A stretch of DNA of 64,000 nt from a virus. Location of the stretch: IMG/VR virus record IMGVR_UViG_3300044681_000629, positions 1 to 64,000 of that record. The stretch is one strand, 5' to 3'. Positions within the stretch are counted from its first letter, which is position 1; each line of letters opens with the position of its first letter. Below, piece by piece: positions 1 through 64,000 of the stretch. The position numbers were made by a program, and so were the translations under genes. Under the pieces are notes generated by a model that saw only the letters and a program-made list of their open reading frames with translations, was not told where the DNA came from and did not search any database.

Positions 1-226
1 CGACGGCGACTACGCCTGGTTCACCGACCAAAACAACACATACGCCATAGGCACAGGAGCCCCATACGCCCTAGGAGCACTCAACGTACTCCCCCAACCC
101 AAAAACCCCATCCAAGCACGCAAAAACGCCCTCAAAGCCATCGCCACCGCAGCCAAATACGACCCCAACACAGGACACCCATACCACACCCACATCCAAC
201 AAAACAGAAAAACTACAACAAAATGA
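1..226 (+). CDS. HslV/proteasome-like Ntn-hydrolase, C-terminal fragment
   Basis: An open frame enters from the left edge (first full codon at base 2) and stops with TGA at 224-226. The visible 74 residues contain AIGTGAPYALGAL followed by RKNALKAIATAAKYDP and TGHPYHTHI. This matches the C-terminal half of HslV/proteasome-beta-like peptidases, where a glycine-rich AIGSG...ALGAL segment is followed by a helix ending in A..DP.TG. The catalytic N-terminal Thr/Ser lies outside the window. The stop overlaps the next ATG (ATGA), which suggests translational coupling to the WhiB gene. The coding strand is strongly rich in C and A. The fold call is fairly secure; the substrate is unknown. Confidence 0.7.
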   Translation, partial: DGDYAWFTDQNNTYAIGTGAPYALGALNVLPQPKNPIQARKNALKAIATAAKYDPNTGHPYHTHIQQNRKTTTK

Positions 227-540
227 ACCACCAAAACCACACCCCAAACCCCGATACACAAACAACAAACAAATGGCAACAACACGCCAACTGCAAAGGC
301 AAAACAAACCTAATGTTCCCCCAACACCACAAAGACATCACCTACATCATCAAAGCAAGAGAACTCTGCTCCACCTGCCCAGTCACAACACAATGCCTCA
401 ACTACGCCCTCGAATACCACCCCATAGACATGCACGGCGTATGGGCAGGCATGACCAGCCGACAACTCGCAGCAGAACAAAAACGACGAGGCATCAAACC
501 AATACGCCCATCCATATCACAAATGTGGGAACTACTCTAA
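223..540 (+). CDS. WhiB-like iron-sulfur transcription factor
   Basis: A 105-residue protein with the four-cysteine WhiB pattern C24, C49-x2-C52-x5-C58, followed by GVWAGMT, a variant of the G(V/I)WGG turn, and a basic tail (KRRG). WhiB proteins hold a [4Fe-4S] cluster on these cysteines and act with the primary sigma factor. The family is essentially confined to actinobacteria and their phages, so it is a host indicator. The ATG overlaps the upstream stop as ATGA. A second WhiB-like gene lies at 33759-34118. The target promoters cannot be deduced here. Confidence 0.92.
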   Translation: MNHQNHTPNPDTQTTNKWQQHANCKGKTNLMFPQHHKDITYIIKARELCSTCPVTTQCLNYALEYHPIDMHGVWAGMTSRQLAAEQKRRGIKPIRPSISQMWELL

Positions 541-597
541 AACCCAAAAAAGTTCCCGCGTGCGTGGTTTTTTGTGGTTTGGTGTGGTTTTGTGTTT

Positions 598-670
598 GCC
601 CCTGTAACTCAGTGGTGAGAGTGGCACTCTTATAAGGTGTTGGTCGCAGGTTCGATTCCTGCCGGGGGCA
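598..670 (+). tRNA. tRNA-Ile (anticodon UAU)
   Basis: A 73-nt cloverleaf can be folded by hand: acceptor GCCCCTG/CGGGGGC with discriminator A670, D stem ACTC/GAGT, anticodon stem GCACT/GGTGT with loop CTTATAA, and T arm GCAGG-TTCGATT-CCTGC. The anticodon TAT reads AUA. CCA is not encoded; CG follows the discriminator. Most bacteria read AUA with a CAU tRNA carrying lysidine, so a dedicated UAU tRNA is unusual. It probably supplements a codon that is rare in the host. Confidence 0.88.
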
Positions 671-673
671 CGG

Positions 674-1009
674 TTAGGTGAGGCGGATTCCGCAGGTGTT
701 GCAGTAGGTGTTTTGGTTTAGTTTTGTGGGGTTTTTGTTGCAGGTGGTTTGTCCGCAGGGTTGGAGTGTTTTTTCGCCTGTGAGGTAGTCGAGTACGGGT
801 TGGAGTGGGTTGGGTGGGGTGTTGTTTTGGAGTGGGGGTTGGTTGTTGTGGGTGCGGGTTGCGTTGGTGAGGGTGCGCACCACATATGTTTGTAAACTTT
901 CTTCACAGTTTTGTGCTGTGGTGATGAGTTGGTTTTTGAGCCAGCCTGGGATGGGGATGGTGAGGTGGACGGTGTGGTCTTCTTTGGCGGGTTTAGGTTT
1001 GTGTGGCAT
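674..1009 (-). CDS. Small DNA-binding protein with C-terminal Cys cluster
   Basis: A 111-residue protein. Residues 10-50 (HTVHLTIPIPGWLKNQLI to YVVRTLTNA) look like a beta-strand plus two helices, as in ribbon-helix-helix DNA binders. The C-terminus carries C-x4-C and C-x2-C, a likely zinc ribbon. It is the last gene of a leftward unit that starts near 2005 and overlaps the preceding gene by 17 bases. The coding strand is rich in C and A (many N, T, P, Q residues). A role as a regulator is inferred; no specific family was recognised. Confidence 0.6.
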   Translation of the reverse strand: MPHKPKPAKEDHTVHLTIPIPGWLKNQLITTAQNCEESLQTYVVRTLTNATRTHNNQPPLQNNTPPNPLQPVLDYLTGEKTLQPCGQTTCNKNPTKLNQNTYCNTCGIRLT

Positions 1010-1166
1010 CGCGTTCTATGAGGGTGGTTAAGTATTCGGTGATGGACATGTCGTATGCTTCGGCTTGTTCGATGAGTTGGGTTTTGACGGTTGAGGTGAT
1101 GCGGAGGGTGAGGGTGGTGTTTCGGGTGGTGGGGGGTTTGGGTGGGCGTCCTGTGCGCTTCTTCAT
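993..1166 (-). CDS. Ribbon-helix-helix (CopG-like) regulator
   Basis: A 57-residue protein: basic start MKKRTGRPPKPP, then TTLTLRITSTVKTQLIEQA and YDMSITEYLTTLIERD. This is the canonical strand-helix-helix layout of CopG/Arc-type DNA-binding proteins, which bind as dimers. The ATG overlaps the upstream stop (ATGA at 1163-1166), fixing the start. It lies between two replication-type genes and another putative DNA binder, so it may autoregulate the small operon. Confidence 0.72.
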   Translation of the reverse strand: MKKRTGRPPKPPTTRNTTLTLRITSTVKTQLIEQAEAYDMSITEYLTTLIERDATQT

Positions 1167-1585
1167 AGGTTTACCGTAGCATTGTAGGTTTCTGTGAAAT
1201 GTAGTCGATCTGCGTTGGTGTGGAGGTTGAGGCCGACTTGTTGGATGATGGTTTGTAGTTTGGGGTGGATGCTGGTTGTTTCTATGGTGCCGGCGTTGAC
1301 GGTGTCTCTGATGTGTGTGTATTGGTTCCAGGCTTGTGCTGCTGTTGGGGGTGCGTCGGGGAGGCTGCGTAAGTATTCGGCTTTGAGCATTCCTGGGGTG
1401 GGGAGGTATTGTTCTCTGGTGGCGAGACGGTCTGCTGCTTGGAGGATTCCGTCTTTGGGTGTGTCGGCGAGTAGCCGATGCCATGCTCTATAAACGTTTT
1501 TTTGGTTGTCGGGGAGGTTGGGGAGTTCTTTGTTCCACATGGCGTAGATGATTTCTACTGTTTCGGTGAGTTCTTCTTTGTTCAT
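1163..1585 (-). CDS. Helicase-loader/inhibitor-like (G39P-type) replication protein
   Basis: A 140-residue protein. The N-terminal half (EIIYAMWNKELPN, YRAWHRLLAD, GILQAADRLA, PTPGMLKAEY) resembles the helical N-domain of phage helicase loaders and inhibitors such as SPP1 G39P, which dock the replicative helicase. The rest shows no motif. It is followed by another replication-type gene at 1622-2005 in the same leftward unit. The ATG is preceded by a divergent copy (CTTTCCGCTACCGT on the top strand) of the dispersed repeat found across the left arm. The assignment rests on pattern likeness only. Confidence 0.5.
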   Translation of the reverse strand: MNKEELTETVEIIYAMWNKELPNLPDNQKNVYRAWHRLLADTPKDGILQAADRLATREQYLPTPGMLKAEYLRSLPDAPPTAAQAWNQYTHIRDTVNAGTIETTSIHPKLQTIIQQVGLNLHTNADRLHFTETYNATVNL

Positions 1586-1621
1586 GTGCCGCTTTCCGCT
1601 ACCGTCGCCTGTTGGATGGGG

Positions 1622-2005
1622 TTACCAGTTGGGGTCGTTGAGGAATTCTGTGCGGGCGTCCCGCTGTTCGCTGAGGGTGATGAAGCGTTCTACGTTGTCT
1701 GCGTGCCGGAAGATGAGTTCGATGTCGTTATATTTTTTGTTTCTGGGGTTGTGGCCCATGTGCCAGGGGGAGTTTTTGATGCCGTTGATGGCTTGTTTGC
1801 AGGCTTCGATTCCGTAGTCGTGGATTGCCCAACCGATGCGGATGGTGCGTTTGTCGTCTAGGACGGCTTTGGAGGTGGGGTTGATGGTTTCTTTCCAGTG
1901 GGCGAACACTTGTTCTATGGCGTGTGGTGATACTTTGCGGGCTTTGGCTGCTTGTTGCCGGGTTTGTATGTGTGTTCGATCGGATTGTTTCACGGTAATC
2001 CCCAT
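1622..2005 (-). CDS. Phage replisome-organiser-like protein
   Basis: A 127-residue protein with VFAHWKETINPTSKAVLDD, IHDYGIEACKQAING, SPWHMGHN and YNDIELIFRHADNVERF. This series is typical of the C-terminal domain of phage replication proteins related to replisome organisers (a helix, a K..LD linker, then Y.dLELIfRdakniErF). The ATG sits 6 nt after a TACAGT -10 box, so the mRNA is probably leaderless. It is the first gene of the unit and borders the palindromic region 2080-2149, which could be its binding site or an origin. Confidence 0.65.
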   Translation of the reverse strand: MGITVKQSDRTHIQTRQQAAKARKVSPHAIEQVFAHWKETINPTSKAVLDDKRTIRIGWAIHDYGIEACKQAINGIKNSPWHMGHNPRNKKYNDIELIFRHADNVERFITLSEQRDARTEFLNDPNW

Positions 2006-2011
2006 GATTGA

Positions 2012-2040
2012 ACTGTAACCGATAGTTTCAGTAAAGTCAA
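2012..2040 (-). promoter_or_regulatory. Sigma70-type promoter, leaderless start of 1622-2005
   Basis: Bottom strand: TTGACT (2035-2040), 17-bp spacer, TACAGT (2012-2017), then 6 nt to the ATG at 2005. Both hexamers and the spacing match housekeeping promoters. The distance puts +1 on or next to the start codon, and no Shine-Dalgarno sequence is present. Confidence 0.75.
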
Positions 2041-2079
2041 GTGATGTAGGAACGTTGAATATCTCTGATTGTAGATGTG

Positions 2080-2149
2080 TTTCTAATTAGAAAGTTTCAT
2101 CAATTCAAGTTTGATTTCGTGGATCCACGAAAATGTGGGCTTGATGAAA
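2080..2149. repeat. Nested palindromes, candidate origin or operator
   Basis: Non-coding DNA upstream of the replication genes holds three symmetric elements: TTTCTAATTAGAAA (2080-2093, perfect), TTTCGTGGATCCACGAAA (2115-2132, perfect 18 bp), and the latter framed by TTTCATCAA (2095-2103) and TTGATGAAA (2141-2149) as inverted arms. Together they could form a cruciform. Smaller hairpins follow at 2170-2185 (CCCCTC/GAGGGG) and 2185-2198 (GGTTC/GAACC). The rest of 2041-2575 has no convincing gene. Confidence 0.55.
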
Positions 2150-2286
2150 GAAAGGTTAATCATCGACGACCCCTCTTTGGAGGGGGTTCGGGGGAACCTT
2201 TAGCACATCTTTTTTTGTGGCGGGTCAGCACAAACTAGGCCACCCGTTTTTGGGTGAACCAGGCTTCTATGCTCGCTTTCGGATCC

Positions 2287-2412
2287 GTTTCCGCCACCGT
2301 CACCCCTTACTGCTTTATTCGGGGGTTTCGATTGCTGGCAGACACTATAGCAGGGTCCGGAGTCCCGTCACAACCACCTCAACTGGTTGTGGTTTTTCCT
2401 GATGTCGGGACT
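2287..2412. repeat. Regulatory cassette 1 (dispersed repeat plus AGTCCCG pair)
   Basis: Contains GTTTCCGCCACCGT (2287-2300, one mismatch to the dispersed 14-mer), AGTCCCG (2361-2367) and its inverse CGGGACT (2406-2412). Here 38 bases separate the halves instead of the 16 or 17 seen in cassettes 2-5. A hairpin with a T-run lies between the halves. See the cassettes at 6968, 11152, 14212, 16365 and 17097. Confidence 0.6.
2369..2397 (+). terminator. Hairpin with T-run
   Basis: CACAACCA (2369-2376) pairs with TGGTTGTG (2384-2391), followed by GTTTTT. It has the form of an intrinsic terminator for rightward transcription. No rightward gene precedes it, so it may end a short non-coding RNA from 2041-2360 or block read-through. 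Confidence 0.45.
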
Positions 2413-2575
2413 CAAAACCACAACCCATAGTATGTAAAAGAAAGCAAGTGTTTGATGCTTGTTTATCTCGACGCCGGCTGATAGGGTTCTTAACAGCGGG
2501 CAAGTTCCGACCCCCATTGGGATGTCCGTCGAACAAATCCTTGCCGAATGAACCACCACCACATTCGGAAGGTAC

Positions 2576-2618
2576 AAAAAGGGTGCTGCCCGGTGTCAAG
2601 CCGAGTAGCACCCTTTTT
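2576..2618. terminator. Bidirectional intrinsic terminator
   Basis: AAAAAGGGTGCT (2576-2587) pairs with AGCACCCTTTTT (2607-2618). There is an A-run on one side and a T-run on the other, so it works in both directions. It ends the leftward operon whose last gene is 2640-2963. Confidence 0.85.
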
Positions 2619-2639
2619 ATTTGTCGCTTTCCGCCACCG

Positions 2640-2963
2640 TTAACTGTTATCAGTGTCCTTATCCACGACACGATTGCTGTTTTCCCTGTGTCGCTCAATG
2701 ATGCTGATCGCCTCCAACCTGCGTGCGATGGTCACATTGTTCACGATCGGGTACTGTTCACGTGGAGTCAGTTCACCGAAGTGCTGCTCCATCGCCTCTT
2801 CTGTACCGCACGCTGAACACACCTCAAGGGGGAGTTCTCCTCGCTTGCGTGTATGACGTGACACTGCGCCGATGAACTCACCGTACTTGTCGTTTGAAGG
2901 GATGAGACCTCCGCATCGGGGACAGATGAACTTCTCTGGGTTGATGCTGCGCTCGACTTTCAT
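2640..2963 (-). CDS. Zinc-ribbon phage protein
   Basis: A 107-residue protein with CPRCGG near residue 14 and CSACGTEEAMEQHFG near residue 49, a two-knuckle zinc ribbon seen in a family of short actinophage proteins of unknown function. GAAGG precedes the ATG, which overlaps the upstream stop (ATGA). Its stop lies inside a copy of the dispersed repeat (2627-2640), and the terminator follows, so it ends a transcription unit. Confidence 0.75.
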   Translation of the reverse strand: MKVERSINPEKFICPRCGGLIPSNDKYGEFIGAVSRHTRKRGELPLEVCSACGTEEAMEQHFGELTPREQYPIVNNVTIARRLEAISIIERHRENSNRVVDKDTDNS

Positions 2964-3316
2964 CGCGTTACCTTCTTTCTCTCTGGCTTTCCGCCACCGT
3001 TGACCGTTATATTGCCCACATCGCGTCGCGCCCGCGTGTAATTGCGTTCCTTAATGCGGATTGCTTCCACACGCCCGGGTGCATCTGATACCGCCCCCTT
3101 GAAAGATGACATAATCTCATCCAACACAAAATCAAGTTGCGTTTTGAGTGCCCGCTCTAGGGCCTTCATGTCGGTGATGCCATCAAAGACGATGCCCTGC
3201 TGGGTGAACGGGATGCCCGTACTGTCCGCTGTGAACATCTTGAGTTCGGTTCCGTTCCTCGTTCGGTTCATCCGGAACTTGATGAGGTACTGGTTTCTTT
3301 TGTTTTTGTGGTTCAT
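2960..3316 (-). CDS. Hypothetical protein carrying the repeat in its 3' end
   Basis: 118 residues from ATG 3316, chosen because AAGAAGG lies about 11 nt upstream; an in-frame ATG at 3358 would add 14 residues. No family was recognised. The central part (DGITDMKALERALKTQLDFVLDEIMSSF) is predicted helical and the C-terminus is basic. The dispersed 14-mer (2987-3000) is translated here as TVNGGGKP, so the repeat is tolerated inside a coding frame. The stop overlaps the next ATG. Confidence 0.6.
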   Translation of the reverse strand: MNHKNKRNQYLIKFRMNRTRNGTELKMFTADSTGIPFTQQGIVFDGITDMKALERALKTQLDFVLDEIMSSFKGAVSDAPGRVEAIRIKERNYTRARRDVGNITVNGGGKPERKKVTR

Positions 3317-3404
3317 GTTTAGTCTGCCTTCTTTGTGTTTCGTTTGGTTTAGTTTCATAGGTTTTTTTAAACGGTTTATAGCGGCTTTCCGCCACCGTCA
3401 ACTG

Positions 3405-3728
3405 TTAGATGGAGTTGTTTCGGAAATACTCCTCCGCTGCTTGCATCCCTTTTTGAAGGATGAGTGAGATTGGGAGGAACGCTGCCGCCCCGTCGCCGTA
3501 TGTTTCACCGTTGGTTTCAATGGACGACTCAATCATCTGTTCTAGTTTGTCGCCGTTGAATGCGACAATGATTTGTCCTTCGAACCCGGTGACGATAGGT
3601 CCCAGTTCGCCGTCGGGGAACGCTCTGCCTGGTGCGGTGATGAAGGTCAACTCTTGACCGACATCGTTCCTCATCCGTATCATCACATCTTCGTCGTCGT
3701 GAACGTACTCAAACTTCATTTCGTCCAT
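3405..3728 (-). CDS. Hypothetical acidic protein
   Basis: 107 residues, acidic N-terminus (EYVHDDEDVMIRM), then alternating strand-like segments (ELTFITAPG, GQIIVAFNGDKLEQMI) and a helical end. No recognised family. The stop codon lies in the extension of the dispersed repeat (3385-3398). It is part of the leftward small-gene series with 3738-3968 and 2960-3316. Confidence 0.55.
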   Translation of the reverse strand: MDEMKFEYVHDDEDVMIRMRNDVGQELTFITAPGRAFPDGELGPIVTGFEGQIIVAFNGDKLEQMIESSIETNGETYGDGAAAFLPISLILQKGMQAAEEYFRNNSI

Positions 3729-3737
3729 CCTCTCATT

Positions 3738-3968
3738 TTACTTCACTTCCGTTTCCCACTGGATGCCAGTGTTCATTTCCACCACATACTTGGTGTTTTT
3801 GGTTTGGTTGGTTATCACGAGAAAGGTTGCGCCTTCCCCGTTGCTTCGTAACGCATCGTCTAGGTCTCCTGTTGCTTGTGCTACCACATCGTTGAAGTCG
3901 TTGCTTTCGTATGTGTTCGTCCAAGTAACAGTCCAACTATCCGGTTTTTCCTGTTCTTCTTCTAACAT
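3738..3968 (-). CDS. Hypothetical small protein
   Basis: 76 residues starting after a strong AAGGAGG; the dispersed repeat (3986-3999) lies just upstream of that ribosome-binding site. The content (SWTVTWTNTYES, GATFLVITNQTKNTKYVVEM) suggests a small beta-rich fold. No known family. It ends 9 bases before the next start. Confidence 0.55.
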   Translation of the reverse strand: MLEEEQEKPDSWTVTWTNTYESNDFNDVVAQATGDLDDALRSNGEGATFLVITNQTKNTKYVVEMNTGIQWETEVK

Positions 3969-4014
3969 TTGTTTCCTCCTTGTGGCTTTCCGCCACCGTC
4001 GAGTGTTAGATGGA

Positions 4015-4542
4015 TCAGTGGTGATAATCCCACACCACCAGAAACTGCTGGTCTGGGTTGTTTTTGATGCGCTCGGTCAGAAACTCCTCGCCTGCGGTTC
4101 CGCCGTCAACATCAAAGAAATGTTGGTCGCAAGTGAAGTTGCCGTCAACGATTTCAAGGAGACGCTTCGCCCAGAACCGTGACAAATAGTCGCGCAACGC
4201 CTGGTCTCGTTCTTCTTCTGTTGGTTCCACGCCGTCTTGCCTCGGTGGAAGAACGCCGTACTTCGGGTTTGTTGCGAGTTCTTTGACGGTCACGTCGCCG
4301 AGTTGCTCAACGTATCGGTTCTTCGAAGTTTCGGTGTAACCACGAAACTCCTTGACGAGTTCTGCGAACCGTTCAGGGTTGTCGCTGTACCTGAGTACCG
4401 CACCCTTCACAACTTCGCTCCAACGACCGCCGTGTTCGTTCCAGTCCGACCAGTGTGCTGCGTGTTCGTTGAAGATGTCAACTTTACCAACTGCGTCGTT
4501 CGGATCGTCTGCTTGAACTGCAAGAACTATCCCTGTATGCAT
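4015..4542 (-). CDS. Hypothetical protein, acidic and helical
   Basis: 175 residues. It begins MHTGIVLAVQADDPNDAVGKV and contains many acidic helices (TEEERDQALRDYLSRFW). No conserved catalytic motif was seen. The start is set by AAGGAGTAATC before the ATG and by the promoter at 4578-4606. The coding content is typical of the surrounding genes. Confidence 0.6.
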   Translation of the reverse strand: MHTGIVLAVQADDPNDAVGKVDIFNEHAAHWSDWNEHGGRWSEVVKGAVLRYSDNPERFAELVKEFRGYTETSKNRYVEQLGDVTVKELATNPKYGVLPPRQDGVEPTEEERDQALRDYLSRFWAKRLLEIVDGNFTCDQHFFDVDGGTAGEEFLTERIKNNPDQQFLVVWDYHH

Positions 4543-4577
4543 GATTACTCCTTATGTTTAGTAAATCTATTACACCT

Positions 4578-4606
4578 ATTGTAATAGGCCAGCAGGGATT
4601 ATGCAA
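4578..4606 (-). promoter_or_regulatory. Promoter for 4015-4542
   Basis: Bottom strand: GGGG then TTGCAT (4601-4606), 17 bp, TACAAT (4578-4583). The -35 is preceded by a run of G, as in four other promoters of this phage (17889, 22305, 42464, 42551). The leader continues with CTAAAC and AAGGAG. Confidence 0.65.
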
Positions 4607-4961
4607 CCCCTGCGTGTCTGTTGCGCGCTTCCGTTTCAATCTGCTTCATGGAAGTTGGAACAAAGTAGAGGTCGCGCTCAACTGCCGGAAGTGTGTTTCC
4701 GCCGAGTGCGACGTTCATCATCTCGCTGAGTGAGAAGTAACCCCACTCAACTTCGAAACCTTCCACGAGTCCGAAGAAAGTGTCCTCGCCGTCAAACTCA
4801 ACCGCATACCAACGCCAACCGTTGTATGGGGAGAAGTATTTGACTTGCGCCATCTTCTCCTCAATCGGAAGGTTCTCAGTTTCGTACAGTTTCGGGAGAC
4901 GCTTTCGGATTTCTTCGGTCATCATCTTGTGACGACGCTGCCCTTGATACGGTTCGCTCAT
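4599..4961 (-). CDS. DUF2958-family protein
   Basis: 120 residues from the ATG at 4961, which overlaps the upstream stop (ATGA). Diagnostic stretches are MTEEIRKRLPKLYETE, VKYFSPYNGWRWYAVEFDGED, FFGLVEGFEVEWGYFSLSEM and PAVERDLYF, which follow the DUF2958 pattern (kRLP.Ly, D..W.WYa.E, ffG.V.G.E.EwGYFsL.EL, .veRDl.F). The family is common in phages and plasmids and has no known function. Confidence 0.82.
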   Translation of the reverse strand: MSEPYQGQRRHKMMTEEIRKRLPKLYETENLPIEEKMAQVKYFSPYNGWRWYAVEFDGEDTFFGLVEGFEVEWGYFSLSEMMNVALGGNTLPAVERDLYFVPTSMKQIETEARNRHAGVA

Positions 4962-5278
4962 GATGAGAACTCCTCTTCTTCGTCTGATGCCCCCTGAGGG
5001 ACAAGTTGTGTGTAACCGTCGTTGGGGTTCGCAATGTTTGTTTCCACCGAACTGATGAAACGCAAACCGCACGACTCCTCGTACCATTCCTTCACTTTGT
5101 CAAACATTTCCTCTTGTGAGGAACGGAAGATTTGGTAGTTGCTGTTCAGGAACGATGTTGCTTCCAACTCGTCCATCGCCAAATAGATTTTGTGACATCC
5201 ATCGAATGCCACGAGGTGCGCTGAACTGCACGCCTCACGGACATCTTTGAACATTTCACCCAATGTTTTGGTTTTCAT
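4958..5278 (-). CDS. Hypothetical protein
   Basis: 106 residues, mixed helix and strand, acidic C-terminus (DEEEEFSS). CTAAACC and AAGGAG precede the ATG. It is translationally coupled to the DUF2958 gene downstream. No family was recognised. Confidence 0.6.
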   Translation of the reverse strand: MKTKTLGEMFKDVREACSSAHLVAFDGCHKIYLAMDELEATSFLNSNYQIFRSSQEEMFDKVKEWYEESCGLRFISSVETNIANPNDGYTQLVPQGASDEEEEFSS

Positions 5279-5311
5279 GTTTCTCCTTAGGTTTAGTTGG
5301 TTTATTGGAAT

Positions 5312-5334
5312 ACTTTATGTGAGGGGTGTTACAC
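5312..5334 (-). promoter_or_regulatory. GTGTTACAC-type promoter for 4958-5278
   Basis: The palindrome GTGTTACAC (5326-5334) is followed on the bottom strand by CCCCTCACA and TAAAGT (rc at 5312-5317). The palindrome starts 17 bp before the -10, the slot directly downstream of the -35 region. This fits an operator placed in the spacer. The same layout recurs at six other left-arm promoters. Confidence 0.6.
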
Positions 5335-5799
5335 GATTTCCAACGGGATCAACGTCTCGTTGAGAACTTCCTTGATGAAAGGTCGGATACCCGAGTTGAT
5401 TTCCTCGTTGTAGACCGTCCAAATGTAGTCATTCCCGAGAATGTACGAACCGAATGCGTCCAACTCTTCGTCGGTGAACTTCAACGCACGCTGATAGTAC
5501 GGGTCGTCATCCCAAACACCAGAGTCGAGTTTCGCTTGGAACTCTTCCCGGAGTGCCTCAGGACTGAATGCGATTGTGTTTCCGTAGTTCAGGTCACCGA
5601 ACCCACAGTTCGTGAGAATGCGTGCCAGGTCTTTCCCTGCGTATTCGCCGAGTTCGCGTGCGTCGCTGTCGCTGCCGCACTTTTCCCACTCGTTCCAGAT
5701 GTCTTTCGCTTTGTCGTCAAAGGTGCTGTCGTCAACCAACACGCACCCTTCTAAACCGACTACCGTTCCGTCGGTGACGTTGATGATGAACTTTGCCAT
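5329..5799 (-). CDS. Hypothetical protein
   Basis: 156 residues: MAKFIINVTDGTVVG start, then helices rich in acidic and aromatic residues (KDIWNEWEKCGSD, FTDEELDAFGSYIL). It resembles other phage proteins of this size in tone, but no family is recognised. The stop overlaps the promoter of the next gene. A sigma70-type promoter lies upstream at 5860-5888. Confidence 0.58.
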   Translation of the reverse strand: MAKFIINVTDGTVVGLEGCVLVDDSTFDDKAKDIWNEWEKCGSDSDARELGEYAGKDLARILTNCGFGDLNYGNTIAFSPEALREEFQAKLDSGVWDDDPYYQRALKFTDEELDAFGSYILGNDYIWTVYNEEINSGIRPFIKEVLNETLIPLEIV

Positions 5800-5859
5800 G
5801 TGTTTTCCTTTGGTTTAGTTTGTTTAGTGGATACTTGGGGGTGTTTCCCCCTATCCGAC

Positions 5860-5888
5860 AGATTATCGGACAGGGGGACGCTTGTCAA
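5860..5888 (-). promoter_or_regulatory. Sigma70 promoter for 5329-5799 within a long dyad
   Basis: Bottom strand: TTGACA (5883-5888), 17 bp, TAATCT (5860-5865). The -10 region sits in an inverted repeat (CCCCCTGTCCGAT and ATCGGATAGGGGG type arms around 5848-5878), so it may be a hairpin or operator. The -35 overlaps the end of the upstream gene. Confidence 0.68.
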
Positions 5889-6517
5889 CCCTTTATTGCG
5901 GTCTTGAACAGTTTGCGAATGTCGTCGCTGAGTCCATAGATGACCTGACCTTCGCAACGATCCCTGACATCGTTCACGCTTTCGTGGTACTCGTCCATCT
6001 GGTCATAGTCGGGTTCGCCGTCCTCGTCGCATGGGAAGTCAGGAAACTTGCCCTCAACGTCGGAGAGAAGGTCGCCGTTTGCAACACCGACCGAACCAAC
6101 CAACTCGCACCCACCCTCTTCGTAGGACACCACGAACACAAGTTTCGGGTATTCCTTAGAAATGGTGATAAGACCCTGAATACCTGGGTCCCACGCTGTC
6201 GTGTAGTAGAACTGCGCCATCGTCTCACCCTCTTCGTAGTAAGAGAGGTCGGTGTCGTAGTCACCCCACTTCGTACCCCAGTTGTGGAGACACCACTCGT
6301 ACCAGTCAGATACGCCGTACTTCGCAATCATGTCTGGTTTCTTGGTGAAGTTTGCGGTGACTTCTTGTAACTCTTGTGGACACGGATAGTTGTTCTTGTA
6401 AATCGAATACGACGTTTCGCCGCTCTCATTCACTGGGTTGCTGGAAACCTTGACGAACTCTGAAAGTTCCTTCGGGTCACCAACCACCGTTAGGTAGTTA
6501 GAACAATGGTTTGGCAT
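5885..6517 (-). CDS. Api92/YubB-like (DUF1281) protein
   Basis: 210 residues starting MPNHCSNYLTVVGDPKEL, the signature opening of Api92/YubB-like proteins (MPNWC.N.L.v.G) with a ferredoxin-like fold. Further matches to the family are WYEWCLHNWGTKW and a WDPG-x-QGL segment. The family occurs in phages and conjugative plasmids with no proven activity. SD GGAAGGAG precedes the ATG and a GTGTAACAC-type promoter lies at 6570-6592. Confidence 0.78.
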   Translation of the reverse strand: MPNHCSNYLTVVGDPKELSEFVKVSSNPVNESGETSYSIYKNNYPCPQELQEVTANFTKKPDMIAKYGVSDWYEWCLHNWGTKWGDYDTDLSYYEEGETMAQFYYTTAWDPGIQGLITISKEYPKLVFVVSYEEGGCELVGSVGVANGDLLSDVEGKFPDFPCDEDGEPDYDQMDEYHESVNDVRDRCEGQVIYGLSDDIRKLFKTAIKG

Positions 6518-6569
6518 TGCTTGTTTCTCCTTCCGACTTGCGCCGGTCTAGTTAGGTTTATTTGCCCCC

Positions 6570-6592
6570 ACCTTACAGAAGGGGTGTAACAC
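6570..6592 (-). promoter_or_regulatory. GTGTAACAC-type promoter for 5885-6517
   Basis: GTGTAACAC at 6584-6592, then CCCCTTCTG and TAAGGT (rc at 6570-6575) on the bottom strand. The palindrome begins 17 bp from the -10. Confidence 0.6.
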
Positions 6593-6647
6593 AGTTTCTA
6601 TGAAGTCTGCTTTGTTTATCCAAGTCTATGGTCTGTTTAGATAAATG

Positions 6648-6878
6648 TCAACCCCATTTGTCCAGTTCGTTGCGGAAGTCTGCAACAACCTCATTTTCAA
6701 TAACTTCCAACAAACGGTCAACCTCTGGTCGAACGACACTAAGTGCGTCCATGACGTACCCCATGCGCTCCCCAGACATTTCCCCCTGCTCAATGAGGTC
6801 ACCCACAACGCGACTCAACGCCTTCTGGATTTCCCAAAGTTGTGAATAAGTAAGTGTTATCTGTGTTTTATGTGTCAT
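6648..6878 (-). CDS. Hypothetical small helical protein
   Basis: 76 residues from MTHKTQITLTYSQLWEIQK; an upstream in-frame ATG at 6926 would add 16 residues but looks non-coding. Two helices are likely (LWEIQKALSRVVGDLIEQ and RPEVDRLLEVIENEVVADFRN, interrupted). No family. It is the first gene downstream of cassette 2 on the leftward strand. Confidence 0.52.
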   Translation of the reverse strand: MTHKTQITLTYSQLWEIQKALSRVVGDLIEQGEMSGERMGYVMDALSVVRPEVDRLLEVIENEVVADFRNELDKWG

Positions 6879-6967
6879 GTCAGGATTACGCACGGATCGG
6901 CTGCCGGTGTGACCAGATTTTCGCATTTTTTCGACTTTTTGGGATCCCTGGCGGCCCGCTGCAGCGG

Positions 6968-7047
6968 CTTTCCGCCACCGTCGGACTTATCTGACCCCCA
7001 GATGGCCCCATTCTGGGAGTCCCGCCAGATGCCAGAGCATCGGGACT
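6968..7047. repeat. Regulatory cassette 2
   Basis: CTTTCCGCCACCGT (6968-6981), then AGTCCCG (7018-7024) and CGGGACT (7041-7047) as an inverted pair with a 16-nt gap. A GC-rich palindrome (CCGCTGCAGCGG) lies just left of the 14-mer. The cassette separates a leftward gene from the divergent SOS-type gene at 7110. Confidence 0.7.
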
Positions 7048-7076
7048 GTCGACAAACTTTCCGGGGTTGGTGCTGG

Positions 7077-7105
7077 CGAACAGGTGTTCGGCGAACTAGT
7101 GTTCG
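7077..7105 (+). promoter_or_regulatory. Tandem LexA (SOS) boxes
   Basis: CGAACAGGTGTTCG (7077-7090) and CGAACTAGTGTTCG (7092-7105) both match the Gram-positive/actinobacterial LexA consensus CGAAC-N4-GTTCG exactly and sit 15 bp apart. The second box contains TAGTGT, a plausible -10, ending 7 nt before the ATG at 7110. LexA binding would therefore block a leaderless start. The same 14-mer as box 1 recurs at 21397-21410. Confidence 0.88.
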
Positions 7106-7109
7106 GGGT

Positions 7110-7484
7110 ATGACCATTACACGAGATGAAAGGTGGCAGGAGCATTTCGATGCCCTGCACCAATACACAAACAGAACGGGCAACGCCCTCGTCCCAACAA
7201 CTCACGTTGAGATTTACAATGGCAAGAACATTGCTCTCGGCGCGTGGGTTGCATACAACCGTCAGCGTCAGCGTGCTGGCACTCTCCCCGTTGAGCGTGT
7301 CAATGCACTCGGCGGCCTGAGCGGTTGGAAGTGGGAGAAGCAGCAACCTGGACGACGCTACGACAAGAGTCGTGACGAAGTAATCATCAAGGCATACACG
7401 AACGGTACATCGGCGAAGGATCTCGCCAAACAGTACGGTTTGTCTCGTCAACGAGTTCACCAGATCGTCAGGAACAAGGCCTGA
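7110..7484 (+). CDS. Helicase-associated domain plus HTH DNA-binding protein, SOS-controlled
   Basis: 124 residues. Residues 7-75 (RWQEHFDALHQYTNRTGNA, LGAWVAYNRQRQRAGTL, RVNALGGLSGWKWE) match the helicase-associated domain, a three-helix DNA-binding module. Residues 88-122 (DEVIIKAYTNGTSAKDLAKQ, YGLSRQRVHQIV) form a helix-turn-helix. The ATG follows the tandem LexA boxes by 4 bp with no clear SD, so expression is probably induced by DNA damage. It may act as a transcription switch. Confidence 0.78.
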   Translation: MTITRDERWQEHFDALHQYTNRTGNALVPTTHVEIYNGKNIALGAWVAYNRQRQRAGTLPVERVNALGGLSGWKWEKQQPGRRYDKSRDEVIIKAYTNGTSAKDLAKQYGLSRQRVHQIVRNKA

Positions 7485-7485
7485 T

Positions 7486-7863
7486 TTGGAAGACAAACAA
7501 TCGTGGAAACGTGGTGAATCCGGCGACAAGGGAAACAGATTTCGTGTTCCCAAAGTTGTTGACGAAGAAACTCCGAGCGATGATTTCGGAGACTTCTTCG
7601 ATGGCTACGAAGACCTCACAGAACTCGCTGAGTTCAACGAGAAGTGGGATAAGTACCACAGTAGGAGTCGCATGACAAAGTTCTTCACCGCATTGTTTGG
7701 TTTTGTTTCTGTCGTAAGTGTTTACGCAGTAGCGTTTTTCTTCGGCCTCACCGCGCTCGGTGTTGAATCATTTGAGTACCGTGACGCAGTAATCGTCTCT
7801 GCGTGTTTCGTGTTTATCCGTGTCGTTGATACGGCGATCACGCAGCAGGTGAAGAGTCGATAG
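7486..7863 (+). CDS. Two-TM membrane protein in the SOS operon
   Basis: 125 residues from a TTG start 1 nt after the preceding stop (AACAAGG upstream). An acidic soluble N-terminus (about 60 residues) is followed by two hydrophobic segments, about 66-90 (FFTALFGFVSVVSVYAVAFF) and 98-118. No signal peptide or known domain. Its position in a damage-induced pair could fit a holin-like or membrane-effector role, but nothing in the sequence proves it. Confidence 0.6.
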   Translation: MEDKQSWKRGESGDKGNRFRVPKVVDEETPSDDFGDFFDGYEDLTELAEFNEKWDKYHSRSRMTKFFTALFGFVSVVSVYAVAFFFGLTALGVESFEYRDAVIVSACFVFIRVVDTAITQQVKSR

Positions 7864-7873
7864 AAACACCGAA

Positions 7874-7943
7874 GGGCGGGTGGTGCAAGGAGTCACCGAC
7901 CCGCCCCCGGCGGAGCGAACAAAGGGTGAAAGGAGAAAGCCCC
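7874..7943 (+). terminator. Hairpins and 19-bp repeat at a convergent junction
   Basis: GGGCGGGT-GGTG pairs with CACC-g-ACCCGCCC (7874-7906), a strong hairpin without a T-run. It is followed by GGTGAAAGGAGAAAGCCCC (7925-7943), repeated exactly at 24837-24855, which forms a small stem with CTTTC downstream. Both copies lie between a rightward small membrane-protein gene and a leftward gene. Confidence 0.45.
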
Positions 7944-8003
7944 TTTCGCTCTAGCAGACAGAATAACACATAATGTCATGTCATTCTGAAAGCAGGTTGG
8001 GGA

Positions 8004-9512
8004 TTATCCCCCCAACCTCTTTCCGTTGAGATTCTCGTAGGTTTGTTTCCACGGAGTCGGATACCAACGCTTCGGTGTCTTGCCCAACTTGAGTTCCTTC
8101 AAGACCTCAATGCCCTTGTCAACCGTTGGTGCGAGAAACACCTTGCCTTTGAGTGCTTCCTTTATGCAATCCATCGCAAGTATGTCGTGGTATCCACCCC
8201 ACGCGCCACCGTTGCCGAGACCATGCACCTGACCGTCAGTAATCCAAACGACAGGAGTGGTTGAACGCTTGCGTTGCTTCAATGCCCAACGGATTGCTTC
8301 TCCGTCAACACCGTTGCCGCCGTTCCTCTCAGGAAGTTTGTCAACCATCTTCCCGTTCTCTGCGAGTACGAGAAGGTTGTCCTTCTTGTTGTCTCGGTCT
8401 GCCGAGTAGACCGCAACCGTGCAACCAGGTGCGTTCTCGGTGATTTCAAGAATCTGCTTACTGTGCAGACTCATTGAACCTGAACCGTCAATCAGAACGA
8501 CCCCACCATTGCCCTTCTTCATCGTGTCAAACACACGACGCTGAGGATCGACGAGTGCGTTACCGATACGACGAGGGTTACGTCCCATCGCAGACGCAAT
8601 ACGCTTGCGTCCGAGACCACCCTTCGCACGACGAGTCATCGGAAGGTGCTTCACCTTGAGTTCACCCCAAGTGGGGACGACACCATTGCGACCACGAGGG
8701 TCTGCAGGGTTGATCTTTGACAAGTCAACAGGTGGTTTCTTTTCGTCGTTCGCCTTGTTGTTGGTCGCACGATTTTCCGGATTTCCCTGATTCTTGTCTT
8801 CCTTCTCGCCTTCGTTCGGTGCGCCGTTGCCGTTCTCACCGTCTTGTGCGTCGTCTTCTTCTTGCTGGATACTTGCAAGTCGGTCAATCCACTCTGCGAT
8901 TCGTTCCGTGTGCGCGAAACCGAAAGGTGCGAGACCCGTGCGTGGATCGACTTCAGTTGAACCGAGGTCGCCACGCTTGTATGCCTTCACCATTTCTTTC
9001 TCAACACGCTTGGTGATGTCTTTGAGACTCTGACCCCACGCACGATTCACTCGTCGTACACCCGTGAGGAAGTCCTTGCCGCCACCACAGTATGAGTATC
9101 CAACCGCCGTGTAGACCAACGACGCCCAATCGCCACGTTCCGCAAGAAGTGTTCCCGAAGTGAGTTCCGACCCGTCGCTGAGAACGCTGGTGTCGAATCC
9201 TGCCTTCTTGACCAGGAAGTTCACTCGTACTTCTTCAACGACTCGCAACGCTTGCTCGGTCGCAATCTTTCGGTCAATCCACTTCCCGAAGTCTTCTGCA
9301 GGTGACACTCGTGCGTGCATCATTTCGTGCGCACGGATAACGCGGTCAATCTGCTCGTCTGCCACGGGAACGACCATGTGTCGTCCAACGATGTCGGTCA
9401 TTGGTTTGCCACGCACCGGTTTGCAGGTGTCAATGCGCCAACCGCCATCTTCGTTCTGTCGATCTTTGCGCCCCAACATTTCTGGAAGGGGACGGATTTC
9501 TGTCTTGTTCAT
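8004..9512 (-). CDS. VWA-domain protein with HExxH metallopeptidase-like N-terminus
   Basis: 502 residues. HEMMH at 62-66 within RAHEMMHARVSP is a zincin-like motif. A long acidic, low-complexity linker (about 220-270) leads to a von Willebrand A domain with the MIDAS start VVLIDGSGSMS and a later WITDG. This is the layout of DUF2201/CobT-type VWA partners of MoxR ATPases. The cognate AAA+ gene is immediately downstream on the same strand. Such pairs remodel or activate protein complexes, often with metal-centre chemistry. The phage target is unknown. Confidence 0.82.
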   Translation of the reverse strand: MNKTEIRPLPEMLGRKDRQNEDGGWRIDTCKPVRGKPMTDIVGRHMVVPVADEQIDRVIRAHEMMHARVSPAEDFGKWIDRKIATEQALRVVEEVRVNFLVKKAGFDTSVLSDGSELTSGTLLAERGDWASLVYTAVGYSYCGGGKDFLTGVRRVNRAWGQSLKDITKRVEKEMVKAYKRGDLGSTEVDPRTGLAPFGFAHTERIAEWIDRLASIQQEEDDAQDGENGNGAPNEGEKEDKNQGNPENRATNNKANDEKKPPVDLSKINPADPRGRNGVVPTWGELKVKHLPMTRRAKGGLGRKRIASAMGRNPRRIGNALVDPQRRVFDTMKKGNGGVVLIDGSGSMSLHSKQILEITENAPGCTVAVYSADRDNKKDNLLVLAENGKMVDKLPERNGGNGVDGEAIRWALKQRKRSTTPVVWITDGQVHGLGNGGAWGGYHDILAMDCIKEALKGKVFLAPTVDKGIEVLKELKLGKTPKRWYPTPWKQTYENLNGKRLGG

Positions 9513-9611
9513 GTTTCTCCTATTTGTTTATGGTTTAGTTTCGGGCCACTTGCTTATGGCGGCCCTATTGACACCCCCACCTTACGGCAGGGGTGTCATG
9601 GGGTTATTCGG

Positions 9612-10355
9612 TCAGACCGCAACCTTGTTGATTGCGATTGCGTCCAAGAACGCTTGTGCTTGCGCACCGAAGATGAGTCGTGCTGACTCTTCGTCGCCCA
9701 TGCTTGAACGGAGTTTGTCAAACGCATAGAACGTGCGGAGAGAGATTCGTCGCTCGCCTGCGTCTGCCATGCGAACCGCATAAGGTCGCAAGTCTCCTGA
9801 CAACATTGCCAACGCGTCAGGGTGAGGTTGGTTGACTCGGATTGCCACGGGGAATCGATCACGCAACGCCTCGGGGAGTTCGTCCATGTTCTCAATGTTC
9901 GTGGTCATCACGACGCTGAATCCGTCCTGAGGACGCACCACACGACCGTTGTCGGGGTGCTCCCACTTCGCCGAGTCATGTGAGTCGGTCATTGCCAAGA
10001 GGGTTGCGAAGACATCGCCACCTGCCTTGTCAATCTCGTCAACTACGAGACGACCACCACGGAGTCCGTCGCCCTGCCATGCCTTGACCGCAGAACCTTC
10101 GTGCCACGACCAACCGCCGTTGCCGTTCATCTTGTAGTGACCGACGACATCTGCGTTCGTCATGTCTTCGGTGCAGATGAGTCGCCATGCTCCTGCGTTG
10201 ACATCACCGTAGTTGAGACCTGCGAAGGTCTTTCCGGTTCCTGGAGGTCCGAACAGAATGAGTCTGTCGATCCCTGCGTTGAGTGCGTTCTCAACGTCCT
10301 TCCAACATTGCGGAAGGTCTTGACGAACCTCTCGCTGGTTTGCTTGCTGTGCCAT
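9612..10355 (-). CDS. MoxR-like AAA+ ATPase
   Basis: 247 residues from ATG 10355 (GGAAGGAG upstream; an ATG 18 nt earlier is less well placed). Walker A GPPGTGKT at 36-43, Walker B RLVVDEIDKAG, sensor 1 MTTN, and EALRDRF for the arginine-finger region define a MoxR/CobS-type AAA+ core. It is paired with the VWA protein at 8004-9512. The two probably form a chaperone complex in which the ATPase hexamer works on a VWA-bound client. Confidence 0.92.
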   Translation of the reverse strand: MAQQANQREVRQDLPQCWKDVENALNAGIDRLILFGPPGTGKTFAGLNYGDVNAGAWRLICTEDMTNADVVGHYKMNGNGGWSWHEGSAVKAWQGDGLRGGRLVVDEIDKAGGDVFATLLAMTDSHDSAKWEHPDNGRVVRPQDGFSVVMTTNIENMDELPEALRDRFPVAIRVNQPHPDALAMLSGDLRPYAVRMADAGERRISLRTFYAFDKLRSSMGDEESARLIFGAQAQAFLDAIAINKVAV

Positions 10356-10413
10356 TTTATTTCTCCTTCCCACTCTGCTGGTGGGTCTAGTTGGTTTACT
10401 TGCTTACCCCATC

Positions 10414-10436
10414 ATTGTATGTTGGGGGTGTAACAC
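10414..10436 (-). promoter_or_regulatory. GTGTTACAC-type promoter for the MoxR gene
   Basis: Palindrome at 10428-10436 and, 17 bp on, TACAAT (rc at 10414-10419) on the bottom strand. A leader with AAGTAAACC and GGAAGGAG follows. Confidence 0.62.
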
Positions 10437-10489
10437 GGTTTATTGTGTTGGTTGTGGGGGTGGTTGCCCACCCCCGACTCCCACTTCTA

Positions 10490-10897
10490 TTACGCAACCT
10501 TCGTTGCTTTGTGTGACTCTGCCACTTCGTTGCTGACATCGTAGACACGCACCGCTTCAACGAGTGTGTAGGTCGTGATCGCTTCTGCGATGTCACTCTT
10601 GATGTCGCCGAGTTCAACCGCCGACTTGAACTTCTTGGAGTCCACTTCAACCTTCGTGACCTTCTTGAAGAGTTTGTCCGAGACGAGACCCTTCAATGCG
10701 TCAACCGAGAACTTTGCGCGCTCGCTCTTGACGACCATGACCTTCTGACCTTCAACGATGTTGAAGTCAACGCCGTTCTGTGCGAACGACTCCTTCATGA
10801 TTACTTCTGCTTGCGCCAACGCTTGCTGCGCCACTTCGACCGCTTGACGTGCCGAAAGGTACTGCTTGGTTGCTTCGCTGATTCTTGCCTTTGCCAT
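10490..10897 (-). CDS. Hypothetical helical protein of the MoxR-VWA locus
   Basis: 135 residues. The N-terminal 45 are a probable coiled coil rich in Ala and Gln (LSARQAVEVAQQALAQAE). A strand-rich part (NIVEGQKVMVVKSERAKFSV) and a Lys-rich middle follow. No family recognised. It has AAGGAG and precedes the MoxR gene in the same direction, so it may be a client or adaptor of the pair. Confidence 0.6.
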   Translation of the reverse strand: MAKARISEATKQYLSARQAVEVAQQALAQAEVIMKESFAQNGVDFNIVEGQKVMVVKSERAKFSVDALKGLVSDKLFKKVTKVEVDSKKFKSAVELGDIKSDIAEAITTYTLVEAVRVYDVSNEVAESHKATKVA

Positions 10898-10955
10898 TTC
10901 ATTGCTCCTTGTTGTTGTTTGGTTTACTTGCTTGCCCCATCAGTATTGCTCAGGG

Positions 10956-11072
10956 GTGTTACACGGTTTATCTGCTGTCTTTCACTTTATCGGAGAGTTT
11001 GATAGAAGTCAACTATCTTTTTAGAAACTTCCCGACTTGCTTGACGACCATCTTAGGGAAGGGGTGTTACAC
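10956..11072 (-). promoter_or_regulatory. Two GTGTTACAC operator-promoters in tandem
   Basis: GTGTTACAC occurs at 10956-10964 and 11064-11072, both reading leftward toward 10490-10897. The outer copy has TAAGAT (rc 11050-11055) 17 bp from the palindrome start. The inner has AATACT at the same offset. No gene lies between them. Confidence 0.58.
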
Positions 11073-11151
11073 GGTTTCCGGAGTGACCGATCCAAGATTT
11101 GGATTGAGTCCAAACTTTGATTTAGCACTAAACCGTCTGGCCCTGGGGCCG

Positions 11152-11241
11152 CTTTCCGCCACCGTAGGACTTCGGGATCGACACATCGGCCTCGGCGCGC
11201 CGCTCCCCTGGAGTCCCGACACTCCGCATCACAGCGGGACT
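11152..11241. repeat. Regulatory cassette 3
   Basis: CTTTCCGCCACCGT (11152-11165), AGTCCCG (11212-11218) and CGGGACT (11235-11241) with a 16-nt gap. It lies between the end of gene 11248-11445 and the promoters of the MoxR-VWA locus. Confidence 0.72.
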
Positions 11242-11247
11242 GCCGGA

Positions 11248-11445
11248 TTAGAACAAAGAATCTTGGTTGATGTATTTGGGGGAGTCAATGCACATTTTGT
11301 GCGCCCACCCCAAAGCAGCCGATGGATTTCGGACATTTCCCGTGTATTTACCAGACTTGTAGTCCACCCACCCGACGACCTTTGCGACAGTCGCCATAAC
11401 TTCGGTGTCCAAGTCCTCGTTGCAGAGCGAGCATTGAACCTTCAT
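11248..11445 (-). CDS. Small Cys protein (zinc-binding?)
   Basis: 65 residues: CSLCNE at 5-10, a later HKMC, and otherwise neutral sequence (GWVDYKSGKYTGN). The C-x2-C plus H-x2-C spacing suggests one zinc site. Last gene of the leftward unit upstream of cassette 3. Confidence 0.58.
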   Translation of the reverse strand: MKVQCSLCNEDLDTEVMATVAKVVGWVDYKSGKYTGNVRNPSAALGWAHKMCIDSPKYINQDSLF

Positions 11446-11455
11446 GCCCGTGAGT

Positions 11456-11617
11456 CTAACCGCCGATCGGTTCGGTTTCCGCCTCGCACATCATCAGGTG
11501 AAGTCTGATGTCCAGAAGAAGGTCGGTCATCTCTGACGACGACACAAGGTCACGGCCAGAGATGGTGGTAATCGCTTTGTCCAGAAGTTCTGTTGCGTTC
11601 TTGATGTGGTCAGTCAT
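11456..11617 (-). CDS. Hypothetical 53-aa helical protein
   Basis: Short gene: ATG 11617 preceded by GGAG, stop TAG at 11456. It encodes MTDHIKNATELLDKAITTIS then a second helix (EMTDLLLDIRLHLMMCEAE). The tight packing between two genes on the same strand and the good ribosome-binding site support it. Function unknown. Confidence 0.6.
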   Translation of the reverse strand: MTDHIKNATELLDKAITTISGRDLVSSSEMTDLLLDIRLHLMMCEAETEPIGG

Positions 11618-11620
11618 CTG

Positions 11621-11800
11621 TTACTCCGCTATTGGTAGATAGTTTACCGCATAATCGACAACGTGTCGCCTACAAACGATGTGTTCGTTGTAAACAGATA
11701 ACGCTGTTGTGCAACCGTGCCATGCGCAACGACGAATACCGTCGCTGTCGATTACCGGGATAAGTTCCTCGTTCATTACAGATTTAGGTGTTTTGCTCAT
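11621..11800 (-). CDS. Small zinc-finger-like protein, 59 aa
   Basis: The ATG overlaps the upstream stop (ATGA) and the TAA ends 3 nt before the next start. The sequence has C25AWHGC30 and C43RRH46, a compact C2-CH zinc site. A similar-sized zinc protein is encoded at 19214-19393. Role unknown. Confidence 0.62.
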   Translation of the reverse strand: MSKTPKSVMNEELIPVIDSDGIRRCAWHGCTTALSVYNEHIVCRRHVVDYAVNYLPIAE

Positions 11801-11979
11801 TGAAGTTCCTTATCTTTTATCTCTTGGTCTAGTTTGTTTATGAGAACGATGAGTTGTCGTTCCGAAATCACACTCACCAACGCCCCTGCTAGGAACTCGG
11901 TGGAGTTGTCACCCCACAAACGCTTAGACAGTTCCGTGAGTGTATGCGCCGTGTATTTGAGTTCTACTTCCCTAATCAT
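11797..11979 (-). CDS. Hypothetical small protein (MIREVEL start)
   Basis: 60 residues from ATG 11979, supported by AAGGA and an ATGA overlap with the upstream gene. It begins MIREVELKYT, and gene 14603-14827 begins MIREVELTTK, so the two may be related or share a conserved translation start. Helical C-terminus (ERQLIVLINKLDQEIKD). Confidence 0.58.
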   Translation of the reverse strand: MIREVELKYTAHTLTELSKRLWGDNSTEFLAGALVSVISERQLIVLINKLDQEIKDKELQ

Positions 11980-12428
11980 GAGATGTCCTTCCATTTGTTG
12001 TTGTCTTCAATGATTTCTGCTGCGCCGAGAACCATGCCATCAAGGTCAAAGTCCACGCAGTCCAACCAACCGTCGGTGATGCCGTCACCGTATGCGTAAA
12101 GATCGAACCATGCGTTGTTTATCCACTCAATGCGCCCTGCCTCGTCTGCTTCACGCAACTTCTCGTCGGTGTCAATGCCCGCCTGCATGAGACGGTCACA
12201 GTAACGAATCACCTCAGGGTGTTCGCCACGTTCACGCGCTTCTTTGCTTTCCCAGAGGTTGAGACGCATTTCGCCGTCACAGAACACTCGGATTTCACGG
12301 TCACCCATCGTCACACTTGCGATGTGCTGATGTGCGTTTGCGTCCCAAACATAGAACGCAGGGTCTTGCCGGAGTTTCCGATCTTCGTCTGTTGCTTCGT
12401 ATGTGATTACTAAGTTTGGTGCAGTCAT
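11976..12428 (-). CDS. Hypothetical acidic protein
   Basis: 150 residues. It contains YVWDANAHQHIASV, DREIRVFCDGEMRLNLWES and a very acidic C-terminal half. No family recognised. It is preceded by the recurring leader GTAAACCTAAACC and AAAGGAG. Confidence 0.6.
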   Translation of the reverse strand: MTAPNLVITYEATDEDRKLRQDPAFYVWDANAHQHIASVTMGDREIRVFCDGEMRLNLWESKEARERGEHPEVIRYCDRLMQAGIDTDEKLREADEAGRIEWINNAWFDLYAYGDGITDGWLDCVDFDLDGMVLGAAEIIEDNNKWKDIS

Positions 12429-12470
12429 GTTTGCTCCTTTGGTTTAGGTTTACGGCAGGGTGTTCCCCTG

Positions 12471-12698
12471 CTATCCGTAGATGCGACGCATGAGTTCTCT
12501 GTTGATGATGTCGTCCTCAATGAGGTCACGTTCACCCTCAACGGGGATAATCCACTTTTCGCCGTCCCAGACGAACCCTTCGGGGAATCGTGCGAGTGTG
12601 GTGTCGCCGTCTATCTCAAACTCGATGGTTCCGCTGGAATCCATCGTCGCTTTTACAACGAAGTAATGTTCGTGCTTCTGTTCGGTGTCAATGCTCAT
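12471..12698 (-). CDS. Hypothetical protein
   Basis: 75 residues from MSIDTEQKHEHYF; the ATG overlaps the stop of 12695-12985. Beta-type segments (YFVVKATMDSSGTIEFEIDGD, EKWIIPVEG) interrupted by turns. No family. Confidence 0.55.
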   Translation of the reverse strand: MSIDTEQKHEHYFVVKATMDSSGTIEFEIDGDTTLARFPEGFVWDGEKWIIPVEGERDLIEDDIINRELMRRIYG

Positions 12699-12985
12699 TT
12701 GATTACCTCGTTGCCCATGTAGAAGTCTTGTTCTGCCTGACACTCATCAAGGTGCTTACCCTCGATTTCCATGTTCCACACCGCAACCGCATACACCAAC
12801 TCGTCAAACGACTCGTGGAACGGGTACTTGTCGCAGAATCCGTGATTCATGCCGATGTCTTCACGCTGAACGAACTCTTCTACTGCTCGCATCGCGTTCA
12901 ACATGTGCTGGACACGGACATGCAACTCAAAGAGTTGTGCTCGGGTCATCTGACCCTCTGCCGGTTTGTAGATTCTCTCACTCAT
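12695..12985 (-). CDS. Hypothetical helical protein
   Basis: 96 residues, mostly helix (MTRAQLFELHVRVQHMLNAM, SFDELVYAVAVWNMEIEG). Start set by AAAGGAG after the CTAAACC leader. No family recognised. Confidence 0.57.
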   Translation of the reverse strand: MSERIYKPAEGQMTRAQLFELHVRVQHMLNAMRAVEEFVQREDIGMNHGFCDKYPFHESFDELVYAVAVWNMEIEGKHLDECQAEQDFYMGNEVIK

Positions 12986-13017
12986 GTTTACTCCTTTGGT
13001 TTAGGTTTACGAATAAC

Positions 13018-13040
13018 AGATTAGTTGATGGGTGTTACAC
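13018..13040 (-). promoter_or_regulatory. GTGTTACAC-type promoter for 12695-12985
   Basis: Palindrome 13032-13040 and TAATCT (rc 13018-13023) 17 bp on. The next gene to the right (13035-13262) has a degenerate copy of the palindrome with the same TAATCT and leader at 13294-13299. Confidence 0.6.
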
Positions 13041-13262
13041 GGTTGCTTTGTTGTCTGCGATGGATACAACCGACCACTTGGGTTCGGTTAGGTCGTGGTT
13101 CTCGTCATAGAACCCGTCGTCGCCCCATTGAAGGTCACGAACCCAAAAGTGTTTCATGCCGAGGGTGGTTGCTGTGACGATGTAGTTCGTGGTTGTGCCA
13201 CGAAACTTACGACTGACGATGTCCCCATCTTTGAGGTTTAGTCGATCTTTCTCACTAATCAT
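13035..13262 (-). CDS. Hypothetical small beta-rich protein
   Basis: 75 residues: KDGDIVSRKFRGTTTNYIV, WVRDLQWGDDGFYDE, WSVVSIADN. It looks like a small SH3/OB-type barrel and is similar in style to DUF4314 proteins, but no signature is present. Confidence 0.55.
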   Translation of the reverse strand: MISEKDRLNLKDGDIVSRKFRGTTTNYIVTATTLGMKHFWVRDLQWGDDGFYDENHDLTEPKWSVVSIADNKATV

Positions 13263-13318
13263 GCTGTCTCCTTTGGTTTAGGTTTACGAATACAGATTAC
13301 AGAAGGGGTGCCGCAGGG

Positions 13319-14038
13319 TTACTTGACTGCCTTCTTGCGTCCGCAAACAATGTTCAGGGTTTCCACGAGTACCGCAAACCCCATCGCAAAGTAAATGTAA
13401 CCCTTTGAGATGTGCTGCCCGATACCGTCTGCTACCAACATCGTGCCGATGAGTAGAAGGAAACCGAGTGCGAGAATCTTGATGGTCGGGTGACGGTCAA
13501 TGAACTCGCCAACGAACGTGGACGCAACGACCATGACCGCTACGGACACGATGACTGCAAGAACCATCGTCGCTGTGTGGTCGGTCATACCTACTGCCGT
13601 GATAACGGAGTCAATGGAGAATACGATGTCCAACACCATGATTTGTACGATGACGCTGACAAGTGATGCGCTCACCGCACGAGACTTTCCGTGCGTCGAA
13701 GTGTCGCCCTCAATGCGCTCGTGAATCTCGTGTGTCGCTTTACCCAATAGGAACAGTCCGCCGATAATCATTACCAAGTCACGACCGCTGACACCGTGAT
13801 CAAACACGACGAACAGTTCTGTGGTGAGTGTGACTATCCAACTTGCGAAGAAGATGAGAATGATACGAGTTGCACCTGCGCCGATGAGTCCGACTTTGCG
13901 TGCGAACGACTGCTGACTTGCCGGGAGTTTTCCTGCAAGAAGTGAGATGAAGATTACATTGTCAAACCCGAGGATAATCTCCAACAGGGTCAATGTGAAT
14001 AGTGCGCTGATGAACGTTGGGTTGAGTATTGCGTCCAT
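13319..14038 (-). CDS. TerC-family integral membrane protein
   Basis: 239 residues with about seven hydrophobic segments. TerC motifs: LEIILGFDNVIFISLLAGKL near the N-terminus, and VLDIVFSIDSVITAVGM in the second half. The paired acidic residues in membrane helices (E..LGFDN and DIVFSIDS) are the family's metal-site signature. TerC/YkoY proteins export Mn(2+) and support metalation of secreted proteins in bacteria; tellurite resistance is the historical label. The copy is full-length and intact, an unusual cargo for a phage. Confidence 0.92.
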   Translation of the reverse strand: MDAILNPTFISALFTLTLLEIILGFDNVIFISLLAGKLPASQQSFARKVGLIGAGATRIILIFFASWIVTLTTELFVVFDHGVSGRDLVMIIGGLFLLGKATHEIHERIEGDTSTHGKSRAVSASLVSVIVQIMVLDIVFSIDSVITAVGMTDHTATMVLAVIVSVAVMVVASTFVGEFIDRHPTIKILALGFLLLIGTMLVADGIGQHISKGYIYFAMGFAVLVETLNIVCGRKKAVK

Positions 14039-14125
14039 TTGGTTTAGTTACTGCTCCTTGTTTAGTTGCTAGGTTTCTATTTATTACCTTTACTCTATCA
14101 ACCTTTCGGCTGACTTGCAACTATC

Positions 14126-14148
14126 ACCATAGGCAGGGGGTGTAACAC
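14126..14148 (-). promoter_or_regulatory. GTGTTACAC-type promoter for terC-like gene
   Basis: Palindrome 14140-14148, then CCCCCTGCC and TATGGT (rc 14126-14131) on the bottom strand. The leader is about 90 nt and carries CTAAAC repeats; AAGGAG lies 16 nt before the ATG. Confidence 0.6.
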
Positions 14149-14211
14149 GGTTTCTCGTGGCCCCGAAATCAAAAGTTCACTTTCTGGAACATTTCCAAAC
14201 TTCGCCCCTCG

Positions 14212-14305
14212 CTTTCCGCCACCGTAGGACTAGCAGGCTCGTCGAATCATTTGTTGATGCGCCGGTTTCCGGTGAGTCCCGTTGTTTGCATCAACTATCG
14301 GGACT
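14212..14305. repeat. Regulatory cassette 4
   Basis: CTTTCCGCCACCGT (14212-14225), AGTCCCG (14275-14281) and CGGGACT (14299-14305), gap 17 nt. It is bracketed by the terminator of the upstream operon and the promoter of the TerC gene. Confidence 0.72.
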
Positions 14306-14307
14306 GC

Positions 14308-14343
14308 ACAAAAAAAGAGAGCATCGGGGATTTATTCCCCGAT
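14308..14343 (-). terminator. Intrinsic terminator of the 14332-16100 operon
   Basis: ATCGGGGA (14323-14330) pairs with TCCCCGAT (14336-14343). The A-run at 14310-14316 is the U-tract of the leftward transcript. The stem overlaps the stop region of 14332-14565. Confidence 0.75.
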
Positions 14344-14565
14344 CACCCGGAAACGATCGCCGCCATCTGCGACAAGTCCGAGGTTGCTTCCGTTGTCCCA
14401 TTTGACAAACACCGTCCCAATGTCGTCAATGTGACTCACTACACCCTGGTCACCTGCAACAAGTGAGGTGTACGGGTCGCTTGTGTATTCCAACATAACC
14501 CGCTTGCCACTCAGGGTGGCCCGCAAGTATGCGATGTGTTGTTCTGTGTGGTATGTGGTTCTCAC
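14332..14565 (-). CDS. DUF4314-like protein
   Basis: 77 residues. GKRVMLEYTSDPYTSLVAGD, QGVVSHIDDIGTVFVKWDNGS, NLGLVADGGDRFRVI match the DUF4314 pattern (G.RV.l....DPyt.l..Gt.GtV..iDd.Gti.v.WDnGs.L.l....D.f). It is a small barrel found in phages and mobile elements, function unknown. Confidence 0.82.
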   Translation of the reverse strand: MRTTYHTEQHIAYLRATLSGKRVMLEYTSDPYTSLVAGDQGVVSHIDDIGTVFVKWDNGSNLGLVADGGDRFRVIGE

Positions 14566-14602
14566 TATTTCTCCTGACTTGTGGTTGTGAGGCGGTGTGT
14601 AT

Positions 14603-14827
14603 TTACCACACCTGCTCCGTGTCCTCTACTGTGATTTCGTTTGACACTTCGCCGACGTTCCAACCGTAGTGATCTTGTAGTAACGCATTTGCGTTCTCTA
14701 CTGCTTGGTCGTCGTCCGACGCATGAACATTTATTGTCAGAACGAAGTAATCGCCGACGAACATGACTTTTCGCCAGGTCTCGTCCGGGATTTCTTCCTT
14801 CGTGGTTAGTTCGACTTCTCTAATCAT
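14603..14827 (-). CDS. Hypothetical small protein (MIREVEL start)
   Basis: 74 residues. The N-terminal MIREVEL is shared with 11797-11979. The body alternates strand and helix (RKVMFVGDYFVLTINV, DDDQAVENANALLQDHYGW). Function unknown. Confidence 0.57.
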   Translation of the reverse strand: MIREVELTTKEEIPDETWRKVMFVGDYFVLTINVHASDDDQAVENANALLQDHYGWNVGEVSNEITVEDTEQVW

Positions 14828-14866
14828 GGACTTGCCTTTCTCTCGTTGGTGTGAGGCGTGTTGAGA

Positions 14867-15115
14867 TTACTCAACACGGTCTACGAAGAGGAAACCTGCT
14901 CCGTTGCCTTCGGGGTCTTGCGACGGGATTACGCAAGTGTTGTCGGTGAAGATAATCACCATCGCATAATCCTCGTACTGAAACTCCCAACCCATCTGCT
15001 CACACTCTTGTTCGGTGAGTGGACGGACTTGCTTTATGGTCTTACCGACAAGTGAACCGAAGTCGCGTTTGACGTACCCCTGCTTGTCTGCGTATGTGGT
15101 TGCTGTTCGTGGCAT
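14867..15115 (-). CDS. Hypothetical protein
   Basis: 82 residues: LVGKTIKQVRPLTEQECEQM and YAMVIIFTDNTCVIPSQDPEGNG. The order of a V.PL.. strand, helix, and FTDnt..i..sqDpEGNG is seen in other phage proteins of unknown role. Start fixed by AAGGAG and the promoter at 15156-15184. Confidence 0.58.
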   Translation of the reverse strand: MPRTATTYADKQGYVKRDFGSLVGKTIKQVRPLTEQECEQMGWEFQYEDYAMVIIFTDNTCVIPSQDPEGNGAGFLFVDRVE

Positions 15116-15155
15116 TACTGCTCCTTATGTCTAGTTGTTTATGTCTAGGTAATAG

Positions 15156-15184
15156 ATAGTACCCAAGCGGTGTATCAGAGTCAA
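15156..15184 (-). promoter_or_regulatory. Promoter for 14867-15115
   Basis: Bottom strand: TTGACT (15179-15184), 17 bp containing GATACACCGC, TACTAT (15156-15161). The spacer keeps the ACACC part of the GTGTWACACC element. This shows where that element lies relative to a clear -35. Confidence 0.66.
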
Positions 15185-15447
15185 ACCAATGACTTCCGAA
15201 CACCGAGGATTAGGGGGACGGTGGTATCACCTATCCATCGTTCCATGTCTGCGTGTGCCATCTCGCCGACGAATGTCTTGGTTCGAGTGCGTCCCTTGTA
15301 GGTGATCTTCGCTTTCGCTGCCCCACCGTGCAGGTTGAGGTCGCCGTAGTGTGCATCGCCGTCAAACCTGACGACGGTTACAACATCGTTGTATCCATCG
15401 GTTCGTTCTTCGGTGCTTACTACCCGGAAGTTACTTGCTTTTGCCAT
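15181..15447 (-). CDS. Hypothetical protein
   Basis: 88 residues from MAKASNFRVV (ATG 15447; AGAAAG upstream). An in-frame ATG at 15558 would overlap the gene at 15500-15640, so the shorter start is preferred. Beta-rich: YNDVVTVVRFDGDAHYGDL, AKAKITYKGRTRTKT. Confidence 0.55.
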   Translation of the reverse strand: MAKASNFRVVSTEERTDGYNDVVTVVRFDGDAHYGDLNLHGGAAKAKITYKGRTRTKTFVGEMAHADMERWIGDTTVPLILGVRKSLV

Positions 15448-15499
15448 AATCTGCTTTCTGTGTAGTTGTTGGTATGACACTATCCAAGCGGTGTACGGA

Positions 15500-15640
15500 T
15501 TATCCGTTCCACCGAAACTTGCGACACTCGTTGCGGTTCTTTTCTTTCCGTCGATCACGGAATGTCTGCGCTTTGTGTCTGTTCCCGTCTGCGAACGCTT
15601 GACGGTCTGCGTCGTTCCACTTGCGTAGTTTGTTGCTCAT
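15500..15640 (-). CDS. Short basic protein, 46 aa
   Basis: ATG 15640 after AAGGAG, stop TAA at 15500. It encodes MSNKLRKWNDADRQAFADG followed by a run of Arg, Lys and Asn. The opening resembles a class of tiny basic phage proteins (KW..aDR.AFADG). It is probably nucleic-acid binding. Confidence 0.6.
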   Translation of the reverse strand: MSNKLRKWNDADRQAFADGNRHKAQTFRDRRKEKNRNECRKFRWNG

Positions 15641-15650
15641 CTTCTTCTCC

Positions 15651-16100
15651 TTATCTGCACTCATGCTTCATCGCTTCTTCTACTTGTGCAACGGTCTTGT
15701 GTTCCGTAGTGATAACGGTACGCTTGCCGCACCTTCCACAAACCTTTGTGTATGAGGTCATGCCTTGTGCGATTTGGTATCCGTGCAACGGAGTGTTGCC
15801 GTGCGTACGTTCGTTCAGGTAGACGGTGATAAACGCTTCGCAACCTTCGCAACCGATGATTTTCAGGTCGTGACCCGAGGTCGGTGCTACTTTGGTCATG
15901 AAGTCAAACTTGTAGTGCTTACACTTGCTGCACTTGTCGTCAAGTTTGCGAACCTTAGTGATTTCTACCTTGCCATCGGTAATCGCTTTCCAAGTCGATG
16001 GGAGAATACCTTTCTCCTGCGCTTGCTCAATGAGGTGGTCACGAACCGCCCATTGGAAGTAAGGCTTTACTGCTTTCTTGGTCTTTGCTTTCTTGCCCAT
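15651..16100 (-). CDS. Zinc-ribbon protein with three Cys pairs
   Basis: 149 residues. A basic N-terminus (MGKKAKTKKAVKPYF) is followed by CSKCKHYKF near residue 57, CEGC near 84, CGRCGK near 121 and a final HEC. Two zinc sites are likely. First gene of a leftward operon; promoter upstream with TAATGT and a degenerate GTGTWACACC element (about 16135-16165). Confidence 0.65.
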   Translation of the reverse strand: MGKKAKTKKAVKPYFQWAVRDHLIEQAQEKGILPSTWKAITDGKVEITKVRKLDDKCSKCKHYKFDFMTKVAPTSGHDLKIIGCEGCEAFITVYLNERTHGNTPLHGYQIAQGMTSYTKVCGRCGKRTVITTEHKTVAQVEEAMKHECR

Positions 16101-16364
16101 GTCTTGCTCCTTGTTCGTTAGGTTTATTACTGCTACCTACAACATTACACTAGGGGTGTACGAGGTTGCAAGTATCTAACGCACGGCTGGCCCGACATTG
16201 TGACCACCCATCAGGCTTGTGGTCGTCTGACCACCCGGAGTGACTGTTATCGTTTTCGCTAACACGTTAGGCACACCTGACAACATGACATCGTGATACC
16301 ACTTTGATACCGCAACAGTCGCCCAGGGATCACGCGACATCGGATCAACTGTTGCTGGTTCGGG

Positions 16365-16394
16365 AGTCCCGTGGCGTATTTACAGGGCGGGACT
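16365..16394. repeat. Regulatory cassette 5 (dyad only)
   Basis: AGTCCCG (16365-16371) and CGGGACT (16388-16394), gap 16 nt, without the 14-mer. It lies in the divergent intergenic region 16101-16588, which also holds a GTGGTC/GACCAC hairpin (about 16222-16237). That region contains no supported gene. Confidence 0.68.
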
Positions 16395-16588
16395 GCCATC
16401 TCAAGCGGGCCACACCCAGGCAGCGGGCAACCGGCAGATCACCGGGAAACACAAAAAAGTTGATTTTCTGGATTTCGTATCGACTTCGGATCGAAAAAAC
16501 TGTGACAAAAAACTACTAGTCAGACCCGTTTCTGGGGTGTCTACATAAGGGGGGACTTCACTCCCATAAGACACACGGAAGGAAGGAC

Positions 16589-16813
16589 ATGAAGAAAACA
16601 ACACGAATGTTCATAGACGAAGTGGAACGGTCACGTCGAGTTGCGTGGGCGGTCGCCTTTGAGAAGCGAGATGAGGCACAAGACCTCAAAGACCAAAACG
16701 ATTACCTGAAGTGGCTGGTGCGCCTACTCATCAGACGCATCGTGTTCCACAAGCGTCTAAACAACGACGACGACCTCGTGCAGTTAGCGAAAGAGTTAGA
16801 ACTTGCTATTTAG
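16589..16813 (+). CDS. Hypothetical basic helical protein
   Basis: 74 residues; SD GGAAGGAAGG. Probably one long helix (RSRRVAWAVAFEKRDEAQDL, KWLVRLLIRRIVFHKRL). Function unknown. The stop lies 3 nt from the end of the convergent gene 16817-17008. Confidence 0.57.
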   Translation: MKKTTRMFIDEVERSRRVAWAVAFEKRDEAQDLKDQNDYLKWLVRLLIRRIVFHKRLNNDDDLVQLAKELELAI

Positions 16814-16816
16814 CGG

Positions 16817-17008
16817 TTATCGCCGGTTCATCGTTCGCTCAACCGCCTCTATCTGCTTTGGGGTCAGATGACCGAAACGGTCGTAGTGAAACAGAACCGA
16901 ACGAAAGAAGTTGTTGTCTCGTGCGTTGTACCGCAACCAACTAACGACTCGTTCCTCTCTGGTGAGAGGTGGAAGTGTTGCTTTGACCATACGAACAGCA
17001 TACGACAT
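16817..17008 (-). CDS. Hypothetical protein with LTPKQ..AVER tail
   Basis: 63 residues. The C-terminus GHLTPKQIEAVERTMNRR is common in short phage proteins (LT.KQ..aveRm..r). The middle is FFRSVLFHYDRF. The start is uncertain: ATG 17008 has no SD but follows a TGTATTACAC element, so a leaderless start is possible; ATG 16990 is the alternative. Confidence 0.58.
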   Translation of the reverse strand: MSYAVRMVKATLPPLTREERVVSWLRYNARDNNFFRSVLFHYDRFGHLTPKQIEAVERTMNRR

Positions 17009-17096
17009 GGGTGTAATACAGTCAAGTATCTAGTTAGCAACTCGTGCGAATAAGCAAACCATGCAAACAACCAACCAACTTGATGTCGAAACCTGG

Positions 17097-17175
17097 CTTT
17101 CCGCCACCGTCGGACTTGCGGGCCGCTCGACTCGACACTCCGGCAGCCCCCCGCCCGCCATCAAAACACGGGACT
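17097..17175. repeat. Regulatory cassette 6
   Basis: CTTTCCGCCACCGT (17097-17110) and CGGGACT (17169-17175); the left AGTCCCG half is missing. The region 17009-17270 is otherwise non-coding and AT-rich just before the rightward gene at 17271. Confidence 0.62.
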
Positions 17176-17270
17176 CCTGGGCGCATCAGGGGTTGCAAGC
17201 CGGCAACAGATCGAATAAAGTCAATAAAAGAAAGTCGATAACCAAAACATAAACCAATAAACAAAACAAC

Positions 17271-17873
17271 ATGAGAACAAAAAAACCTCAAATCGAAGTG
17301 CTCGAAGAAATCAAATCCGGCTGGGCTCGATACCGGGCTGAAGTCCCGATGGCAATTAACGCCTGCATTCTGGCGGCCAACTACACGCATCGAGTTCTCG
17401 ACGCGTTCGAAATCAAACACCAGGTCAGACCCATCGGGGCGACCATCTTTAACCGCAAAGGTTGGGAACTTTTCCCCACACCAGCAAACGAACTCCCACC
17501 AGAGGCATGGTCAGTTCATTGTTCCAGCCGTTCCGAACATGTGCTGATGAGCGGGTGGAGCGGACATCTCGTGGTCGAAACAGCCGAATACTTCATCGAC
17601 TTGAGCGCAAACCAATTTTCTCGTCCCGGACATCAGATCACCATTCTCGGCCCCCTGATAGTCCCGAGATCGAGCATCAAAGAACTTCCCAGCGGGACTC
17701 CCATACACGACATCGCCCGGGCGGACCAAGCGTTTATTTTCGATTTGGGATCAGGGGTTTACACGTTCTATTACGAAGATTGGAACTTGGTCTACAAGAA
17801 GGCTCGGGATTGGAGCAGGTCGTTTAGGGAGATGGGGCTTGGCGAGGTGGTTCAGGCAATTCAGGTGAAATAA
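17271..17873 (+). CDS. Hypothetical protein with possible Cys-His-Asp (transglutaminase-like) core
   Basis: 200 residues. A buried-looking Cys in INACILAANYTHRVLDAF, then GHLVVETAEYFIDLSANQFSR: His on a strand followed by Asp on the next. This Cys ... His ... Asp order, with iDLs..QF after the Asp, is the pattern of transglutaminase/NAT-type folds. The gene holds three of the dispersed AGTCCCG heptamers. There is no SD; the leader is AT-rich. The fold is an inference; activity unknown. Confidence 0.6.
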   Translation: MRTKKPQIEVLEEIKSGWARYRAEVPMAINACILAANYTHRVLDAFEIKHQVRPIGATIFNRKGWELFPTPANELPPEAWSVHCSSRSEHVLMSGWSGHLVVETAEYFIDLSANQFSRPGHQITILGPLIVPRSSIKELPSGTPIHDIARADQAFIFDLGSGVYTFYYEDWNLVYKKARDWSRSFREMGLGEVVQAIQVK

Positions 17874-17888
17874 CCGAAACGGGGGTGG

Positions 17889-17917
17889 TTGCTTTTTGCC
17901 GGACACCCCTGTATTAT
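17889..17917 (+). promoter_or_regulatory. Promoter of the 17949 rightward operon
   Basis: TTGCTT (17889-17894), 17 bp, TATTAT (17912-17917), followed by TACCTAAACCTAAGGAG before ATG 17949. The G-rich stretch before the -35 and the CTAAACC leader match other promoters of this phage. Confidence 0.72.
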
Positions 17918-17948
17918 GGTAGGGGTAATACCTAAACCTAAGGAGAGT

Positions 17949-18161
17949 ATGTCTAAACCAATAAGCATTACTGATGAGCAGATGGACACAATCGTCTACT
18001 CAACCGAGCACGCAGTCGTACTTGACTGTCTCAGTCGCAAAGGCGAAATCACTTATCGTGAAGCAATCAGACTTTACGACGAGCGCATGGCATCGTTCAT
18101 CGGTTTGGTGAACAGCGTGTTTGGTAACAGCAACAGCGTACAAATCAAGGAGACAAAGTAA
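17949..18161 (+). CDS. Hypothetical helical protein
   Basis: 70 residues from ATG 17949 with AAGGAG. Helical (DEQMDTIVYSTEHAVVLDCL, TYREAIRLYDERMASFI). No family. First gene of a tightly packed rightward operon of small genes leading to the SNF2 gene. Confidence 0.6.
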   Translation: MSKPISITDEQMDTIVYSTEHAVVLDCLSRKGEITYREAIRLYDERMASFIGLVNSVFGNSNSVQIKETK

Positions 18162-18163
18162 AA

Positions 18164-18391
18164 ATGGCACTATTCATTACATACGACCTCATTACGGGCG
18201 GATACACCATCGGTGAAGTACCGAGGTATGTGTTCCCCAACGAGGACGTAATCGTCGCAGACATTTCTCATTGGACGAAAGAAGATTTCGTGGACTTTGA
18301 GAACAAGCACACCGGAGACCAGATCGGACAACTCGAAGGTATTGAGTTGATTGACGGTATCAAGGCAGAACTAACAAGGAGACCATTGTGA
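18164..18391 (+). CDS. Hypothetical small protein
   Basis: 75 residues: MALFITYDLITGGYTIGEVP then VIVADISHWTKEDFVDF. 2 nt after the previous stop with AAGGAG, and GTGA overlap with the next gene. No family. Confidence 0.6.
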   Translation: MALFITYDLITGGYTIGEVPRYVFPNEDVIVADISHWTKEDFVDFENKHTGDQIGQLEGIELIDGIKAELTRRPL

Positions 18392-18723
18392 CCGTAAGAC
18401 AAGCACAGCGTTACCGTTCACGAAACATACGGAACACACTCGCACTCGCAGGTCTCGTTGTCGGCGTGACCGCAGCGTTCATCATCGGCGAAGAGACGAG
18501 CAATAACTTCACCTGTGAAACCACGGTTCACCACGTGGATTATGGTGACACCTTGTGGGGTATTGCGGAACGAAAGTGTGAGGGCGACATACAGCGTGTC
18601 ACCGATAACCTTGTTGATGTCTACGGAACCAACATTCAGTTGGCGCAGAACATCTACCTACCAGAAAACGAAAACTGTTTACTAACCCTTATCAACGGAG
18701 AGGTGTACGAAGAGTGCGAGTGA
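18388..18723 (+). CDS. Membrane-anchored LysM-like protein
   Basis: 111 residues from GTG. Hydrophobic segment at 17-34 (LALAGLVVGVTAAFIIG) is an anchor or uncleaved signal. Residues 48-90 (HHVDYGDTLWGIAERKCEGD, NIQLAQNIYLPENENC) follow the LysM pattern (v..GDTLw.IA.......v..l...N). LysM binds peptidoglycan, so this protein may act at the cell wall. Confidence 0.7.
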   Translation: MTVRQAQRYRSRNIRNTLALAGLVVGVTAAFIIGEETSNNFTCETTVHHVDYGDTLWGIAERKCEGDIQRVTDNLVDVYGTNIQLAQNIYLPENENCLLTLINGEVYEECE

Positions 18724-19217
18724 AGAAGATTGACGACAAACGGATAGCCGAAATCCACCGAAAGTTGTGGGACGACGCAATAGCGGAACACGGCGATGTC
18801 CTGCGTGTACCGAGAGACACCGTGGACTTCATCTCAGAGATTGAGCGCAGTTTGTATGTCCTAAATCTTTGGGACGGGTCAGGTCACCCTTCGAGGATTT
18901 TGGGCAACTACATGGTTCGTGACTTTGCGGTGGAGTGGGTCTTTGCGAATGTCCTCAACGGGTTTGAGGTTGTCAAAGCGGCAGATGACCCGACAAGAGA
19001 AAAGCGTAAAGACAAGTACGCAAAGTTGGAGCGTCTAGCAGCAGAGAAGATTTACCACGAGTTCACTACCGATGAACTTGTGGAACATTCAGGTCTCTCA
19101 TCGGCATCTGTCGTCAAATGGGCGAAGACGACCGGGTACTTCCGTAGCATCGGGCGAGGGAAGTGGGAAGCACGCAACCCGAAAGACGACCGAGAGAATG
19201 TGAAGGCATCTAAATGA
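18720..19217 (+). CDS. HTH-containing hypothetical protein
   Basis: 165 residues from the GTG that overlaps the preceding stop (GTGA); a GTG 6 nt earlier is the alternative. The C-terminal part (HEFTTDELVEHSGLSSASVV, KWAKTTGYF, GRGKWEARN) has the form of a winged helix. The N-terminal two thirds has no recognised domain. Confidence 0.6.
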   Translation: MKKIDDKRIAEIHRKLWDDAIAEHGDVLRVPRDTVDFISEIERSLYVLNLWDGSGHPSRILGNYMVRDFAVEWVFANVLNGFEVVKAADDPTREKRKDKYAKLERLAAEKIYHEFTTDELVEHSGLSSASVVKWAKTTGYFRSIGRGKWEARNPKDDRENVKASK

Positions 19218-19393
19218 GCACTACCTACGAAACCCCGACTGATGCGATCGCATGGAAGAACGGCAGATACATCTACTGTCTTTCCCACGGGCGCAGTCAA
19301 GTAATCAGTCCTGTTGAGTTTCTGATGCCAGACAGCGACGAACTGTGGGACGGGAAACAATGCGATTGGTGCGGTAAAACCCTAACCAAATAA
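19214..19393 (+). CDS. Small zinc-knuckle protein, 59 aa
   Basis: ATGA overlap with the previous gene, TAA at 19391-19393. C22LSH25 and C50DWC53 form a likely zinc site: YCLSHGR ... KQCDWCGKTL. Unrecognised family; possibly related in design to 11621-11800. Confidence 0.62.
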   Translation: MSTTYETPTDAIAWKNGRYIYCLSHGRSQVISPVEFLMPDSDELWDGKQCDWCGKTLTK

Positions 19394-19426
19394 CCAATCA
19401 ACGGCCATAAACAACTTCTAAACTAG

Positions 19427-21352
19427 GTGGTAGTGGACGGACACCTATTACTGAACGACGACCATTTGGTCATCTACTTCGCTTACGACAAAGATGCCGT
19501 AGACGAAATCAAACGAATCCATGGGGCGAAGTGGGACAAGTTGGCGAAAGCATGGCGTATCCCAATGGAGTCCATTGTGGAAGCACGAGACTTCGCCACC
19601 AAGCAAGGGTTCACAGTAGACCCACAAGTCCTGTTGTTTGACCTTCCCCAGAAACTCAACCCGACGTTCGGCGTGCGCCTAGACGGGGACTTCATCTACC
19701 TGTCGTTTGGCTACGACCCCGTAAAAGTCAAGGCTGTCAAGCAGATACCCAGCGTCACATGGCACGCAAAGACCAAAGCATGGAGAGCACCAATCTCCTC
19801 AATCAACGAGTCAATCGAATGGGCCGAACGGTTCGGTGAACAAATCCCGGAAAACCTTTCGTCGATCGCAATAAAAATCCGGCAAGAACACCAGCAATCA
19901 GTTCAGATGTCCCGCTCGACAGATGCCGACATAGACGTGGCGGGACTTCCGCTGCTCCCGTACCAGAAAGCCGGAGTTCTCTATGCGTCAAACGCACGTC
20001 GATGTTTCATCGCAGACGACATGGGTCTTGGCAAAACCCTTCAGGCGATAGCGACCATTGAGTATGTTTACGACTCGTATCCAGCATTGGTTGTTTGCCC
20101 ACCCAACCTGGTGCTCAACTGGAAGAAAGAGTACGCAAAGTGGTTGCCAGACCGCAAAGTCGCTGTCATAACAGACCGAAAGCATTTCCCTGAAGAGGAG
20201 TTTGATGTCCTTGTAGTCGGCTATTCCAACATCTCCCACTGGGAAAAGAAGTTGGTTGATTTCAGGTCGTGTGTGTTCGACGAATCACATTACGTGAAAA
20301 GCCCGGCAGCGCAGCGAACCAAAGCGGCCGTGAAGATTGCAAAACGCATCCCAACTGCGGGACTTGTGCTCTGTCTCACCGGCACACCGGTAACCAATCG
20401 ACCGGCGGAATACGCATCGCAACTCGACGTTCTTGGAAAACTCAACGCATTTGGTGGACTTTGGGGTTTCTACCGAAGGTACTGCGGTGCCTTCAGGGAC
20501 AGGTTTGGACAATGGAACATCTCTGGACACTCAAACCTTGATGAACTAAACGAAAAACTTAGAGGTAACTGCTACATCCGGAGAACCAAAGACCAGGTTC
20601 TCGATGACCTACCCCCAGTCCGGCACGCCCCCATCTATGTGACTGGGAGTCCCGTTCAGATGGCTGAATACCAGAAAGCAGAGCAGGATATTGTCGAATA
20701 TCTGGTCGAGCGCGCCAAGCAGATTGCTGCTGAACTGGGAACTTCTCCGAGGTCGGCTGCTGTTGTGGCCCGAATGAAAGCAGAGGCGAATGAACATCTT
20801 GTTCGTTTGTCGGTTCTGCGCCGTTTGGCTGCCAAAGCCAAGATGGATGCGGTTCATGAGTTCATTGATTCCCATAAAGAAGCAAACCTGAAAGTCGTTG
20901 TGGCAGCGCACCACCGGGACGTGGTCGATGAAATAGCAAACAAGTACGGAAACCTGAAAATCCAGGGCGGGATGCTTGTCGAGGATGTCGAAGCCGGGAA
21001 GTCCCGTTTTCAGGAGGAGTCGACCGAGGATGCGCCGGTAATGGTTTTGAGCATCCAGGCAGCCAAGACCGGGCACACGCTGACTGCTGCTCAAGATGTG
21101 TTGTTTGTTGAACTTCCGTGGACACCAGCGGATGTTGACCAGACGTACAGTCGGTGCCATCGTCTCGGCCAGCAGGGTTCGGTGACGGCGACTTATTTGC
21201 TGTGTGAGGGGACGATTGATGAGTACATCTACGATTTGATTGAGCGGAAGCGTGGGGTGGTGAATGTGGCTACGGAGGGCGGTGATTTCGCCAAAGGGGT
21301 GTCTACGAACGAACTTATTTCACTTTTCACGCAGAAGGGTTTTGACGGCTGA
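19427..21352 (+). CDS. SNF2-family helicase (SMARCAL1/HARP-like)
   Basis: 641 residues from GTG (a GTG 6 nt later is possible). Two N-terminal repeats with the HARP-like core (AKWDKLAKAWRIP near 36, VTWHAKTKAWRAP near 109) precede the ATPase: motif I DDMGLGKT, II FDESH, III LTGTP, VI QTYSRCHRLGQQ. The HARP-type front plus the R..RLGQ motif is typical of phage SNF2 proteins related to SMARCAL1 annealing helicases. Four AGTCCCG heptamers lie inside. It probably rewinds or remodels forks during phage replication and repair. Confidence 0.9.
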   Translation: MVVDGHLLLNDDHLVIYFAYDKDAVDEIKRIHGAKWDKLAKAWRIPMESIVEARDFATKQGFTVDPQVLLFDLPQKLNPTFGVRLDGDFIYLSFGYDPVKVKAVKQIPSVTWHAKTKAWRAPISSINESIEWAERFGEQIPENLSSIAIKIRQEHQQSVQMSRSTDADIDVAGLPLLPYQKAGVLYASNARRCFIADDMGLGKTLQAIATIEYVYDSYPALVVCPPNLVLNWKKEYAKWLPDRKVAVITDRKHFPEEEFDVLVVGYSNISHWEKKLVDFRSCVFDESHYVKSPAAQRTKAAVKIAKRIPTAGLVLCLTGTPVTNRPAEYASQLDVLGKLNAFGGLWGFYRRYCGAFRDRFGQWNISGHSNLDELNEKLRGNCYIRRTKDQVLDDLPPVRHAPIYVTGSPVQMAEYQKAEQDIVEYLVERAKQIAAELGTSPRSAAVVARMKAEANEHLVRLSVLRRLAAKAKMDAVHEFIDSHKEANLKVVVAAHHRDVVDEIANKYGNLKIQGGMLVEDVEAGKSRFQEESTEDAPVMVLSIQAAKTGHTLTAAQDVLFVELPWTPADVDQTYSRCHRLGQQGSVTATYLLCEGTIDEYIYDLIERKRGVVNVATEGGDFAKGVSTNELISLFTQKGFDG

Positions 21353-21396
21353 AACCCTTACCCAACAAGGGTTTATGGTGGTTTGTCGGTGGTTTG

Positions 21397-21410
21397 CGAA
21401 CAGGTGTTCG
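21397..21410 (+). promoter_or_regulatory. LexA (SOS) box upstream of lysozyme-like gene
   Basis: CGAACAGGTGTTCG, identical to the box at 7077-7090. A TATACT -10 candidate lies at 21444-21449. The box is about 35 bp upstream of it, where a repressor could cover the -35. Confidence 0.8.
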
Positions 21411-21526
21411 GTCTGATTGTGGCATTTTGGTTACGGAACGGTGTATACTTGTTACTAGATAATTAGACAGACCCCTAGACGGGTTCAAGTACCCGAAGCC
21501 CTATCCGCCAAACGAAGGACAGAAAC

Positions 21527-22114
21527 TTGATAGGTAAAGCAGTAGCGGTAGTTTTCGCTATCTATACGGTCATATTCGGAGTGGAAGCGGTTGCGAAAGC
21601 ACCTCTCCATGAGGCACCTGAAGTGGTTATGGCATCGACCCCAGCACCACTCATGAATCTCATCCAACCCGAAATCCAACCCCAAGAGACGATTCTCGAG
21701 CACCCGTATGCGAACATCCAGTTCAAGCACGGAGATGTCTCGTGGCTACCGAAACTGGCACTTATGGCGGGGTGGAAAGAGAAGCAAATCCCACGTTTGA
21801 CCAGAATCATTCTTCGTGAGTCCGGCGGTTGTCCGTATCGGAGGGGCGGAGACATCGTGGATAAGAACTGTAATGTCGTCGGGCATGATGGTTCCGACCA
21901 CGCATCGGACACTGGTCTCCTCCAAATCAACGGTATTAACTACAATCTGAAGCGCAACAAGTGGGCGGCGTTGTGTACGCAGATGGGTATCTGTGAGCAG
22001 GAACCACTCCTTGACCCGTTGACGAACCTGAGGGCAGGCAAACTGTTGTTTGATATTGCGGGTTGGGAACCGTGGAACCCGTGTAACTGGGACCCCAAGA
22101 GGTGCGGTAAGTAA
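21527..22114 (+). CDS. Lysozyme-like/transglycosylase protein with signal anchor
   Basis: 195 residues from TTG with GAAGGA. Hydrophobic 1-23 (IGKAVAVVFAIYTVIFGVEA) is a signal or anchor. The SLT/lysozyme-like domain shows RIILRESGGCP (catalytic Glu expected here), SDTGLLQIN and LLDPLTNLRAGKLLF ending GWEPWNPC. Cleaves peptidoglycan; it could serve lysis. With a LexA box upstream, its expression may rise on DNA damage. Confidence 0.82.
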   Translation: MIGKAVAVVFAIYTVIFGVEAVAKAPLHEAPEVVMASTPAPLMNLIQPEIQPQETILEHPYANIQFKHGDVSWLPKLALMAGWKEKQIPRLTRIILRESGGCPYRRGGDIVDKNCNVVGHDGSDHASDTGLLQINGINYNLKRNKWAALCTQMGICEQEPLLDPLTNLRAGKLLFDIAGWEPWNPCNWDPKRCGK

Positions 22115-22117
22115 CCC

Positions 22118-22273
22118 TTAGGCGAGTACCCACTCTCCATTACGGAGGGTGTATCCCATCATCTCGGCGTATTCGGGGTCGTCATGGAAGGCGACCTGTA
22201 CGCAGTAGTCGCATATCTCTGTTGCTGAGTAGATGCGTTCCATTGGGCATTCGCAGTGTTGTGGTGTTGTCAT
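22118..22273 (-). CDS. Small Cys-rich protein, 51 aa
   Basis: ATG 22273, TAA 22118. It encodes MTTPQHCECPMERIYSATEI then CDYCVQVAF; C7-x-C9 and C21-x2-C24 are a probable zinc site. A GGAAGC ribosome-binding site and a CTATAACACCCCC element (variant of the GTGTWACACC promoter) lie upstream. A lone leftward gene between rightward ones. Confidence 0.58.
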   Translation of the reverse strand: MTTPQHCECPMERIYSATEICDYCVQVAFHDDPEYAEMMGYTLRNGEWVLA

Positions 22274-22304
22274 GCTTCCAGTATTACGTGGGGGTGTTAT
22301 AGGG

Positions 22305-22333
22305 TTGCTTTACATCTTCCTTGTAGTTACTAT
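22305..22333 (+). promoter_or_regulatory. Promoter for the DUF932 gene
   Basis: TTGCTT (22305-22310), 17 bp, TACTAT (22328-22333), with AGGG before the -35. ATG 22373 follows after ACAGGAG. Confidence 0.68.
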
Positions 22334-22372
22334 GAACTTAGATAAACTAAATAGAAGCGACAGGAGAACAAC

Positions 22373-23395
22373 ATGGCGCACAACCTAGAAATCAACCAAG
22401 ACGGAACAGCACGATTCGCCTACGCAGGGCAAACCCCGTGGCATCGCCTCGGAAAGCCGATGAAAGGGCTACAAACCATTGATGCGATGCTTGATGCTGC
22501 CCAAGCCGACTACCAAGTAGTTCTCACCAAAGTAGCCATCGTTGATGATGAAGGAAACTTGATTCGCAATCCGGACGGGTCAGCAGTAATTATCGAAGAT
22601 TCAAAAGCAACCGTTCGAGCAAACGATGACGGGACTTTCAACCCTCTCGCAACCGTCGGCAACCGGTACGACATCCGGCAAAACCGGGAAGTTCTTGAGC
22701 GGGCACTTGCCGTGGTCGGAGCATCACGTGGCGACGCAGTTATTGACACCTGTGGCGTACTCAAAGGGGGCGCACGGTTCTTCTCCACGATTGACCTCGG
22801 CTCTCTGGTCATTGACCCGACGGGGGTGAACGACAAGATTGCCCGTTATCTGGTTGTATCTCACGGACATGATGGTTTCTGGCCGATTCGCTACGCAAAC
22901 ACCGATGTGCGTGCTGTGTGCCAGAACACGGTGATTATGGGTTTGAAGGAGGCTGAGCGTGTATTCACGGCTCGCCACACCCGTAACGCAGACGAGTACA
23001 TGAAAACAGCCCAAGATGCCCTTCACATCTCAACCGAATGGGCAAAAGCATTCAAGTCCCAAGCAGAGTTGATGCTCAACATCCCAGTACCCCAGTCGTC
23101 ACAGAAAATCGACAAAGTTCTGAACGCGGTCTTCCCGGCATCGAAGGATGAGTCAGACCGGCAGCGGCGGAACCGTGAAGAAATCAACGGGACTATTCGA
23201 GCACTTTACGCGAACCAACGCAATGCCGGTGGGTACGGGTTCAACGGATGGTCCATCTACAACTCTGTTGTTGAGTTCCTCGACCATCACCGCAAAGGTG
23301 AGGCGAACGACCGTGCGCTGGCAACCATTGACGAGAACTCGTGGGTAACCCGAGCAAAGTTGACCACACAGAAAGCGGTTATGTCACTCGTTTGA
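22373..23395 (+). CDS. DUF932 phage/plasmid-like protein (TIGR03299 type)
   Basis: 340 residues: AHNLEINQDGTARFAYAGQT, PWHRLGKPM, GNRYDIRQNREVLE, YLVVSHGHDG, VCQNTV. This matches DUF932 proteins (W...G..v........yq.v.N.e.l.....). The family is very common in actinophages and plasmids near recombination genes; function unproven. Intact length. Confidence 0.88.
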   Translation: MAHNLEINQDGTARFAYAGQTPWHRLGKPMKGLQTIDAMLDAAQADYQVVLTKVAIVDDEGNLIRNPDGSAVIIEDSKATVRANDDGTFNPLATVGNRYDIRQNREVLERALAVVGASRGDAVIDTCGVLKGGARFFSTIDLGSLVIDPTGVNDKIARYLVVSHGHDGFWPIRYANTDVRAVCQNTVIMGLKEAERVFTARHTRNADEYMKTAQDALHISTEWAKAFKSQAELMLNIPVPQSSQKIDKVLNAVFPASKDESDRQRRNREEINGTIRALYANQRNAGGYGFNGWSIYNSVVEFLDHHRKGEANDRALATIDENSWVTRAKLTTQKAVMSLV

Positions 23396-23417
23396 TACCG
23401 AGTGATACCATTTTCAG

Positions 23418-23885
23418 GTGGAAGAAAACACCCCCGACAACGATTCGGCTCCGAAGGAAATCTCTTTCCCACAACCAGACGTTCCAAGTTCAACCATCTA
23501 TGAGATAGCCTCATTCATTGCCGGGGCAATCGAAAAGGAGCATCAAATGGCTTCATTGGCTAAAAGATTCTTGGATGAACTGTACGACGAGATTGGCAGT
23601 CCCGAAGACGCAGCAACAACGATCATCTCCTACATCCAACGTCGACACGGATGGGATATGGAGATTCTGGCCGATCGACGCGAAGTCGAAGAAATGCTTT
23701 TCAAACGGTTCAGCCGGTACGACGAAGAAATGTGGGAAAAAGTCCTCAACACGGATGCTATTTCCGACCTACACCATGAGGTGTACAAACTGTCCCAAAC
23801 CTACATCGGTTATGCGATAGATGAAGTCTTGTCAGAGGAGGATGTTGATGGCGAAGAAGACGGGAATCACCCAGAGTTTGATTAG
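23418..23885 (+). CDS. Hypothetical acidic protein
   Basis: 155 residues from GTG. Disordered acidic N-terminus, helical middle (IYEIASFIAGAIEKEHQM, FLDELYDEIGSPEDAATTI), very acidic tail. No family. Convergent overlap of 4 nt with 23882-24145. Confidence 0.58.
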   Translation: MEENTPDNDSAPKEISFPQPDVPSSTIYEIASFIAGAIEKEHQMASLAKRFLDELYDEIGSPEDAATTIISYIQRRHGWDMEILADRREVEEMLFKRFSRYDEEMWEKVLNTDAISDLHHEVYKLSQTYIGYAIDEVLSEEDVDGEEDGNHPEFD

Positions 23886-24145
23886 TCTTCCGAATCCAAA
23901 GAATCCAGAGGGTCGCCCTCAATAATCTGAAGTTTCGCCGTAAACTCGTTGTTTTCGGGGTTATCAACGGAAAGAATCTGAAGACCGAGAGCCTCAATCA
24001 TCAGGTCTGCCACCTCACCCATATCTTCCTCAAATACCGCAACTTCCTCATCGGTTGTCTCGTCGTCAACCGCCAAGGAAACCATGATTTCGGTCAAAAC
24101 TTCGTGGATTAGCAAACGTGCTTCTGCCGGGGTTTTTGTAGCCAT
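23882..24145 (-). CDS. Hypothetical acidic helical protein, leaderless
   Basis: 87 residues from ATG 24145. TAGAAT ends 7 nt upstream of the ATG and there is no SD, so a leaderless mRNA is likely. Helical, acidic (ARLLIHEVLTEIMVSLAVDD). No family. Confidence 0.55.
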   Translation of the reverse strand: MATKTPAEARLLIHEVLTEIMVSLAVDDETTDEEVAVFEEDMGEVADLMIEALGLQILSVDNPENNEFTAKLQIIEGDPLDSLDSED

Positions 24146-24231
24146 GCTTGTGATTCTAACCAGGGTTGGGTAGTATGACCGTAAGTCCGTTCCGATTGGC
24201 GGGACGGCAAAACACACTAGGAGGATCCGAA

Positions 24232-24702
24232 GTGTCAGCATCACCGGTAACCCTGGTCGGCAACATAACAGCCGACCCGAAGTTGGAGTTCCTTGCAAAT
24301 GGAAGTGCGAAACTTTCATTCAGCATCGCCTGCAACCATTATTGGACAGACCAAAGCGGCGAAAAGCAGGAGAAGACGTCGTTCTTCAACATCGTCGCAT
24401 GGCGCACCCTCGCAGAAGACGGCGGTAACACGCTGGCCAAGGGAAGCAAAGTTGTTGTGACTGGTCGTCTGGAACAGCGTTCGTATGAGGACAAGGAAGG
24501 CAACAAGAAGTCGATCATCGAGGTTGTCGCGGACAACATCGGTTTGTCGGTTTACGGTGTCGAGTCGTACCAGAAGAAGGAACGTTCTCAGGGAGTCCCG
24601 TCTTCCGCCACTCCGCGCGCAAAGACCGCAACCCGTCCGAGTGTTCCGATGAAGAAGGTTCCCGCCCAGCAGACGTTGGCTGAAGAGGAAGAGCCGTTCT
24701 GA
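24232..24702 (+). CDS. ssb: Single-stranded DNA-binding protein
   Basis: 156 residues from GTG with AGGAGG. The OB-fold core is clear: VTLVGNITADPKLEFLANGS, KLSFSIACNHYW, FFNIVAWRTLAEDGGNTLAKG, KVVVTGRLEQRSYEDKEGNK. The linker is short and the tail is acidic with EEEEPF, the protein-interaction tip of bacterial SSBs. It binds ssDNA during replication and recruits partners. Next to recombination genes. Confidence 0.95.
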   Translation: MSASPVTLVGNITADPKLEFLANGSAKLSFSIACNHYWTDQSGEKQEKTSFFNIVAWRTLAEDGGNTLAKGSKVVVTGRLEQRSYEDKEGNKKSIIEVVADNIGLSVYGVESYQKKERSQGVPSSATPRAKTATRPSVPMKKVPAQQTLAEEEEPF

Positions 24703-24830
24703 TGTCATTCATGCTGGATTATGGCGACCAGCCTGAGGATAACGACGACTGGTTTAGTGAAGCAAAGCAGAGGTGGGCTGTTGTTGCCATCTTTGTGGTG
24801 GCAATCGTTATTGTTCTTCGCTTCGTCTGA
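24702..24830 (+). CDS. Single-TM small membrane protein, 42 aa
   Basis: ATG overlaps the ssb stop (TGATG). Acidic N-terminus (DYGDQPEDNDDWF) then one TM segment (RWAVVAIFVVAIVIVLRFV). Coupled to ssb. A short 1-TM protein of this shape could be a membrane effector or spanin/holin partner; no evidence for any. Confidence 0.6.
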   Translation: MSFMLDYGDQPEDNDDWFSEAKQRWAVVAIFVVAIVIVLRFV

Positions 24831-24836
24831 CCAACA

Positions 24837-24900
24837 GGTGAAAGGAGAAAGCCCCCCGATAAACGCATCCCGTGAGATGCTTCGGGGGACTTCTTCTTAT
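24837..24900 (+). terminator. 19-bp repeat followed by intrinsic terminator
   Basis: GGTGAAAGGAGAAAGCCCC (24837-24855; exact copy at 7925-7943) runs into the stem CCCCCGA (24853-24859)/TCGGGGG (24882-24888), followed by ACTTCTTCTTATTT. It ends the ssb transcript. Confidence 0.68.
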
Positions 24901-25301
24901 TTGATTACTTGAACTTGCATCGGTTGTGATGCAATCTTGTCTCGCAACTGTGCGAGTTCTGCGTTCATCGCAGGTTTGTTGTTCATTGAGTGTGCGTAGT
25001 TTGCGAACTCCGGTTCAAAGAACATTTCGTGCAAGTCAAGGTGATCGCCTTCTTCGTCGGTTGCACCGCAGATTACGATGTCGCCAACGAGGAGTTGGTT
25101 GAAGATTGCGCTCACGCACGCATTGGGGTCTAACTTGTCAATGAGTCCTGTGTCGTGTACGTATGCGGAGATGTTCATGTCTGGTTGACGGACAACATCG
25201 AACCATCCACCAACGACTTCCCAGATTTTTTCACCCGCCTTGTCGCCAAGTTCAATGGGTTCTGTTTTGCCGTTTGCCCTGACAACGATTGCTTTGCTCA
25301 T
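24897..25301 (-). CDS. DUF3846-like protein
   Basis: 134 residues. AIVVRANGKTEPIELGDKAG, VVGGWFDVVRQP, ISAYVHDTGL and VGDIVICGATDEEGD match DUF3846 (kal.v..dG......l.......l...vgG......l........y.de.g...LppN........GdvvivG.....g). Actinophage-typical, unknown function. Confidence 0.78.
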   Translation of the reverse strand: MSKAIVVRANGKTEPIELGDKAGEKIWEVVGGWFDVVRQPDMNISAYVHDTGLIDKLDPNACVSAIFNQLLVGDIVICGATDEEGDHLDLHEMFFEPEFANYAHSMNNKPAMNAELAQLRDKIASQPMQVQVIK

Positions 25302-25309
25302 GTTTGCTC

Positions 25310-25399
25310 CTAGTTGATAAGTAGGTTTATTGTTCTGATTATCTGGAAGATGATTGCGATTATGGATACCGCAAGCATCGTGTAGAAGATTTTACGCAT
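25310..25399 (-). CDS. Possible 29-aa membrane peptide
   Basis: ATG 25399 overlaps the stop of 25392-25691; TAG at 25310. It encodes one hydrophobic stretch (MLAVSIIAIIFQII). No SD. It fills an otherwise empty gap, but such a short frame could be fortuitous. Confidence 0.35.
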   Translation of the reverse strand: MRKIFYTMLAVSIIAIIFQIIRTINLLIN

Positions 25400-25691
25400 T
25401 GGGTGTAACAGACTTAGAGAACTCAACGTCAAGGTTGAGTTGCCCGTCGGGTGCGTAGAACTCTTGGTATCCACGCTTCACTTTGGGGTTGCGTAGTGCT
25501 GCGAAGTTCACCCGAAGGTTCATGGGTAGGGTTGCGACCCAATCGCATGCTTCTTTGCCGTTCATGAACGGCCCGTACAACTTGTCTCCGTGCATGCCTG
25601 GTTGCGGAACTCGTGCGATGAGAACAGTATTTGGGTACTGTGCTTCCATTTGTGCACGGAACTCGTCGAAGGTTGGTTGGTTTTCAGACAT
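25392..25691 (-). CDS. Hypothetical protein
   Basis: 99 residues: PTFDEFRAQMEAQYPNTVLI, PQPGMHGDKLYGPFMNGKEA, CDWVATLPMNL. Residue pattern suggests a small alpha/beta fold. Overlaps the phosphoesterase gene upstream by 8 nt. Unknown family. Confidence 0.6.
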   Translation of the reverse strand: MSENQPTFDEFRAQMEAQYPNTVLIARVPQPGMHGDKLYGPFMNGKEACDWVATLPMNLRVNFAALRNPKVKRGYQEFYAPDGQLNLDVEFSKSVTPNA

Positions 25692-26409
25692 CGTAAATCA
25701 AAATGCTTTCTTGACCCATCCCGTCTCTACCGAGGACGTTTACCTCGGTTTCGCCGATGTGCCATGTTGCTCGTGTGTGATGGTGACCACATACTACGAC
25801 ATCCGGTTGAACTTTGTCAACGATTTCGCTGACTAGTGCGCGTTGTGAGACGCTTACTGGGATGTCGTCTTTGTATGAGATTTCTTTGCCGAGTGGTGCC
25901 TCGTGGGTGACGAGGATGTCTACATGCTGGTCGGTGAGAAGGTCAACATGGTATGGGTTGATTAGTTCACCTCTCCACCATGACATGCCTTCTTCTCGTT
26001 GTTTCCAGTCAACGCTGTACGCACCGCCGTATCCCATGAAGGTTGTGTCGCCGATCTTGAAACGACATCCACGAGGTATCCATCGCACCCACTTATTGGG
26101 GGTGTCAATCGGTTCGTTGTCTCCGTGTTCTTCTTTGAGTTCGTGGAGAATGTCGTGGTTTTCATGGTTGCCGTCTACCCACAGGATGTGGATGTTGTGC
26201 TGTTCTGCCATGCGTGCGACGTTGTTTACGAACTTGCGTCCACGAGGAAGGTGTACCCAGTATCCGAAGTCACCACACGCAATGATGTGTGTGCAGTCAG
26301 ACTTGTGTGCGGTTTCAATGACCCATTGTGCGTGGTCAATGTCTCCGTGTATGTCTCCTGCGAAGAGAACTCGTTGGTTCTCTTGTGTTGGGTTGTGTAG
26401 TTTCTTCAT
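25684..26409 (-). CDS. Metallophosphoesterase
   Basis: 241 residues from MKKLHNP (ATG 26409; an ATG 9 nt earlier is possible). Calcineurin-like motifs in order: FAGDIHGD, ACGDFGYW, VDGNHEN, LVTHEAPLG, VCGHHHT. All metal ligands are present, so a two-metal phosphodiesterase or phosphatase is expected. The promoter at 26417-26445 puts +1 at the MKK ATG. Confidence 0.92.
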   Translation of the reverse strand: MKKLHNPTQENQRVLFAGDIHGDIDHAQWVIETAHKSDCTHIIACGDFGYWVHLPRGRKFVNNVARMAEQHNIHILWVDGNHENHDILHELKEEHGDNEPIDTPNKWVRWIPRGCRFKIGDTTFMGYGGAYSVDWKQREEGMSWWRGELINPYHVDLLTDQHVDILVTHEAPLGKEISYKDDIPVSVSQRALVSEIVDKVQPDVVVCGHHHTRATWHIGETEVNVLGRDGMGQESILIYDV

Positions 26410-26416
26410 AGGTATC

Positions 26417-26445
26417 ATTTTATCGGCTCCACAGATAAATGTCAA
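26417..26445 (-). promoter_or_regulatory. Consensus sigma70 promoter, leaderless
   Basis: Bottom strand: TTGACA (26440-26445), 17 bp, TAAAAT (26417-26422), then 7 nt to the ATG at 26409. Nearly perfect hexamers. Leaderless initiation is implied. Confidence 0.85.
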
Positions 26446-26515
26446 CCTATCCCCAAAGAGTGTAAGGGGAGCCTAACTACCCGCCAGAGCAAGCAAATAC
26501 GGCTAATCTTGACAC

Positions 26516-26938
26516 ATGGCAACAAATCTCACAGACAAAATCATCGCCACCCAAATACCCGAAGAAATCATTGCCCTCATCGTCGCCGTCGGATCAGACA
26601 AAACAATCGACAAAAACAACCAGGAAGTCAAAGAACTCCTGCCACATCCGGCAGTCGTACGTGCAGTAATGGCAGAAGCGGGACTCGCAGCAGCATCACC
26701 GGCACAAGACCTCGACCAGGCTGACGCGTGGATCCGGGAACAACGCGACTGGCAAACACGTGCAATGCTCGTGCAAGCCCAACTCCAAGAACAGTTCCCC
26801 TTCACCAAAGAACAAGCAACAAAAGGAAACCTTCCCGTTTGGGCAGTAGAACCGTGGGCAACCAAACTCCTTTACCAATGGGCAGACGGACTGCAAGAAG
26901 CAGTACTTCAAGCCGAAACATTCCTCCTCAACAAATAA
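26516..26938 (+). CDS. Hypothetical helical protein
   Basis: 140 residues. Helical, with acidic and Gln-rich segments (PEEIIALIVAVGSDKTIDKN, DWQTRAMLVQAQLQEQFPF). TAATCT lies 6 nt before the ATG, so leaderless. No family. First gene of the HNH-RuvC-ParB operon. Confidence 0.6.
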   Translation: MATNLTDKIIATQIPEEIIALIVAVGSDKTIDKNNQEVKELLPHPAVVRAVMAEAGLAAASPAQDLDQADAWIREQRDWQTRAMLVQAQLQEQFPFTKEQATKGNLPVWAVEPWATKLLYQWADGLQEAVLQAETFLLNK

Positions 26939-26948
26939 GGCGACAAAC

Positions 26949-27311
26949 ATGAGTGACTTCCCGGAAGACAACATCGAAGCAGCAATGGATCGAGTAGCAG
27001 AATCAATAGTCCCGACTCGATCGAAAAACACCGGCACGGCAAAAGGCGAAACGGCCCAAAGCCAAATCCTGATACGTGCATCTTCAGAGGATCACGAGTT
27101 AATCAAGAAAGCCGCAGCCTTCCTCGGAATCTCAATGTCGGAGTTCGTCCGAAAGACAGCAGTTGAGAAATCCCGTGAACTTATTGAGTGCCAACACCCT
27201 CGGTCACACAGAAAGTCATACCCGTGGAGCGAAGTCTGCCTCAAGTGCGGTCAACGACTCAGGGACGGCGACGGTCATACATACATGACAGCCAAAACAA
27301 AAAAGAAGTGA
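26949..27311 (+). CDS. DUF1778/RHH-like protein with zinc tail
   Basis: 120 residues. Residues 40-78 (ILIRASSEDHELIKKAAAFL, GISMSEFVRKTAVEKSREL) are the ribbon-helix-helix pattern of DUF1778-type antitoxins and regulators. The C-terminus has CQHPRSHRK and CLKCGQR, a zinc site. No toxin partner follows, so a regulator is more likely than a toxin-antitoxin pair. Confidence 0.68.
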   Translation: MSDFPEDNIEAAMDRVAESIVPTRSKNTGTAKGETAQSQILIRASSEDHELIKKAAAFLGISMSEFVRKTAVEKSRELIECQHPRSHRKSYPWSEVCLKCGQRLRDGDGHTYMTAKTKKK

Positions 27312-27667
27312 AGAAGCAGAGAAAACCACTAAAAAGAACACCCCTCAAACGGTCGAGCAAACGGATCAACCAACGTTCAGCGAAACGCGAGAAACTGTAC
27401 GAATCCCGGAGGCCGTTCGTGGCGGGACTTCTGGCGGAGTTCCCCTGGTGTCAAGCCTGCCCGGTGTTTGCCGGACACGACGGAAAAATCACATTCGTTC
27501 GACGCAAAGCAGTTGACGTACACGAGTTGATTCGCAGGTCTCAAGGGGGAAGCATCTTGGACAGGGAGAACTGCATCACCGTATGCCGTCCTTGCCACAG
27601 GCGCATCGGAGAGCACCCACAGTTGGCTGTTGACCTCGGTTTGGCGAAACGGTCGTGGGACAAATGA
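27308..27667 (+). CDS. HNH endonuclease
   Basis: 119 residues from GTG (GTGA overlap). Basic N-terminus, C48-x2-C51, DVHELI at 70-75, N88, and C93RPCH97: a ββα-metal HNH domain with a structural zinc. Phage HNH proteins of this size often sit next to terminase or recombination genes; here it is next to a RuvC-like gene. Confidence 0.88.
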   Translation: MKKQRKPLKRTPLKRSSKRINQRSAKREKLYESRRPFVAGLLAEFPWCQACPVFAGHDGKITFVRRKAVDVHELIRRSQGGSILDRENCITVCRPCHRRIGEHPQLAVDLGLAKRSWDK

Positions 27668-28179
27668 ACACGATGGGGTTGGACTTATCCCTCACATCTA
27701 CAGGTGTGTCTATCGGAGGGGTCACTCAAAGTATCCAATCGGATACCCGTGGCGTTCACCGGCTGCAGCACATCAGAAATCGAATAATCGAACTTGTTGT
27801 CGAACATCAGATCACATTGGCCGCTGTCGAAGGTTACTCTTATGCGTCCCGCCACTCGCAAGCACATTCGCTTGGCGAACTCGGCGGCGTCATCCGGCTG
27901 GCCCTGTTCGAGAACGACGTAACATTCATCGTCATTCCCCCTACATCCAGAGCGAAGTTCGCTACAGGTAAAGGAAACGCAGGCAAACCCGAGGTGTTGT
28001 CAGCGATTTCCGCTAAAACAGGCATCGTTTGGGCTGGTGGCGACGGGTCGGACAGATGCGACGCCTGGGTTATGGAGCAAATGCTTCTTGTAAAACTGGG
28101 GCAAAGCAGTTACGATTGGTCGAAAGAGCAACTCGATGCTCTCGACAAGGTGGACTGGACGGGACTCACAGATGGCTAG
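27664..28179 (+). CDS. RuvC-like Holliday junction resolvase
   Basis: 171 residues from the ATG overlapping the HNH stop (ATGA). Acidic catalytic set of a RuvC fold: GLDLSLTSTGV (first Asp), AAVEGYSYASR (Glu), and DGSDRCDAWVM (two Asp near the end). Resolves branched recombination or replication intermediates. Confidence 0.88.
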   Translation: MNTMGLDLSLTSTGVSIGGVTQSIQSDTRGVHRLQHIRNRIIELVVEHQITLAAVEGYSYASRHSQAHSLGELGGVIRLALFENDVTFIVIPPTSRAKFATGKGNAGKPEVLSAISAKTGIVWAGGDGSDRCDAWVMEQMLLVKLGQSSYDWSKEQLDALDKVDWTGLTDG

Positions 28180-28516
28180 ATTGCAACCAATCTCACAAAT
28201 CGAAATCGAATCAGAAATAATGCGACTTATGGGGATGCTCGAAGAGGAAACCGAAGCATTCGAAACGTTGGCTACAGACTGCGCCAAAAAGGAGGCGTTG
28301 ATGAAGGCGAACTGGGCTAAGGAATACCTGTCTGCGAAGGGTTCCATCAAGGAACGGGAAGCGTGGGCTGACTACAAACTGTCAGACGAAGCCTACGCAT
28401 ACAAGATTGCCGAAGCACTCGTCAAAGCCAAACGAGAAAAGTTGCTTTCCGTCCGCACATCACTCGACGCACTCCGGACATTGAACGCGAACGTACGTGT
28501 GCAGGTGAACCCGTGA
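28172..28516 (+). CDS. Hypothetical helical protein next to the resolvase
   Basis: 114 residues, almost entirely helix (QIEIESEIMRLMGMLEEETE, EREAWADYKLSDEAYAYKI, VKAKREKLLSVRTSLDALR). Overlaps the RuvC-like gene by 8 nt. Similar long-helix proteins follow RuvC-like genes in other phages; role unknown. Confidence 0.65.
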   Translation: MARLQPISQIEIESEIMRLMGMLEEETEAFETLATDCAKKEALMKANWAKEYLSAKGSIKEREAWADYKLSDEAYAYKIAEALVKAKREKLLSVRTSLDALRTLNANVRVQVNP

Positions 28517-29277
28517 GCAACATCCACGAATCAATCCGGCATCTGGCCACCCCTATCGACAAGTTAGTCCCGCTTCCCGGCAATCCCCGGAAGGGCGCAG
28601 TCGAAGCAATCATGGCTTCGTACCGGGAGTTCGGCCAAGTGAAACCTGTCGTAGTGAAAGCGAACGATGATGGCACCTCAACGGTTATTGCTGGCAACCA
28701 TCAAGTTGAAGCGTGCAGACGGCTCGGCTGGACAGAGGTGGCGGTCGTACAGTTCGCTGGTAGCGACGTGGACGCAATCGCATTCGCTCTCGCAGACAAC
28801 AGGACAACAGAACTCGGCACAACAGACAACACTCTTCTCTTTGAAATGATTGACATGGCTGAAGAGCACATGGAACTGTTTGAATCACTCGGCTGGGACG
28901 ACTTTGAGTTCGCCTCCATGGAAGACAACTACACATCCACAGACGACGGCACATACACCCCGCCTGTGATGCAGACAATAGACACAGCACCTGTCGCACC
29001 ACAACCATCACCCGTAGTCACCCGTGACGCTGATGGCGAAACCACCCTCTCAGCACCTGAATCAGTTGACACGAATACTGCTGTCACACAAGGCGCACCT
29101 GCTGTGGTGAACAACCCCTCAAAAGCGGTAGTCCAATACACGCTTGTATTTGACTCAGCAGAGCAGCAACGCAAATGGTATGACTTCATACGCTGGCTGA
29201 AAGCAGACGCAGGCTATGACGGCAACACCACCGCTGAACGGCTACTCAACTTCCTAGACAGTCACGCAAACTATTGA
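28513..29277 (+). CDS. ParB-like nuclease-domain protein
   Basis: 254 residues from GTG (GTGA overlap). Residues 14-90 (IDKLVPLPGNPRKGAVEAIM, FGQVKPVVVKAN, VIAGNHQVEACRRLGWTEV) are the ParB/Sulfiredoxin N-domain with the GNHR-type motif as GNHQ. A Pro/Thr-rich linker and a short helical C-domain follow. In phages such proteins often accompany DNA modification or act as CTP-binding DNA adaptors. Confidence 0.85.
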   Translation: MSNIHESIRHLATPIDKLVPLPGNPRKGAVEAIMASYREFGQVKPVVVKANDDGTSTVIAGNHQVEACRRLGWTEVAVVQFAGSDVDAIAFALADNRTTELGTTDNTLLFEMIDMAEEHMELFESLGWDDFEFASMEDNYTSTDDGTYTPPVMQTIDTAPVAPQPSPVVTRDADGETTLSAPESVDTNTAVTQGAPAVVNNPSKAVVQYTLVFDSAEQQRKWYDFIRWLKADAGYDGNTTAERLLNFLDSHANY

Positions 29278-29302
29278 CATCCGTACACCCCCAAAGTAAT
29301 AT
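29274..29302 (+). promoter_or_regulatory. Consensus sigma70 promoter, leaderless
   Basis: TTGACA (29274-29279), 17 bp, TAATAT (29297-29302), then 6 nt to ATG 29309. Confidence 0.85.
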
Positions 29303-29308
29303 GAGGGT

Positions 29309-29569
29309 ATGGCAAACAACGACTACTACTGGTCAGGCGCATTCGACTGCAAAGACTGCGGAATCCACACAGGTGAAGCACACGAGTACTACATGGTCAA
29401 CAACGACCTATGGAAACAACACGGCACAGAACAAGGAATGCTATGCATCGGATGTCTAGAAAACCGGATGCAACGACAACTCACAGCAGACGACTTCACA
29501 GACTGCGCACTCAACAACGGAATCTACGGTCAATCACCACGACTACAACAACGACTAGGGCACCCATAA
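29309..29569 (+). CDS. Zinc-ribbon phage protein
   Basis: 86 residues. CKDCGIHTGEAHEYY and CIGCLENRMQRQLTADDFTD: two CxxC knuckles followed by the R....lt..DF tail of a common short actinophage family. Leaderless promoter directly upstream. Coding strand rich in C and A. Confidence 0.75.
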   Translation: MANNDYYWSGAFDCKDCGIHTGEAHEYYMVNNDLWKQHGTEQGMLCIGCLENRMQRQLTADDFTDCALNNGIYGQSPRLQQRLGHP

Positions 29570-29609
29570 ACCACCCGTAAGCCTCAAAACGAGGCAACAC
29601 AACAATCAA

Positions 29610-30164
29610 CTAATCGTTCTCAGGGAAAACCTGCACAGGTGCAACCTTACAAAAGGTCACATACGAATCAAGAATCGCCTTCACCAAACCACCAATCCTC
29701 TCACCAGACTCAACAACAGTCTCACTAGGGTCAAAGAACACAGGATGACCAACATCATCCAACTTATACTGCACAACCTTCACCCGTGACTCACCCGACC
29801 ACGACATCGTAAACACACACAACGCCTCAACAACATCAGTAAACGGATTAGACGCAAACTCCCTCGCCAAATCCCCACGCACATACTCACCAACACCATC
29901 AACAGGACGCTCACGAAAATACACGTCAGTCACAAACGACAACGAATCAAACCTCTTCACCCCAGACCGATACGCCAAACGCAACGCCTCAGGAAGATTC
30001 TCAACAGGATTACCATCCAAACCAGACTGCAAACCAACCATCTCATCACCATGCTCAAACACAAGAAACGACTTCAAATCAGACGAAACAGAATCCTTGC
30101 AAGACTCCAACTTCATCGCCTTCGCCACACCACAAACACGCTCAACAGTCACATCAATATCCAT
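29610..30164 (-). CDS. Hypothetical protein
   Basis: 184 residues. No motif seen; contains FRERPVDGVGEYVRGDLARE and DVVEALCVFTMSWSGE. Its coding strand is rich in G and T, the reverse of its neighbours, because the top strand here is C/A-rich whatever the gene direction. Leaderless promoter at 30171-30199. Confidence 0.6.
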   Translation of the reverse strand: MDIDVTVERVCGVAKAMKLESCKDSVSSDLKSFLVFEHGDEMVGLQSGLDGNPVENLPEALRLAYRSGVKRFDSLSFVTDVYFRERPVDGVGEYVRGDLAREFASNPFTDVVEALCVFTMSWSGESRVKVVQYKLDDVGHPVFFDPSETVVESGERIGGLVKAILDSYVTFCKVAPVQVFPEND

Positions 30165-30170
30165 AAAAAC

Positions 30171-30199
30171 AGTCTACAAAAAGAAACCTAACCTGTCAA
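30171..30199 (-). promoter_or_regulatory. Consensus sigma70 promoter, leaderless
   Basis: Bottom strand: GGGGG then TTGACA (30194-30199), 17 bp, TAGACT (30171-30176), 6 nt to the ATG at 30164. Confidence 0.85.
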
Positions 30200-30310
30200 C
30201 CCCCACCACCACAAACACCCCCCCCACCCAACCAAAACCAGAAACCATCAACAACAAACATCGACAACAAGCAGCGAAATAAACGGGACTGCAACCCCTG
30301 GAACCGGAAA

Positions 30311-30526
30311 TCAGGCCGTGGGCGGTACTGCGCTATTTTTTTGGGGTGTTGGTTTTGTTTTAGTTTTTCTGTTTGGGGTGGTGAGTTTGTCTGCTTGTTT
30401 GATTGCTGTGTCGAGGATTTTTTGGGCTTGTTCTAGTTGTTTGATTTCTTTGGTGAGTTGGGTGATTTCTTTGTCTAGTTGTTTGATTTCTTTTGTGATT
30501 TGGGTGATGTCGGTGTTTGTTGTCAT
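30311..30526 (-). CDS. Coiled-coil protein
   Basis: 71 residues. Two heptad-like repeats of T/L-KEI-x-QL (ITKEIKQLDKEITQLTKEIK) give a short coiled coil; the tail is basic and Pro/Thr-rich. TAGCAT lies 6 nt before the ATG, suggesting a leaderless start. Low complexity lowers confidence; the opposite strand is also open here. Confidence 0.5.
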   Translation of the reverse strand: MTTNTDITQITKEIKQLDKEITQLTKEIKQLEQAQKILDTAIKQADKLTTPNRKTKTKPTPQKNSAVPPTA

Positions 30527-30615
30527 GGGTTGATGCTAGTTGGTGTTTTGTTGTTTTGGGTGGTTTGGGGTGGGTGTTTTTTGTGGGTGTGTTGTGTTTG
30601 GTTTAGTTTATCTGG

Positions 30616-30903
30616 GTGGGGAGTGATGAGCAATTGCCCGCCGTTTTAAAAATTTTTTTTGGTCTTGCTGTCGGTACGCTTTTGGTTATGCCGTTTAAGG
30701 ATGTTGCGCGTAGGCGGGAGTGGGAGCGGGATAGGGCATGGAAGCGTCGAACGCAGGCTCGTCGTGATTATGAGCGGGAGAGGCGTAATAGGAAGCGTGT
30801 GGAGGTGTACATGTTGTTGCCTGAGCCTGAGCGTTCAAGAAGGTTGGAGGCGAATGCCCGTCGTCGTGCGTTGAATATGCGTTGGGGTGGGCGAGATTGT
30901 TAG
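30616..30903 (+). CDS. Single-TM, Arg-rich protein
   Basis: 95 residues from GTG. One hydrophobic segment (LKIFFGLAVGTLLVMPF) then a long Arg-rich helix (RREWERDRAWKRRTQARRDY). Divergent from 30311-30526. Function unknown; start not certain. Confidence 0.5.
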   Translation: MGSDEQLPAVLKIFFGLAVGTLLVMPFKDVARRREWERDRAWKRRTQARRDYERERRNRKRVEVYMLLPEPERSRRLEANARRRALNMRWGGRDC

Positions 30904-31388
30904 GGTTGGTTGAGTTGGTTTATGTGGATGAGGCGTGTGTTTTGGGGGTCGTAGTCTGAGGGGGTTCCTTGTTCCCATGCGTCGGTTTGTTTTATCCATC
31001 CGTAGATGGTGACTTCTCGGAATTCGGGTGGGGTGGGTTTTGCTACGAAGAGTACGAGGTTGGGGATGTTGTTTTGGTGTTGTCTGACGGCGGCGGTTTC
31101 TCGTGTTCTGAGGCGTCGGACTTCTATGTTTGCGCCTACGTCGGCGATGTGGCGGTATTTTTGGTGTTCGGTGTGGTGCCATACGTGTCCGGACCAGTAG
31201 CGGTTTGTGTGTTTGGCTACGGCTAGTTCGCAGATGGCGGATGCTACTTGTGCGGTTCTGTTGTCTTCTTGGAGTTGTTTGTTGCCGTAGTGGGGTGCGT
31301 CGTGTTTTCCCCAGTTTGCGGTGTATCGGCGTATGCCTATGTTGCAGGCGTGTTCGTATTCCCAGGGTTCTAGTGTGATTGTGATCAT
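30900..31388 (-). CDS. PD-(D/E)XK-like nuclease-fold protein
   Basis: 162 residues; ATG overlaps the upstream stop. The order AICELAVAKHTNRYW (Glu on a helix), ADVGANIEVRRL (Asp then E-x-R), PNLVLFVAK and VTIYGWI follows the PD-(D/E)XK core, with Arg in place of the final Lys. Proteins of this pattern (gE.AVAk.l...DVg..iEVR......l.v...D....y..v.....GWi) are frequent in phages. Catalysis is uncertain. Confidence 0.6.
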   Translation of the reverse strand: MITITLEPWEYEHACNIGIRRYTANWGKHDAPHYGNKQLQEDNRTAQVASAICELAVAKHTNRYWSGHVWHHTEHQKYRHIADVGANIEVRRLRTRETAAVRQHQNNIPNLVLFVAKPTPPEFREVTIYGWIKQTDAWEQGTPSDYDPQNTRLIHINQLNQP

Positions 31389-31795
31389 TTGTGGCGTTTT
31401 TTGTGGGTTTGTGTTACTTGGTTGATGGCGTGGAGTCCTAGTAATGTGATTTTGTATTCGAAGATTTTTCCTTGTTGTTGGCGGTGTTCGGTGTGGGGTA
31501 GGGGTTTGCGGGTGAGGTAGCCGAGTTTGTGGAGTTTGGTGCACCAGTTGCTGATTTGTCTGCTGGTGTAGCGGTGTTCTTGGAATTTGCGGTAGTCGTT
31601 GATGGGGAACCATTCTTGGTTGGTCATTCTGGAGCGCATGGAGGCGTAGCAGAGGACGGTGTAGGTGCCTTTTCCGTAGGCGACGAAGGTGGAGGGGTGG
31701 GTTAGTGGGGTTTTGGGTTGTGTGTTTTTGGGTTGTGTCTTTTTTTTGCTTTTTTTTCGTGGTTTTGGTTTTAGGGTTTCGCTGAGGTTTATCAT
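31385..31795 (-). CDS. Winged-helix DNA-binding protein
   Basis: 136 residues. A basic, Lys/Pro/Thr-rich N-terminus (1-33) precedes a wHTH: YTVLCYASMRSRMTNQEWFP, SRQISNWCTKLHKLGYLTRK, KIFEYKITLLGLHAI. It probably regulates the divergent region at 31800. Confidence 0.65.
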   Translation of the reverse strand: MINLSETLKPKPRKKSKKKTQPKNTQPKTPLTHPSTFVAYGKGTYTVLCYASMRSRMTNQEWFPINDYRKFQEHRYTSRQISNWCTKLHKLGYLTRKPLPHTEHRQQQGKIFEYKITLLGLHAINQVTQTHKKRHK

Positions 31796-31810
31796 GTTGG
31801 TTTGAGTGTA

Positions 31811-31840
31811 TTGCTTTGTGGTGGGTTTTGCTACTAGTGT
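31811..31840 (+). promoter_or_regulatory. Promoter for 31848, leaderless
   Basis: TTGCTT (31811-31816), 18 bp, TAGTGT (31835-31840), 7 nt to ATG 31848. Confidence 0.6.
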
Positions 31841-31847
31841 GGCGGTT

Positions 31848-32366
31848 ATGACTGATCATGTTTTTGAGAAATTTAATGGTGTTGTTGTTTGGGATGATGC
31901 GGCGCGTGTGGCGACTGCGGATATTTTTGGGTATGCGTCGGGGTTTAAGCGGTCTTCTGCGGTGATTGCTGATTTGCGTTCGTTTTTGGATGCTGCGATT
32001 GGGTTGGATTTTGATGCTGGTAATCGTACGTATGAGGCTCGTTATGGTTCGTGGCGTGAGGTTGGGGCTGTTGCGGTGTTGTTGGCGAAGAATCTTGGTG
32101 TGGTGTTGGATGTTGATGTTGTGTCTGGGACGTTGGTTCGTAAGCAACGTGATTATGGGCATGAGAATATTCGACGGTTTGGGTCGCAGGGTTTGTTTGT
32201 GCGGTTGCATGACAAGGTTGCCCGGTTGGAGAATTTGTTGTTGTCGGGTGCTGTTCCTGAGAATGAGTCGTTGCAGGATAATGTGATGGATGTGGTTGGG
32301 TATTGTGCTATTGGGTGTATGTGGGAGGCTCGGGTATTTTTGTTGCCTTTGGATAGGGCGGCGTAG
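31848..32366 (+). CDS. Nmad1/DUF1599-like protein
   Basis: 172 residues from ATG 31848 (supported by the promoter spacing; the frame is open further upstream). The C-terminal half KQRDYGHENIRRFGSQGLFV, RLHDKVARLENLLL, ESLQDNVMDVVGYCAIG matches the nucleotide-modification-associated domain 1 (k..DYG..Ni..fG..Gl.VR..DKi.Rl.nL...n.....dt..DviGYa). The role in the phage is unproven; it is often next to nucleotide metabolism genes. Confidence 0.8.
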   Translation: MTDHVFEKFNGVVVWDDAARVATADIFGYASGFKRSSAVIADLRSFLDAAIGLDFDAGNRTYEARYGSWREVGAVAVLLAKNLGVVLDVDVVSGTLVRKQRDYGHENIRRFGSQGLFVRLHDKVARLENLLLSGAVPENESLQDNVMDVVGYCAIGCMWEARVFLLPLDRAA

Positions 32367-32617
32367 TGTCGCATCATAAGAAGAAGGCGACGAATAAGCG
32401 GACTTTGGATAGGGTTCGTTTGGCTGGTACTCCGATTGTTCCGAAGGGTTTTAAGCCGTTTGTGTTGTCTGGTATGTCATCTGAGGATGATGTTGTGGAG
32501 TTTTTGCGTAAGGGGGTTGAGGCTGGTGATAAGGATGCCGAACTTCTTTTGGATTTATTGAAAGTGTTGACAGTTAATGATTTGATTGTTGAGGGTGTTA
32601 TTCGTATACAGAAATAG
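32366..32617 (+). CDS. Hypothetical small protein
   Basis: 83 residues from GTG overlapping the preceding stop by one base. Basic N-terminus (SHHKKKATNKRTLDRVRLAG) then an acidic helical part. No family. Confidence 0.58.
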   Translation: MSHHKKKATNKRTLDRVRLAGTPIVPKGFKPFVLSGMSSEDDVVEFLRKGVEAGDKDAELLLDLLKVLTVNDLIVEGVIRIQK

Positions 32618-32671
32618 GCCCTTGGTTCTGTTTAGTTTTTAGGGTTGGGGTGTGTGGGGTAAACTTGGTGG

Positions 32672-33268
32672 GTGGCTGATGAAATTGTTGATGATGCGTC
32701 GGTGAAGTATCCCGGCGAGTTTATTTTGGGTGTTGTGCGTAATTCTTTGCGCCGTCGTCGGAGACGGAAGCGTTTTTCGTTTAAGTCAACTGGTTTGGAT
32801 GCGAATGCTTCTGTGCATGACTATTTTTATATCCAAAGCAATAGTCATAGTAAAAGCGCTTCTCCTTATACGAATGATGCGTTGCGTGAACGGTTGAAGA
32901 ATCGAATCATGGCTGGTTCTGAGGGTGGTCGCCCTGGTCAGTGGTCTGCTCGTAAGGCTCAGTTGTTGGCTGTTCGTTATCGTGCTGCTGGTGGTGGGTA
33001 TAAGAAGGGTAAGAAGCCGACGAAAGCGCAGAGGTCTTTGCGTAAGTGGACTCGTGAGAAGTGGCGTACTTCTGATGGGAAACCGGCTTTGAGGGATGGT
33101 CAGATGCGCCGTTATCTGCCTGATAAGGTTTGGGGTAAGTTGACGCCCGCCCAGAGGTCTGCCACGAACCGTAAGAAGATTCAGGGTGATGGGCAGGGTC
33201 GGCAGTTTGTCCCTAATACGGAAGTTGCACGAAAGAAGGGTAAGGCGTACCGCAGTCGGACACGCTGA
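32672..33268 (+). CDS. DUF5872-like protein
   Basis: 198 residues from GTG, 6 nt after TAAACT. Very basic. ERLKNRIMAGSEGGRPGQWS, ARKAQLLAVRYRAAGGGY, LRKWTREKWRTSDGKPALRD, RYLPDKVWGKLTPAQRSATN match DUF5872 (rlk.ri...s.GG.pGqWSArKaQll...Yk..GGgY...k...q..L.kWt..kW.t...). Found in aquatic viruses and bacteria; function unknown, nucleic-acid binding plausible. Confidence 0.82.
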   Translation: MADEIVDDASVKYPGEFILGVVRNSLRRRRRRKRFSFKSTGLDANASVHDYFYIQSNSHSKSASPYTNDALRERLKNRIMAGSEGGRPGQWSARKAQLLAVRYRAAGGGYKKGKKPTKAQRSLRKWTREKWRTSDGKPALRDGQMRRYLPDKVWGKLTPAQRSATNRKKIQGDGQGRQFVPNTEVARKKGKAYRSRTR

Positions 33269-33274
33269 TGTTTA

Positions 33275-33727
33275 GTGGTAAATAAGAAATCCGCCCCACA
33301 ACATGACATTCTTGAAATCAAGAGGGTTGGGGAATGGGGCAAACTTGAATATCACCACCGTTTGACTTGTGGTCATGTGGAGGTGCGTAAACGCCCGTCT
33401 AAGGCCCCTAGGATCGCTTGTGCGTGGTGTGTGGTGGCTTCCGAGAAGCAGAGGGAGTTGAAGGCTTTAACGATTGTTCAGCCTCCGGTTTTGGAGGAGG
33501 TGTGGGATTTTTATGATGATTCTGTCGTTGATGAGGTGATGGTCGCCGATTTGCGTTCTGGGGTGGCTAATGCTTTGGGTTGTCCACAGGAGAATGTAGA
33601 AGTTGTCGCAACTATTGACGACGACGGTAATTTGCGAGTTAATTACGTGTCGGTGTTTTTAGATTATTCGCAAGCAAAAAATATTGCTTCTAGCGGTGCC
33701 TCTGTTGTTGACATTTCTGGGGGCTGA
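33275..33727 (+). CDS. Hypothetical protein with Cys pair
   Basis: 150 residues from GTG. LTCGHVEVRKRPSKAPRIAC then AWC gives a possible zinc site; the rest is acidic. Unrecognised. Confidence 0.58.
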   Translation: MVNKKSAPQHDILEIKRVGEWGKLEYHHRLTCGHVEVRKRPSKAPRIACAWCVVASEKQRELKALTIVQPPVLEEVWDFYDDSVVDEVMVADLRSGVANALGCPQENVEVVATIDDDGNLRVNYVSVFLDYSQAKNIASSGASVVDISGG

Positions 33728-33758
33728 CCAGTAACCTGATTCCACACAAGGGGGTTCT

Positions 33759-34118
33759 GTGGAACAGTCAATTTATCGGGCTCTTAATTTTGATGTGAAT
33801 CAAGCGGCCTGTCGTGGTTCTGACATCAATCTTTTTTATCCGAATACGGCATACAAGAACAGTCGTGGTGGTTCGCGGTTTTATCAAAATCAGGCTATTG
33901 CAATTTGTTCTGGTTGTTCAGTGAAAGATGAGTGTCTTGAATATTCTCTTCATTATGAACCGTGTGGTGTGTGGGGTGGGAAAACAGAAATTGAGCGTGA
34001 CATCATCAGACGCCAGCGAGGTATTTCTTTGCCGGCTGATTGTTATCTTCCCGATTCGGTTAAGAGGGAACGCAGGCGTTATAGAATTCCCGTCATGAAT
34101 CAGCGGGTTGAAGAGTGA
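33759..34118 (+). CDS. Second WhiB-like transcription factor
   Basis: 119 residues from GTG with AGGGGG. C18, then C50-x2-C53-x5-C59 and the diagnostic GVWGGKTEIER. Closer to canonical WhiB/WhmD than the first gene. GTGA overlap with the primase-helicase gene, so it is co-translated with replication functions. Confidence 0.92.
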   Translation: MEQSIYRALNFDVNQAACRGSDINLFYPNTAYKNSRGGSRFYQNQAIAICSGCSVKDECLEYSLHYEPCGVWGGKTEIERDIIRRQRGISLPADCYLPDSVKRERRRYRIPVMNQRVEE

Positions 34119-35872
34119 GCGACATAGTCGCTTCGCAGACCGTTGAGTCTTTTCTTTCTCGATTGAATGGTGTTCGCCGTACTGGTACTGGTTGGCAGGC
34201 ACGATGCCCTTGCCGTAACGATGACGATAATCCATCTCTGTCTATTGGTCAGGGCAAGGACGGTCGTGTTCTTGTTAACTGTCACCGTGGTAACGGGTGT
34301 GATGCTATTGAGATTTGTTCATCCTTGGGGATGAAGGTGACCGATTTATATCCTCCGAGGCAAGAGGAACGAAAACTTACGCTTGTCGCAACATACGACT
34401 ACCGTGACGAAACTGGTGCGATTGTTTTTCAGAAACAGCGTTTTGTTGACCAGTGGGGTAAGAAAACTTTTAAGCAGCGTCGTCCAGACCCTACGAATGC
34501 AAAGAAGTGGGTGTACAGCCTTGATGGTGTGGACAAGATTTTGTATCGGTTGCCTCAGGTTGCGCAGGCTAGGCGAGATGGTGAAGTTATTTGGTTGGTG
34601 GAGGGTGAGAAAGATGCGGACACGCTTGTTGGGCTCGGTTTGTGTGCGACGACTCCACCGAACGGTGCGGGTAAGTGGCTTGACATCCACACCAAAGCGC
34701 TTGAGGGCGCAAATGTGTTTATCATCGCCGACAACGATGAGGTTGGCAGGGAGCACGCTGTTGATGTCGGAAATGTTCTTGTCAAGAACGGATGCACTGT
34801 ATCCACTTGGATACCTCCAAAGGGATTTAAAGATGTAACCGATTTGATTGAGGCTGGCAACACGATCGATGATTTGGTTGAGTTGAAAGATGCCGAGCCT
34901 GTTGAGTCAGCGTCAAAGGAAGTTGAGACAGAAGAGGTAAGTGATGTTGCGGTGGAGAACGCAACAACCAAGATGTCTTCTCTTGCTGAACAAATTGACA
35001 AGGTGTTGAATCGTGATGATTTGTCGGAGGACACCAGAATTTCTCGTGCCTCAATGTTGTTGTTGCAGTACAACAGGGAAGACGACTACGACAGAGGGAA
35101 ACTTGTTAACTGGCAAGAGTTCCTCATGGAGGAAGTTGATGAGGGTTTTGATTGGGTTATCCCAAATCTGATTGAGCGTGGTGAGCGAATCATGGTTGTC
35201 GCCGCTGAGGGTGTCGGTAAAACGATGTTGGCTCGGCAGGTTGCGATTTGTAGTGCCGCTGGAATCAACCCGTTCACTATGTCAAGGATTAAGCCGATTA
35301 GAACTTTGACTATTGACCTTGAAAACCCGGAGCGGATTATTAGGCGAACATCTACTTCGATTATGGGTGCGGCTAAACGTTTCGGCTATGCGGATTCTAT
35401 TGATGCACATATTTTGATTAAACCTGCTGGTGTTGACCTTCTTCGTGCGTCAGATAAGGCAATCATTGAGGAAGCGGTGGACAAGGTAAGACCAGACCTT
35501 TTGCTCATTGGTCCCGTGTATAAGGCTTTCATTGACCCTGGTGGCAGGACTTCTGAGGCTGTAGCCGTTGAGGTTGCGAAGTATTTTGACATGATTCGCG
35601 ACTATTACAACTGTGCTCTTTGGCTTGAGCATCACGCCCCCTTGGGTTCTTCGATGGCTACCCGTGATTTGCGCCCGTTCGGTTCTGCGGTATGGTCACG
35701 CTGGCCAGAGTTTGGTATCGCTCTTCAGCCAGACCCAACATCAGTTGGTGAATATGTTTACGATGTTCGTCACTTCCGTGGGGCGAGAGATCAACGCCAG
35801 TTCCCCATCAAGATGAAGCGAGGTAAGGTCTTCCCATTTGAGGTCATTGAATTCAATAAGATGTCTACATGA
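34115..35872 (+). CDS. Bifunctional primase-helicase
   Basis: 585 residues from GTG. N-terminal zinc-type primase segment (CPCRNDDDNPSLSI...C); TOPRIM with IWLVEGEKDADTL and IIADNDEVG; then a linker and a RecA-like ATPase with Walker A AAEGVGKT, Walker B DLLLIGPV and ALWLEHHAP. The order Zn-TOPRIM-RecA matches phage primase/RepA-type helicases. Main replication enzyme visible in the window. Confidence 0.9.
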   Translation: MSDIVASQTVESFLSRLNGVRRTGTGWQARCPCRNDDDNPSLSIGQGKDGRVLVNCHRGNGCDAIEICSSLGMKVTDLYPPRQEERKLTLVATYDYRDETGAIVFQKQRFVDQWGKKTFKQRRPDPTNAKKWVYSLDGVDKILYRLPQVAQARRDGEVIWLVEGEKDADTLVGLGLCATTPPNGAGKWLDIHTKALEGANVFIIADNDEVGREHAVDVGNVLVKNGCTVSTWIPPKGFKDVTDLIEAGNTIDDLVELKDAEPVESASKEVETEEVSDVAVENATTKMSSLAEQIDKVLNRDDLSEDTRISRASMLLLQYNREDDYDRGKLVNWQEFLMEEVDEGFDWVIPNLIERGERIMVVAAEGVGKTMLARQVAICSAAGINPFTMSRIKPIRTLTIDLENPERIIRRTSTSIMGAAKRFGYADSIDAHILIKPAGVDLLRASDKAIIEEAVDKVRPDLLLIGPVYKAFIDPGGRTSEAVAVEVAKYFDMIRDYYNCALWLEHHAPLGSSMATRDLRPFGSAVWSRWPEFGIALQPDPTSVGEYVYDVRHFRGARDQRQFPIKMKRGKVFPFEVIEFNKMST

Positions 35873-36510
35873 CGGAAAAGGGTTTGACGCGCGAGTTTCT
35901 TGCGGAACGTGATGTCCGCATCTTCAAGATGCGTCAGGCTGGTGTGCCCATCACGGAGATTGCCCGAAGGTTTGGGGTTACATCAAATTCGGTTAACTCG
36001 TCAATTAAGAGGCAGTTGAACAAGTTGAGCCAAGAAGCGCTTCTTGCCTACCCTGAGGTGCTACAGATGGAATTGGAGCGTCTGGACGCGTTACAGCAGG
36101 CAATCTGGCCCCTTACGCAGCACCGCAAGGTGAAGATGGATGATGGCACCGAGGTTTCTGTTGAGCCAGACATCAAAGCGGTTTCAACTGTTTTGTCAAT
36201 TATTGACAGGCGTGCAAAGTTGCTTGGTATGGAGCAAACCAGTGTCCACGTGAATATGGACGTTCGTGATTCCACTCAGAATATTCGTGCTGCGTTTGCG
36301 AATGCGCCGGGTGTTAAGGAAGTGGAAAAATTTGATCCAGAGTCAGAGGCTAAGAAGTTGCTTGCCGTGATGCGGGAGGCTGGGGTATTGCCAGAAAATG
36401 TTGTCAACGAGTTGTTGGGCAATATTCCTGCTTTGAGCGAGTCATATATTGAAGATGCGGAGGTCATTGAGGATGACGAATCATCTGACTCTGGCGATTC
36501 GGGCGCTTAA
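35869..36510 (+). CDS. HTH protein, small-terminase-like
   Basis: 213 residues; ATGA overlap. N-terminal HTH (GVPITEIARRFGVTSNSVNS), helices with LQMELERLDALQQAIWPLTQ, and DIKAVSTVLSIIDRRAKLLG ahead of an acidic tail. The combination HTH + D.ka...vl.i..RraklLG is seen in phage small-terminase subunits. A transcriptional regulator is the alternative. No large subunit is in the window. Confidence 0.6.
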   Translation: MTEKGLTREFLAERDVRIFKMRQAGVPITEIARRFGVTSNSVNSSIKRQLNKLSQEALLAYPEVLQMELERLDALQQAIWPLTQHRKVKMDDGTEVSVEPDIKAVSTVLSIIDRRAKLLGMEQTSVHVNMDVRDSTQNIRAAFANAPGVKEVEKFDPESEAKKLLAVMREAGVLPENVVNELLGNIPALSESYIEDAEVIEDDESSDSGDSGA

Positions 36511-36742
36511 TCTTTATCCTGTTTCAATTCATCAGACTCGTTATGGCGGTACTTACGAGGGTGATGATGCTCTTTGGTTCGCTGTTTCGGGAGATGTCCC
36601 CGAGGATGCTGTCGGTGACGATTGCGAGTGTTTGGATTTTTGGCTTTCTGACGATTCACTGCTCGTGGGTCGAGGCAGGACACCGAATGAAGCCCTTGTC
36701 AATCTGATTCAGCGAGTAAAAGGTTTCGCTGAACTTCCATAA
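36473..36742 (+). CDS. Hypothetical protein
   Basis: 89 residues; starts inside the end of the previous gene (38-nt overlap) with GAGG. RYGGTYEGDDALWFAVSGDV, PNEALVNLIQRVKGFAEL look protein-like. The YEGD.lWFa pattern recurs in phage proteins. Confidence 0.5.
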   Translation: MTNHLTLAIRALNLYPVSIHQTRYGGTYEGDDALWFAVSGDVPEDAVGDDCECLDFWLSDDSLLVGRGRTPNEALVNLIQRVKGFAELP

Positions 36743-36834
36743 ATCAATTATAGATTATTGCCGTGTAGCAGATGGCACATATCATTTTGACTGATTGTGC
36801 AACGGTTCACTATCATTTATGTAATAATATTCGG

Positions 36835-36996
36835 ATGCCTATTTTAGTACTTTTAATAACTGTTGGAATTGTTGCAGTATCACATGCTTTTCTGATGAAG
36901 TCTGTTAGCGAATACAGTGAGTACGGGTCAAACCCGACACAGGACTGGCGTAATTTCGAAGCCAGCAAGACTGGTTCCCGAGTTAACTTTTTTTAG
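36835..36996 (+). CDS. Small single-TM protein
   Basis: 53 residues from ATG 36835, chosen because the hydrophobic segment (MPILVLLITVGIVAVSHAFL) begins there; the frame is open upstream. TAATAT lies just upstream. Stop abuts the convergent oxygenase gene. Confidence 0.5.
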   Translation: MPILVLLITVGIVAVSHAFLMKSVSEYSEYGSNPTQDWRNFEASKTGSRVNFF

Positions 36997-37824
36997 TTAC
37001 TTCCTACCCCAGTTATATGGGTGTTTGTTGAAAAAGACTTCTTCGCTGAAGTCGGTGGTGATAATCATGTGCTCATCAAATATCTGTTGCGATGTTGGCG
37101 GACATCTATCTACCACTAGCGTTCTGAGTAGCCACCTGTCGGTTCCGTCGTAGCGTGGCTGAAAAGACTTGCGACCATGGATAGTTTTCCGGTTGTCAAG
37201 AACTAGAACATCTGCGGTTTTTAGAGCAATCTGTTGAATATGATTCGGGATTTCTGTTTTTAGATTTATCAAAGCAACTTCTGCGTCATCATCAATCCCG
37301 CGCATCAGGAACTCATCAAAACACATTTCAAAACCATCTTCGGTTATTCTCAGAATTGGCATTGTGATGACCTGGTCTGGCTCTCCGTTCTGCCGGAAAC
37401 TGTCATCAACTGATGTTATGTATGCATTCCGACATAGTTGACTGATTGTCCAATCTTCAAGACCAGCGACAATATCTTCAACGATTGCATATGTCGTAAA
37501 CGCTTTTGAATCACCCCTCAGGCACATCAGCAAAAGATGTGATGGCTTGAACGGGTGAAATGCTGTTTCCGTGTGAAGTTGCAAATCTATTTTGGACGAT
37601 GAAGATATTTGAGAAAACTCAGTCCTTGGATTCGGACAAATTGATTGAACCAATCGACCATTTTGTTCCTGTTTATACCCAGTCGGTATTCCGTAATGTC
37701 TGGAGAACTTAACAAGTAAATCGGTTGCCTGCTTTATCTCATCCAACTTTGTCAACGGAGTTATCGGGGTCGGCGGGATGTCACCTATTAGCGCACCCTC
37801 AATCAGAGTTACGGGATTCATCAC
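36997..37824 (-). CDS. Fe(II)/2-oxoglutarate oxygenase, clavaminate synthase/AsnO-like
   Basis: 275 residues. H84TE86TAFHPFKPSHLLLMCLRG carries the HxE metal ligands in the HTE.AFHP..p..l.L.CLR context typical of clavaminate synthase/L-Asn/L-Arg oxygenases. VLVLDNRKTIH216GRKSFQ gives the distal His and DR230WLLR the 2OG-binding Arg. All required residues are present, so an active hydroxylase of a small amino-acid-like substrate is plausible. Last gene of a leftward operon with MazG. Confidence 0.85.
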   Translation of the reverse strand: MMNPVTLIEGALIGDIPPTPITPLTKLDEIKQATDLLVKFSRHYGIPTGYKQEQNGRLVQSICPNPRTEFSQISSSSKIDLQLHTETAFHPFKPSHLLLMCLRGDSKAFTTYAIVEDIVAGLEDWTISQLCRNAYITSVDDSFRQNGEPDQVITMPILRITEDGFEMCFDEFLMRGIDDDAEVALINLKTEIPNHIQQIALKTADVLVLDNRKTIHGRKSFQPRYDGTDRWLLRTLVVDRCPPTSQQIFDEHMIITTDFSEEVFFNKHPYNWGRK

Positions 37825-38033
37825 CTCTCTCCGCGTGATTTACCTTTGCTTGGTTGCTTCTTGCCGACTGGACCATGCAAATCATGAGTACGGAGAGGGT
37901 GACCGAACGGCAAACGTGTTCGTTTGCGCCCAGCCTTCGTTCCGGGAACAATCTCAACTTCTTTTGTGATTGGGTTTATCCGTTCACGCTGTTGTGGGCC
38001 TCGTGAGAGCCCCTTTCCACGTTTCTTTCCCAT
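37821..38033 (-). CDS. Small basic protein
   Basis: 70 residues, rich in Lys, Arg, Gly, Pro; contains NPITKEVEIVPGTKAG. ATGA overlap with the oxygenase gene. Probably nucleic-acid binding; unknown family. Confidence 0.58.
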   Translation of the reverse strand: MGKKRGKGLSRGPQQRERINPITKEVEIVPGTKAGRKRTRLPFGHPLRTHDLHGPVGKKQPSKGKSRGER

Positions 38034-38374
38034 TACCTATTGTCCCCGCTTCCGTGGAGAGTGTTTGCTTCTTGCCGCTTTGACAACTTGTCAATGTTGG
38101 TTCTCGCAACAGTCGCCATGTTGACTTTTAGTAATGTGCAGAGTTCTGATATATACCAAAGAACATCACCGATTTCAGCCTGAAGCATGAGGCTCTGTTC
38201 ATCTGTCAGTTCCGAATTGTGGTCACGAATAAGTTTCTTAACCTTGCCGGCAACTTCACCAGCCTCAGAAACTAAACCGAGAGTTAGATACTCAAGAGCC
38301 TGCTCTTTGGGATATACGGCTGTAAGTTTCGTCCTGAATTGGTAGTTTGCAAAATCCATGTCGTCCACTTCCAT
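38033..38374 (-). CDS. MazG-like nucleotide pyrophosphohydrolase
   Basis: 113 residues. LGLVSEAGEVAGKVKKLIRD and LQAEIGDVLWYISEL give the E-x2-E ... E-x2-D Mg-binding helices of the MazG/all-alpha NTP-PPase fold. It hydrolyses (d)NTPs or alarmone-type nucleotides. With the class II RNR it forms a nucleotide-metabolism neighbourhood. Confidence 0.9.
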   Translation of the reverse strand: MEVDDMDFANYQFRTKLTAVYPKEQALEYLTLGLVSEAGEVAGKVKKLIRDHNSELTDEQSLMLQAEIGDVLWYISELCTLLKVNMATVARTNIDKLSKRQEANTLHGSGDNR

Positions 38375-38386
38375 GATGTTTTCCTA

Positions 38387-39022
38387 CTAAATGTCGTCCC
38401 TATAAAAAATTTCAAAACCAGTATCAATCAGACCAGATGCGAGGGATGAGAAATACGATTCCCGATCAATCGTTTCCTCGTCCAGCGGAACTGGGTCAAG
38501 TTTGAGCGATGCCTTTAATGTTGCAGGATATGTTAAATCACGGAACACATCAAGACCTGCATACCAAAGCGGGCTATTAAATGTTACCTTTCTGCCAAGT
38601 TCAATTTTGTAAGGCAGGGAAATAAATGTTGCGTCTTCTGATGAAATCTGAGTAAAAGAAATACATTCTTTTACAGGGGAGTCTGGTTCTGCAAAAAGTT
38701 CTGCGAGATTCTGGTCTTTCGTGTCTGAGGGGCTCATTGAGCAGTATGCCTCAGCAATAAACGTGAACTGATCCACGCCCCATCCACGCCTCATGATGCA
38801 TGCAGCCTTTGTGAGAGCCTCAATCCGCTTGTCTCGTTCCATCTGGTGCGTTTCTCGTAACTGCATGATGCAGACAAGTTCGTCATTTTTCCAGCAGAAG
38901 AGGTTGATATTTAGGTCTTCGCCAATCCCCTCTTCTTTGATTGTCAATGATTTTGCGACTTTCGTGGATTCGACGGCAAGCGCCAATTTGTCAAACTCTG
39001 TGGCGTATTTACCTGTCTGCAT
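38387..39022 (-). CDS. Hypothetical protein
   Basis: 211 residues from MQTGKYATEFDK (ATG 39022); the frame is open to a TTG at 39094. Mixed alpha/beta (NLFCWKNDELVCIMQLRETH, WGVDQFTFIAEAYCSM). No recognised family. Confidence 0.58.
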   Translation of the reverse strand: MQTGKYATEFDKLALAVESTKVAKSLTIKEEGIGEDLNINLFCWKNDELVCIMQLRETHQMERDKRIEALTKAACIMRRGWGVDQFTFIAEAYCSMSPSDTKDQNLAELFAEPDSPVKECISFTQISSEDATFISLPYKIELGRKVTFNSPLWYAGLDVFRDLTYPATLKASLKLDPVPLDEETIDRESYFSSLASGLIDTGFEIFYRDDI

Positions 39023-39108
39023 ACAGGAATACGGTACTCCATCTTCATGCCCACCAACGGGAAGGGGGTTGCATTTTGGTGGTATCTCTCTCAACTAGTG
39101 TCGTCACT

Positions 39109-39375
39109 ATGGCATCAAAGAAAAAGACAACAACCAAGAGCAACAAAAAGAAGACAACAACCAAGAAGAAGGCTGCTCCCAAGAAGAGCCGCCCTGCCTC
39201 AACATCAACAGCCAAGGCTTCGGTCGCTAAGGCGCAGGTTGAGGTCGCTGCTGCTGTCTCCAGTGTTGAGCCAGTCGCCAAGGAAGTGGCAGGGAATGTA
39301 GTCGTTTATGCAAACGATGTGAAGTCCAAGTCGCTCCGCCAGCGCGTCCTCGCCTGGTTCCGCAACGCACAGTAA
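39109..39375 (+). CDS. Histone H1-like Lys/Ala-rich protein
   Basis: 88 residues. Residues 3-35 are Lys/Thr runs with AAPKKSRPAS, then Ala/Val-rich, as in H1-like or HupB tails (AKK/PKK repeats). It probably coats DNA. Isolated rightward gene inside a leftward region, with no clear SD. Confidence 0.62.
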   Translation: MASKKKTTTKSNKKKTTTKKKAAPKKSRPASTSTAKASVAKAQVEVAAAVSSVEPVAKEVAGNVVVYANDVKSKSLRQRVLAWFRNAQ

Positions 39376-39418
39376 CTTTTCCTATCGCAGGTAGGCAAGG
39401 TACATTTGCTGTTTTGTG

Positions 39419-39796
39419 CTACCCCGAAATTGGTTGCCGGACAACGGAAATATCTATTCTGTCGGCCAGTTGACGTAAAAGTTTTACGCCCTGTGCTGTC
39501 TCATGTATAGAGCACCAGTCCTCTAGCCCGCTATCAATCATTGCTTCAAGGTACTCAACACCAACTAAAAATTTGGCGATGTTCGCTTTGGGAACACCAT
39601 ACTTTTCGATATCGATTTCTTCCTTGTTCAATAGTTTCTCTGATGCTCCGCAGGCAAGCAACAGTGCGCCGACAATATCTACAGACTTTGTGTATGGGTC
39701 ATATGTCAGCGTTTTAGACATCCCGCGGTTCTGCAGGATGTCGGACGCCTGTCTGTATATGCCATGCACGCCCATGTCGTGTAAGCAGAAAAACAT
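39419..39796 (-). CDS. DUF6197-like hypothetical protein
   Basis: 125 residues: ASDILQNRGMSKTLTYDPYT, KSVDIVGALLLACG, DWCSIHETAQGVKLLRQLAD. The order helix, GALllA.G, and a final helix pair resembles DUF6197, but the match is weak. It follows the RNR gene by 2 nt. Confidence 0.52.
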   Translation of the reverse strand: MFFCLHDMGVHGIYRQASDILQNRGMSKTLTYDPYTKSVDIVGALLLACGASEKLLNKEEIDIEKYGVPKANIAKFLVGVEYLEAMIDSGLEDWCSIHETAQGVKLLRQLADRIDISVVRQPISG

Positions 39797-39798
39797 GA

Positions 39799-41730
39799 TT
39801 AACGAATTGGGCACGCCCCAGAAGCGCAAGCATCCATATCCAAATCGTCACCCGATGTGTTGCTGAGTTTGATACTCATGTCAATCTTCTTTGACATTGC
39901 GTTGTATTCGTCCTCCGTTATTTCCTCATATGGGGGCAACGGGAAGTTGTGGTCGCTATGCAAAAGGAATGAAACTGACTTCACATTCTCGTCGTAGTTC
40001 TTGGACAACCATTCCTTGATGGAGTCAAGTTCGTCCTTCTTGTAATAAACAGTTACGGACACAGCATTGTCTGCCCATACTCTCTGCATTTTTGCGACCC
40101 ACTCCAACTGTTCAATAGCGGTCATGTTCTTGGCAAGAATGGCATTATCCGGCGACTTGCACGGGAACTCTACGACGTACTTGGTGTGATCTTCACGACC
40201 ATCCAATCCGATATCCCACACCACTTTGTGCCCACGCTTGCGCAGCGAGTCAACTAGAGCGTCAGCGGCCCCAAAGCGCACTCGCCGAATGTAGAAAGGC
40301 GCAAATGCTGGGTGAATACCCGGTGTGACCCCTGGGAGAAGGGAAAGCGTTCCAGATGGCTGAACAGTGGTCAAACGAACAGACTTCGGCAAATTGTTTT
40401 TCGCTGAATACGTTTCGTCATATTCTTCAAGAGCCTTATACGCATTTGACAGCCACCCAATCTGCTGTTCAGTGCACTGGAGGATTCCAGTGATGCTCTG
40501 ACCTAGGCGTGCATTCTTTCGAACGATGTTTGTCGTCTTTTCGTATGGGTATTCCAGTCTGGTGATTTGCTTCTGGAGCATGTAGAGCAAACGGGAAATT
40601 TCTCGTAGTTCTTTCTCCGAGCGAACATTCGGAAGGAATATGGTTGCGAGGTTGCATGATTCTCCGTCACCCAATGCAATCTCTGCACATGGGTTGAATC
40701 CCTCAACTGTGTTATCAGCCTTCGCTTCCCCAGTTCGCCCATACTTCCTTGCTAGACGGCGGTTGACAAGACCATAGGGCTCACCATTGCCCGTGTAGCC
40801 CTTCCAGAGTTCTGGTTGGATGTGCTCGTAGTAATCGGCATAAATGCTGTTGTTGCTGTTTGCTCGCCATGCTGGGATGTCGCCAGATGCCCAGTTCTTT
40901 GCTCGCAAAAACAGCACATCGTCCGGGTCTCCGATAGCGATTTGGGCAGAACGGCGAGACGACCCAGAAACAACAATTCGTCCAATGATGTTGCATATGT
41001 CAAGAACATCAATGGAACGCAACTTCTTGCCTTCACGGTTGTGGAACACCTTGGAAATGTCTTCAATGCCCTCCACTAGTGCGCCGGGTCCGCTTGCGGT
41101 TCCACCAAACGTCTTCAGTGGGGCACCAAACTCACGAATCAGAATCGTTGAGTATGAGAAAGACTTTCCGGTTTCAAAGAATGATTTCAGGACACTGTGT
41201 AGAAGTCGTCGCCACCCTTGACGGGAGTCTGGGACGATGATGTCAGCATCGTTTGACCGCTCGTGTGTGATTCGTACACCTGGCTTCACTTTTGGAAGGT
41301 CGTGAATCTTTGATCGCTCAACGGAAAAACCAACACCTCCACCGAGCATCAAGTAATCAAAAAGAAGTTCAAAATCTTCAATTGATTCAATGTTTGTGAA
41401 ATAGCAGTTGTTCAGCGATGAGGCGTTGAATTTTTTGATTAGTGGAGTTCCGAGTTGCCATAGTGCGCGACCAGAGAAAGAGCAACGCAGGTTGTAGACA
41501 TGGTCAAAGATTGATTCCAAATCTTTTTGTGTCCATTGAACGCCGATGTCTACCGCACCGTTCACGCATCGTGAAACTGTTTCAATCCATGTTTCATTTC
41601 GATCAAGACCTTCAATTGGTCGAGAGTATGTGCGGAGGTAAACGATTTCTCCAAGCCCACTAAAACCCCACGGAGGTGTTACATGACGGTATTGTTCCAA
41701 AAATTCTGGGGTTAGTGATGCCTTGGACAT
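39799..41730 (-). CDS. nrdJ: Adenosylcobalamin-dependent (class II) ribonucleotide reductase
   Basis: 643 residues. NNCYFTNIE (substrate-site Cys), LGGGVGFSV, FNPCAEIAL (N-x-C-x-E active-site motif), QPSGTLSLLPGVTPGIHPAF, and a C-terminal CASGACPIR redox pair define the monomeric B12-dependent NTP reductase. It makes deoxynucleotides without oxygen or a second subunit, but needs cobalamin from the host. SD AAAAGG; promoter at 41775-41802. Confidence 0.93.
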   Translation of the reverse strand: MSKASLTPEFLEQYRHVTPPWGFSGLGEIVYLRTYSRPIEGLDRNETWIETVSRCVNGAVDIGVQWTQKDLESIFDHVYNLRCSFSGRALWQLGTPLIKKFNASSLNNCYFTNIESIEDFELLFDYLMLGGGVGFSVERSKIHDLPKVKPGVRITHERSNDADIIVPDSRQGWRRLLHSVLKSFFETGKSFSYSTILIREFGAPLKTFGGTASGPGALVEGIEDISKVFHNREGKKLRSIDVLDICNIIGRIVVSGSSRRSAQIAIGDPDDVLFLRAKNWASGDIPAWRANSNNSIYADYYEHIQPELWKGYTGNGEPYGLVNRRLARKYGRTGEAKADNTVEGFNPCAEIALGDGESCNLATIFLPNVRSEKELREISRLLYMLQKQITRLEYPYEKTTNIVRKNARLGQSITGILQCTEQQIGWLSNAYKALEEYDETYSAKNNLPKSVRLTTVQPSGTLSLLPGVTPGIHPAFAPFYIRRVRFGAADALVDSLRKRGHKVVWDIGLDGREDHTKYVVEFPCKSPDNAILAKNMTAIEQLEWVAKMQRVWADNAVSVTVYYKKDELDSIKEWLSKNYDENVKSVSFLLHSDHNFPLPPYEEITEDEYNAMSKKIDMSIKLSNTSGDDLDMDACASGACPIR

Positions 41731-41774
41731 TGATTGCGCCTTTTCTTTCGTAGATAGAATTAGATAAGAGGATA

Positions 41775-41802
41775 ATTATACGCCAGCCCCCTATTTCAGT
41801 AA
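41775..41802 (-). promoter_or_regulatory. Promoter for the RNR gene
   Basis: Bottom strand: TTACTG (41797-41802), 16 bp, TATAAT (41775-41780). The 45-nt leader has AAAAGG before the ATG. Confidence 0.7.
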
Positions 41803-41809
41803 ATTGGAC

Positions 41810-42112
41810 TTACTGATTAATTAGACCAAGTTCACGTGCTGTGGATAAAGGGATTGCTTGTCCTTTTCTGTACTTGAGGACTTTGATTGTTTGTCTGGGC
41901 GCAATTTGCTTTTCTTCGTAGATATTTTCTTCCACAACAAACATTTGTTCTTTGTCAAGTGACGGGAATATACCTACTCCAAAAATGCGTTCTGGTGGGA
42001 TATGGTTTTCTGGAATGCAGTCACCAGTCGGGTGCCCACAAACTGGGCATTGTGAGCGGTCTGCTCGAATTAGGCGGATATCTCCGTAGATGTACTCTTC
42101 TGACTCGCCCAT
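41810..42112 (-). CDS. Zinc-type phage protein (CPVCGHPTGDC)
   Basis: 100 residues: IRADRSQCPVCGHPTGDCIP, then a middle with VVEENIYEEK and a final GQAIPLSTARELGL. CPVCGHPTGDC recurs in a conserved actinophage family, function unknown. Lies between the terminator at 42133 and the RNR promoter. Confidence 0.68.
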   Translation of the reverse strand: MGESEEYIYGDIRLIRADRSQCPVCGHPTGDCIPENHIPPERIFGVGIFPSLDKEQMFVVEENIYEEKQIAPRQTIKVLKYRKGQAIPLSTARELGLINQ

Positions 42113-42132
42113 TTCAAGATGTTACTACACAG

Positions 42133-42161
42133 CAAAAGGGCGGCACCTTTCGGTGCCGCCC
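42133..42161 (-). terminator. Intrinsic terminator after 42180-42416
   Basis: GGGCGGCACC (42138-42147) and GGTGCCGCCC (42152-42161) with a 4-nt loop; TTTTG follows on the bottom strand. Confidence 0.82.
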
Positions 42162-42179
42162 AATCCGCCAGAAGGGGGT

Positions 42180-42416
42180 TTATTTGTTGGCGAACTTCTT
42201 GCTTTTCTTGAGGTTTTCGTACTCTTCCTCAAAAAGTTTCTTGAACTCGGCGCTGTACTTGTTCTCTAGTACGAACCATGCGCGACGCTTGGCTTCCATC
42301 CGGCGACGGACTTCTGCCTTGCGCTCTTCCTTACGGCGCTCGCGCTCTTCTGGGGATAGCGGTTTACGTCCTCGGCGTGTTCCGAGTTTCTTTCGCATTT
42401 CTTGATATGTAGTCAT
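42180..42416 (-). CDS. Basic coiled-coil protein
   Basis: 78 residues: GTRRGRKPLSPEERERRKEE, then KAEVRRRMEAKRRAWFVLEN and a Lys-rich end. It resembles the AT-hook-like plus helix proteins that bind DNA. Own promoter and terminator, so a single-gene unit. Confidence 0.65.
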   Translation of the reverse strand: MTTYQEMRKKLGTRRGRKPLSPEERERRKEERKAEVRRRMEAKRRAWFVLENKYSAEFKKLFEEEYENLKKSKKFANK

Positions 42417-42463
42417 AGTTTGCTTTCTTGAGTGTTTTTATTTGGCCCTATCGGGTTAGTAAA

Positions 42464-42492
42464 ATAATACGGTGTTAAAAATCTAATTGCAA
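42464..42492 (-). promoter_or_regulatory. Promoter for 42180-42416
   Basis: Bottom strand: GGGGG, TTGCAA (42487-42492), 17 bp, TATTAT (42464-42469). Strong match to the GGGG-TTGC class. Confidence 0.75.
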
Positions 42493-42550
42493 CCCCCTAA
42501 AACCCAGATTCTCTAATTACATCCCTGAAATTTGCCGTTTGGGGGTGGGG

Positions 42551-42579
42551 TTGCGTATCGGTGAGCCGCTGGTTAGAAT
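42551..42579 (+). promoter_or_regulatory. Promoter of the phosphatase-HDAC operon, leaderless
   Basis: GGGG, TTGCGT (42551-42556), 17 bp, TAGAAT (42574-42579), 6 nt to ATG 42586. Confidence 0.75.
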
Positions 42580-42585
42580 AACACC

Positions 42586-43092
42586 ATGAGTTATACACCA
42601 TTAAAAACACTAGAAATGCCCACTGTACGTAGCCTCAAAGAATCAGCCATAATCTGCAAAGATTTTGATGCAGTTCTTACTGTAGGACCTTCTCCTGTTG
42701 AGGTGAAGAAATTCAATCACCCCAACCACAAGATTGTCTCCTTCGCAGATACGGCAAGCCCCCACTATCCGGATTCACCGAAACTGAGCCAAATTCTTGA
42801 TGCGGTCACATGGGGGATTGGGCAAAGCAATCTTCTTGTCCACTGCCATGCGGGTATATCCCGCTCCACTGCAACAGCGTGGGGCATCGCTATCGGCAAC
42901 GGGGTGCACCCAGAGCAAGCAATTAAGATGCTATGCGAAGCACACCCAAATGATTTGTCCCTATGGTCAAATAAGGCAGATAAGCGACCCTTTGCACCAA
43001 ACCTTCTAATCGTGGAACACCTTCAAACTATTTTTGGGTTTAAAAACAACGAACTTAAAACCATTGTCCACAAGTATTCAAGTTGGTACTAA
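42586..43092 (+). CDS. Protein tyrosine/dual-specificity phosphatase-like
   Basis: 168 residues. LLVHCHAGISRSTATAWG holds the PTP loop H86C87xxGxxR93S with catalytic Cys and Arg; SFADT at 52-56 may supply the general-acid Asp. Size and motif fit a small DSP-type phosphatase. First gene of the rightward operon leading to the HDAC-like and methyltransferase genes. Confidence 0.88.
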   Translation: MSYTPLKTLEMPTVRSLKESAIICKDFDAVLTVGPSPVEVKKFNHPNHKIVSFADTASPHYPDSPKLSQILDAVTWGIGQSNLLVHCHAGISRSTATAWGIAIGNGVHPEQAIKMLCEAHPNDLSLWSNKADKRPFAPNLLIVEHLQTIFGFKNNELKTIVHKYSSWY

Positions 43093-43094
43093 AC

Positions 43095-44078
43095 ATGAGC
43101 AAACTAAATGTTTTCTATAACAACGATTACACGGCTTCTCCTGAATCTTTTGAGACCACTCGAAAGTCAAAGTTTGTAGCCAAGAGGCTTGCCAAGCATC
43201 ACGCAAATGATGTCAATGTCGTTGATCCTCGTAATTTTGTACATCAAAGCACAATTGATGAACTCATCACCGCAACACACACCAAACAGTATGTTGACGC
43301 ACTGAAAACTGGAAAACCATTACACCTTGCAGCATCAAGCGGGTTTGAGTGGGGAGCATCAACATACGATTTTGCCCTCGCGCATGCGCATGGCGTCGTA
43401 GCATCAGTTGACTTAGTTATTGAGAACGGTGGTCGTGCTGGGACTCTTTCCTCGGGTCTTCACCATGCATCGCCGGAACATGGTTCTGGTTTTTGCACCG
43501 TGAACGGTCTTGCTGTCGGAGCGTTACGCGCCGTGCAACAAGGACGAAAAGTAATGATTCTTGACTTTGATGCACATTGCGGTGGCGGAACAATGAAGCA
43601 TCTCAATCGAATGATTGAAAATGGACAAATCAATAGCGGAGACATCGTTCAGGTTGACTTGAGTGTTTCTGGATTTGATATGTACGAAACAAATACAGCC
43701 AACTACAGGCGTGTCGTTTCACTTCACTCAGACAGCAATATGGGTGACGATGGCGAAGAATCAATATCTGATTCTGATGACGAATATATTGAGTGGATTA
43801 CCGATGCTTTGGTGGCTGCTGAACTTCGTTACCAAGACGACATGATTGTTATCTATAATGCTGGAATTGACCCAATAAACGTTGTTGATTTCGGTGACCC
43901 AATGGGAGTTTTGGAGCGCAGAGAGGAACTGGTATCAAGTTGGATTGCCGATAAGCCGTCAGTGTTCACACTGGCTGGTGGCTACAAGTGGAATGATTTT
44001 ACGCTTGACGACATTGCGGATGGACATATCATTAACATCGCAATCTGGGCACGACACCTTGCACGGGTAAGCGCATGA
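43095..44078 (+). CDS. Histone-deacetylase-superfamily hydrolase
   Basis: 327 residues from ATG 43095. H123H124ASPEHGSGFCTVNGLA (paired His), LDFD159AH161CGGGT (zinc Asp and His), YNAGID259P (second zinc Asp) and LAGGY297KW (catalytic Tyr). All canonical HDAC/acetylpolyamine amidohydrolase residues are present. It removes an acyl group from an amine, on protein lysines or polyamines. Rare in phages; co-transcribed with a phosphatase, which suggests attack on host signalling or DNA-packaging amines. Confidence 0.9.
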   Translation: MSKLNVFYNNDYTASPESFETTRKSKFVAKRLAKHHANDVNVVDPRNFVHQSTIDELITATHTKQYVDALKTGKPLHLAASSGFEWGASTYDFALAHAHGVVASVDLVIENGGRAGTLSSGLHHASPEHGSGFCTVNGLAVGALRAVQQGRKVMILDFDAHCGGGTMKHLNRMIENGQINSGDIVQVDLSVSGFDMYETNTANYRRVVSLHSDSNMGDDGEESISDSDDEYIEWITDALVAAELRYQDDMIVIYNAGIDPINVVDFGDPMGVLERREELVSSWIADKPSVFTLAGGYKWNDFTLDDIADGHIINIAIWARHLARVSA

Positions 44079-44335
44079 TTAAACACGGAACATATAACGC
44101 CTATACGAATGGTGGATGTAGGTGCGACAAGTGTCGGAAGGCTGCGTCCGACTACATGCGCCAGTATCGGTCAACTGCAAAAGGCAGAGAAACGCAACGG
44201 TACTACACTGTTTTAGGAAACAAAAAAGCACAACTAGCATCACAGTGGGTACAAAAAAATAGACCAGATATTTGGGATGCTATAAGTAAAAAAGCGACAA
44301 CAATCATTCAGGAAAAACAAGGTAAAGGTGGTTGA
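44075..44335 (+). CDS. Small HNH-like/zinc protein (HGTxxxYxxGCRCxxC)
   Basis: 86 residues: HGTYNAYTNGGCRCDKCRKA then ASDYMRQYR. This opening (HGt...Y..gCrC..C..A...Y.R.yR) is frequent in short phage DNA-binding or HNH-related proteins. ATGA overlap with the HDAC gene. Confidence 0.7.
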   Translation: MIKHGTYNAYTNGGCRCDKCRKAASDYMRQYRSTAKGRETQRYYTVLGNKKAQLASQWVQKNRPDIWDAISKKATTIIQEKQGKGG

Positions 44336-44338
44336 CCA

Positions 44339-44602
44339 ATGAAAAACTCCTACAATCCACAAGAGGAAATAAGTGATATTTCACAGCGCCTAACTGAACT
44401 TGCGGAGACCTACGAAAAACGAATCAAAGCGCTTGAGGAAATGGTCATCTCCATGGAAAAACTTCTCAAAGATATGGCGACAAAAAGTGCTTACTTTGAA
44501 CGCGGTCAACACCGACTGGGCACTAAGATTGACAACATTGAAGGAACCATTGGGAAAACATTTCCCTCTATTGGAGATACGACGAAATGGACAAAACAGT
44601 AA
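44339..44602 (+). CDS. Coiled-coil protein
   Basis: 87 residues, heptad-type helix from 10 to 55 (DISQRLTELAETYEKRIKAL, EEMVISMEKLLKDMATK). Overlaps the methyltransferase start. Function unknown. Confidence 0.62.
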   Translation: MKNSYNPQEEISDISQRLTELAETYEKRIKALEEMVISMEKLLKDMATKSAYFERGQHRLGTKIDNIEGTIGKTFPSIGDTTKWTKQ

Positions 44603-46470
44603 ACACTAAGCCAAAACTGTTAAGCCTCTTTTCTGGCGTTGGTGGGTTTGATCTTGGTTTAGAAAATGCTGGCATGGAAACCGTTTTCCAGTGCGAATGG
44701 GACAAGCATGCTGCGGATATCCTTCATGCACACTGGCGGGATGTTCCCAAATGGGGAGATATTTCAACCCTAACCGGGAAACACATTCTTGATTGTGCCC
44801 CAATCATAGATGTTGTTGCATGGGGGTCGCCATGCCAAGACCTTTCCGTGGCTGGCAAACGTGCGGGGTTGGGTGGCGAACGCTCAGGATTGTTCCACGA
44901 AGGTATTCGAATCATCAAAGAAATAAGGGAGTTGACAAATGGAAAATACCCAAGAATCTCTATTTGGGAAAACGTCGCCGGAGCCCTATCGTCCAGCAAT
45001 GGTGCCGACTTCGGGCAAGTCCTCTACGAAATGGATGAAGCAGGGGCGTGTTTCTCGGAGTGGCGAATGTTGGATGCGCAATACTTCGGAGTCCCACAAC
45101 GGCGTCGAAGAGTGTTCCTCGTCTCTGTCTTCGATTCTTCAATCGCCCAAAAGTGTCCAGACCCGTTACTACCTGTCAGCGAAGGCGTGCGCTGGGATTC
45201 TGCGGCGAGCCGACCGACGGGGGAAGACGCTACCCGAGCGACTGAGCAAAGCCTTGGAAGCGGTAGTGAAGTCGCAAACACCATCTCTGCCAGCCTCTAC
45301 CACCACGGAACAGTAGTCAATCAAGATGCAAATAATGGGCATGTAGTTGTCAACGAACCGTATACGGTGACAAGTTTTGCCAAATACGAACAAGGTGTTG
45401 GAACATTGCGTTCCAATGGTGGCGATTTGGCTGGCGGGTCGGAAACCATACTCGTGGAAAATATTGTGTCCGACGAAAACCAAGAGCGTGTCCAAAAAGC
45501 AATCATCATGCGTCAGCGCGAAGGCAAACCCGGTGGTGGCAAGGGGCCGCTATTGTCCGTAGACAAATCGCTTACGCTGGCGGCTAATGCGAATGATCAA
45601 ACATTGTTCGTAGAGGAACCGATGCTTATTGACGGTCGCCGTATTGATGATGTTCGTGTCTATGAACCTCCAGTGCAAACCTTGCAAGCACGCATGGGTA
45701 CTGGTGGGAATAATGTTCCTGTCATAGGTTTTTCCCACACTCAAGGTTTGTCTGCACAACCATCCGAATCAGCGTGGCCAACCTTACGGACTCAGGGGGC
45801 AGGGATGGCGGTGGCTATCCCAATTCAGGATGGGCGAGATATGGAGAAACACCAAAATGGTATTGGAATCGGTGAAGAAGGCGCCCCTTCCTACACAATT
45901 GACCAGACTGGTGCGCAAGCAGTTGCGTATTCAATTCGCGAGGACGCAAAAGCCAACACATTCTCTGCAACGGAACTTGACAAAGCGAACGCCTTGGGTG
46001 CGCTAAGACCATCACCCCAATCACATCATGCCCAAATGTTCATTGTTGAAAACACTGGTGATAACTCGGTTATTCAATACGACGGCTACAACCAAAAAGT
46101 AAACGAAGATGATGTGTCTGTGACAATCAGAATTGGTCGTGACTCATCTGACTGTATTGCCCAACCACAAGAAGTCGTTGGGACTCTTCGCAGTGGAGGA
46201 GATGGCGGTGTCCCTTCAAGCCGTGGCGAACACCTGGTCATTGACAATCAGGTGCAGGAAGAGCCACTTATGGCGGTGCGGAGGCTGACCCCGCTGGAAT
46301 GCGAACGACTCATGGGATGGCCAGATGAATGGACCAGATGGAAGTCGGATGGCAGTGAGCAATCCGACACGCACCGATACAAGCAGTGCGGGAACGGTGT
46401 CGCTTCTCCGGTCGCCCAATGGATTGGCGAAACTATTGTTCGGATTATCGGCTCTGCCGACCAAAACTAG
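44587..46470 (+). CDS. C5-cytosine DNA methyltransferase with large insert
   Basis: 627 residues. SLFSGVGGFDLGLENAG (SAM site), GSPC83QDLSVAGKRAG (catalytic Cys), ENV at 128-130, AQYFGVPQRRRRVFLVSVF, then at the C-terminus RRLTPLECERLMGWPDEW and QCGNGVASPVAQWI. Between about 210 and 545 lies an unusually long target-recognition region rich in Gly with repeated VxTLRSxGG-like units. An m5C DNA methylase, probably for self-protection against restriction. Confidence 0.93.
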   Translation: MDKTVNTKPKLLSLFSGVGGFDLGLENAGMETVFQCEWDKHAADILHAHWRDVPKWGDISTLTGKHILDCAPIIDVVAWGSPCQDLSVAGKRAGLGGERSGLFHEGIRIIKEIRELTNGKYPRISIWENVAGALSSSNGADFGQVLYEMDEAGACFSEWRMLDAQYFGVPQRRRRVFLVSVFDSSIAQKCPDPLLPVSEGVRWDSAASRPTGEDATRATEQSLGSGSEVANTISASLYHHGTVVNQDANNGHVVVNEPYTVTSFAKYEQGVGTLRSNGGDLAGGSETILVENIVSDENQERVQKAIIMRQREGKPGGGKGPLLSVDKSLTLAANANDQTLFVEEPMLIDGRRIDDVRVYEPPVQTLQARMGTGGNNVPVIGFSHTQGLSAQPSESAWPTLRTQGAGMAVAIPIQDGRDMEKHQNGIGIGEEGAPSYTIDQTGAQAVAYSIREDAKANTFSATELDKANALGALRPSPQSHHAQMFIVENTGDNSVIQYDGYNQKVNEDDVSVTIRIGRDSSDCIAQPQEVVGTLRSGGDGGVPSSRGEHLVIDNQVQEEPLMAVRRLTPLECERLMGWPDEWTRWKSDGSEQSDTHRYKQCGNGVASPVAQWIGETIVRIIGSADQN

Positions 46471-46871
46471 TTCTTTTTAAATTCAGCCCAGGTCTTATCT
46501 CCAACACCGAAATATTCTCTGGCGTAGCCAGATTCGATGATGTCTTTATTTAGACAAGCAGTTTTGGGGTCGTTGATATCTTCCGAAGAATAGATGCGAG
46601 CCAAAATTCTCCCGTATTTATCGTTTTTGTCGGGGATGGTGTTCACATACACCCATTTGTGATTAGTCAACCAATCCTTTGTGAAGTCTTTGGCTTTCAA
46701 ACCTAGTTCTTTTTCAGCCAAATCTTTTGTTCGTGATTCGGGCGTGTTGACACCATAAAGACGAACACGAATCTTGTGATGGATGTTGAATCCAAGGTCA
46801 ACCATTAGGTCAACCGTATCGCCATCAACTACATGCAAAACTGTTGCGCCGTACCAAAACCGTTCGCTCAT
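46467..46871 (-). CDS. Staphylococcal-nuclease-like (SNase) protein
   Basis: 134 residues. VDGDTVDLMVDLG, RVRLYGVNTPESR, DKYGRILARIY: the metal Asp and the catalytic Arg/Glu/Arg of thermonuclease are present. No signal peptide. Its stop overlaps the end of the convergent methyltransferase by 4 nt. Degrades DNA or RNA, perhaps host nucleic acid. Confidence 0.88.
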   Translation of the reverse strand: MSERFWYGATVLHVVDGDTVDLMVDLGFNIHHKIRVRLYGVNTPESRTKDLAEKELGLKAKDFTKDWLTNHKWVYVNTIPDKNDKYGRILARIYSSEDINDPKTACLNKDIIESGYAREYFGVGDKTWAEFKKN

Positions 46872-47212
46872 TAGGATTGTTCCTTAATCAAATTTTCTTT
46901 GATAATCCACAACTTGCAAATTGCGTCAGCCTCAATCTCACCTTCAACAATTTCGCAGCCTTTGCCACCCTCAAAGAATTCACAATTTGAGCAAATCATC
47001 CCCTCTGCTTTGAATGGTGACTTTGCCACATAATGTGCGCCATCTGAACCTGTTCCTTGATTCCATTTCCCAAACTTCTTTGAGATTGCCTCGTACATTT
47101 CATACATTGCCTTTTGGCGAGGATTCAAGTCGGCGTTGTCTTCTTCGTCAGGCTTCGCAATTACTATGCGGGCATTCTGCAAAAGCGCTCGCATTAGTTC
47201 GTGGTTATGCAT
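46871..47212 (-). CDS. Cys-cluster protein downstream of the capsid
   Basis: 113 residues from MHNHELMRALL. C-terminal half AEGMICSNCEFFEGGKGCEI, VEGEIEADAICKLWII: C-x2-C, C, C pattern (four Cys) like the small high-potential-iron-sulfur or zinc modules next to phage capsid genes. A second Cys set of related look occurs in 60674-62185. Confidence 0.65.
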   Translation of the reverse strand: MHNHELMRALLQNARIVIAKPDEEDNADLNPRQKAMYEMYEAISKKFGKWNQGTGSDGAHYVAKSPFKAEGMICSNCEFFEGGKGCEIVEGEIEADAICKLWIIKENLIKEQS

Positions 47213-47232
47213 ATCTCTATTATCCCATACAA

Positions 47233-47280
47233 AGCAAAACCCCCGCCTCAACCCCATGTTTCGGGGTCTTGGCGGGGGTT
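47233..47280 (-). terminator. Intrinsic terminator after the capsid gene
   Basis: AACCCCCGCC (47238-47247) pairs with GGCGGGGGTT (47271-47280), with an inner CCCC/GGGG stem. TTTTGC follows on the bottom strand. Confidence 0.8.
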
Positions 47281-47305
47281 ACGCTTCAAACGGCGTTAGC
47301 CGTTA

Positions 47306-48613
47306 TCAGGAAGGTGCTCCGTCGAACGTGACAGCCACGAACGCCTCAGGGCGCTTGACGGCGAGCGCAAGGCGCTGCTCGGCAAGAACCACGATTGCGT
47401 TACGGACGAAGAAGTCCGCATGCTGTTCACTGATTCGGATGGACGCTTGCTCGCGGTCGTACAACTGCGCGCCGGTTCCGAACGCACCGACGAGAGCGGT
47501 GCCCTCGGCGATGGCAGGAGTGTCCACGACGGGGATGCGCCACAAACGTGGCTGACCACCGAGTGCAACCGAGACAGCAACGAGGTACTGACCGTTGTTG
47601 TCCTTCGACAGTTCGATGTCTTCCCAGTCGTTCGGGTGCAAAACGACACCCGTCGGCTCGTAGTACGCAAGGAACGACAGCGTGGCGGCGCGACGAATCG
47701 CGTCAGCCTTGAGGTCGCCCACTGCGCCAGAAGACCAGTCGTAGGTCTGGATGCCCGATGTCTGAAGAACGCCAGTCAGGTTCTCGCCGGTGCCATCACC
47801 GTTGAGAATCTGCTCGTCTTCCTGCAGACGGAGACCGTACATCAACTCGTTGTCAATGATCGAGCGCAACTGCGGCTCGTCAGCAAGAACGTTGCGGTGT
47901 GCGGCTTCCCAGTGGGCGAGTGTGCGGACAGGAGCCTGCTCACCAACGAATGTGAAGCCAGACTGCGGCTTCGCTGCGAAGGTTGCCGGCGAACCACCAC
48001 GCTCAGCAACTGCTGCGGCGTTGTTGGTGAAGCCCGTCATGCGGAAGTACTCGATCACTGCTGCAGTGGTCGTGCGGGTTGGGAACAGGTCACGAACGCG
48101 ACGTGTGCGCATCGGCGGAACGACGATGGCGTCACGCTGAACCGAGCCGAAAGAACCAGGGGTGCCACTCGGCAGTGCCGAGTAGATGTCCTTGGTGCCC
48201 CAAGCGCCGGTCACATCGGCACGGTTGACCATGTAAGGCGAAGGCATGTTCGCGCCGTTACGACCCTGGTTCAGAGCCTTGAACTCGTCGGATGTTGTGA
48301 ACATCTCGCCGAGGCTCTTGGCCTGATACGGAGCCGGAGCGGACTGCGAAGCGACGGCGGCTGCCTGAGCGACGGACTCAGCCGACGACTCCGAACCCCA
48401 GCGCTCTGCATCGCGCATTCCCTCAAGACCCTCAATGAGTCCCTTGATTTCGCGAATGTCCGACATGTTGCGGTCAAACGCACTCTTCTGTTCTGCGGAA
48501 ACAACAACTGTTCCATCTTCGACCTTGAAAGAGTCGGCAATGGTCTTGTTGTCCGCCATCTTTGCGCGAAGTGCACCTTGCAGTTCGCGGAGACGACTGT
48601 CATCGAATGACAT
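47306..48613 (-). CDS. HK97-fold major capsid protein
   Basis: 435 residues with GGAGG. Helical scaffold-like N-terminus (1-90), then the HK97 core: SLGEMF.TSDEF, LQEDEQILNGDGTGENLTGV, VLHPNDWEDIEL, EQHADFFVRNAIVVLAEQRL, AVKRPEAFV. Forms the icosahedral shell. The N-terminal region may be cleaved as a delta domain; a protease is not identified with certainty in the window. Confidence 0.93.
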   Translation of the reverse strand: MSFDDSRLRELQGALRAKMADNKTIADSFKVEDGTVVVSAEQKSAFDRNMSDIREIKGLIEGLEGMRDAERWGSESSAESVAQAAAVASQSAPAPYQAKSLGEMFTTSDEFKALNQGRNGANMPSPYMVNRADVTGAWGTKDIYSALPSGTPGSFGSVQRDAIVVPPMRTRRVRDLFPTRTTTAAVIEYFRMTGFTNNAAAVAERGGSPATFAAKPQSGFTFVGEQAPVRTLAHWEAAHRNVLADEPQLRSIIDNELMYGLRLQEDEQILNGDGTGENLTGVLQTSGIQTYDWSSGAVGDLKADAIRRAATLSFLAYYEPTGVVLHPNDWEDIELSKDNNGQYLVAVSVALGGQPRLWRIPVVDTPAIAEGTALVGAFGTGAQLYDREQASIRISEQHADFFVRNAIVVLAEQRLALAVKRPEAFVAVTFDGAPS

Positions 48614-48777
48614 ATTATTCCTCCTACGGAATAGTTTGGATGGGTGATTTGTATTTCTTGTCGCGACTTAGGTAAGCACCCAGTCCAGTAACGTTTAAAT
48701 TACTGTACTAATGAGAATAACACTTTGGTAGTACTTTAAAATGCAACCCCCATAACGGGCAGTTGTATTTGATATCT
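48614..48777 (-). promoter_or_regulatory. Leader/promoter region of the capsid gene
   Basis: 164 bp with no gene. On the bottom strand GGGGGTTGCAT precedes TTTAAAG... and TGTTAT about 18 bp later, which is a possible member of the GGGG-TTGC promoter class. CCGTAGGAGGAATAAT is the ribosome-binding site. A separate promoter would allow high capsid expression. Confidence 0.45.
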
Positions 48778-49911
48778 TTACAGCCTTTTATACCGTTTAA
48801 CTACTTGGGGGCAGCACGCAGATTTGTATTTGATACCAAACTCTCCATCATCAAAATTGCCATCTTTCTTGGCATTTTTGGGGTCTTTGGATGGATGATT
48901 TGCGGGAATAAGGTCAAAATCTTTCCGTGTTCCCTTCGGCATGGGGGCAGATGAACTCATTGCTTTCAGAAATGTTCCAACCCTTTTCATCGCCTCTTTT
49001 TCATCACCAACAGACAAACCACGTAGATAGACAGTCTTCAAATCACGAAGATTTGTTCTGAACAATGGGTTGTCAACATCGGCATTATGACGCCTAACAC
49101 GGATAGCGAGAGCATTCACTGCCTCGCTGTCAATTGTCGGTATTTTTCGTTTCGGACGGTTTATTTCCTTCTTCTGAATAAAAGAATCCGCTAGTTCTTT
49201 CTTCCTCCCACGACGACGACCACGAGGCGAGTTATCGCCACGAATGTTCATCACACGGTTATAGTCGGATCCGTTTGAGCACGGCAACCAAACAATCTTG
49301 CCGTCGCGTGCCGTATATCTCCTGATTCCTATACATCCGAGGTTTCTTGAGCGGACACGAGCAGAATCGGGGTTGGTGAATACATCAGGGTCGGTTGATC
49401 GACTTACAAAGTTGACAAATCCTTTATGGTCAATGTCTGTTACGTCTTCATCTTTTCCTGCAACTGGTGCAGACACAAGACCGCCACCGTCAATAGTCTC
49501 AATCCCAATTACGCCACGCTGACCCAAATTTTCAAACTTGTCGGTTGCAACACATGGTGCGTAGTACCGTTCTCCGCCAAGGATAACTACACGTACTTTT
49601 GAGCATCCATTGCGCTTTGATGCAGCAAGAGCCATCCCTCTGTCTTTGTAATATTCTGAAGATTTTGATTCCATTCTCAGCGACCTGTGAACAATCTCGG
49701 CCTCTGAGACAAAACGGCTTTTTGCCCCCGCCTTCAGATATTCAGACTTACCTTTTCGGATAGCGACAAACTCGTCGTGAGACGCACAGGGCATCCACGA
49801 CCCGTCAGCCTCGTGTGCACCACGGCATCCGAGTTGGCGGGCTACACGAAGAGCCTGTTCACGAGAGACTTTCGGTTTTTCACCTTTTGAAGAAAAGGAA
49901 ACAGATTTCAT
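48778..49911 (-). CDS. Protein with three LGC...PC repeats
   Basis: 377 residues. Three Cys-pair units: RQLGC29RGAHEADGSWMPC42, KRNGC103...YYAPC120, RNLGC193IGIRRY...VWLPC211. Each has GC-x(11-16)-PC and a following D/Y, so the domain was triplicated. The C-terminal third is basic (RGRRRGRKKELADSF). ATG overlaps the neighbouring stop. Located between the capsid gene and the large modular proteins; virion-associated role inferred. Confidence 0.68.
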   Translation of the reverse strand: MKSVSFSSKGEKPKVSREQALRVARQLGCRGAHEADGSWMPCASHDEFVAIRKGKSEYLKAGAKSRFVSEAEIVHRSLRMESKSSEYYKDRGMALAASKRNGCSKVRVVILGGERYYAPCVATDKFENLGQRGVIGIETIDGGGLVSAPVAGKDEDVTDIDHKGFVNFVSRSTDPDVFTNPDSARVRSRNLGCIGIRRYTARDGKIVWLPCSNGSDYNRVMNIRGDNSPRGRRRGRKKELADSFIQKKEINRPKRKIPTIDSEAVNALAIRVRRHNADVDNPLFRTNLRDLKTVYLRGLSVGDEKEAMKRVGTFLKAMSSSAPMPKGTRKDFDLIPANHPSKDPKNAKKDGNFDDGEFGIKYKSACCPQVVKRYKRL

Positions 49912-50153
49912 TAATCTTCTATTTCTATATTTTCCATGGATGAACCCATGAACTCATCGTAAAGTTCATCAATCTTGTCTCTATTCTCTGGCTGGGAAAG
50001 GTACCACGCCATCATGTCTGACGCATTTTCATCGTCTGATTCATTTGCGAAGGCAACAGCAATCGTCAAAATACGTTGGCGAAGTTCCGGTGACTCCACA
50101 TTGTCAAAAAATTCTGCGCGCATTGCAACAATGTCTTCATCTGAAAGTTTCAT
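49911..50153 (-). CDS. Small acidic protein
   Basis: 80 residues, helical and acidic (EDIVAMRAEFFDNVESPELR, NRDKIDELYDEFMG). Stop and start overlap its neighbours by 1 base. It pairs with the large protein 50153-53209; perhaps an immunity- or chaperone-like partner, unproven. Confidence 0.6.
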   Translation of the reverse strand: MKLSDEDIVAMRAEFFDNVESPELRQRILTIAVAFANESDDENASDMMAWYLSQPENRDKIDELYDEFMGSSMENIEIED

Positions 50154-53100
50154 TATGCCCTGACCCTTCTGTTGCGACGCCTAACTGGTGTCAATGATGT
50201 CCTCAAAAGTCTACGGGGATCAGACTCAACTTTTTCTCTAGCGAATGTCAAAATACCGCCACCAATTGGTGCATTAGCAAGGAACCACCCTTTAACCTGA
50301 GCATCACGAACCTTATCTTTGCCGCTTCCCGAGACGGCAAAAATCATTTCTTGGTGTGAAACCCGTGGCTTGGTGAGCAATTTCCTCACTAGTGCATATT
50401 CTTGGTCGTTGCGAATAAGCCCACCGCCACCAAATTTCTCATAGAAACGAACTTCTTCAAGAAACGATTCAACCGGGAATGCTGATCTTGGCTTATAGCC
50501 AACTTTTGCCCAAACAAACTGACCATCCTGAGCGGCTGTAACTTTTGCTTTGGTTACGCCAATTGCTTGGAGACCCATGAAGGCATAGTTGTTGTAAATG
50601 GTTGCAATACCATTGTTTTTGTCGGCATCATTGGTGATGAAAAGTGTTCCGTTGTACACCTGCTTGTTGTTCAAAGTTATTGACCTTGACGATGAGCCGA
50701 CTTTTCGAAGTATCCGACCGTTACTGTCAATTTCATTGAAATTAACCTCAACACTGAAACTTGAACCAGAGCCCCTAACAGAGGCAACGGCGTTGTAGAG
50801 TTTCCCGTTTTCTCCAAGAATTTTGTCATGCTGATAGAGATTTTTGATATAAGCCTGCTGCTCGGAAGGTTGCAACATGCGGAATGCTTCAGGTGTCATG
50901 TCCTTCCACGGCAGGTCGCCATCGCCATGTCGTTGTCTTAGGTATTCACCAATTTTTTTCTTGCGTCGCACAATTCCATCACCAATAACATTTTTGATGT
51001 TATCCGCCACACCCTGCCCGAGTTTCGCTGCTTTTTCATCAAGTTTGAAATCTGGTCGTTGCTGAGCAAAACGAACAGCAGCAATCAAATCGTCTTTGCG
51101 TGACTGATACGCACGGTATTGGGCGAGGTTTCCATACTCGCTACTTAGCGACGCAAGGAATTGAAGAACATTTTCGTTTTGGGGAGAATTTTTTATCCTA
51201 TCTTTTAGTTGTGTAATGCGTTCTAGTATCTGATTTTCGTTCTGTGGAATTGCAAGACGAAGATTCTGGTTAACCCTGTCTGCTATTTCTTGGTTGGTCG
51301 CATTTGCATTGATGGAAGCCAGAACTCTCAGCAGTGATCTTTGCATGGCTCTATTTGCAGAATGAACACCCTTCAAATGTTGACCATCCAACCCGTCAAC
51401 CCAAGCAAATGCCTTTGCCCGCAACTGCTCATCTTGAATTCGATTAACAAAACCTTTAATTTCGTCAATTTCCTTCTTGTCAATACCTTTGATTTCCGCA
51501 GCAGCAAATGCTTTCGGTTTTACCCCACCAGCATTTACCTGTGGTGCGTTTGGAACAGTAGGAGGCTCTGGGGCGTTGGGCGCCTGTGGCTCTTTCGGTG
51601 CCTTTGGTGCTTGTGGCTTAGGCGCATTGCGTCGCTCATCACGCTCACGAATCAGCCTATTGATCCGGTTTGTTCGCTCGTTATAGTTGATTCGCGCAAT
51701 TTCGTACTCTTCATTGCGGAGGACAACTAATTCTGCGAGAAGACCTATTTGTTCTTTGCGTTGGTCGTTATCTGGTTGGTTATTTATTAAATCTGCAATG
51801 CGATTAAGTGCTGATCGCCTATCCCCACTTCGTCCAGTCATCCTGTTGAGGTCGGCATCTCTTTGTTGATTGAGAAGAGGGATACGGTCTTCACCATACT
51901 GTCCAACAACACCAATTACACGAGACTCAATCTCGTTTAGTCTTCCATCAAGTCCACGCAATCGTTGGAGGACGACTGAACGCCTATCTTCGCTCATCGG
52001 AAGACCTTCAACAAACTTGCGGACTTTCTCTTCGTTCGCGGCGTTGCCACGCTCTGGAATGTCCGAAAGCAAATCAGTCGCTTTGATTCTTTTTCTGGGC
52101 GCAGGTTTTGGCGGTTGCGCACCAGCATCTGGAACCGCATCAGCGTTGGGTCGTTGTGTTGCAACACGCTCGGCCCTCTGCTCCGAAGCAACGCGACGAC
52201 GCTGGCGCCTCGGCCTTGGCGTAGGCTGAACTGGTTGAGCCTCTGGAGCGTCAACTCTTGGCGCATTTTCATCCGTTCTTGGAGCACCAGGCTGAACAAT
52301 CTCCCGCTGCATTCGTCGTTGTTCCGATGGACGAAGATTTCCACGGCTTTGGCGTCGGCGTCTTGCTGGTGCTGCTGGTTGTTCAACTACCCGCTCTACA
52401 CGGTTGCGCCTACCAGCGTTAGCCCCACGGGGTCGTCGTGGTGGGTTGACTACCTCAGTTGACCTGTCATCATCTCGTCCTTCAAGCCGTTCTGCAACTC
52501 CTCGAAGACCACGCTCAAGACGACCTGCCCCTCGTTCGGCGTTTTGTAAACGGTTCACCATTCGTTCGTTGCGGCGATTTACTCTCCTGCCGCGGCGACC
52601 ATCATCAATATTTTCAAGACGTTCACCGATATTTGTTATTGCATTAGCAATACGTCGCGCCACTCCCCAGCCACAGTTTCGTCCAAAGCGATCCGTAATT
52701 TGACCGCCATACCGCGTACCGACTGGGCACCGCCAACCTCCACGCCGGTTCGTTCCCGGAATTGACAGATTGGGGTCCCACATTGCCCGTACACGCTTTA
52801 CCTCATAATTAAATGTTGTTTTGTGTCTTTCCGAAATGAATGCGGACGCTTTGTAGGCAATGATTGATTTTGCTTCTTCTGTTGAAAAAACCGATATTGG
52901 GGTGTCAGAAATTGAAACAATAGGGAGCATCTTTTCTTGTTCTTGTGACTCAGATGCTTCTGCTTTCGCTTTTTCTATTGCCGCTGGAAGCAAATTCTGT
53001 GGCATTGGGCCGTCAATCGTCATGCCTCTATCTAGTGAAACTGCAAGTTCTGATTTGGGTATTGGGGAATCCTCATATTCGTCAACAAGGGCGCTGACAA

Positions 53101-53209
53101 GTTCTTTCGCATTCTCTGTTAGGGGCGTGAATTTTGAGCCTTGGCTGGATACAAGCACGGAGAAGAAAGGCTTGTTGTCTCGTGTCCTAACCAGAAAAGC
53201 AGTGTTCAT
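50153..53209 (-). CDS. Giant modular protein A (Cys module, GNAT-like C-terminus)
   Basis: 1018 residues. N-terminus MNTAFLVRTRDNKPFF is homologous to MKSVYFIRTRDNRPYI in 53708-56554. Residues about 131-217 (TTFNYEVKRVRAMWDPNLSI, GWRC161PVGTRYGGQITD, C179GWGVARRIANAITNIGE) are near-identical between the two. A Pro/Arg-rich linker and helices follow. Near the C-terminus VYNGTLFITND, KNNGIATIYNNYAFMGLQAI and QFVWAKVGYKP read like the last strands of a GNAT acyltransferase. Catalysis unproven; virion delivery inferred from position. Confidence 0.72.
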   Translation of the reverse strand: MNTAFLVRTRDNKPFFSVLVSSQGSKFTPLTENAKELVSALVDEYEDSPIPKSELAVSLDRGMTIDGPMPQNLLPAAIEKAKAEASESQEQEKMLPIVSISDTPISVFSTEEAKSIIAYKASAFISERHKTTFNYEVKRVRAMWDPNLSIPGTNRRGGWRCPVGTRYGGQITDRFGRNCGWGVARRIANAITNIGERLENIDDGRRGRRVNRRNERMVNRLQNAERGAGRLERGLRGVAERLEGRDDDRSTEVVNPPRRPRGANAGRRNRVERVVEQPAAPARRRRQSRGNLRPSEQRRMQREIVQPGAPRTDENAPRVDAPEAQPVQPTPRPRRQRRRVASEQRAERVATQRPNADAVPDAGAQPPKPAPRKRIKATDLLSDIPERGNAANEEKVRKFVEGLPMSEDRRSVVLQRLRGLDGRLNEIESRVIGVVGQYGEDRIPLLNQQRDADLNRMTGRSGDRRSALNRIADLINNQPDNDQRKEQIGLLAELVVLRNEEYEIARINYNERTNRINRLIRERDERRNAPKPQAPKAPKEPQAPNAPEPPTVPNAPQVNAGGVKPKAFAAAEIKGIDKKEIDEIKGFVNRIQDEQLRAKAFAWVDGLDGQHLKGVHSANRAMQRSLLRVLASINANATNQEIADRVNQNLRLAIPQNENQILERITQLKDRIKNSPQNENVLQFLASLSSEYGNLAQYRAYQSRKDDLIAAVRFAQQRPDFKLDEKAAKLGQGVADNIKNVIGDGIVRRKKKIGEYLRQRHGDGDLPWKDMTPEAFRMLQPSEQQAYIKNLYQHDKILGENGKLYNAVASVRGSGSSFSVEVNFNEIDSNGRILRKVGSSSRSITLNNKQVYNGTLFITNDADKNNGIATIYNNYAFMGLQAIGVTKAKVTAAQDGQFVWAKVGYKPRSAFPVESFLEEVRFYEKFGGGGLIRNDQEYALVRKLLTKPRVSHQEMIFAVSGSGKDKVRDAQVKGWFLANAPIGGGILTFAREKVESDPRRLLRTSLTPVRRRNRRVRA

Positions 53210-53366
53210 TGATTTGCATCTTTCTAGATTGCAGAATAGTGCGTGCGTAGCATCAAAAACGCTATAGAAATCTTACCACTATGTGATATGCGCCGTAGAG
53301 CAAGCACGGGGAGACATATTTTCGGTCAACCCAACACTGGATATGTAACCAATTTCAGAAGTTGTA

Positions 53367-53705
53367 TTATTCTGCCTTTGGTGTTGCCCACGCACTTGCT
53401 GTTGCCACTGACTTTTTTGCTCCGTCCGATTCTGGCTCAAAGAAATCAGATGGATTTGGTGAATATCCGTTTGACTCCCAGAATTTCCCTAAGTAGATAT
53501 AGGCGATGTCTTCGTATTCGTTTGTAGATGTCGCTTTTTCCAATTTTTCAGCGACATTGTTGAGATATGTTTTCGTCTCATCGTCGGTAGAAGGGTTAAT
53601 CATTATGTTGACTTTCCCATCTTCAATCACAACAACAGAACGAGGCGCTTTACGCTTGTCTACATCATCAAGAAAATAACTTACATATGTTCCATCTTCA
53701 AACAT
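53367..53705 (-). CDS. Small protein between giant modular proteins
   Basis: 112 residues: DGTYVSYFLDDVDKRKAPRS, VVVIEDGKVNIMIN, YEDIAYIYLGKFWESNG. The gap 53210-53366 holds no supported gene and may carry the promoter of 50153-53209. No family. Confidence 0.6.
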   Translation of the reverse strand: MFEDGTYVSYFLDDVDKRKAPRSVVVIEDGKVNIMINPSTDDETKTYLNNVAEKLEKATSTNEYEDIAYIYLGKFWESNGYSPNPSDFFEPESDGAKKSVATASAWATPKAE

Positions 53706-53707
53706 TT

Positions 53708-56554
53708 CTACTCCCTTGATGCTTGAGCGATATTGCGCAATGTTGCTTGGATGTTGTCCCTATTCGCTCTGATTCTATCTTGTGGCATGCCAATCGCTCG
53801 CCAATAACGAACCATTTCTGTAACCACATTTGCAATTGTGGCGTCAGACAGATTGCGGAAATTTTGTCTAATTGCCGCCGAATCAACCCTTTCCAGTATT
53901 CGTCTAGCATCGTCAAGAGACCTCTGTGGCACGATCCCACGCCCTCCTGCCATAATTCCATGGTCAATCGGCAGTTTCTGATTTCCCGCCCACATGTAGT
54001 TGTTGATATGCCTGTCTGGATTTCCAAGAATCTCATCAATAAACTTGACATGTTTTGATGCTTGGCGGTCAGGGCTGTTTGGAGCATTGCGCCCTTCGGT
54101 AACATCCATGCCATGAACATCGCCAAAATGTTCAACAAGAATACTGTGGTTCATATTCCGTCTATTTCGCTCTCGATTTACACGCTCTTCTCTTGCTCCA
54201 ATAATGCGAACACGCGCCATTGGGCGGCCAGACAACTGACCAATAAGAGCAGCCAACTGTTCACCCACCGCTTCATCTTCCACAAATGACGGAGATTTAA
54301 TGATGTAGCGCTTTCCAGTTACCTGATCAACCACAAGATATGTTTTATGTCTGTCGGATGCGGCACCCCTATTATTGATACCGTTCCCAGGGTCTCCAAG
54401 TAGTTGAAATCTTTTTCCATTGACTGGAGTTCCCGGCATTGCTGCATTATCAAATATTGCGTCTTTGACCAAGAGGTCTGGGACATCATCAAGCGACCCG
54501 CCATTCGCTAAATGATTTTTTGCATCAGTAGCATTATTGATTCCCACATTTCCACTTGCAACATGCTTTGGAACGAGGACGCCATCAACGACGGTGTGTC
54601 CCATGTTTTGCTCAAATCGCTTATTGCCATGCCCGTGAATGCCAGTATTAACTGACCTGAGGTCAGAAGCCTTTATTTTGTCCCCATCAGCCCCTCGGCG
54701 TCGCCGTGTTTTACGAACTGGTGTTTGTGGTTCTGGTAGCGGTTCTTCAGCCGGAGGTGGTTGTGGCGGTTGTGATGGGAGTCTGCGAGCAGGAGGCTCA
54801 GGCGGTGCCTGTCTCTGATTTGGGGCAGCAGCACCACGGTTGCGCTCTTGAATCATTCGGTTTACATAATCACCACGGGCATTGCGCTGATTGTTGTTGT
54901 CGTAGTAGCGACCGAAACGGCGCTCAAGTTCGGCTTTTTCTTCGCCTTCAGGGAAATCTGGTTCACGCCAATACGCAGTGTCTGGAAGACCATTCTGGCG
55001 GAAGCGGTTATATACATTTCTCTCTGAACGTGCATCGGGAAGACTTCCACCCAAATCTGGTGGTTGTGGTGGTGCGGGTGGTGCGGGTGGTGCTTCTGGA
55101 ACAACTCGTGTTGGTCTAGCCGCAGGACGTTGCTGTGGAATCGGTTGGTCGGCAGGACGAGGACGGCGATTAGCGCCCTGACCAGCCTGTGCATCTGAAG
55201 CATTCACCCTGCGACGACGCGGGGCTCGGGGTTGAGGTCGACGCTCTGGTCGTGGAGCAACATTCCTCTCGTCAGGAACTTCACCACCATTTGCGCGACC
55301 CCATGCTTCACGCAGATTGTTGCGGTTGAATTTGTACCACTCATCTCGGGTGAGTAAACCAGCCCGACCGCCACGACGCTGAATTTCTTGCACACGATTC
55401 TCGTACTCGGCGTATTTGCGATTTACGTAGTCGTCGTACCTTTCGCCCGCTCGTGGTGCATCACCAATATCGCTGGCTGTTTCGTCCACTCGTTCTGCTG
55501 CTGCTCCTCGGCGTCGAGGTTGCCTTGGTGGGCGAGGTGGCTCCTCTGTGCGCGGAGCGCCAGGCTCTCGGACTTCTCGTTCCATTCTCCGCTGTTCAGA
55601 TTCACGAAGATTGGGTCGCCGTCTCCTCGGCGGGCGAGGTGGTGTTTCTCTATCTTCTGGAACATCGATTTCTTGTTGCCGTTGCGGTGCGACACGACGA
55701 ACAGGACCAACACGAAGCGGACCATCTTCGCCGAATACCTGCGCTAAACGACCCCTCCTGCGTCCGCCAGTTGTTGGTTCTGCAACGCCATCACCTTCAA
55801 GACGTTCTGCGATACCACGCAATCCACGCTCAACACGTCCACCAGCGCCAGCATCTCGCCGGAGTCTGCTAGCCATTCTTTCATTTCTGCGATTTACTCG
55901 CCGACCACGACGACCGTCGTCAATGTTTTCCAATCGTTCGCCAATGTTGGTTATTGCATTTGCAATCCGTCGTGCTACACCCCATCCACAGTTACGACCA
56001 AAGCGGTCAGTTATTTGACCACCGTATCGTGTACCTACCGGGCACCTCCAACCGCCACGGCGATTTGTTCCTGGGATTGCCAAATTGGGATCCCATAGCG
56101 CACGGACACGCTTAACCTCATAGTTGAATGTTGTTTTGGTTTGGTCAGCGATAAAGGCGAGCGCTTTGTATTCAATGATGTTGTGGCGAATTTCGCTTGG
56201 GAAGTCATCAATTACGCGGTCGGCAACATCTGATGAATATACGGTTTTTGAAATCATTGCTGGCGGCTTTGTTCCGCTTTCATATTGCGGAATGTTTGCT
56301 TCCTCTAGAAATGATGCAATCCGTGTTCGTGTTTCCCTATTGACTTGCAATGGACCCTCTATGCTCAGGTCATCATCAAGCGCCCCATCAAGTTCGTTTT
56401 TCTTTATCGGCTTGTTTTTGTAGGCTTCATCAAGCGCATTTGTGACATCGTCGGCATCTTCGGAAAGTGGCTGAAAGTCTGTTGACCCAGCAGAAACCGT
56501 TACGAGGATATACGGACGGTTGTCTCGTGTGCGGATGAAGTAAACGGATTTCAT
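53708..56554 (-). CDS. Giant modular protein B with PI3/4K-HipA-like kinase C-terminus
   Basis: 948 residues. Same N-terminal RTRDN segment and same Cys module as protein A (GWRC171PVGTRYGGQITD, C189GWGVARRIANA). About 400 residues of Arg/Pro-rich linker separate it from a kinase-like C-domain: KTYLVVDQVTGKRYIIKSPS (strand with Lys), EAVGEQLAALIGQLSG (helix Glu), SILVEHFGDVHG (hinge), ILGNPDRHINNYMW (catalytic loop, D847RH), LPIDHGI (metal Asp). That order matches PI3/4-kinase- and HipA-type folds. An ATP-dependent phosphotransferase delivered with the virion is the working idea. ATGA overlap with 56551-57837. Confidence 0.75.
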   Translation of the reverse strand: MKSVYFIRTRDNRPYILVTVSAGSTDFQPLSEDADDVTNALDEAYKNKPIKKNELDGALDDDLSIEGPLQVNRETRTRIASFLEEANIPQYESGTKPPAMISKTVYSSDVADRVIDDFPSEIRHNIIEYKALAFIADQTKTTFNYEVKRVRALWDPNLAIPGTNRRGGWRCPVGTRYGGQITDRFGRNCGWGVARRIANAITNIGERLENIDDGRRGRRVNRRNERMASRLRRDAGAGGRVERGLRGIAERLEGDGVAEPTTGGRRRGRLAQVFGEDGPLRVGPVRRVAPQRQQEIDVPEDRETPPRPPRRRRPNLRESEQRRMEREVREPGAPRTEEPPRPPRQPRRRGAAAERVDETASDIGDAPRAGERYDDYVNRKYAEYENRVQEIQRRGGRAGLLTRDEWYKFNRNNLREAWGRANGGEVPDERNVAPRPERRPQPRAPRRRRVNASDAQAGQGANRRPRPADQPIPQQRPAARPTRVVPEAPPAPPAPPQPPDLGGSLPDARSERNVYNRFRQNGLPDTAYWREPDFPEGEEKAELERRFGRYYDNNNQRNARGDYVNRMIQERNRGAAAPNQRQAPPEPPARRLPSQPPQPPPAEEPLPEPQTPVRKTRRRRGADGDKIKASDLRSVNTGIHGHGNKRFEQNMGHTVVDGVLVPKHVASGNVGINNATDAKNHLANGGSLDDVPDLLVKDAIFDNAAMPGTPVNGKRFQLLGDPGNGINNRGAASDRHKTYLVVDQVTGKRYIIKSPSFVEDEAVGEQLAALIGQLSGRPMARVRIIGAREERVNRERNRRNMNHSILVEHFGDVHGMDVTEGRNAPNSPDRQASKHVKFIDEILGNPDRHINNYMWAGNQKLPIDHGIMAGGRGIVPQRSLDDARRILERVDSAAIRQNFRNLSDATIANVVTEMVRYWRAIGMPQDRIRANRDNIQATLRNIAQASRE

Positions 56555-57837
56555 TTCTTTGCTTTTGCCTTAAGTGATTCCTTGATGAAAGCCTCATAAA
56601 CCCATTTGCGCACTGTTCGCTCAACACCATCCGGACCAGTAAATGTCACTAGTTCAAGCGGTTCTGGGACATTGCCGAAGTCTTCTGTGTATTTGAATGC
56701 GCCTTTTGTTGCGTCCGCAAATTCTTTTATGTTTGCGCCGACATCATATGGATTCTTATTCACTGCACTGTTTAGTTGTCGCCCAAATTTCCGGCGTTCA
56801 CCAACGGTCAGTGGTCGCTGTCTTTCAATGCTGATAGAAGCACCATTGGGTGCAACAAACGCAATCCTACTCATTGATGGGCCAGCGAGAAGCGCAAGAT
56901 CATCGGAGGATATTGCTTGTGGCGTTCTTGCTGCGCGAATCATTGCTCCATCCAGCATGTCTTTGTTTCCGCTGAACTGGCGGAGAACAGACGATGGAAC
57001 AACTGGACGAAGAACGATTCCGTCACGACGAATCATCCGACCTTCACCATCCTCTGCGCTCTTCAGCACTTTGATTGCATCAAGAACCGACTTGTTGAAA
57101 GCCTTCCTATTCGGGGCGGCATTTCTTGGTATTTTTGCAAGACGCTGAATTTGAAGAGTTCTCTCACGCGTGTTTTGTCCCTGCACAACTTCAGAAAGAC
57201 TTTCTGCGCGTGCAGTTGGTGGCTTATTGTTTGCACGTCGGATTGCTCGTGCAATCAAAGCCAAGGGTCCTGGGATGTCAAACAATTGGGCTCCACATGT
57301 TGAGAATTGGTTGTCTGTGAATCTGCCACCAAACTCAAATCCTGCAGGGCATCGTGAAATCTTGTCATTGACATTAGGGATGAAGCGACGAACCCCGCCA
57401 CCACCACCTGGAGTGAGGGCGCGATAAATACCCGAACGTATCGGGTTCCTTGCCGGAGATACGTTTCCAGGTGTTACATATGAACCAATGCCTTGAATAG
57501 TCCTTCCAATTGTTGAACCAGAACTAACAAGTCCTACTTTTTCGTTAATTGGGTCACCGCCAACAACTCCCCTGCTGATTGTTGAGCCAAGGCGTGACAT
57601 TCTTTGACGAAGATAAAGATGTGCTTTAAGATTCAGCAAATCCCTGTTCCCGTTAAGTGGGGTTGAACGAATGTTGGAATGACTGGTTGCAAGTTGTTTA
57701 GATTCGTTGATTTTTATGGTCATTTCCGTTCCGAGCGGGATGATTGTCCGTTTCACTGAACTTCCAGTACGGCATCGACTCTTCACCCTGCGTGTCCGCA
57801 GAAAGCGGTCAATTGTTTGATTTATGAAACTGCTCAT
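56551..57837 (-). CDS. Modular protein C (Cys module, unknown C-terminus)
   Basis: 428 residues. Basic, disordered N-terminus; GGGGGVRRFIPNVNDKISRC, then C163PAGFEFGGRFTDNQFSTC181G, a member of the CPxG...TD...C family; then GPLALIARAIRRANNKPP as in A and B. The C-terminal half is alpha/beta (SRIAFVAPNGASISIERQRP, LELVTFTGPDGVERTVRKWV) without a known motif. Part of the block, probably structural or effector. Confidence 0.65.
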   Translation of the reverse strand: MSSFINQTIDRFLRTRRVKSRCRTGSSVKRTIIPLGTEMTIKINESKQLATSHSNIRSTPLNGNRDLLNLKAHLYLRQRMSRLGSTISRGVVGGDPINEKVGLVSSGSTIGRTIQGIGSYVTPGNVSPARNPIRSGIYRALTPGGGGGVRRFIPNVNDKISRCPAGFEFGGRFTDNQFSTCGAQLFDIPGPLALIARAIRRANNKPPTARAESLSEVVQGQNTRERTLQIQRLAKIPRNAAPNRKAFNKSVLDAIKVLKSAEDGEGRMIRRDGIVLRPVVPSSVLRQFSGNKDMLDGAMIRAARTPQAISSDDLALLAGPSMSRIAFVAPNGASISIERQRPLTVGERRKFGRQLNSAVNKNPYDVGANIKEFADATKGAFKYTEDFGNVPEPLELVTFTGPDGVERTVRKWVYEAFIKESLKAKAKK

Positions 57838-57897
57838 CGGTGCCCTTTATTAGGTCGCAACTTATTTGAGGCTGAAATAATTGTACATTACTGAATA

Positions 57898-58149
57898 TCA
57901 CTCCGATTCCTTCGGTTTGTCACCAATTCCGACGGATTCACGCCACTGTTCAATGTTTTTGTCGTTGATAACGACTTTGCCGTTTCGTGGCCGAGTACTC
58001 AGCATTACATCAATATCCGTCGGCATTACGGATTCAGTAACAATTGTATACCAGATTTCCCCGTCGTATCCATGAACATAGGTTGCGCCAAGAAAACTGG
58101 TGACCCTTTCGCCACTGTGCCCGGTGTAGTCAGGTACTTTTAACGCCAT
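57898..58149 (-). CDS. Small protein coupled to the zincin gene
   Basis: 83 residues: KVPDYTGHSGERVTSFLGAT, YVHGYDGEIWYTIVTESVMP, STRPRNGKVVIND. The start overlaps the stop of 58149-60434 by 1 base. Beta-rich; unknown. Confidence 0.6.
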   Translation of the reverse strand: MALKVPDYTGHSGERVTSFLGATYVHGYDGEIWYTIVTESVMPTDIDVMLSTRPRNGKVVINDKNIEQWRESVGIGDKPKESE

Positions 58150-60434
58150 CAGAAAATAACCTCTTCCTTTGGAAGGTCTGGCATCCGACCAGAAACCGCT
58201 CTCAATTTACGAACCCATGCTTTCGCTTCTGGGGTCATGATAGTTGAACTGACCTGAGAATTTTGCGGAACAATCAAACGTGTCATCCGACTAATATCAT
58301 CAATAACCTTGTCATCAATTACATTGGCATCAGGGAAATGTTGCACATATTTGCTAATCGTGATTCCCTCTGCAACGGACTCCCAAATGTTGGTTCTTGC
58401 GTAGTCGGACGATTGCCCAAGGTTCGGCAAAACATCCCTAAATGTTTGACCTTTGCTTTGTATGCGCATTGAGTCAAATCCAAGAACACCACTGAATGCC
58501 TGACGGCCTTCCTCCATGAAATCCTCAATACTTTGTCCGTCAAGCGCTGTCTCAATGACTCGTCTGATGCCGTCAATTTCTTTGAAATCTTCAACATCAT
58601 CTGTTTTGTAACCAAACATCTTATTTCGGTTAGAGCCAACAGAATCCAGCGCCTGATAAAGGATGTTGTCCTTATCCCTCAATACTGTCTCTTTCGGAGA
58701 ATAAAACTGGTTCAAGTTTTGAAGAGCATTTGAATCACTGTCAACCGCAAAACTGTGAAGAGTTCTAGTCGTGTAGTTACCAAAATATTCATCAAGATTC
58801 TTTGCTCCGGTGTAACCGAAGTTTACTCGTCTTTCTTTTTCATCAGTAAAAAGTTTCGTAATATCAGACCATTTGGCATCAGGGTCAATACCGTGGTCAA
58901 GTGCAAAACGTGAGCCAAGATATGTGTCTCCAACATTTTCACCTTTGGAAATAATCTGTTGAAGCGCCGGCTTTGCGCTCGCATCCGGGTCAATGCCAAC
59001 AGACCTTAGGATTTCAACATAGTGCGATGCGTGAGCAACTTCGTGGATAGCGAGATTCACCTGATTATCGTCTGCGCCAATAATTCTCACCGTATGATCC
59101 AGCATGTCTCCTGCCCTGCCGACATCATCACTCAGTTTGGAATTATCCATCACCAAAGAATCTGGCACGATGCGCACAGCAGGAATTACTTTTCCATCAC
59201 TATGAGCGGCCATCCATGCGTAACCACCAGCACCGTCCAAACCCCTATCGCTTGAACGATGTACCTCAAAGGTGAATGTTCCTCTTAAGGATGGGTTATC
59301 GGCAAGAGAAATCTCGACACCGACAAGAGACTCAATTATCCCTTTGGCAACCTCATTGCGGACGGCATTTTTGCCTTCTTCGGTTTGCATAATGTCAATG
59401 ATTTTCTGTAATTGACCTGCAAGTTCCTTGCGTCTTGCATCTCTTTGCGGCTCAAGCCCGTCAATTGCTTCAGTTATGAGCGCAATCCGTTTGGGACCGT
59501 CTTTTTCAAGGTAGTCAAGTGAATCATCAATCATTTCCTTTGCACTTCTTGACTGTGGTATCCCCATCTTCAGCATCAATTCGTCGCCAAATTCTTCGAA
59601 ACTTCTTTCCCCACGGTCTGGGACATATTTTGCGAGGAGTTTCTCCGACTTCGCCTCAAGTTCGGTATTGAAAGAATCGGCATCAAAAGTGACTTTTGCA
59701 AGTAGCGGGCTACGATCAGAATCTGCTGGTGGTGAAGCATCAGCCAAATCCATCTGCGGGGTTTCAAGTCTCCTATTTTCTTTTCTGTTCTTTTTTCGGA
59801 TTGACGCAAGTACGCCAGTTGAATACCTTGCGGTACCAAAAAGATTGAGTCTGTCAATAAGTTCATTGGCGTCTGACCGCTGTTCTGCTGTCAGTTTCCC
59901 ACTCTTCTCCAAACGATTAAGCGCTAGTTCCGCCACATCTCGTCCTGCAGAACGAACCAAATCAACACCAAGAAGAGTCATTGCGGAAAGCGTCCCAGAA
60001 CCGTCAACATTCAAGTAATCCAAAGCGTCAAGAGTTGCGAGCGAAGCCATTACTGCAACACGTGCAGCACCACGAACTTCTTTCTTATCTAGGACTGCTT
60101 TTGCTTGAGAAAGCAGTTGACCAACTTCTCTCCTGCTAGCACGAACCGCACGTTTTGCGAGCGCCAAGCCAGGAACCATGCAGTTGGACATCTGCATGTC
60201 GGTAAACTGATTGGCGTTTGGCGTACCCGGTGGGCAACGAAGTTTCCCCAACTCGTCAACAATCACTCCAGCGGCACGCGCAGCACGAGAGCCAACAGAT
60301 GAAATGTTTGGGTTGTCCCTCAGCGAAGGACCAAGAAAGCCTTTGAACAAAAGGACATTTTCGTGAACAGAAGATACAGATTTTCTGTATGCCTCTACCC
60401 TCTCGTTTGCATCCCAAGCAAGAGACGACTTCAT
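58149..60434 (-). CDS. Modular protein D with gluzincin-type metallopeptidase
   Basis: 761 residues. N-terminal Cys module C67PPGTPNANQFTDMQMSNC85. A long helical middle (90-380). Then VNLAIH464EVAH468ASHY (HExxH) and, about 215 residues on, NIWESVAEGITISKY, whose Glu is placed as third zinc ligand. This is a gluzincin arrangement. Substrates may be capsid-internal or host proteins. Same block as proteins A-C. Confidence 0.78.
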   Translation of the reverse strand: MKSSLAWDANERVEAYRKSVSSVHENVLLFKGFLGPSLRDNPNISSVGSRAARAAGVIVDELGKLRCPPGTPNANQFTDMQMSNCMVPGLALAKRAVRASRREVGQLLSQAKAVLDKKEVRGAARVAVMASLATLDALDYLNVDGSGTLSAMTLLGVDLVRSAGRDVAELALNRLEKSGKLTAEQRSDANELIDRLNLFGTARYSTGVLASIRKKNRKENRRLETPQMDLADASPPADSDRSPLLAKVTFDADSFNTELEAKSEKLLAKYVPDRGERSFEEFGDELMLKMGIPQSRSAKEMIDDSLDYLEKDGPKRIALITEAIDGLEPQRDARRKELAGQLQKIIDIMQTEEGKNAVRNEVAKGIIESLVGVEISLADNPSLRGTFTFEVHRSSDRGLDGAGGYAWMAAHSDGKVIPAVRIVPDSLVMDNSKLSDDVGRAGDMLDHTVRIIGADDNQVNLAIHEVAHASHYVEILRSVGIDPDASAKPALQQIISKGENVGDTYLGSRFALDHGIDPDAKWSDITKLFTDEKERRVNFGYTGAKNLDEYFGNYTTRTLHSFAVDSDSNALQNLNQFYSPKETVLRDKDNILYQALDSVGSNRNKMFGYKTDDVEDFKEIDGIRRVIETALDGQSIEDFMEEGRQAFSGVLGFDSMRIQSKGQTFRDVLPNLGQSSDYARTNIWESVAEGITISKYVQHFPDANVIDDKVIDDISRMTRLIVPQNSQVSSTIMTPEAKAWVRKLRAVSGRMPDLPKEEVIF

Positions 60435-60446
60435 CGTCTCACCTAC

Positions 60447-60677
60447 TTAGAACGATTCGGCTTCGGCAGGCTTCTCTTCTGTTGACTCAACCACCGCTTC
60501 TGTCACATCGGACTCGGCAACCGGCTCAGCAACGACTGCTTCTGCTTCATGTGCAACGGACTCTTCAGCCTTCTTTGAAGAACGCTTCTTTGGTTTTGGC
60601 TGGGCGGAATCTTTCACTTCTGAAGATTCTGCTCCGCCGATAAATCCAGCGCTGTTGGGTTGACGAACTTTCTTCAC
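60447..60677 (-). CDS. Acidic Ala/Glu/Lys-rich protein
   Basis: 76 residues, low complexity: KPKKRSSKKAEESVAHEAEA, VAEPVAESDVTEAVVE. Overlap of 4 nt with 60674-62185. Probably a linker or scaffold-like peptide. Confidence 0.6.
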   Translation of the reverse strand: MKKVRQPNSAGFIGGAESSEVKDSAQPKPKKRSSKKAEESVAHEAEAVVAEPVAESDVTEAVVESTEEKPAEAESF

Positions 60678-62185
60678 TTTGTTTCTCCATCTTGCTCAAT
60701 TTCCAATGCGAGCATCTCAAACTCCATCAGGGAACCGATGAGATTCTTTGCTTCGTCGTCAGAAAGTTTCTCTTCACCTGTTTCGACCAGAGACTTCTCT
60801 CCGTCCATCCAGTTTTCAGGAATCATTTCTTCCTTGCCGAGGTCGCGGGCACGCTTCATGATGTGCTTCTTTGCTGCTTCCTTATCGCCTGCGCGACCGA
60901 AAGCCTGAATTGCGTTCTGCAAGTCCGCCTCATCAACAATTGGGAATGATCCGTCTGGAAGAGCCATGCCTTCTTTGGCAAGTTCTTCACGGCGGTCGTC
61001 GCTATACATGCGCTTCAGGGCAAGGTCAGCAACTTCCTCATCAATATCCGATGCTTCTTCGGCATCGTACTCGTCATATCCGAGTACTTCTCCGTCAACA
61101 CCGACGAAGACATCGTAAGACTTACCGTCCGTGCCCTCAATTTCAACGGCGTATGCGTCGTAGCCCTCGAACATGTCTGCATCAACGGCAACAACTTCGC
61201 CCTCAATGGACTTCGTTGCAATTGATGCTGCTTCGTCAAACGAGATGACTTTCTCACCAGGGACTGTGGCAACTTCGCCAATCAAATCCTCATTCAGGAG
61301 GTGCCATCCCATGCACTCGCCGGTAGTTCCGTCAAAGTAAGCCTCAATCGGCTTTCCATCTTTGCGCTGAACATCAACAACGAAGATATCCGTCTTGTCT
61401 GCATATCCAGAGTCAAGGATTTTTCCGCTGAACATATCTTCGGCGATACCTTCAACTTCAAGAAGTGTCGGCATATTTTCGTGTGGTTCGCATCCGCCAG
61501 GGCAGTTTGCGCAAATGTCACTTCCACCAGGGTACATTTTGCGCTCAATCGCGCAAACGAACGCCTGCTCGTCACCATCAAACTGCTCGCTCTTTACGCC
61601 CATGCTTTCCATGCGCTTCTTGCGTGCATTCTTGCGGTTCTTGAGCATTTCCTCAAGTTGACCCCACATCTTTTCTTCTTCTTCGTCGTCCATTTGGTCG
61701 TCGCCATCAACTGCTGTGACAGCGTCTTCCTTCATGTCGTCTTCTTCTTCTTCGTCCTCTTCGTCGGCGACTGCTGCGGCCATTACTTCCATCGGGGAAG
61801 TTGGCTTGGCTGCTGACGCCTTCTCTTCAACATCTCCAACATTCTCTGTTGTCTCAGTTGTTGAGTCTTCAACCCAGTCGGACTCAAATTCATCATCCTT
61901 GACTGCGACGGCGGTAGCACCGCACTTGCCGCAGACTTTTGCGCCTGGCTTGTATCCGCACTCAGAGATATCAAGACCCTTTGCGCACTTAATATCGCCG
62001 TTGGCGAGAAGTTGGACTGTCGGTGTATCTGCCATGTCTTCTGACTCCTTGTATTGCATCGTCTTCACGATGCAACCCGCTGGATTGGTACAACCACTAC
62101 ATGGCGTAAGACGTTTAACGCCCGAAACCATGCAGTGATATTTTGCTGATTTTTCTGGTAAACCTGTATTAGAAGTATAACCCAT
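60674..62185 (-). CDS. Head-type protein with Cys clusters, PepSY-like repeats and DUF6582-like end
   Basis: 503 residues. Cys sets CSGCTNPAGC, CGKCGA and CANCPGGC suggest metal sites. A very acidic stretch (about 135-175). Two PepSY-like units (ISFDEAASIATKSIEGEVVA, DVFVGVDGEVLGYD). Near the end RREELAKEGMALPDGSFPIV, DLQNAIQAFGRAGDKEAAKK, HIMKRARDLG match the DUF6582-type segment common in phage head and protease proteins. A second start, ATG 62035 with AAGGAG, is possible. A scaffold or prohead function is likely. Confidence 0.72.
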   Translation of the reverse strand: MGYTSNTGLPEKSAKYHCMVSGVKRLTPCSGCTNPAGCIVKTMQYKESEDMADTPTVQLLANGDIKCAKGLDISECGYKPGAKVCGKCGATAVAVKDDEFESDWVEDSTTETTENVGDVEEKASAAKPTSPMEVMAAAVADEEDEEEEDDMKEDAVTAVDGDDQMDDEEEEKMWGQLEEMLKNRKNARKKRMESMGVKSEQFDGDEQAFVCAIERKMYPGGSDICANCPGGCEPHENMPTLLEVEGIAEDMFSGKILDSGYADKTDIFVVDVQRKDGKPIEAYFDGTTGECMGWHLLNEDLIGEVATVPGEKVISFDEAASIATKSIEGEVVAVDADMFEGYDAYAVEIEGTDGKSYDVFVGVDGEVLGYDEYDAEEASDIDEEVADLALKRMYSDDRREELAKEGMALPDGSFPIVDEADLQNAIQAFGRAGDKEAAKKHIMKRARDLGKEEMIPENWMDGEKSLVETGEEKLSDDEAKNLIGSLMEFEMLALEIEQDGETK

Positions 62186-62229
62186 AATAGTGTTTGCTTT
62201 CTGTTAGCAACGCGACATCATGCAAGTTG

Positions 62230-64000
62230 CTACTTTTTGCTTTCAATATTTTGGATTACATTGGTGAGGGCATCATATGCATCGCTAGGAATATCTGCGA
62301 TGTCAAATATTTCAACACCAAATTCATTTGCTTCTGACTTGATTCCGTAGTGCTCAAGAACGGGGTCAAGTATTTCCTTAATGCCAAAGACGCTCTGTGT
62401 CTTGGCTTTCACGAGGAAACTTCCGCTTTTGAGTTCAAGTTCATTGACCCCTCCAGCGAGAAGAACTTCCTGCATCAACTTGTATGCGTCACGCAATTTC
62501 TGCATATTCCGTGCATTTATTACGCGACCAGCCTTAACTTCAACATCTTCCTCAAGTTCTTTGACCATCTCGGCAAGCGCTGCGGCTAGGGCGGCAATCA
62601 TTTCCCTGCCCCCACCACCACAACTTCCGCCACAACCGCAACCGCCACCAGGCTTTGACATGAGAGGCATCTCAATGGTTTGCCCATCTTCGTCTTCACC
62701 CTCAATAACCCAGTTGTCGTCACCAGTCATCTGCGAGATGAACTCTGGTTCTGCGTTCATGAACTCACGAAGAGCCTCGTATGCCTGCTTGTTTGCGTCC
62801 TCTTCGTCATCCGTCTCAAAGTCCGGCAAGGAACCAACAGCCATCCGTTCGGCTACTTCTTCCATCATCATTGCGTTCTTTTCCTCAGTTCCCTGATCTC
62901 CAAAAACCTCAATAATGTCTTCCACCGTGAACGAGCCATCATCTTTGCGCCCTGCCAAGCGACGAAGTCGGTCATTCCACTCTGAGTCATTCCAAATTGA
63001 GCCGTTGGCGATTCCACGAATCTTCTTGCGGCAATTCTTCATCCCAGGATGATGGCATCCTTCGTTCGGCCAGAGACCAGTCGTTTCGTGGTGAAGCCAC
63101 GCACAGATGTTGTTCAATGGGTACAACTCTGGATGGTTGGCAAGAATCACTCGGCATCTGCGGAATCCACCCGGCTTACGCATGATTGGACGCCAGTAGC
63201 GGAGCAAGCGCTCAAGGTTGCCTCGACGAGGACCGTACCCACGGAAACGAGCAGTGACCACTTCCTGCGGAATCAAGCCACCAAGCGGGTCAGCCTTTTC
63301 TGGCGACTTCGGCTTCACACCAACAGGAACCTGCGGGTCTTCATCCATGTCGTAGCGGTCTTCAAAACGACGTTCTTCGTCTGTGGTGGAAGGACCTTCG
63401 TCGCCGTTCATATTGAGAAATACCAACTTCGGCTTAACTCGTGTCGGGTCGCCGAACATGAACTTGCCGTCTTCGTAGTGGTAGGAAACGCGGAGTGTGG
63501 TGACACCCTGCTCGCCACGGTGGTCAAAGATGACCTGATTGGCGTCTGATTCACGAACACGAACAGCACCACCAAACCGTTTTGCAAGCGCACTTGCGAG
63601 GTTCGCCGCACGACCTAGTTCTGGCTTTGTTGCTGGAACGCTGTCGTCGTTTTCCTCGTCTGATTCTTTTTCTTTTGCTTGTTCCATCAGTCGGCTAATC
63701 ATTTCCATAACGCGGCGCTTCTTAAACTGCTCCATTGCGCGGGCACGCATCATCCGCTCCACTTCAGAGCGATTCATCGCCTTCGGTGTCGGCTCCATAC
63801 CCTTTGACCGGAGTTCGGCGTAGACAAACTGCTGGCATTCCTTTTTGAAAGACGGATCTGATGTCACAGCCTCAATTGCTTTGGCTTGTATGTCACCAAT
63901 TTCTTCAGTCTTCTTGGAGTTTTGATAACGCTCCAGCAGCCTTCTGCCTTTTGCAGCAAGTTTGGATGCATCTTCCATGTTCTGCGGAACCGGCTCTCCC
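62230..64000 (-). CDS. Large virion-type protein, 5' end possibly beyond the window
   Basis: 582 residues from ATG 63978; the frame stays open to the edge and no SD precedes the ATG. Charged helical N-terminus (MNRSEVERMMRARAMEQFKK). Middle RRGNLERLLRYWRPIMRKPG, GFRRCRVILANHPELYPLNN, CAWLHHETTGLWPNEG is a conserved phage signature. A Cys-rich GGGCGCGGSCGGGG motif near 456, then helical and acidic. Unknown function; associated with phage head genes. Confidence 0.7.
   Translation of the reverse strand, partial: GEPVPQNMEDASKLAAKGRRLLERYQNSKKTEEIGDIQAKAIEAVTSDPSFKKECQQFVYAELRSKGMEPTPKAMNRSEVERMMRARAMEQFKKRRVMEMISRLMEQAKEKESDEENDDSVPATKPELGRAANLASALAKRFGGAVRVRESDANQVIFDHRGEQGVTTLRVSYHYEDGKFMFGDPTRVKPKLVFLNMNGDEGPSTTDEERRFEDRYDMDEDPQVPVGVKPKSPEKADPLGGLIPQEVVTARFRGYGPRRGNLERLLRYWRPIMRKPGGFRRCRVILANHPELYPLNNICAWLHHETTGLWPNEGCHHPGMKNCRKKIRGIANGSIWNDSEWNDRLRRLAGRKDDGSFTVEDIIEVFGDQGTEEKNAMMMEEVAERMAVGSLPDFETDDEEDANKQAYEALREFMNAEPEFISQMTGDDNWVIEGEDEDGQTIEMPLMSKPGGGCGCGGSCGGGGREMIAALAAALAEMVKELEEDVEVKAGRVINARNMQKLRDAYKLMQEVLLAGGVNELELKSGSFLVKAKTQSVFGIKEILDPVLEHYGIKSEANEFGVEIFDIADIPSDAYDALTNVIQNIESKK

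Follow-up and report, generated by a model that had tools for sequence, protein, structure and literature searches.

A conserved pyrimidine mirror repeat upstream of phage initiator and helicase-loader genes as a candidate replication-initiation element

In the replication module of phage lambda, gene O is followed by gene P, and the O-like domain is the part that recruits the helicase. To our knowledge, few natural triple-stranded structures have a defined role in bacteria and phages. In SPP1, with its gp38-gp39-gp40 module, the origin oriL lies inside gene 38 and contains direct repeats that are bound by gp38, as described in the sections of PMC6316719 dealing with this origin. Cluster A mycobacteriophages without repA carry RNA-based prophage origins that adjoin parABS, and derivatives of Alma and LadyBird without the origin region grow normally in the lytic cycle, according to the passages on these origins in PMC7157519. 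Thus, as far as these sections go, initiator-loader modules and RNA-based phage origins both exist. Sequences able to form three strands have been described as intrastrand triplex motifs (TM/PIT; Holder 2015, PMC4666352); in the parts of that paper on motif structure and distribution, the Watson-Crick pyrimidine strand of the TM is on the same strand, the motif occurs in many copies and its E. coli form was not found in phages by the authors, while H-DNA is given as a homopurine mirror repeat that follows the mirror rule.

The element described here, located in a phage contig, shares traits with the origins of SPP1 and of the cluster A phages and lacks defining features of each. As in the SPP1 and lambda modules, a gene for an initiator domain precedes a gene for a loader of the G39P/lambda P kind, a non-coding element adjoins them, and the O-like helicase-recruiting domain of such modules was found in the initiator product (1622-2005). 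However, there is no iteron array (only six two-copy families were found in 1990-2660), the match of the initiator to O-like profiles is confined to their C-terminal part and, in contrast to SPP1, the conserved element is upstream of the gene and contains a mirror repeat. With the cluster A phages Alma, LadyBird and RedRock it has in common the association, here probable, with phages of Actinobacteria and a non-coding RNA, here predicted, at the likely origin, but an O-like gene and a loader gene follow the element in our case, whereas the cluster A origin stands next to parABS with no rep-like gene. As regards an expressed RNA needed for replication, which would mark an origin of the cluster A type, the feature observed here is a promoter-like box. 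The likeness to TM/PIT motifs, as these are characterised in the sections of Holder 2015 (PMC4666352) referred to above, lies in the G/C-rich mirror-like arms, the 3-nt loop and the purine strand; the published E. coli TM pattern, in which a pyrimidine strand and two purine arms share one strand, has no match in the window, and the phage core, in contrast to the TM, occurs at most once per record and is tied to replication genes. With H-DNA-forming sequences the element shares a homopurine/homopyrimidine tract with mirror symmetry (window 2181-2195), but its arms measure only 4-9 nt and sit within a conserved element with the fixed flanks AAAG(G)...C(C)AAA, and the triplex is putative.

The window, by which we mean the whole stretch of 64,000 nucleotides that was analysed, is part of a 66,589-base virus record and derives from a tailed phage; a Pfam Phage_capsid gene is present, together with genes for a primase/helicase, a helicase and ribonucleotide reductase. 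One contig of 114 kb (G001), which belongs to the window's own species, matches window 23621-64000 and 2-2064 with 99.3-99.4% identity and breaks at window 2064, beside the palindromes discussed below; from this overlap layout we infer that the phage genome is circularly permuted or circular. The features that concern the genes are as follows:

223-540, plus strand: WhiB-family gene, convergent (Pfam Whib, E 3.7e-15)
1163-1585, minus strand: apparent helicase loader of the SPP1 G39P/lambda P kind (profile and Foldseek matches)
1622-2005, minus strand: O-like replication initiator, C-terminal domain only, 127 aa (PHROG 16167, PHROG 18020)
2012-2040, minus strand: predicted initiator promoter, with TTGACT at 2035-2040, a spacer of 17 bp and TACAGT at 2012-2017

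WhiB genes were present in all 16 records searched (one of which, G001, is the window's own species), and among 14 control genomes Corynebacterium glutamicum alone has one, which suggests actinobacterial hosts for these phages. Several core-bearing contigs are longer than 100 kb and likewise carry WhiB genes, and Actinobacteria are probably the hosts of the large phage group in which the element is found. Three loci with an initiator and a core-like sequence (L165, L168 and L169) come from contigs whose bins are assigned to an archaeon and to planctomycetes, and these are probably misbinned phage contigs. Elsewhere in the window there are a tRNA-Ile(TAT) at 598-671, Pfam matches to the TerC family (13319-14038) and to Hist_deacetyl (43083-44078), and a ParB_N match just above the cut-off (28513-29277), the sole ParB_N among the proteins scanned.

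The initial annotation had pointed to a replisome-organiser-like gene beside a cluster of palindromes, and the product of 1622-2005 is indeed recognised as an O-like initiator: residues 16-112 align with positions 173-269 of the 315 positions of PHROG 16167 (E 1.4e-14), and PHROG 18020, termed ‘replication initiation O-like’, matches as well. Since it aligns solely to the C-terminal part of these longer profiles, no origin-binding domain, and in particular no N-terminal one, is recognised in the 127 aa; the initiator may still bind DNA through another route. Its structure model (pLDDT 86) is all helical, and a fold search of the PDB with this model gave no match at E up to 0.001. Relatives were found in 33 phage records; the cultured phages among the matches listed are mostly phages of Vibrio and other Proteobacteria, and in the Vibrio phage relative H11, the sole one inspected among 20 listed, the match covers the C-terminal portion of a protein of 262 aa. 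The TACAGT box is separated by 6 nt from the initiator ATG, a spacing read from the sequence, and the initiator mRNA is probably leaderless. As for the loader, a Pfam search of the 1163-1585 product gave no match, and the protein belongs to PHROG 9804, whose function is listed as unknown in PHROGs. The profile of its family (A4) nevertheless hits SPP1 G39P (1NO1) with E 1.3e-6, and Foldseek places the model with probability 1.00 on both lambda P (9oa1) and 1no1, at E-values of 0.054 and 0.10, respectively, which means that the claim relies on this probability together with the independent sequence match. PHROG 9804 thus appears to be a family of helicase loaders of the G39P/lambda P type. In 52 of 55 loci the same strand carries, further downstream, a relative of the loader whose open frame begins no more than 1.7 kb from the core, and two of the other three loci are cut off.

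Upstream of the initiator gene, outside the palindromes flagged in the initial annotation, a block at 2175-2352 is conserved between loci and comprises the following parts:

2175-2201, minus strand: conserved core AAAGGTTCCCCCGAACCCCCTCCAAAG, recognised by cross-locus comparison, with arms TCCCCC and CCCCCT around GAA (2181-2195)
2175-2340, minus strand: predicted transcribed non-coding element of about 165 nt, from sequence comparison
2240-2257, minus strand: hairpin TCACCC-aaaaac-GGGTGG, fixed in its position relative to the core, from a positional hairpin test
2280-2287: 8-bp palindrome CGGATCCG, the window's copy of a lineage-specific palindrome between promoter and hairpin
2344-2352, minus strand: extended -10 promoter-like box TGCTATAGT, the predicted start of a short RNA toward the core

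The core was first noticed when the regions upstream of initiator relatives were compared; it follows the pattern AAAG(G)-T-[arm]-NNA-[arm reversed]-C(C)AAA and reads AAAGGTTCCCCC-GAA-CCCCCTCCAAAG on the minus strand of the window. A first pattern scan of IMG/VR returned 71 stretches, and a second pattern, with fixed flanks and three pyrimidines at each end of the middle but with no symmetry required, gave at least 120 matches. In all loci then collected, the second pattern marks 131 distinct sites, 87 of which have an initiator relative downstream, a number that includes near-identical strains and the window's own species twice. The 44 sites with no initiator downstream were excluded before counting; the arms are mirrors in 12 of them and non-mirror pyrimidine tracts in 13, and 6 have less than 700 bases of downstream DNA. 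One of these 13 (L043) is a core at a contig end that resembles this family, with the mirror broken by one C. Similar cores with no initiator relative found downstream were seen in L189, L270, L193, L230 and L232; in the first two of these, base pairing between the upstream flank and the left arm is possible and would give a hairpin plus a third strand, in the way that intrastrand triplex motifs are drawn in the published sections cited above. When the search started from the protein, the best 80 of 455 initiator relatives were kept and yielded 79 new loci, of which 9 were left out for their short upstream DNA and 25 because the DNA upstream was identical. The core is present upstream of the initiator in 41 of the 45 non-redundant loci obtained in this way and absent in four (L110, L119, L132 and L143); because the protein query alignment was built from core-bearing loci and some contigs are shared by both collections, linkage and core are not fully independent of each other, and the two sets are not independent. 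A single core was counted in 12 of 15 records, and none has two.

Searches for an existing description gave little. At the gathering score, Rfam matches only a tRNA in the window and nothing over the element; with loose E-values, window 1900-2750 and nine related loci gave only hits below the gathering score apart from a tRNA. A nucleotide search of a phage collection with window 1-6000 returned matches to the tRNA region alone, the same search with the element of one relative returned six weak short matches, and no description was found among open-licence papers. The element is an undescribed non-coding element just upstream of phage replication-start genes. As a separate observation, a count by eye among the best 80 of the 455 relatives gave 12 contigs that end no more than 500 bp upstream of the initiator match and one that ends no more than 500 bp downstream of it; strain variation, a strong structure or a physical end could account for such contig ends.

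The central property of the core is its symmetry. The arms consist of pyrimidines only and are exact mirrors of each other in all initiator-linked cores, both those found through the protein (41/41) and those found by pattern (87/87), these sets being overlapping, and the arm pairs flank a centre of 3 or 5 nt. Since the sites share ancestry, the number of distinct arms is a safer basis than 87 or 41: there are 11 of them (TCCC, TCTC, TTTC, TCCCC, TTCCC, TCCCCC, TTCCCC, TCCCCCC, TTCCCCC, TTTCCCCC and TTCCCCCCC, each with its reverse), and all 11 pairs are mirrors. When the right arms were permuted 20,000 times, 1.0 pairs on average and 7 at most were mirrors; the parse does have some freedom, since it accepts either one or two closing G/C and centres of 3 or 5. 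None of the 11 pairs is a direct repeat. Within the window alone, two mirror repeats of such a size occur against 0.55 expected, so that the mirror is not rare there and the case depends on the comparison between loci. Closely related phages show that the arms change together: TCTC/CTCT becomes TTTC/CTTT between L104 and L194 (88% identical), C6/C6 becomes C5/C5, with one C fewer per arm, between L145 and L262 (96% identical), and both arms are likewise altered together in the pairs L258/L206 and L121/L190. A protein-coding core was considered and rejected, because a difference of one C per side between near-identical phages would shift any frame; a Watson-Crick hairpin as the conserved feature was also rejected, since inverted-repeat matches number 0 or 1 per initiator-linked core and the centres ACA, AAA and AGA leave nothing to pair. 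Ordinary palindromic pairing and dimeric proteins do not give a mirror pattern, whereas mirrored arms that co-vary are what a triple helix would call for, either as a purine fold-back or as a pyrimidine clamp. The conserved mirror symmetry with its co-changing arms suggests that a triple-stranded structure has been under selection.

Further features recur between loci around the core. A promoter-like box (TGNTANNNT) is found at -230 to -95 of the core in 43 of the 52 loci with enough upstream DNA, whereas 6.6 would be expected from shuffles. Between box and core, a palindrome of at least 8 bp is present in 50 of 55 loci (16.7 expected) and one of at least 10 bp in 37 of 55 (4.9 expected), its sequence varying by lineage, while a control region further upstream has palindromes of at least 10 bp in 13 of 50 loci (5.9 expected). 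In 31 of 55 loci, 37-44 nt separate the end of the best hairpin in the region from the core that follows, as against a mean of 8.1 and a maximum of 14 in 200 shuffles. Two control regions have a mild hairpin excess too (Fisher p of about 0.01 each, versus 3e-6 for the fixed-position region). The stems at this position are unrelated (for instance, TCACCC/GGGTGG, GCCTTCC/GGAAGGT and ATCTGCGATT/AATCGCGGAT), which implies that structure is kept while sequence changes; RNAalifold found no pairs in a 55-row alignment and nothing usable in seven groups. The 120 bp after the core are on average 10.5 points richer in AT than the flanks, and richer in 52 of 54 loci, although as a sign of an origin this has to be weighed against the fact that intergenic promoter regions are AT-rich anyway. 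Skews were discarded as origin markers: the extreme of purine skew is near the core in four of seven records and elsewhere in three, following gene orientation, and GC and keto skew were likewise uninformative.

The suggestion in the initial annotation that an origin lies here gains from its context, namely the O-like initiator, the G39P/lambda-P-like loader and the AT-rich stretch after the core. The reading that we favour, with a confidence that stays somewhat short of even, is that the region is a transcribed replication-initiation element, most likely an origin, which would work through a triplex or an R-loop-like structure. It builds on mirror conservation, linkage to the initiator, the fixed-position hairpin, the promoter-like box and loader homology, all of which come from sequence comparison. 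A promoter at about 2350 would drive a short RNA toward the initiator gene; this RNA would carry the hairpin and end in or near the pyrimidine mirror-repeat core at 2175-2201. The purine template strand might then fold back, or be clamped by the RNA, either of which is possible because the arms mirror each other, to give a triple-stranded RNA-DNA or H-form structure that would hold the helix open beside the AT-rich spacer. At the opened spacer, the truncated O-like initiator (1622-2005) and the loader (1163-1585) would place the replicative helicase, and, more speculatively, the short RNA could also prime synthesis. Five consecutive C+GC triads are unfavourable at neutral pH, so that a purine-motif fold-back of the template strand, held by RNA or DNA, seems likelier than a pyrimidine-motif triplex. 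The E. coli G/C-rich triplex motif folded as a single strand in vitro but neither in duplex DNA nor by in vivo footprint, according to the experimental sections of PMC4666352 on this motif, and serves as a warning against taking such a structure for granted. A further-reaching proposal, which we hold to be doubtful, is that this would be an origin of a new kind, in which specificity comes from a nucleic-acid triple helix and not from a DNA-binding initiator: the origin would be opened by a triple-stranded R-loop made of a dedicated transcript and the mirror tract, while the initiator, its origin-binding half having been lost, would only bring helicase and loader. In broader terms, a short mirror tract beside replication genes suggests a role for a three-stranded nucleic-acid structure in starting or controlling phage DNA replication, and a mirror element tied to an initiator and a loader gene would make a simple genetic test system for triplexes in replication start.

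A serious rival is a regulatory RNA for the initiator gene. In this explanation, which is possible if on balance unlikely, a leader, an attenuator or an antisense-like copy-number control sets the expression of initiator and loader and is itself not an origin, the core being the end of the RNA and, in some lineages, forming a terminator-like hairpin with a G run. A promoter-like box and a fixed-position hairpin upstream of an initiator gene are consistent with it, and GGG occurs within 14 nt after the core in 29 of 55 loci, where it could pair with the right arm. However, the G run is absent in the other 26 loci; the lineages inspected by eye show, downstream of the element, separate promoter-like boxes for the initiator, which is apparently leaderless; and a regulatory RNA does not explain why the arms need to be mirrored.

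The second rival concerns the palindromes between the core and the initiator gene, on which the initial annotation had focused. The 14-bp and 18-bp palindromes and the flanking arms that it had described are all present, with the two palindromes perfect:

2080-2093: 14-bp perfect palindrome TTTCTAATTAGAAA, from a palindrome search
2095-2103, plus strand: outer hairpin arm TTTCATCAA, from an inverted-repeat search
2115-2132: 18-bp perfect palindrome TTTCGTGGATCCACGAAA, apex of the hairpin, from a palindrome search and folding
2141-2149, plus strand: outer hairpin arm TTGATGAAA, from an inverted-repeat search

Perfect palindromes of at least 14 bp number 4 in the window against 3.7 expected from 60 shuffles, so that the 14-mer alone is unremarkable, whereas for at least 18 bp the expectation is 0.18 per window. 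Shuffling 2041-2200 5000 times gave a palindrome of at least 14 bp in 51 cases, one of at least 18 bp in 2 and two of at least 14 bp in 1; the 18-mer, and the pair within 53 bp, are unusual. The RNA of 2076-2160 folds into a nested hairpin (z -3.6, with none of 200 shuffles as stable), and the hairpin's z across relatives is -3.1 in the window, -2.4 in L088, -2.9 in L003 and only -0.9 in L004. The 18-bp repeat is kept in near relatives (L003-L006 and L088/L089) as an inverted repeat with a centre of 3 nt, compared with 2 nt in the window, and was not seen by eye in L007-L011, so that the expectation of palindromes shared by relatives holds for half of the case; the 14-bp palindrome was not seen in three near relatives aligned with the window. 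The outer arms differ yet still pair in L088 and L003 (GGTGGTTT/AAACCATC and CAAGTTG/CAACTTG), which indicates that the hairpin is preserved. Both palindromes (2080-2132) are located in the AT-rich spacer, about 40 bp away from the -35 box (2035-2040) on its upstream side.

It has been proposed that these palindromes are sites for the 1622-2005 product or for a repressor, acting as an operator or an initiator box, and we consider this improbable. Their place just upstream of the initiator promoter, the retention of the 18-bp repeat in near relatives and an excess of spacer palindromes of at least 12 bp (7 of 54 loci, 1.9 expected) argue for it. Against it, the spacer is no richer in palindromes of at least 10 bp (15/54, 7.0 expected) than the control (13/50, 5.9 expected), the 18-bp repeat is missing from view in L007-L011, and the protein aligns to the C-terminal part of O-like profiles only. 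In addition, the change in half-site spacing from 2 to 3 nt, together with outer arms that vary and still pair, fits a hairpin better than a dimer site, and the case for initiator binding is accordingly weak. The palindromes are lineage-specific parts of the same intergenic region and the least conserved part of the larger element; they would form a hairpin and may also serve the initiator promoter as an operator.

For L145/L262, 24,897 aligned columns around the core contain no purine change that fits the arms except in the core's own complement. The one other G6-to-G5 site was considered as a purine partner in cis and rejected, since it becomes G5C and does not fit. For L104/L194 (4,839 columns), one AGAG-to-AAAG change outside the core is left as a candidate. 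A trans-acting role for the transcript, as a small RNA with C-rich arms that would bind purine-rich stretches (ribosome-binding sites, for instance), is highly improbable: the C/U-rich arms are complementary to GGAGG-like purine runs, but where they differ between close relatives, these two comparisons show no clear counterpart elsewhere in the DNA, the one candidate aside, and the mirror symmetry of the second arm is left unexplained.

Several further repeats surround the element. Window 2360-2425, directly upstream of the -10-like box, holds the nested inverted repeats GAGTCCCGTCA/TGTCGGGACTC and GGTTGTGGTTTT/AAAACCACAACC, several relatives have GGGACT or AGCCCCGC blocks at this place, and the stretch is possibly a second structured element. 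At 2576-2618 there is an inverted repeat with 18-nt arms (89% complementary) that ends in a T run, resembling a terminator hairpin. Finally, ACGGTGGNGKAAA occurs in 10 copies with at most one mismatch (0.66 expected) on the minus strand of window 1593-17110, all on the strand of the initiator and 9 of the 10 upstream of the core, and ACGGTGGYGGAAAG is matched in 14 of 16 records, in each of these 14 on a single strand; these repeats look like a -35 region with a fixed spacer, that is, like early phage promoters.

Follow-up and report, generated by a model that had tools for sequence, protein, structure and literature searches.

A conserved LexA-type operator at the promoter of a two-gene operon in putative actinobacteriophages without visible lysogeny genes

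Regulatory precedents in phages and hosts

LexA hijacking by phages has precedents, most of them in temperate phages and prophages. The locus described here appears to have its nearest models in the betatectivirus GIL01, which depends on host LexA, and in the CtrA deferment phages. In GIL01, host LexA acts at promoter P1 together with the co-repressor gp7 (PMC4551915). In the "lytic deferment" phages of Alphaproteobacteria, a small number of conserved, uncharacterized genes are under the host regulator CtrA, an arrangement that has been proposed to operate without lysogeny (PMC9437464). On the host side, the operator motif measured for Streptomyces venezuelae LexA is tCGAAC-N4-GNNCGa (PMC9380542).

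The locus under study lies in a 64,000-nt window, comprising positions 1 to 64,000 of the 66,589-bp IMG/VR record IMGVR_UViG_3300044681_000629. It resembles GIL01 in presenting paired boxes of the kind bound by host LexA at a phage promoter (PMC4551915). GIL01, however, is a temperate phage of the linear-plasmid type and requires gp7, whereas no lysogeny genes were seen here; in GIL01 the LexA sites are found downstream of P1, whereas the box in the present phage overlaps the -35 element and spacer, and the operon is a different one. The likeness to the CtrA phages lies in a host regulator apparently being used at a small set of conserved genes, although that regulator is a cell-cycle protein rather than LexA and the hosts differ. 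Leaderless uvrB and uvrA SOS promoters of Actinobacteria share the arrangement CGAAC-RNNY-GTTCG, N6, TANNNT, N7, and ATG, but they drive host repair genes, while the promoter described here precedes a phage operon.

Promoter architecture

Two exact LexA-type boxes lie on the plus strand ahead of gene 1, whose ATG begins at 7110. Box 1 (CGAACAGGTGTTCG, 7077–7090) is the conserved operator and occupies -33 to -20 relative to the start codon. Box 2 (CGAACTAGTGTTCG, 7092–7105) follows after 1 bp, overlaps the -10 element, and occurs in this phage only. The two units form a 15-nt direct repeat with 87% identity. The -10 element, TAGTGT (7097–7102, plus strand; family consensus ACTANTNT), recurs in nine lineages and stands 7 nt before the ATG, with four nucleotides (7106–7109) between box 2 and the start codon. 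An earlier note on this DNA had described two CGAAC-N4-GTTCG boxes with starts 15 bp apart, a -10 inside the second, and the ATG 4 bp on, all of which is borne out by these coordinates. A putative weak -35 element, TGGCGA (7074–7079, plus strand), overlaps box 1 at 17 bp from the -10. Its counterpart in the relative L005 and in bacterial uvrB and recA promoters is TTGCGA, which in those bacterial promoters overlaps the left half-site and likewise lies 17 bp from the -10.

The promoter is best read from its sequence as leaderless, because the -10 stands only seven nucleotides before the ATG and a Shine-Dalgarno motif is absent from every relative. The gene 1 reading frame is open upstream as far as 6870. 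This in-frame extension was rejected as coding sequence because in the relative L007 a stop interrupts the frame at -42, and no start codon follows it until the ATG.

Exact boxes are rare by composition. The window contains three, against 0.13 expected from dinucleotide-preserving shuffles, and at least three were reached in 0 of 100 such shuffles; the rest of the record, most of which the window covers, adds no further exact box. The third copy, overlooked in the earlier note, is identical to box 1 (21397–21410, plus strand) and is not conserved. A -10 element, TATACT, follows about 34 bp downstream, ahead of a lysozyme-like gene (21527–22114). As a conserved operator of that gene it was rejected, the box being absent at 27 relatives. 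A box at L034:11815, checked for synteny, proved to lie upstream of a different gene.

Conservation and specificity of the operator

Relatives of gene 1 were found at 15 IMG/VR loci, with 57–63% protein identity to the gene 1 product (P0001; 56–63% over the nine distinct lineages), and a scan with the promoter pattern located two further loci (L069 and L070). A profile search of viral contigs gained no extra relatives, and INPHARED phages gave no match to a nucleotide search with 6500–9500 or to tblastn with P0001. The order of gene 1 and gene 2 is kept in relatives. At each of the 15 loci, and throughout the nine distinct lineages, box 1 stands at -33 to -20 and is followed by N6, TANNNT, N7, and ATG. 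Half-site columns are identical in 7–9 of the 9 distinct promoters, while the columns of the N4 center and N6 spacer vary, and the center reads R-N-N-Y in all nine. Conservation among relatives, which a LexA-regulon operator should display, extends across the nine lineages, three of which carry one mismatch in the box. In five relatives (G001, G003, G008, G009, and G011; records of 30–138 kb), the box at the operon promoter is the sole exact one in the record.

The position of box 2 is palindromic in no relative, so that conservation concerns a single operator and not a tandem. The earlier note had made the tandem arrangement its key, a view that the single box of the relatives does not sustain. 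Judged by sequence, box 2 represents a version of the -10 region unique to this phage. Several relatives carry a second LexA-like box elsewhere, CAAACAAATGTTCG (L036:9569, L037:8953, L039:10591, and L040:12595), situated between divergent genes about 240–290 bp upstream of the homologue of 17271–17873; the window has no box at that site.

The full pattern is closely associated with this gene family. Scanning IMG/VR with CGAACN4GTTCG-N6-TANNNT-N7-ATG returned 19 stretches, 12 of which precede gene 1 family members, and relaxing the half-sites to CRAAC/GTTYG returned 25 (17 from the family). A control scan with the spacer set to N10 gave 20 stretches and no family member. Across 84,980 bacterial and archaeal species, the same geometry with an R-N-N-Y center had 41 matches, including uvrB (six times), uvrA (three), and recA (two), with SOS genes near boxes identified by reading translations. 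The uvrB and uvrA matches fall in Actinobacteria and those of recA in Bacillota. In seven contigs, mostly of Bacteroidota (L087, L093, L097, L106, L112, L113, and L125), the geometry stands before one gene whose product starts M[GQ]TDWYT[ND]QMK and which is no recognized SOS gene.

Five actinobacterial genomes of 3–4.5 Mb contain 6–13 exact boxes each, and these precede lexA (in four of the five), dnaE2, dinB, uvrA, uvrB, recA, and other genes. A CGAAC-N4-GTTCG operator at the promoter, the mark of the actinobacterial LexA/SOS regulon, is what the phage carries. The flanking T and A of the Streptomyces consensus are absent and replaced by G and C in the phage, as in some uvrB matches.

Operon products and genome context

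Gene 1 (7110–7484, plus strand) encodes 124 residues, with a helicase-associated (HA) domain at 6–67 and a C-terminal helix-turn-helix (HTH) at about 86–123, as assigned from Pfam, PHROGs, and an AF2 model. The match to Pfam HA (PF03457) has an E-value of 8.2e-15 and 55.3 bits, against a gathering score of 28.4. The HTH segment gives weak matches to Mor and to PHROGs HTH and phage late-activator families. The model (pLDDT 86) is predicted to be helical with good confidence except in the linker, and Foldseek against the PDB returned nothing below E 0.001, with short HTH overlaps only. Gene 2 (7486–7863, plus strand) encodes 125 residues, with an N-terminus that is acidic and disordered and a pair of hydrophobic helices, as judged by hydropathy and AF2; the helices are modeled at 44–90 and 98–124, and the N-terminus is of low confidence. 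It matched no Pfam or PHROG family. The earlier description of a helicase-associated/HTH protein followed by a two-TM protein agrees with these assignments.

An actinobacterial host is indicated by a WhiB gene and by a primase-helicase whose closest relatives are in Arthrobacter, Gordonia, and Microbacterium phages. The genome also encodes a class II RNR, SSB, a RuvC-like protein, an HK97-type major head protein, and a ParB-like protein (28513–29277). Long stretches of synteny with relatives surround the operon, beside which an AAA_5 (MoxR/CobS-like) ATPase and a 502-aa partner (8004–10373) are 67–81% conserved, with a value of 80% for the ATPase.

The earlier note expected a switch of temperate type and proposed a search for a repressor or integrase elsewhere in the genome. 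When run on this record and seven relatives, all possibly fragments, that search detected Phage_integrase, resolvase/serine recombinase, and ParA-type AAA_31 domains in none of the eight. Nor did any of them contain a LexA_DNA_bind domain, the expected signature of a phage-encoded LexA-like repressor, and the temperate switch is left unsupported. Relatives extend to 145 kb, so the record itself may not be complete.

Regulatory interpretation

Control of the operon by host LexA is well supported at the level of sequence by conservation in nine lineages, the same geometry at uvrA, uvrB, and recA, and the box before lexA. The locus is very probably a leaderless SOS promoter under host LexA at box 1 that gates the two-gene operon. 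Of the earlier claim that host LexA fully silences these genes until DNA damage induces them, the actinobacterial-type operator is thereby upheld, SOS induction is presumed, and complete silencing is unsupported. Host LexA bound at box 1 would occlude the -35 element and spacer and block RNA polymerase, keeping the operon off, until RecA* prompted LexA self-cleavage and allowed expression. Box 2, lying over the -10, may tighten repression in this phage.

The trigger could be DNA damage or an SOS response induced by infection itself. Rhodococcus SOS genes rise within 5 min of phage WC1 infection and are down by 30 min (PMC10986025), so the trigger need not be external damage. Gene 1 would then act as a DNA-binding regulator and gene 2 as its small membrane protein partner; the pair probably alters either the physiology of the damaged host cell or the phage program itself, for instance late expression or the timing of lysis.

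Several points weigh against the LexA reading: the mismatches in three lineages, the missing flanking T/A, gene products without a clear link to any phage process, and the DNA-binding nature of gene 1 itself, which could own the site. Under such autoregulation, the palindrome would be the operator of the gene's own HTH product and its likeness to a LexA box coincidence or mimicry, in keeping with a box that is single in five relatives and placed at gene 1 only. This is quite unlikely, given that the ten fixed bases and their spacing are those of the actinobacterial LexA box, that identical geometry occurs at bacterial uvrA, uvrB, and recA, with boxes before lexA, and that coincidence is unlikely to reproduce both half-site and spacing (the half-site by itself has odds of about 1 in 1000). 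It is scarcely credible that the palindromes arose by chance at a promoter under unrelated control: neither box 2 nor the third box is conserved, but box 1 is kept in nine lineages and the expected number of exact boxes is far below that observed.

Alternatively, LexA could silence an episomal or integrated prophage, with the operon starting lytic growth as in GIL01. Temperate phages with switches of this type run by LexA boxes are indeed known (PMC4551915), and a ParB-like gene is present. The absence of integrase, serine recombinase, LexA-type domain, and ParA from the eight records, which may be fragments, nevertheless makes a lysogeny switch unlikely, as does the large size of the genomes, which themselves encode RNR, primase, and MCP. 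A search of 84,980 bacterial and archaeal genomes with one gene as query found no gene 1 relatives, which an integrated prophage might have supplied.

Returning to host LexA control, the switch is retained in nine lineages that yielded no integration genes, and the phage thus probably senses damage to host DNA without being a prophage of the usual kind. The most likely reading is that damage or infection triggers the operon, which serves as a regulator in a phage that shows no lysogeny genes. A bolder and tentative proposal, possible but doubtful, is that an actinophage clade devoid of lysogeny genes took over the host SOS promoter to sense SOS induced by infection or damage and to gate a late-acting transcription factor and a membrane protein, as a LexA form of lytic deferment. 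What distinguishes this locus is a conserved LexA operator in phages without visible lysogeny machinery, placed over an unstudied operon of regulator and membrane protein. Why such a phage should heed the SOS response is now a testable question, and the promoter signature can be used to find similar operons.

Other features of the window

Upstream of the promoter lies an inverted repeat, AGTCCCG...CGGGACT (7018–7047), and a CGGGACT-TGC stretch is conserved beside the box in relatives. CGGGACT occurs 28 times in the window against 6.8 expected, often within such repeats, which are also found at 2361–2412, 11212–11241, 14275–14305, and 16365–16394. A phage-carried membrane protein of the moron/auxiliary class (13319–14038; PHROG 7180), which we take to be TerC-like, and a tRNA-Ile with anticodon TAT (598–671) are likewise encoded.
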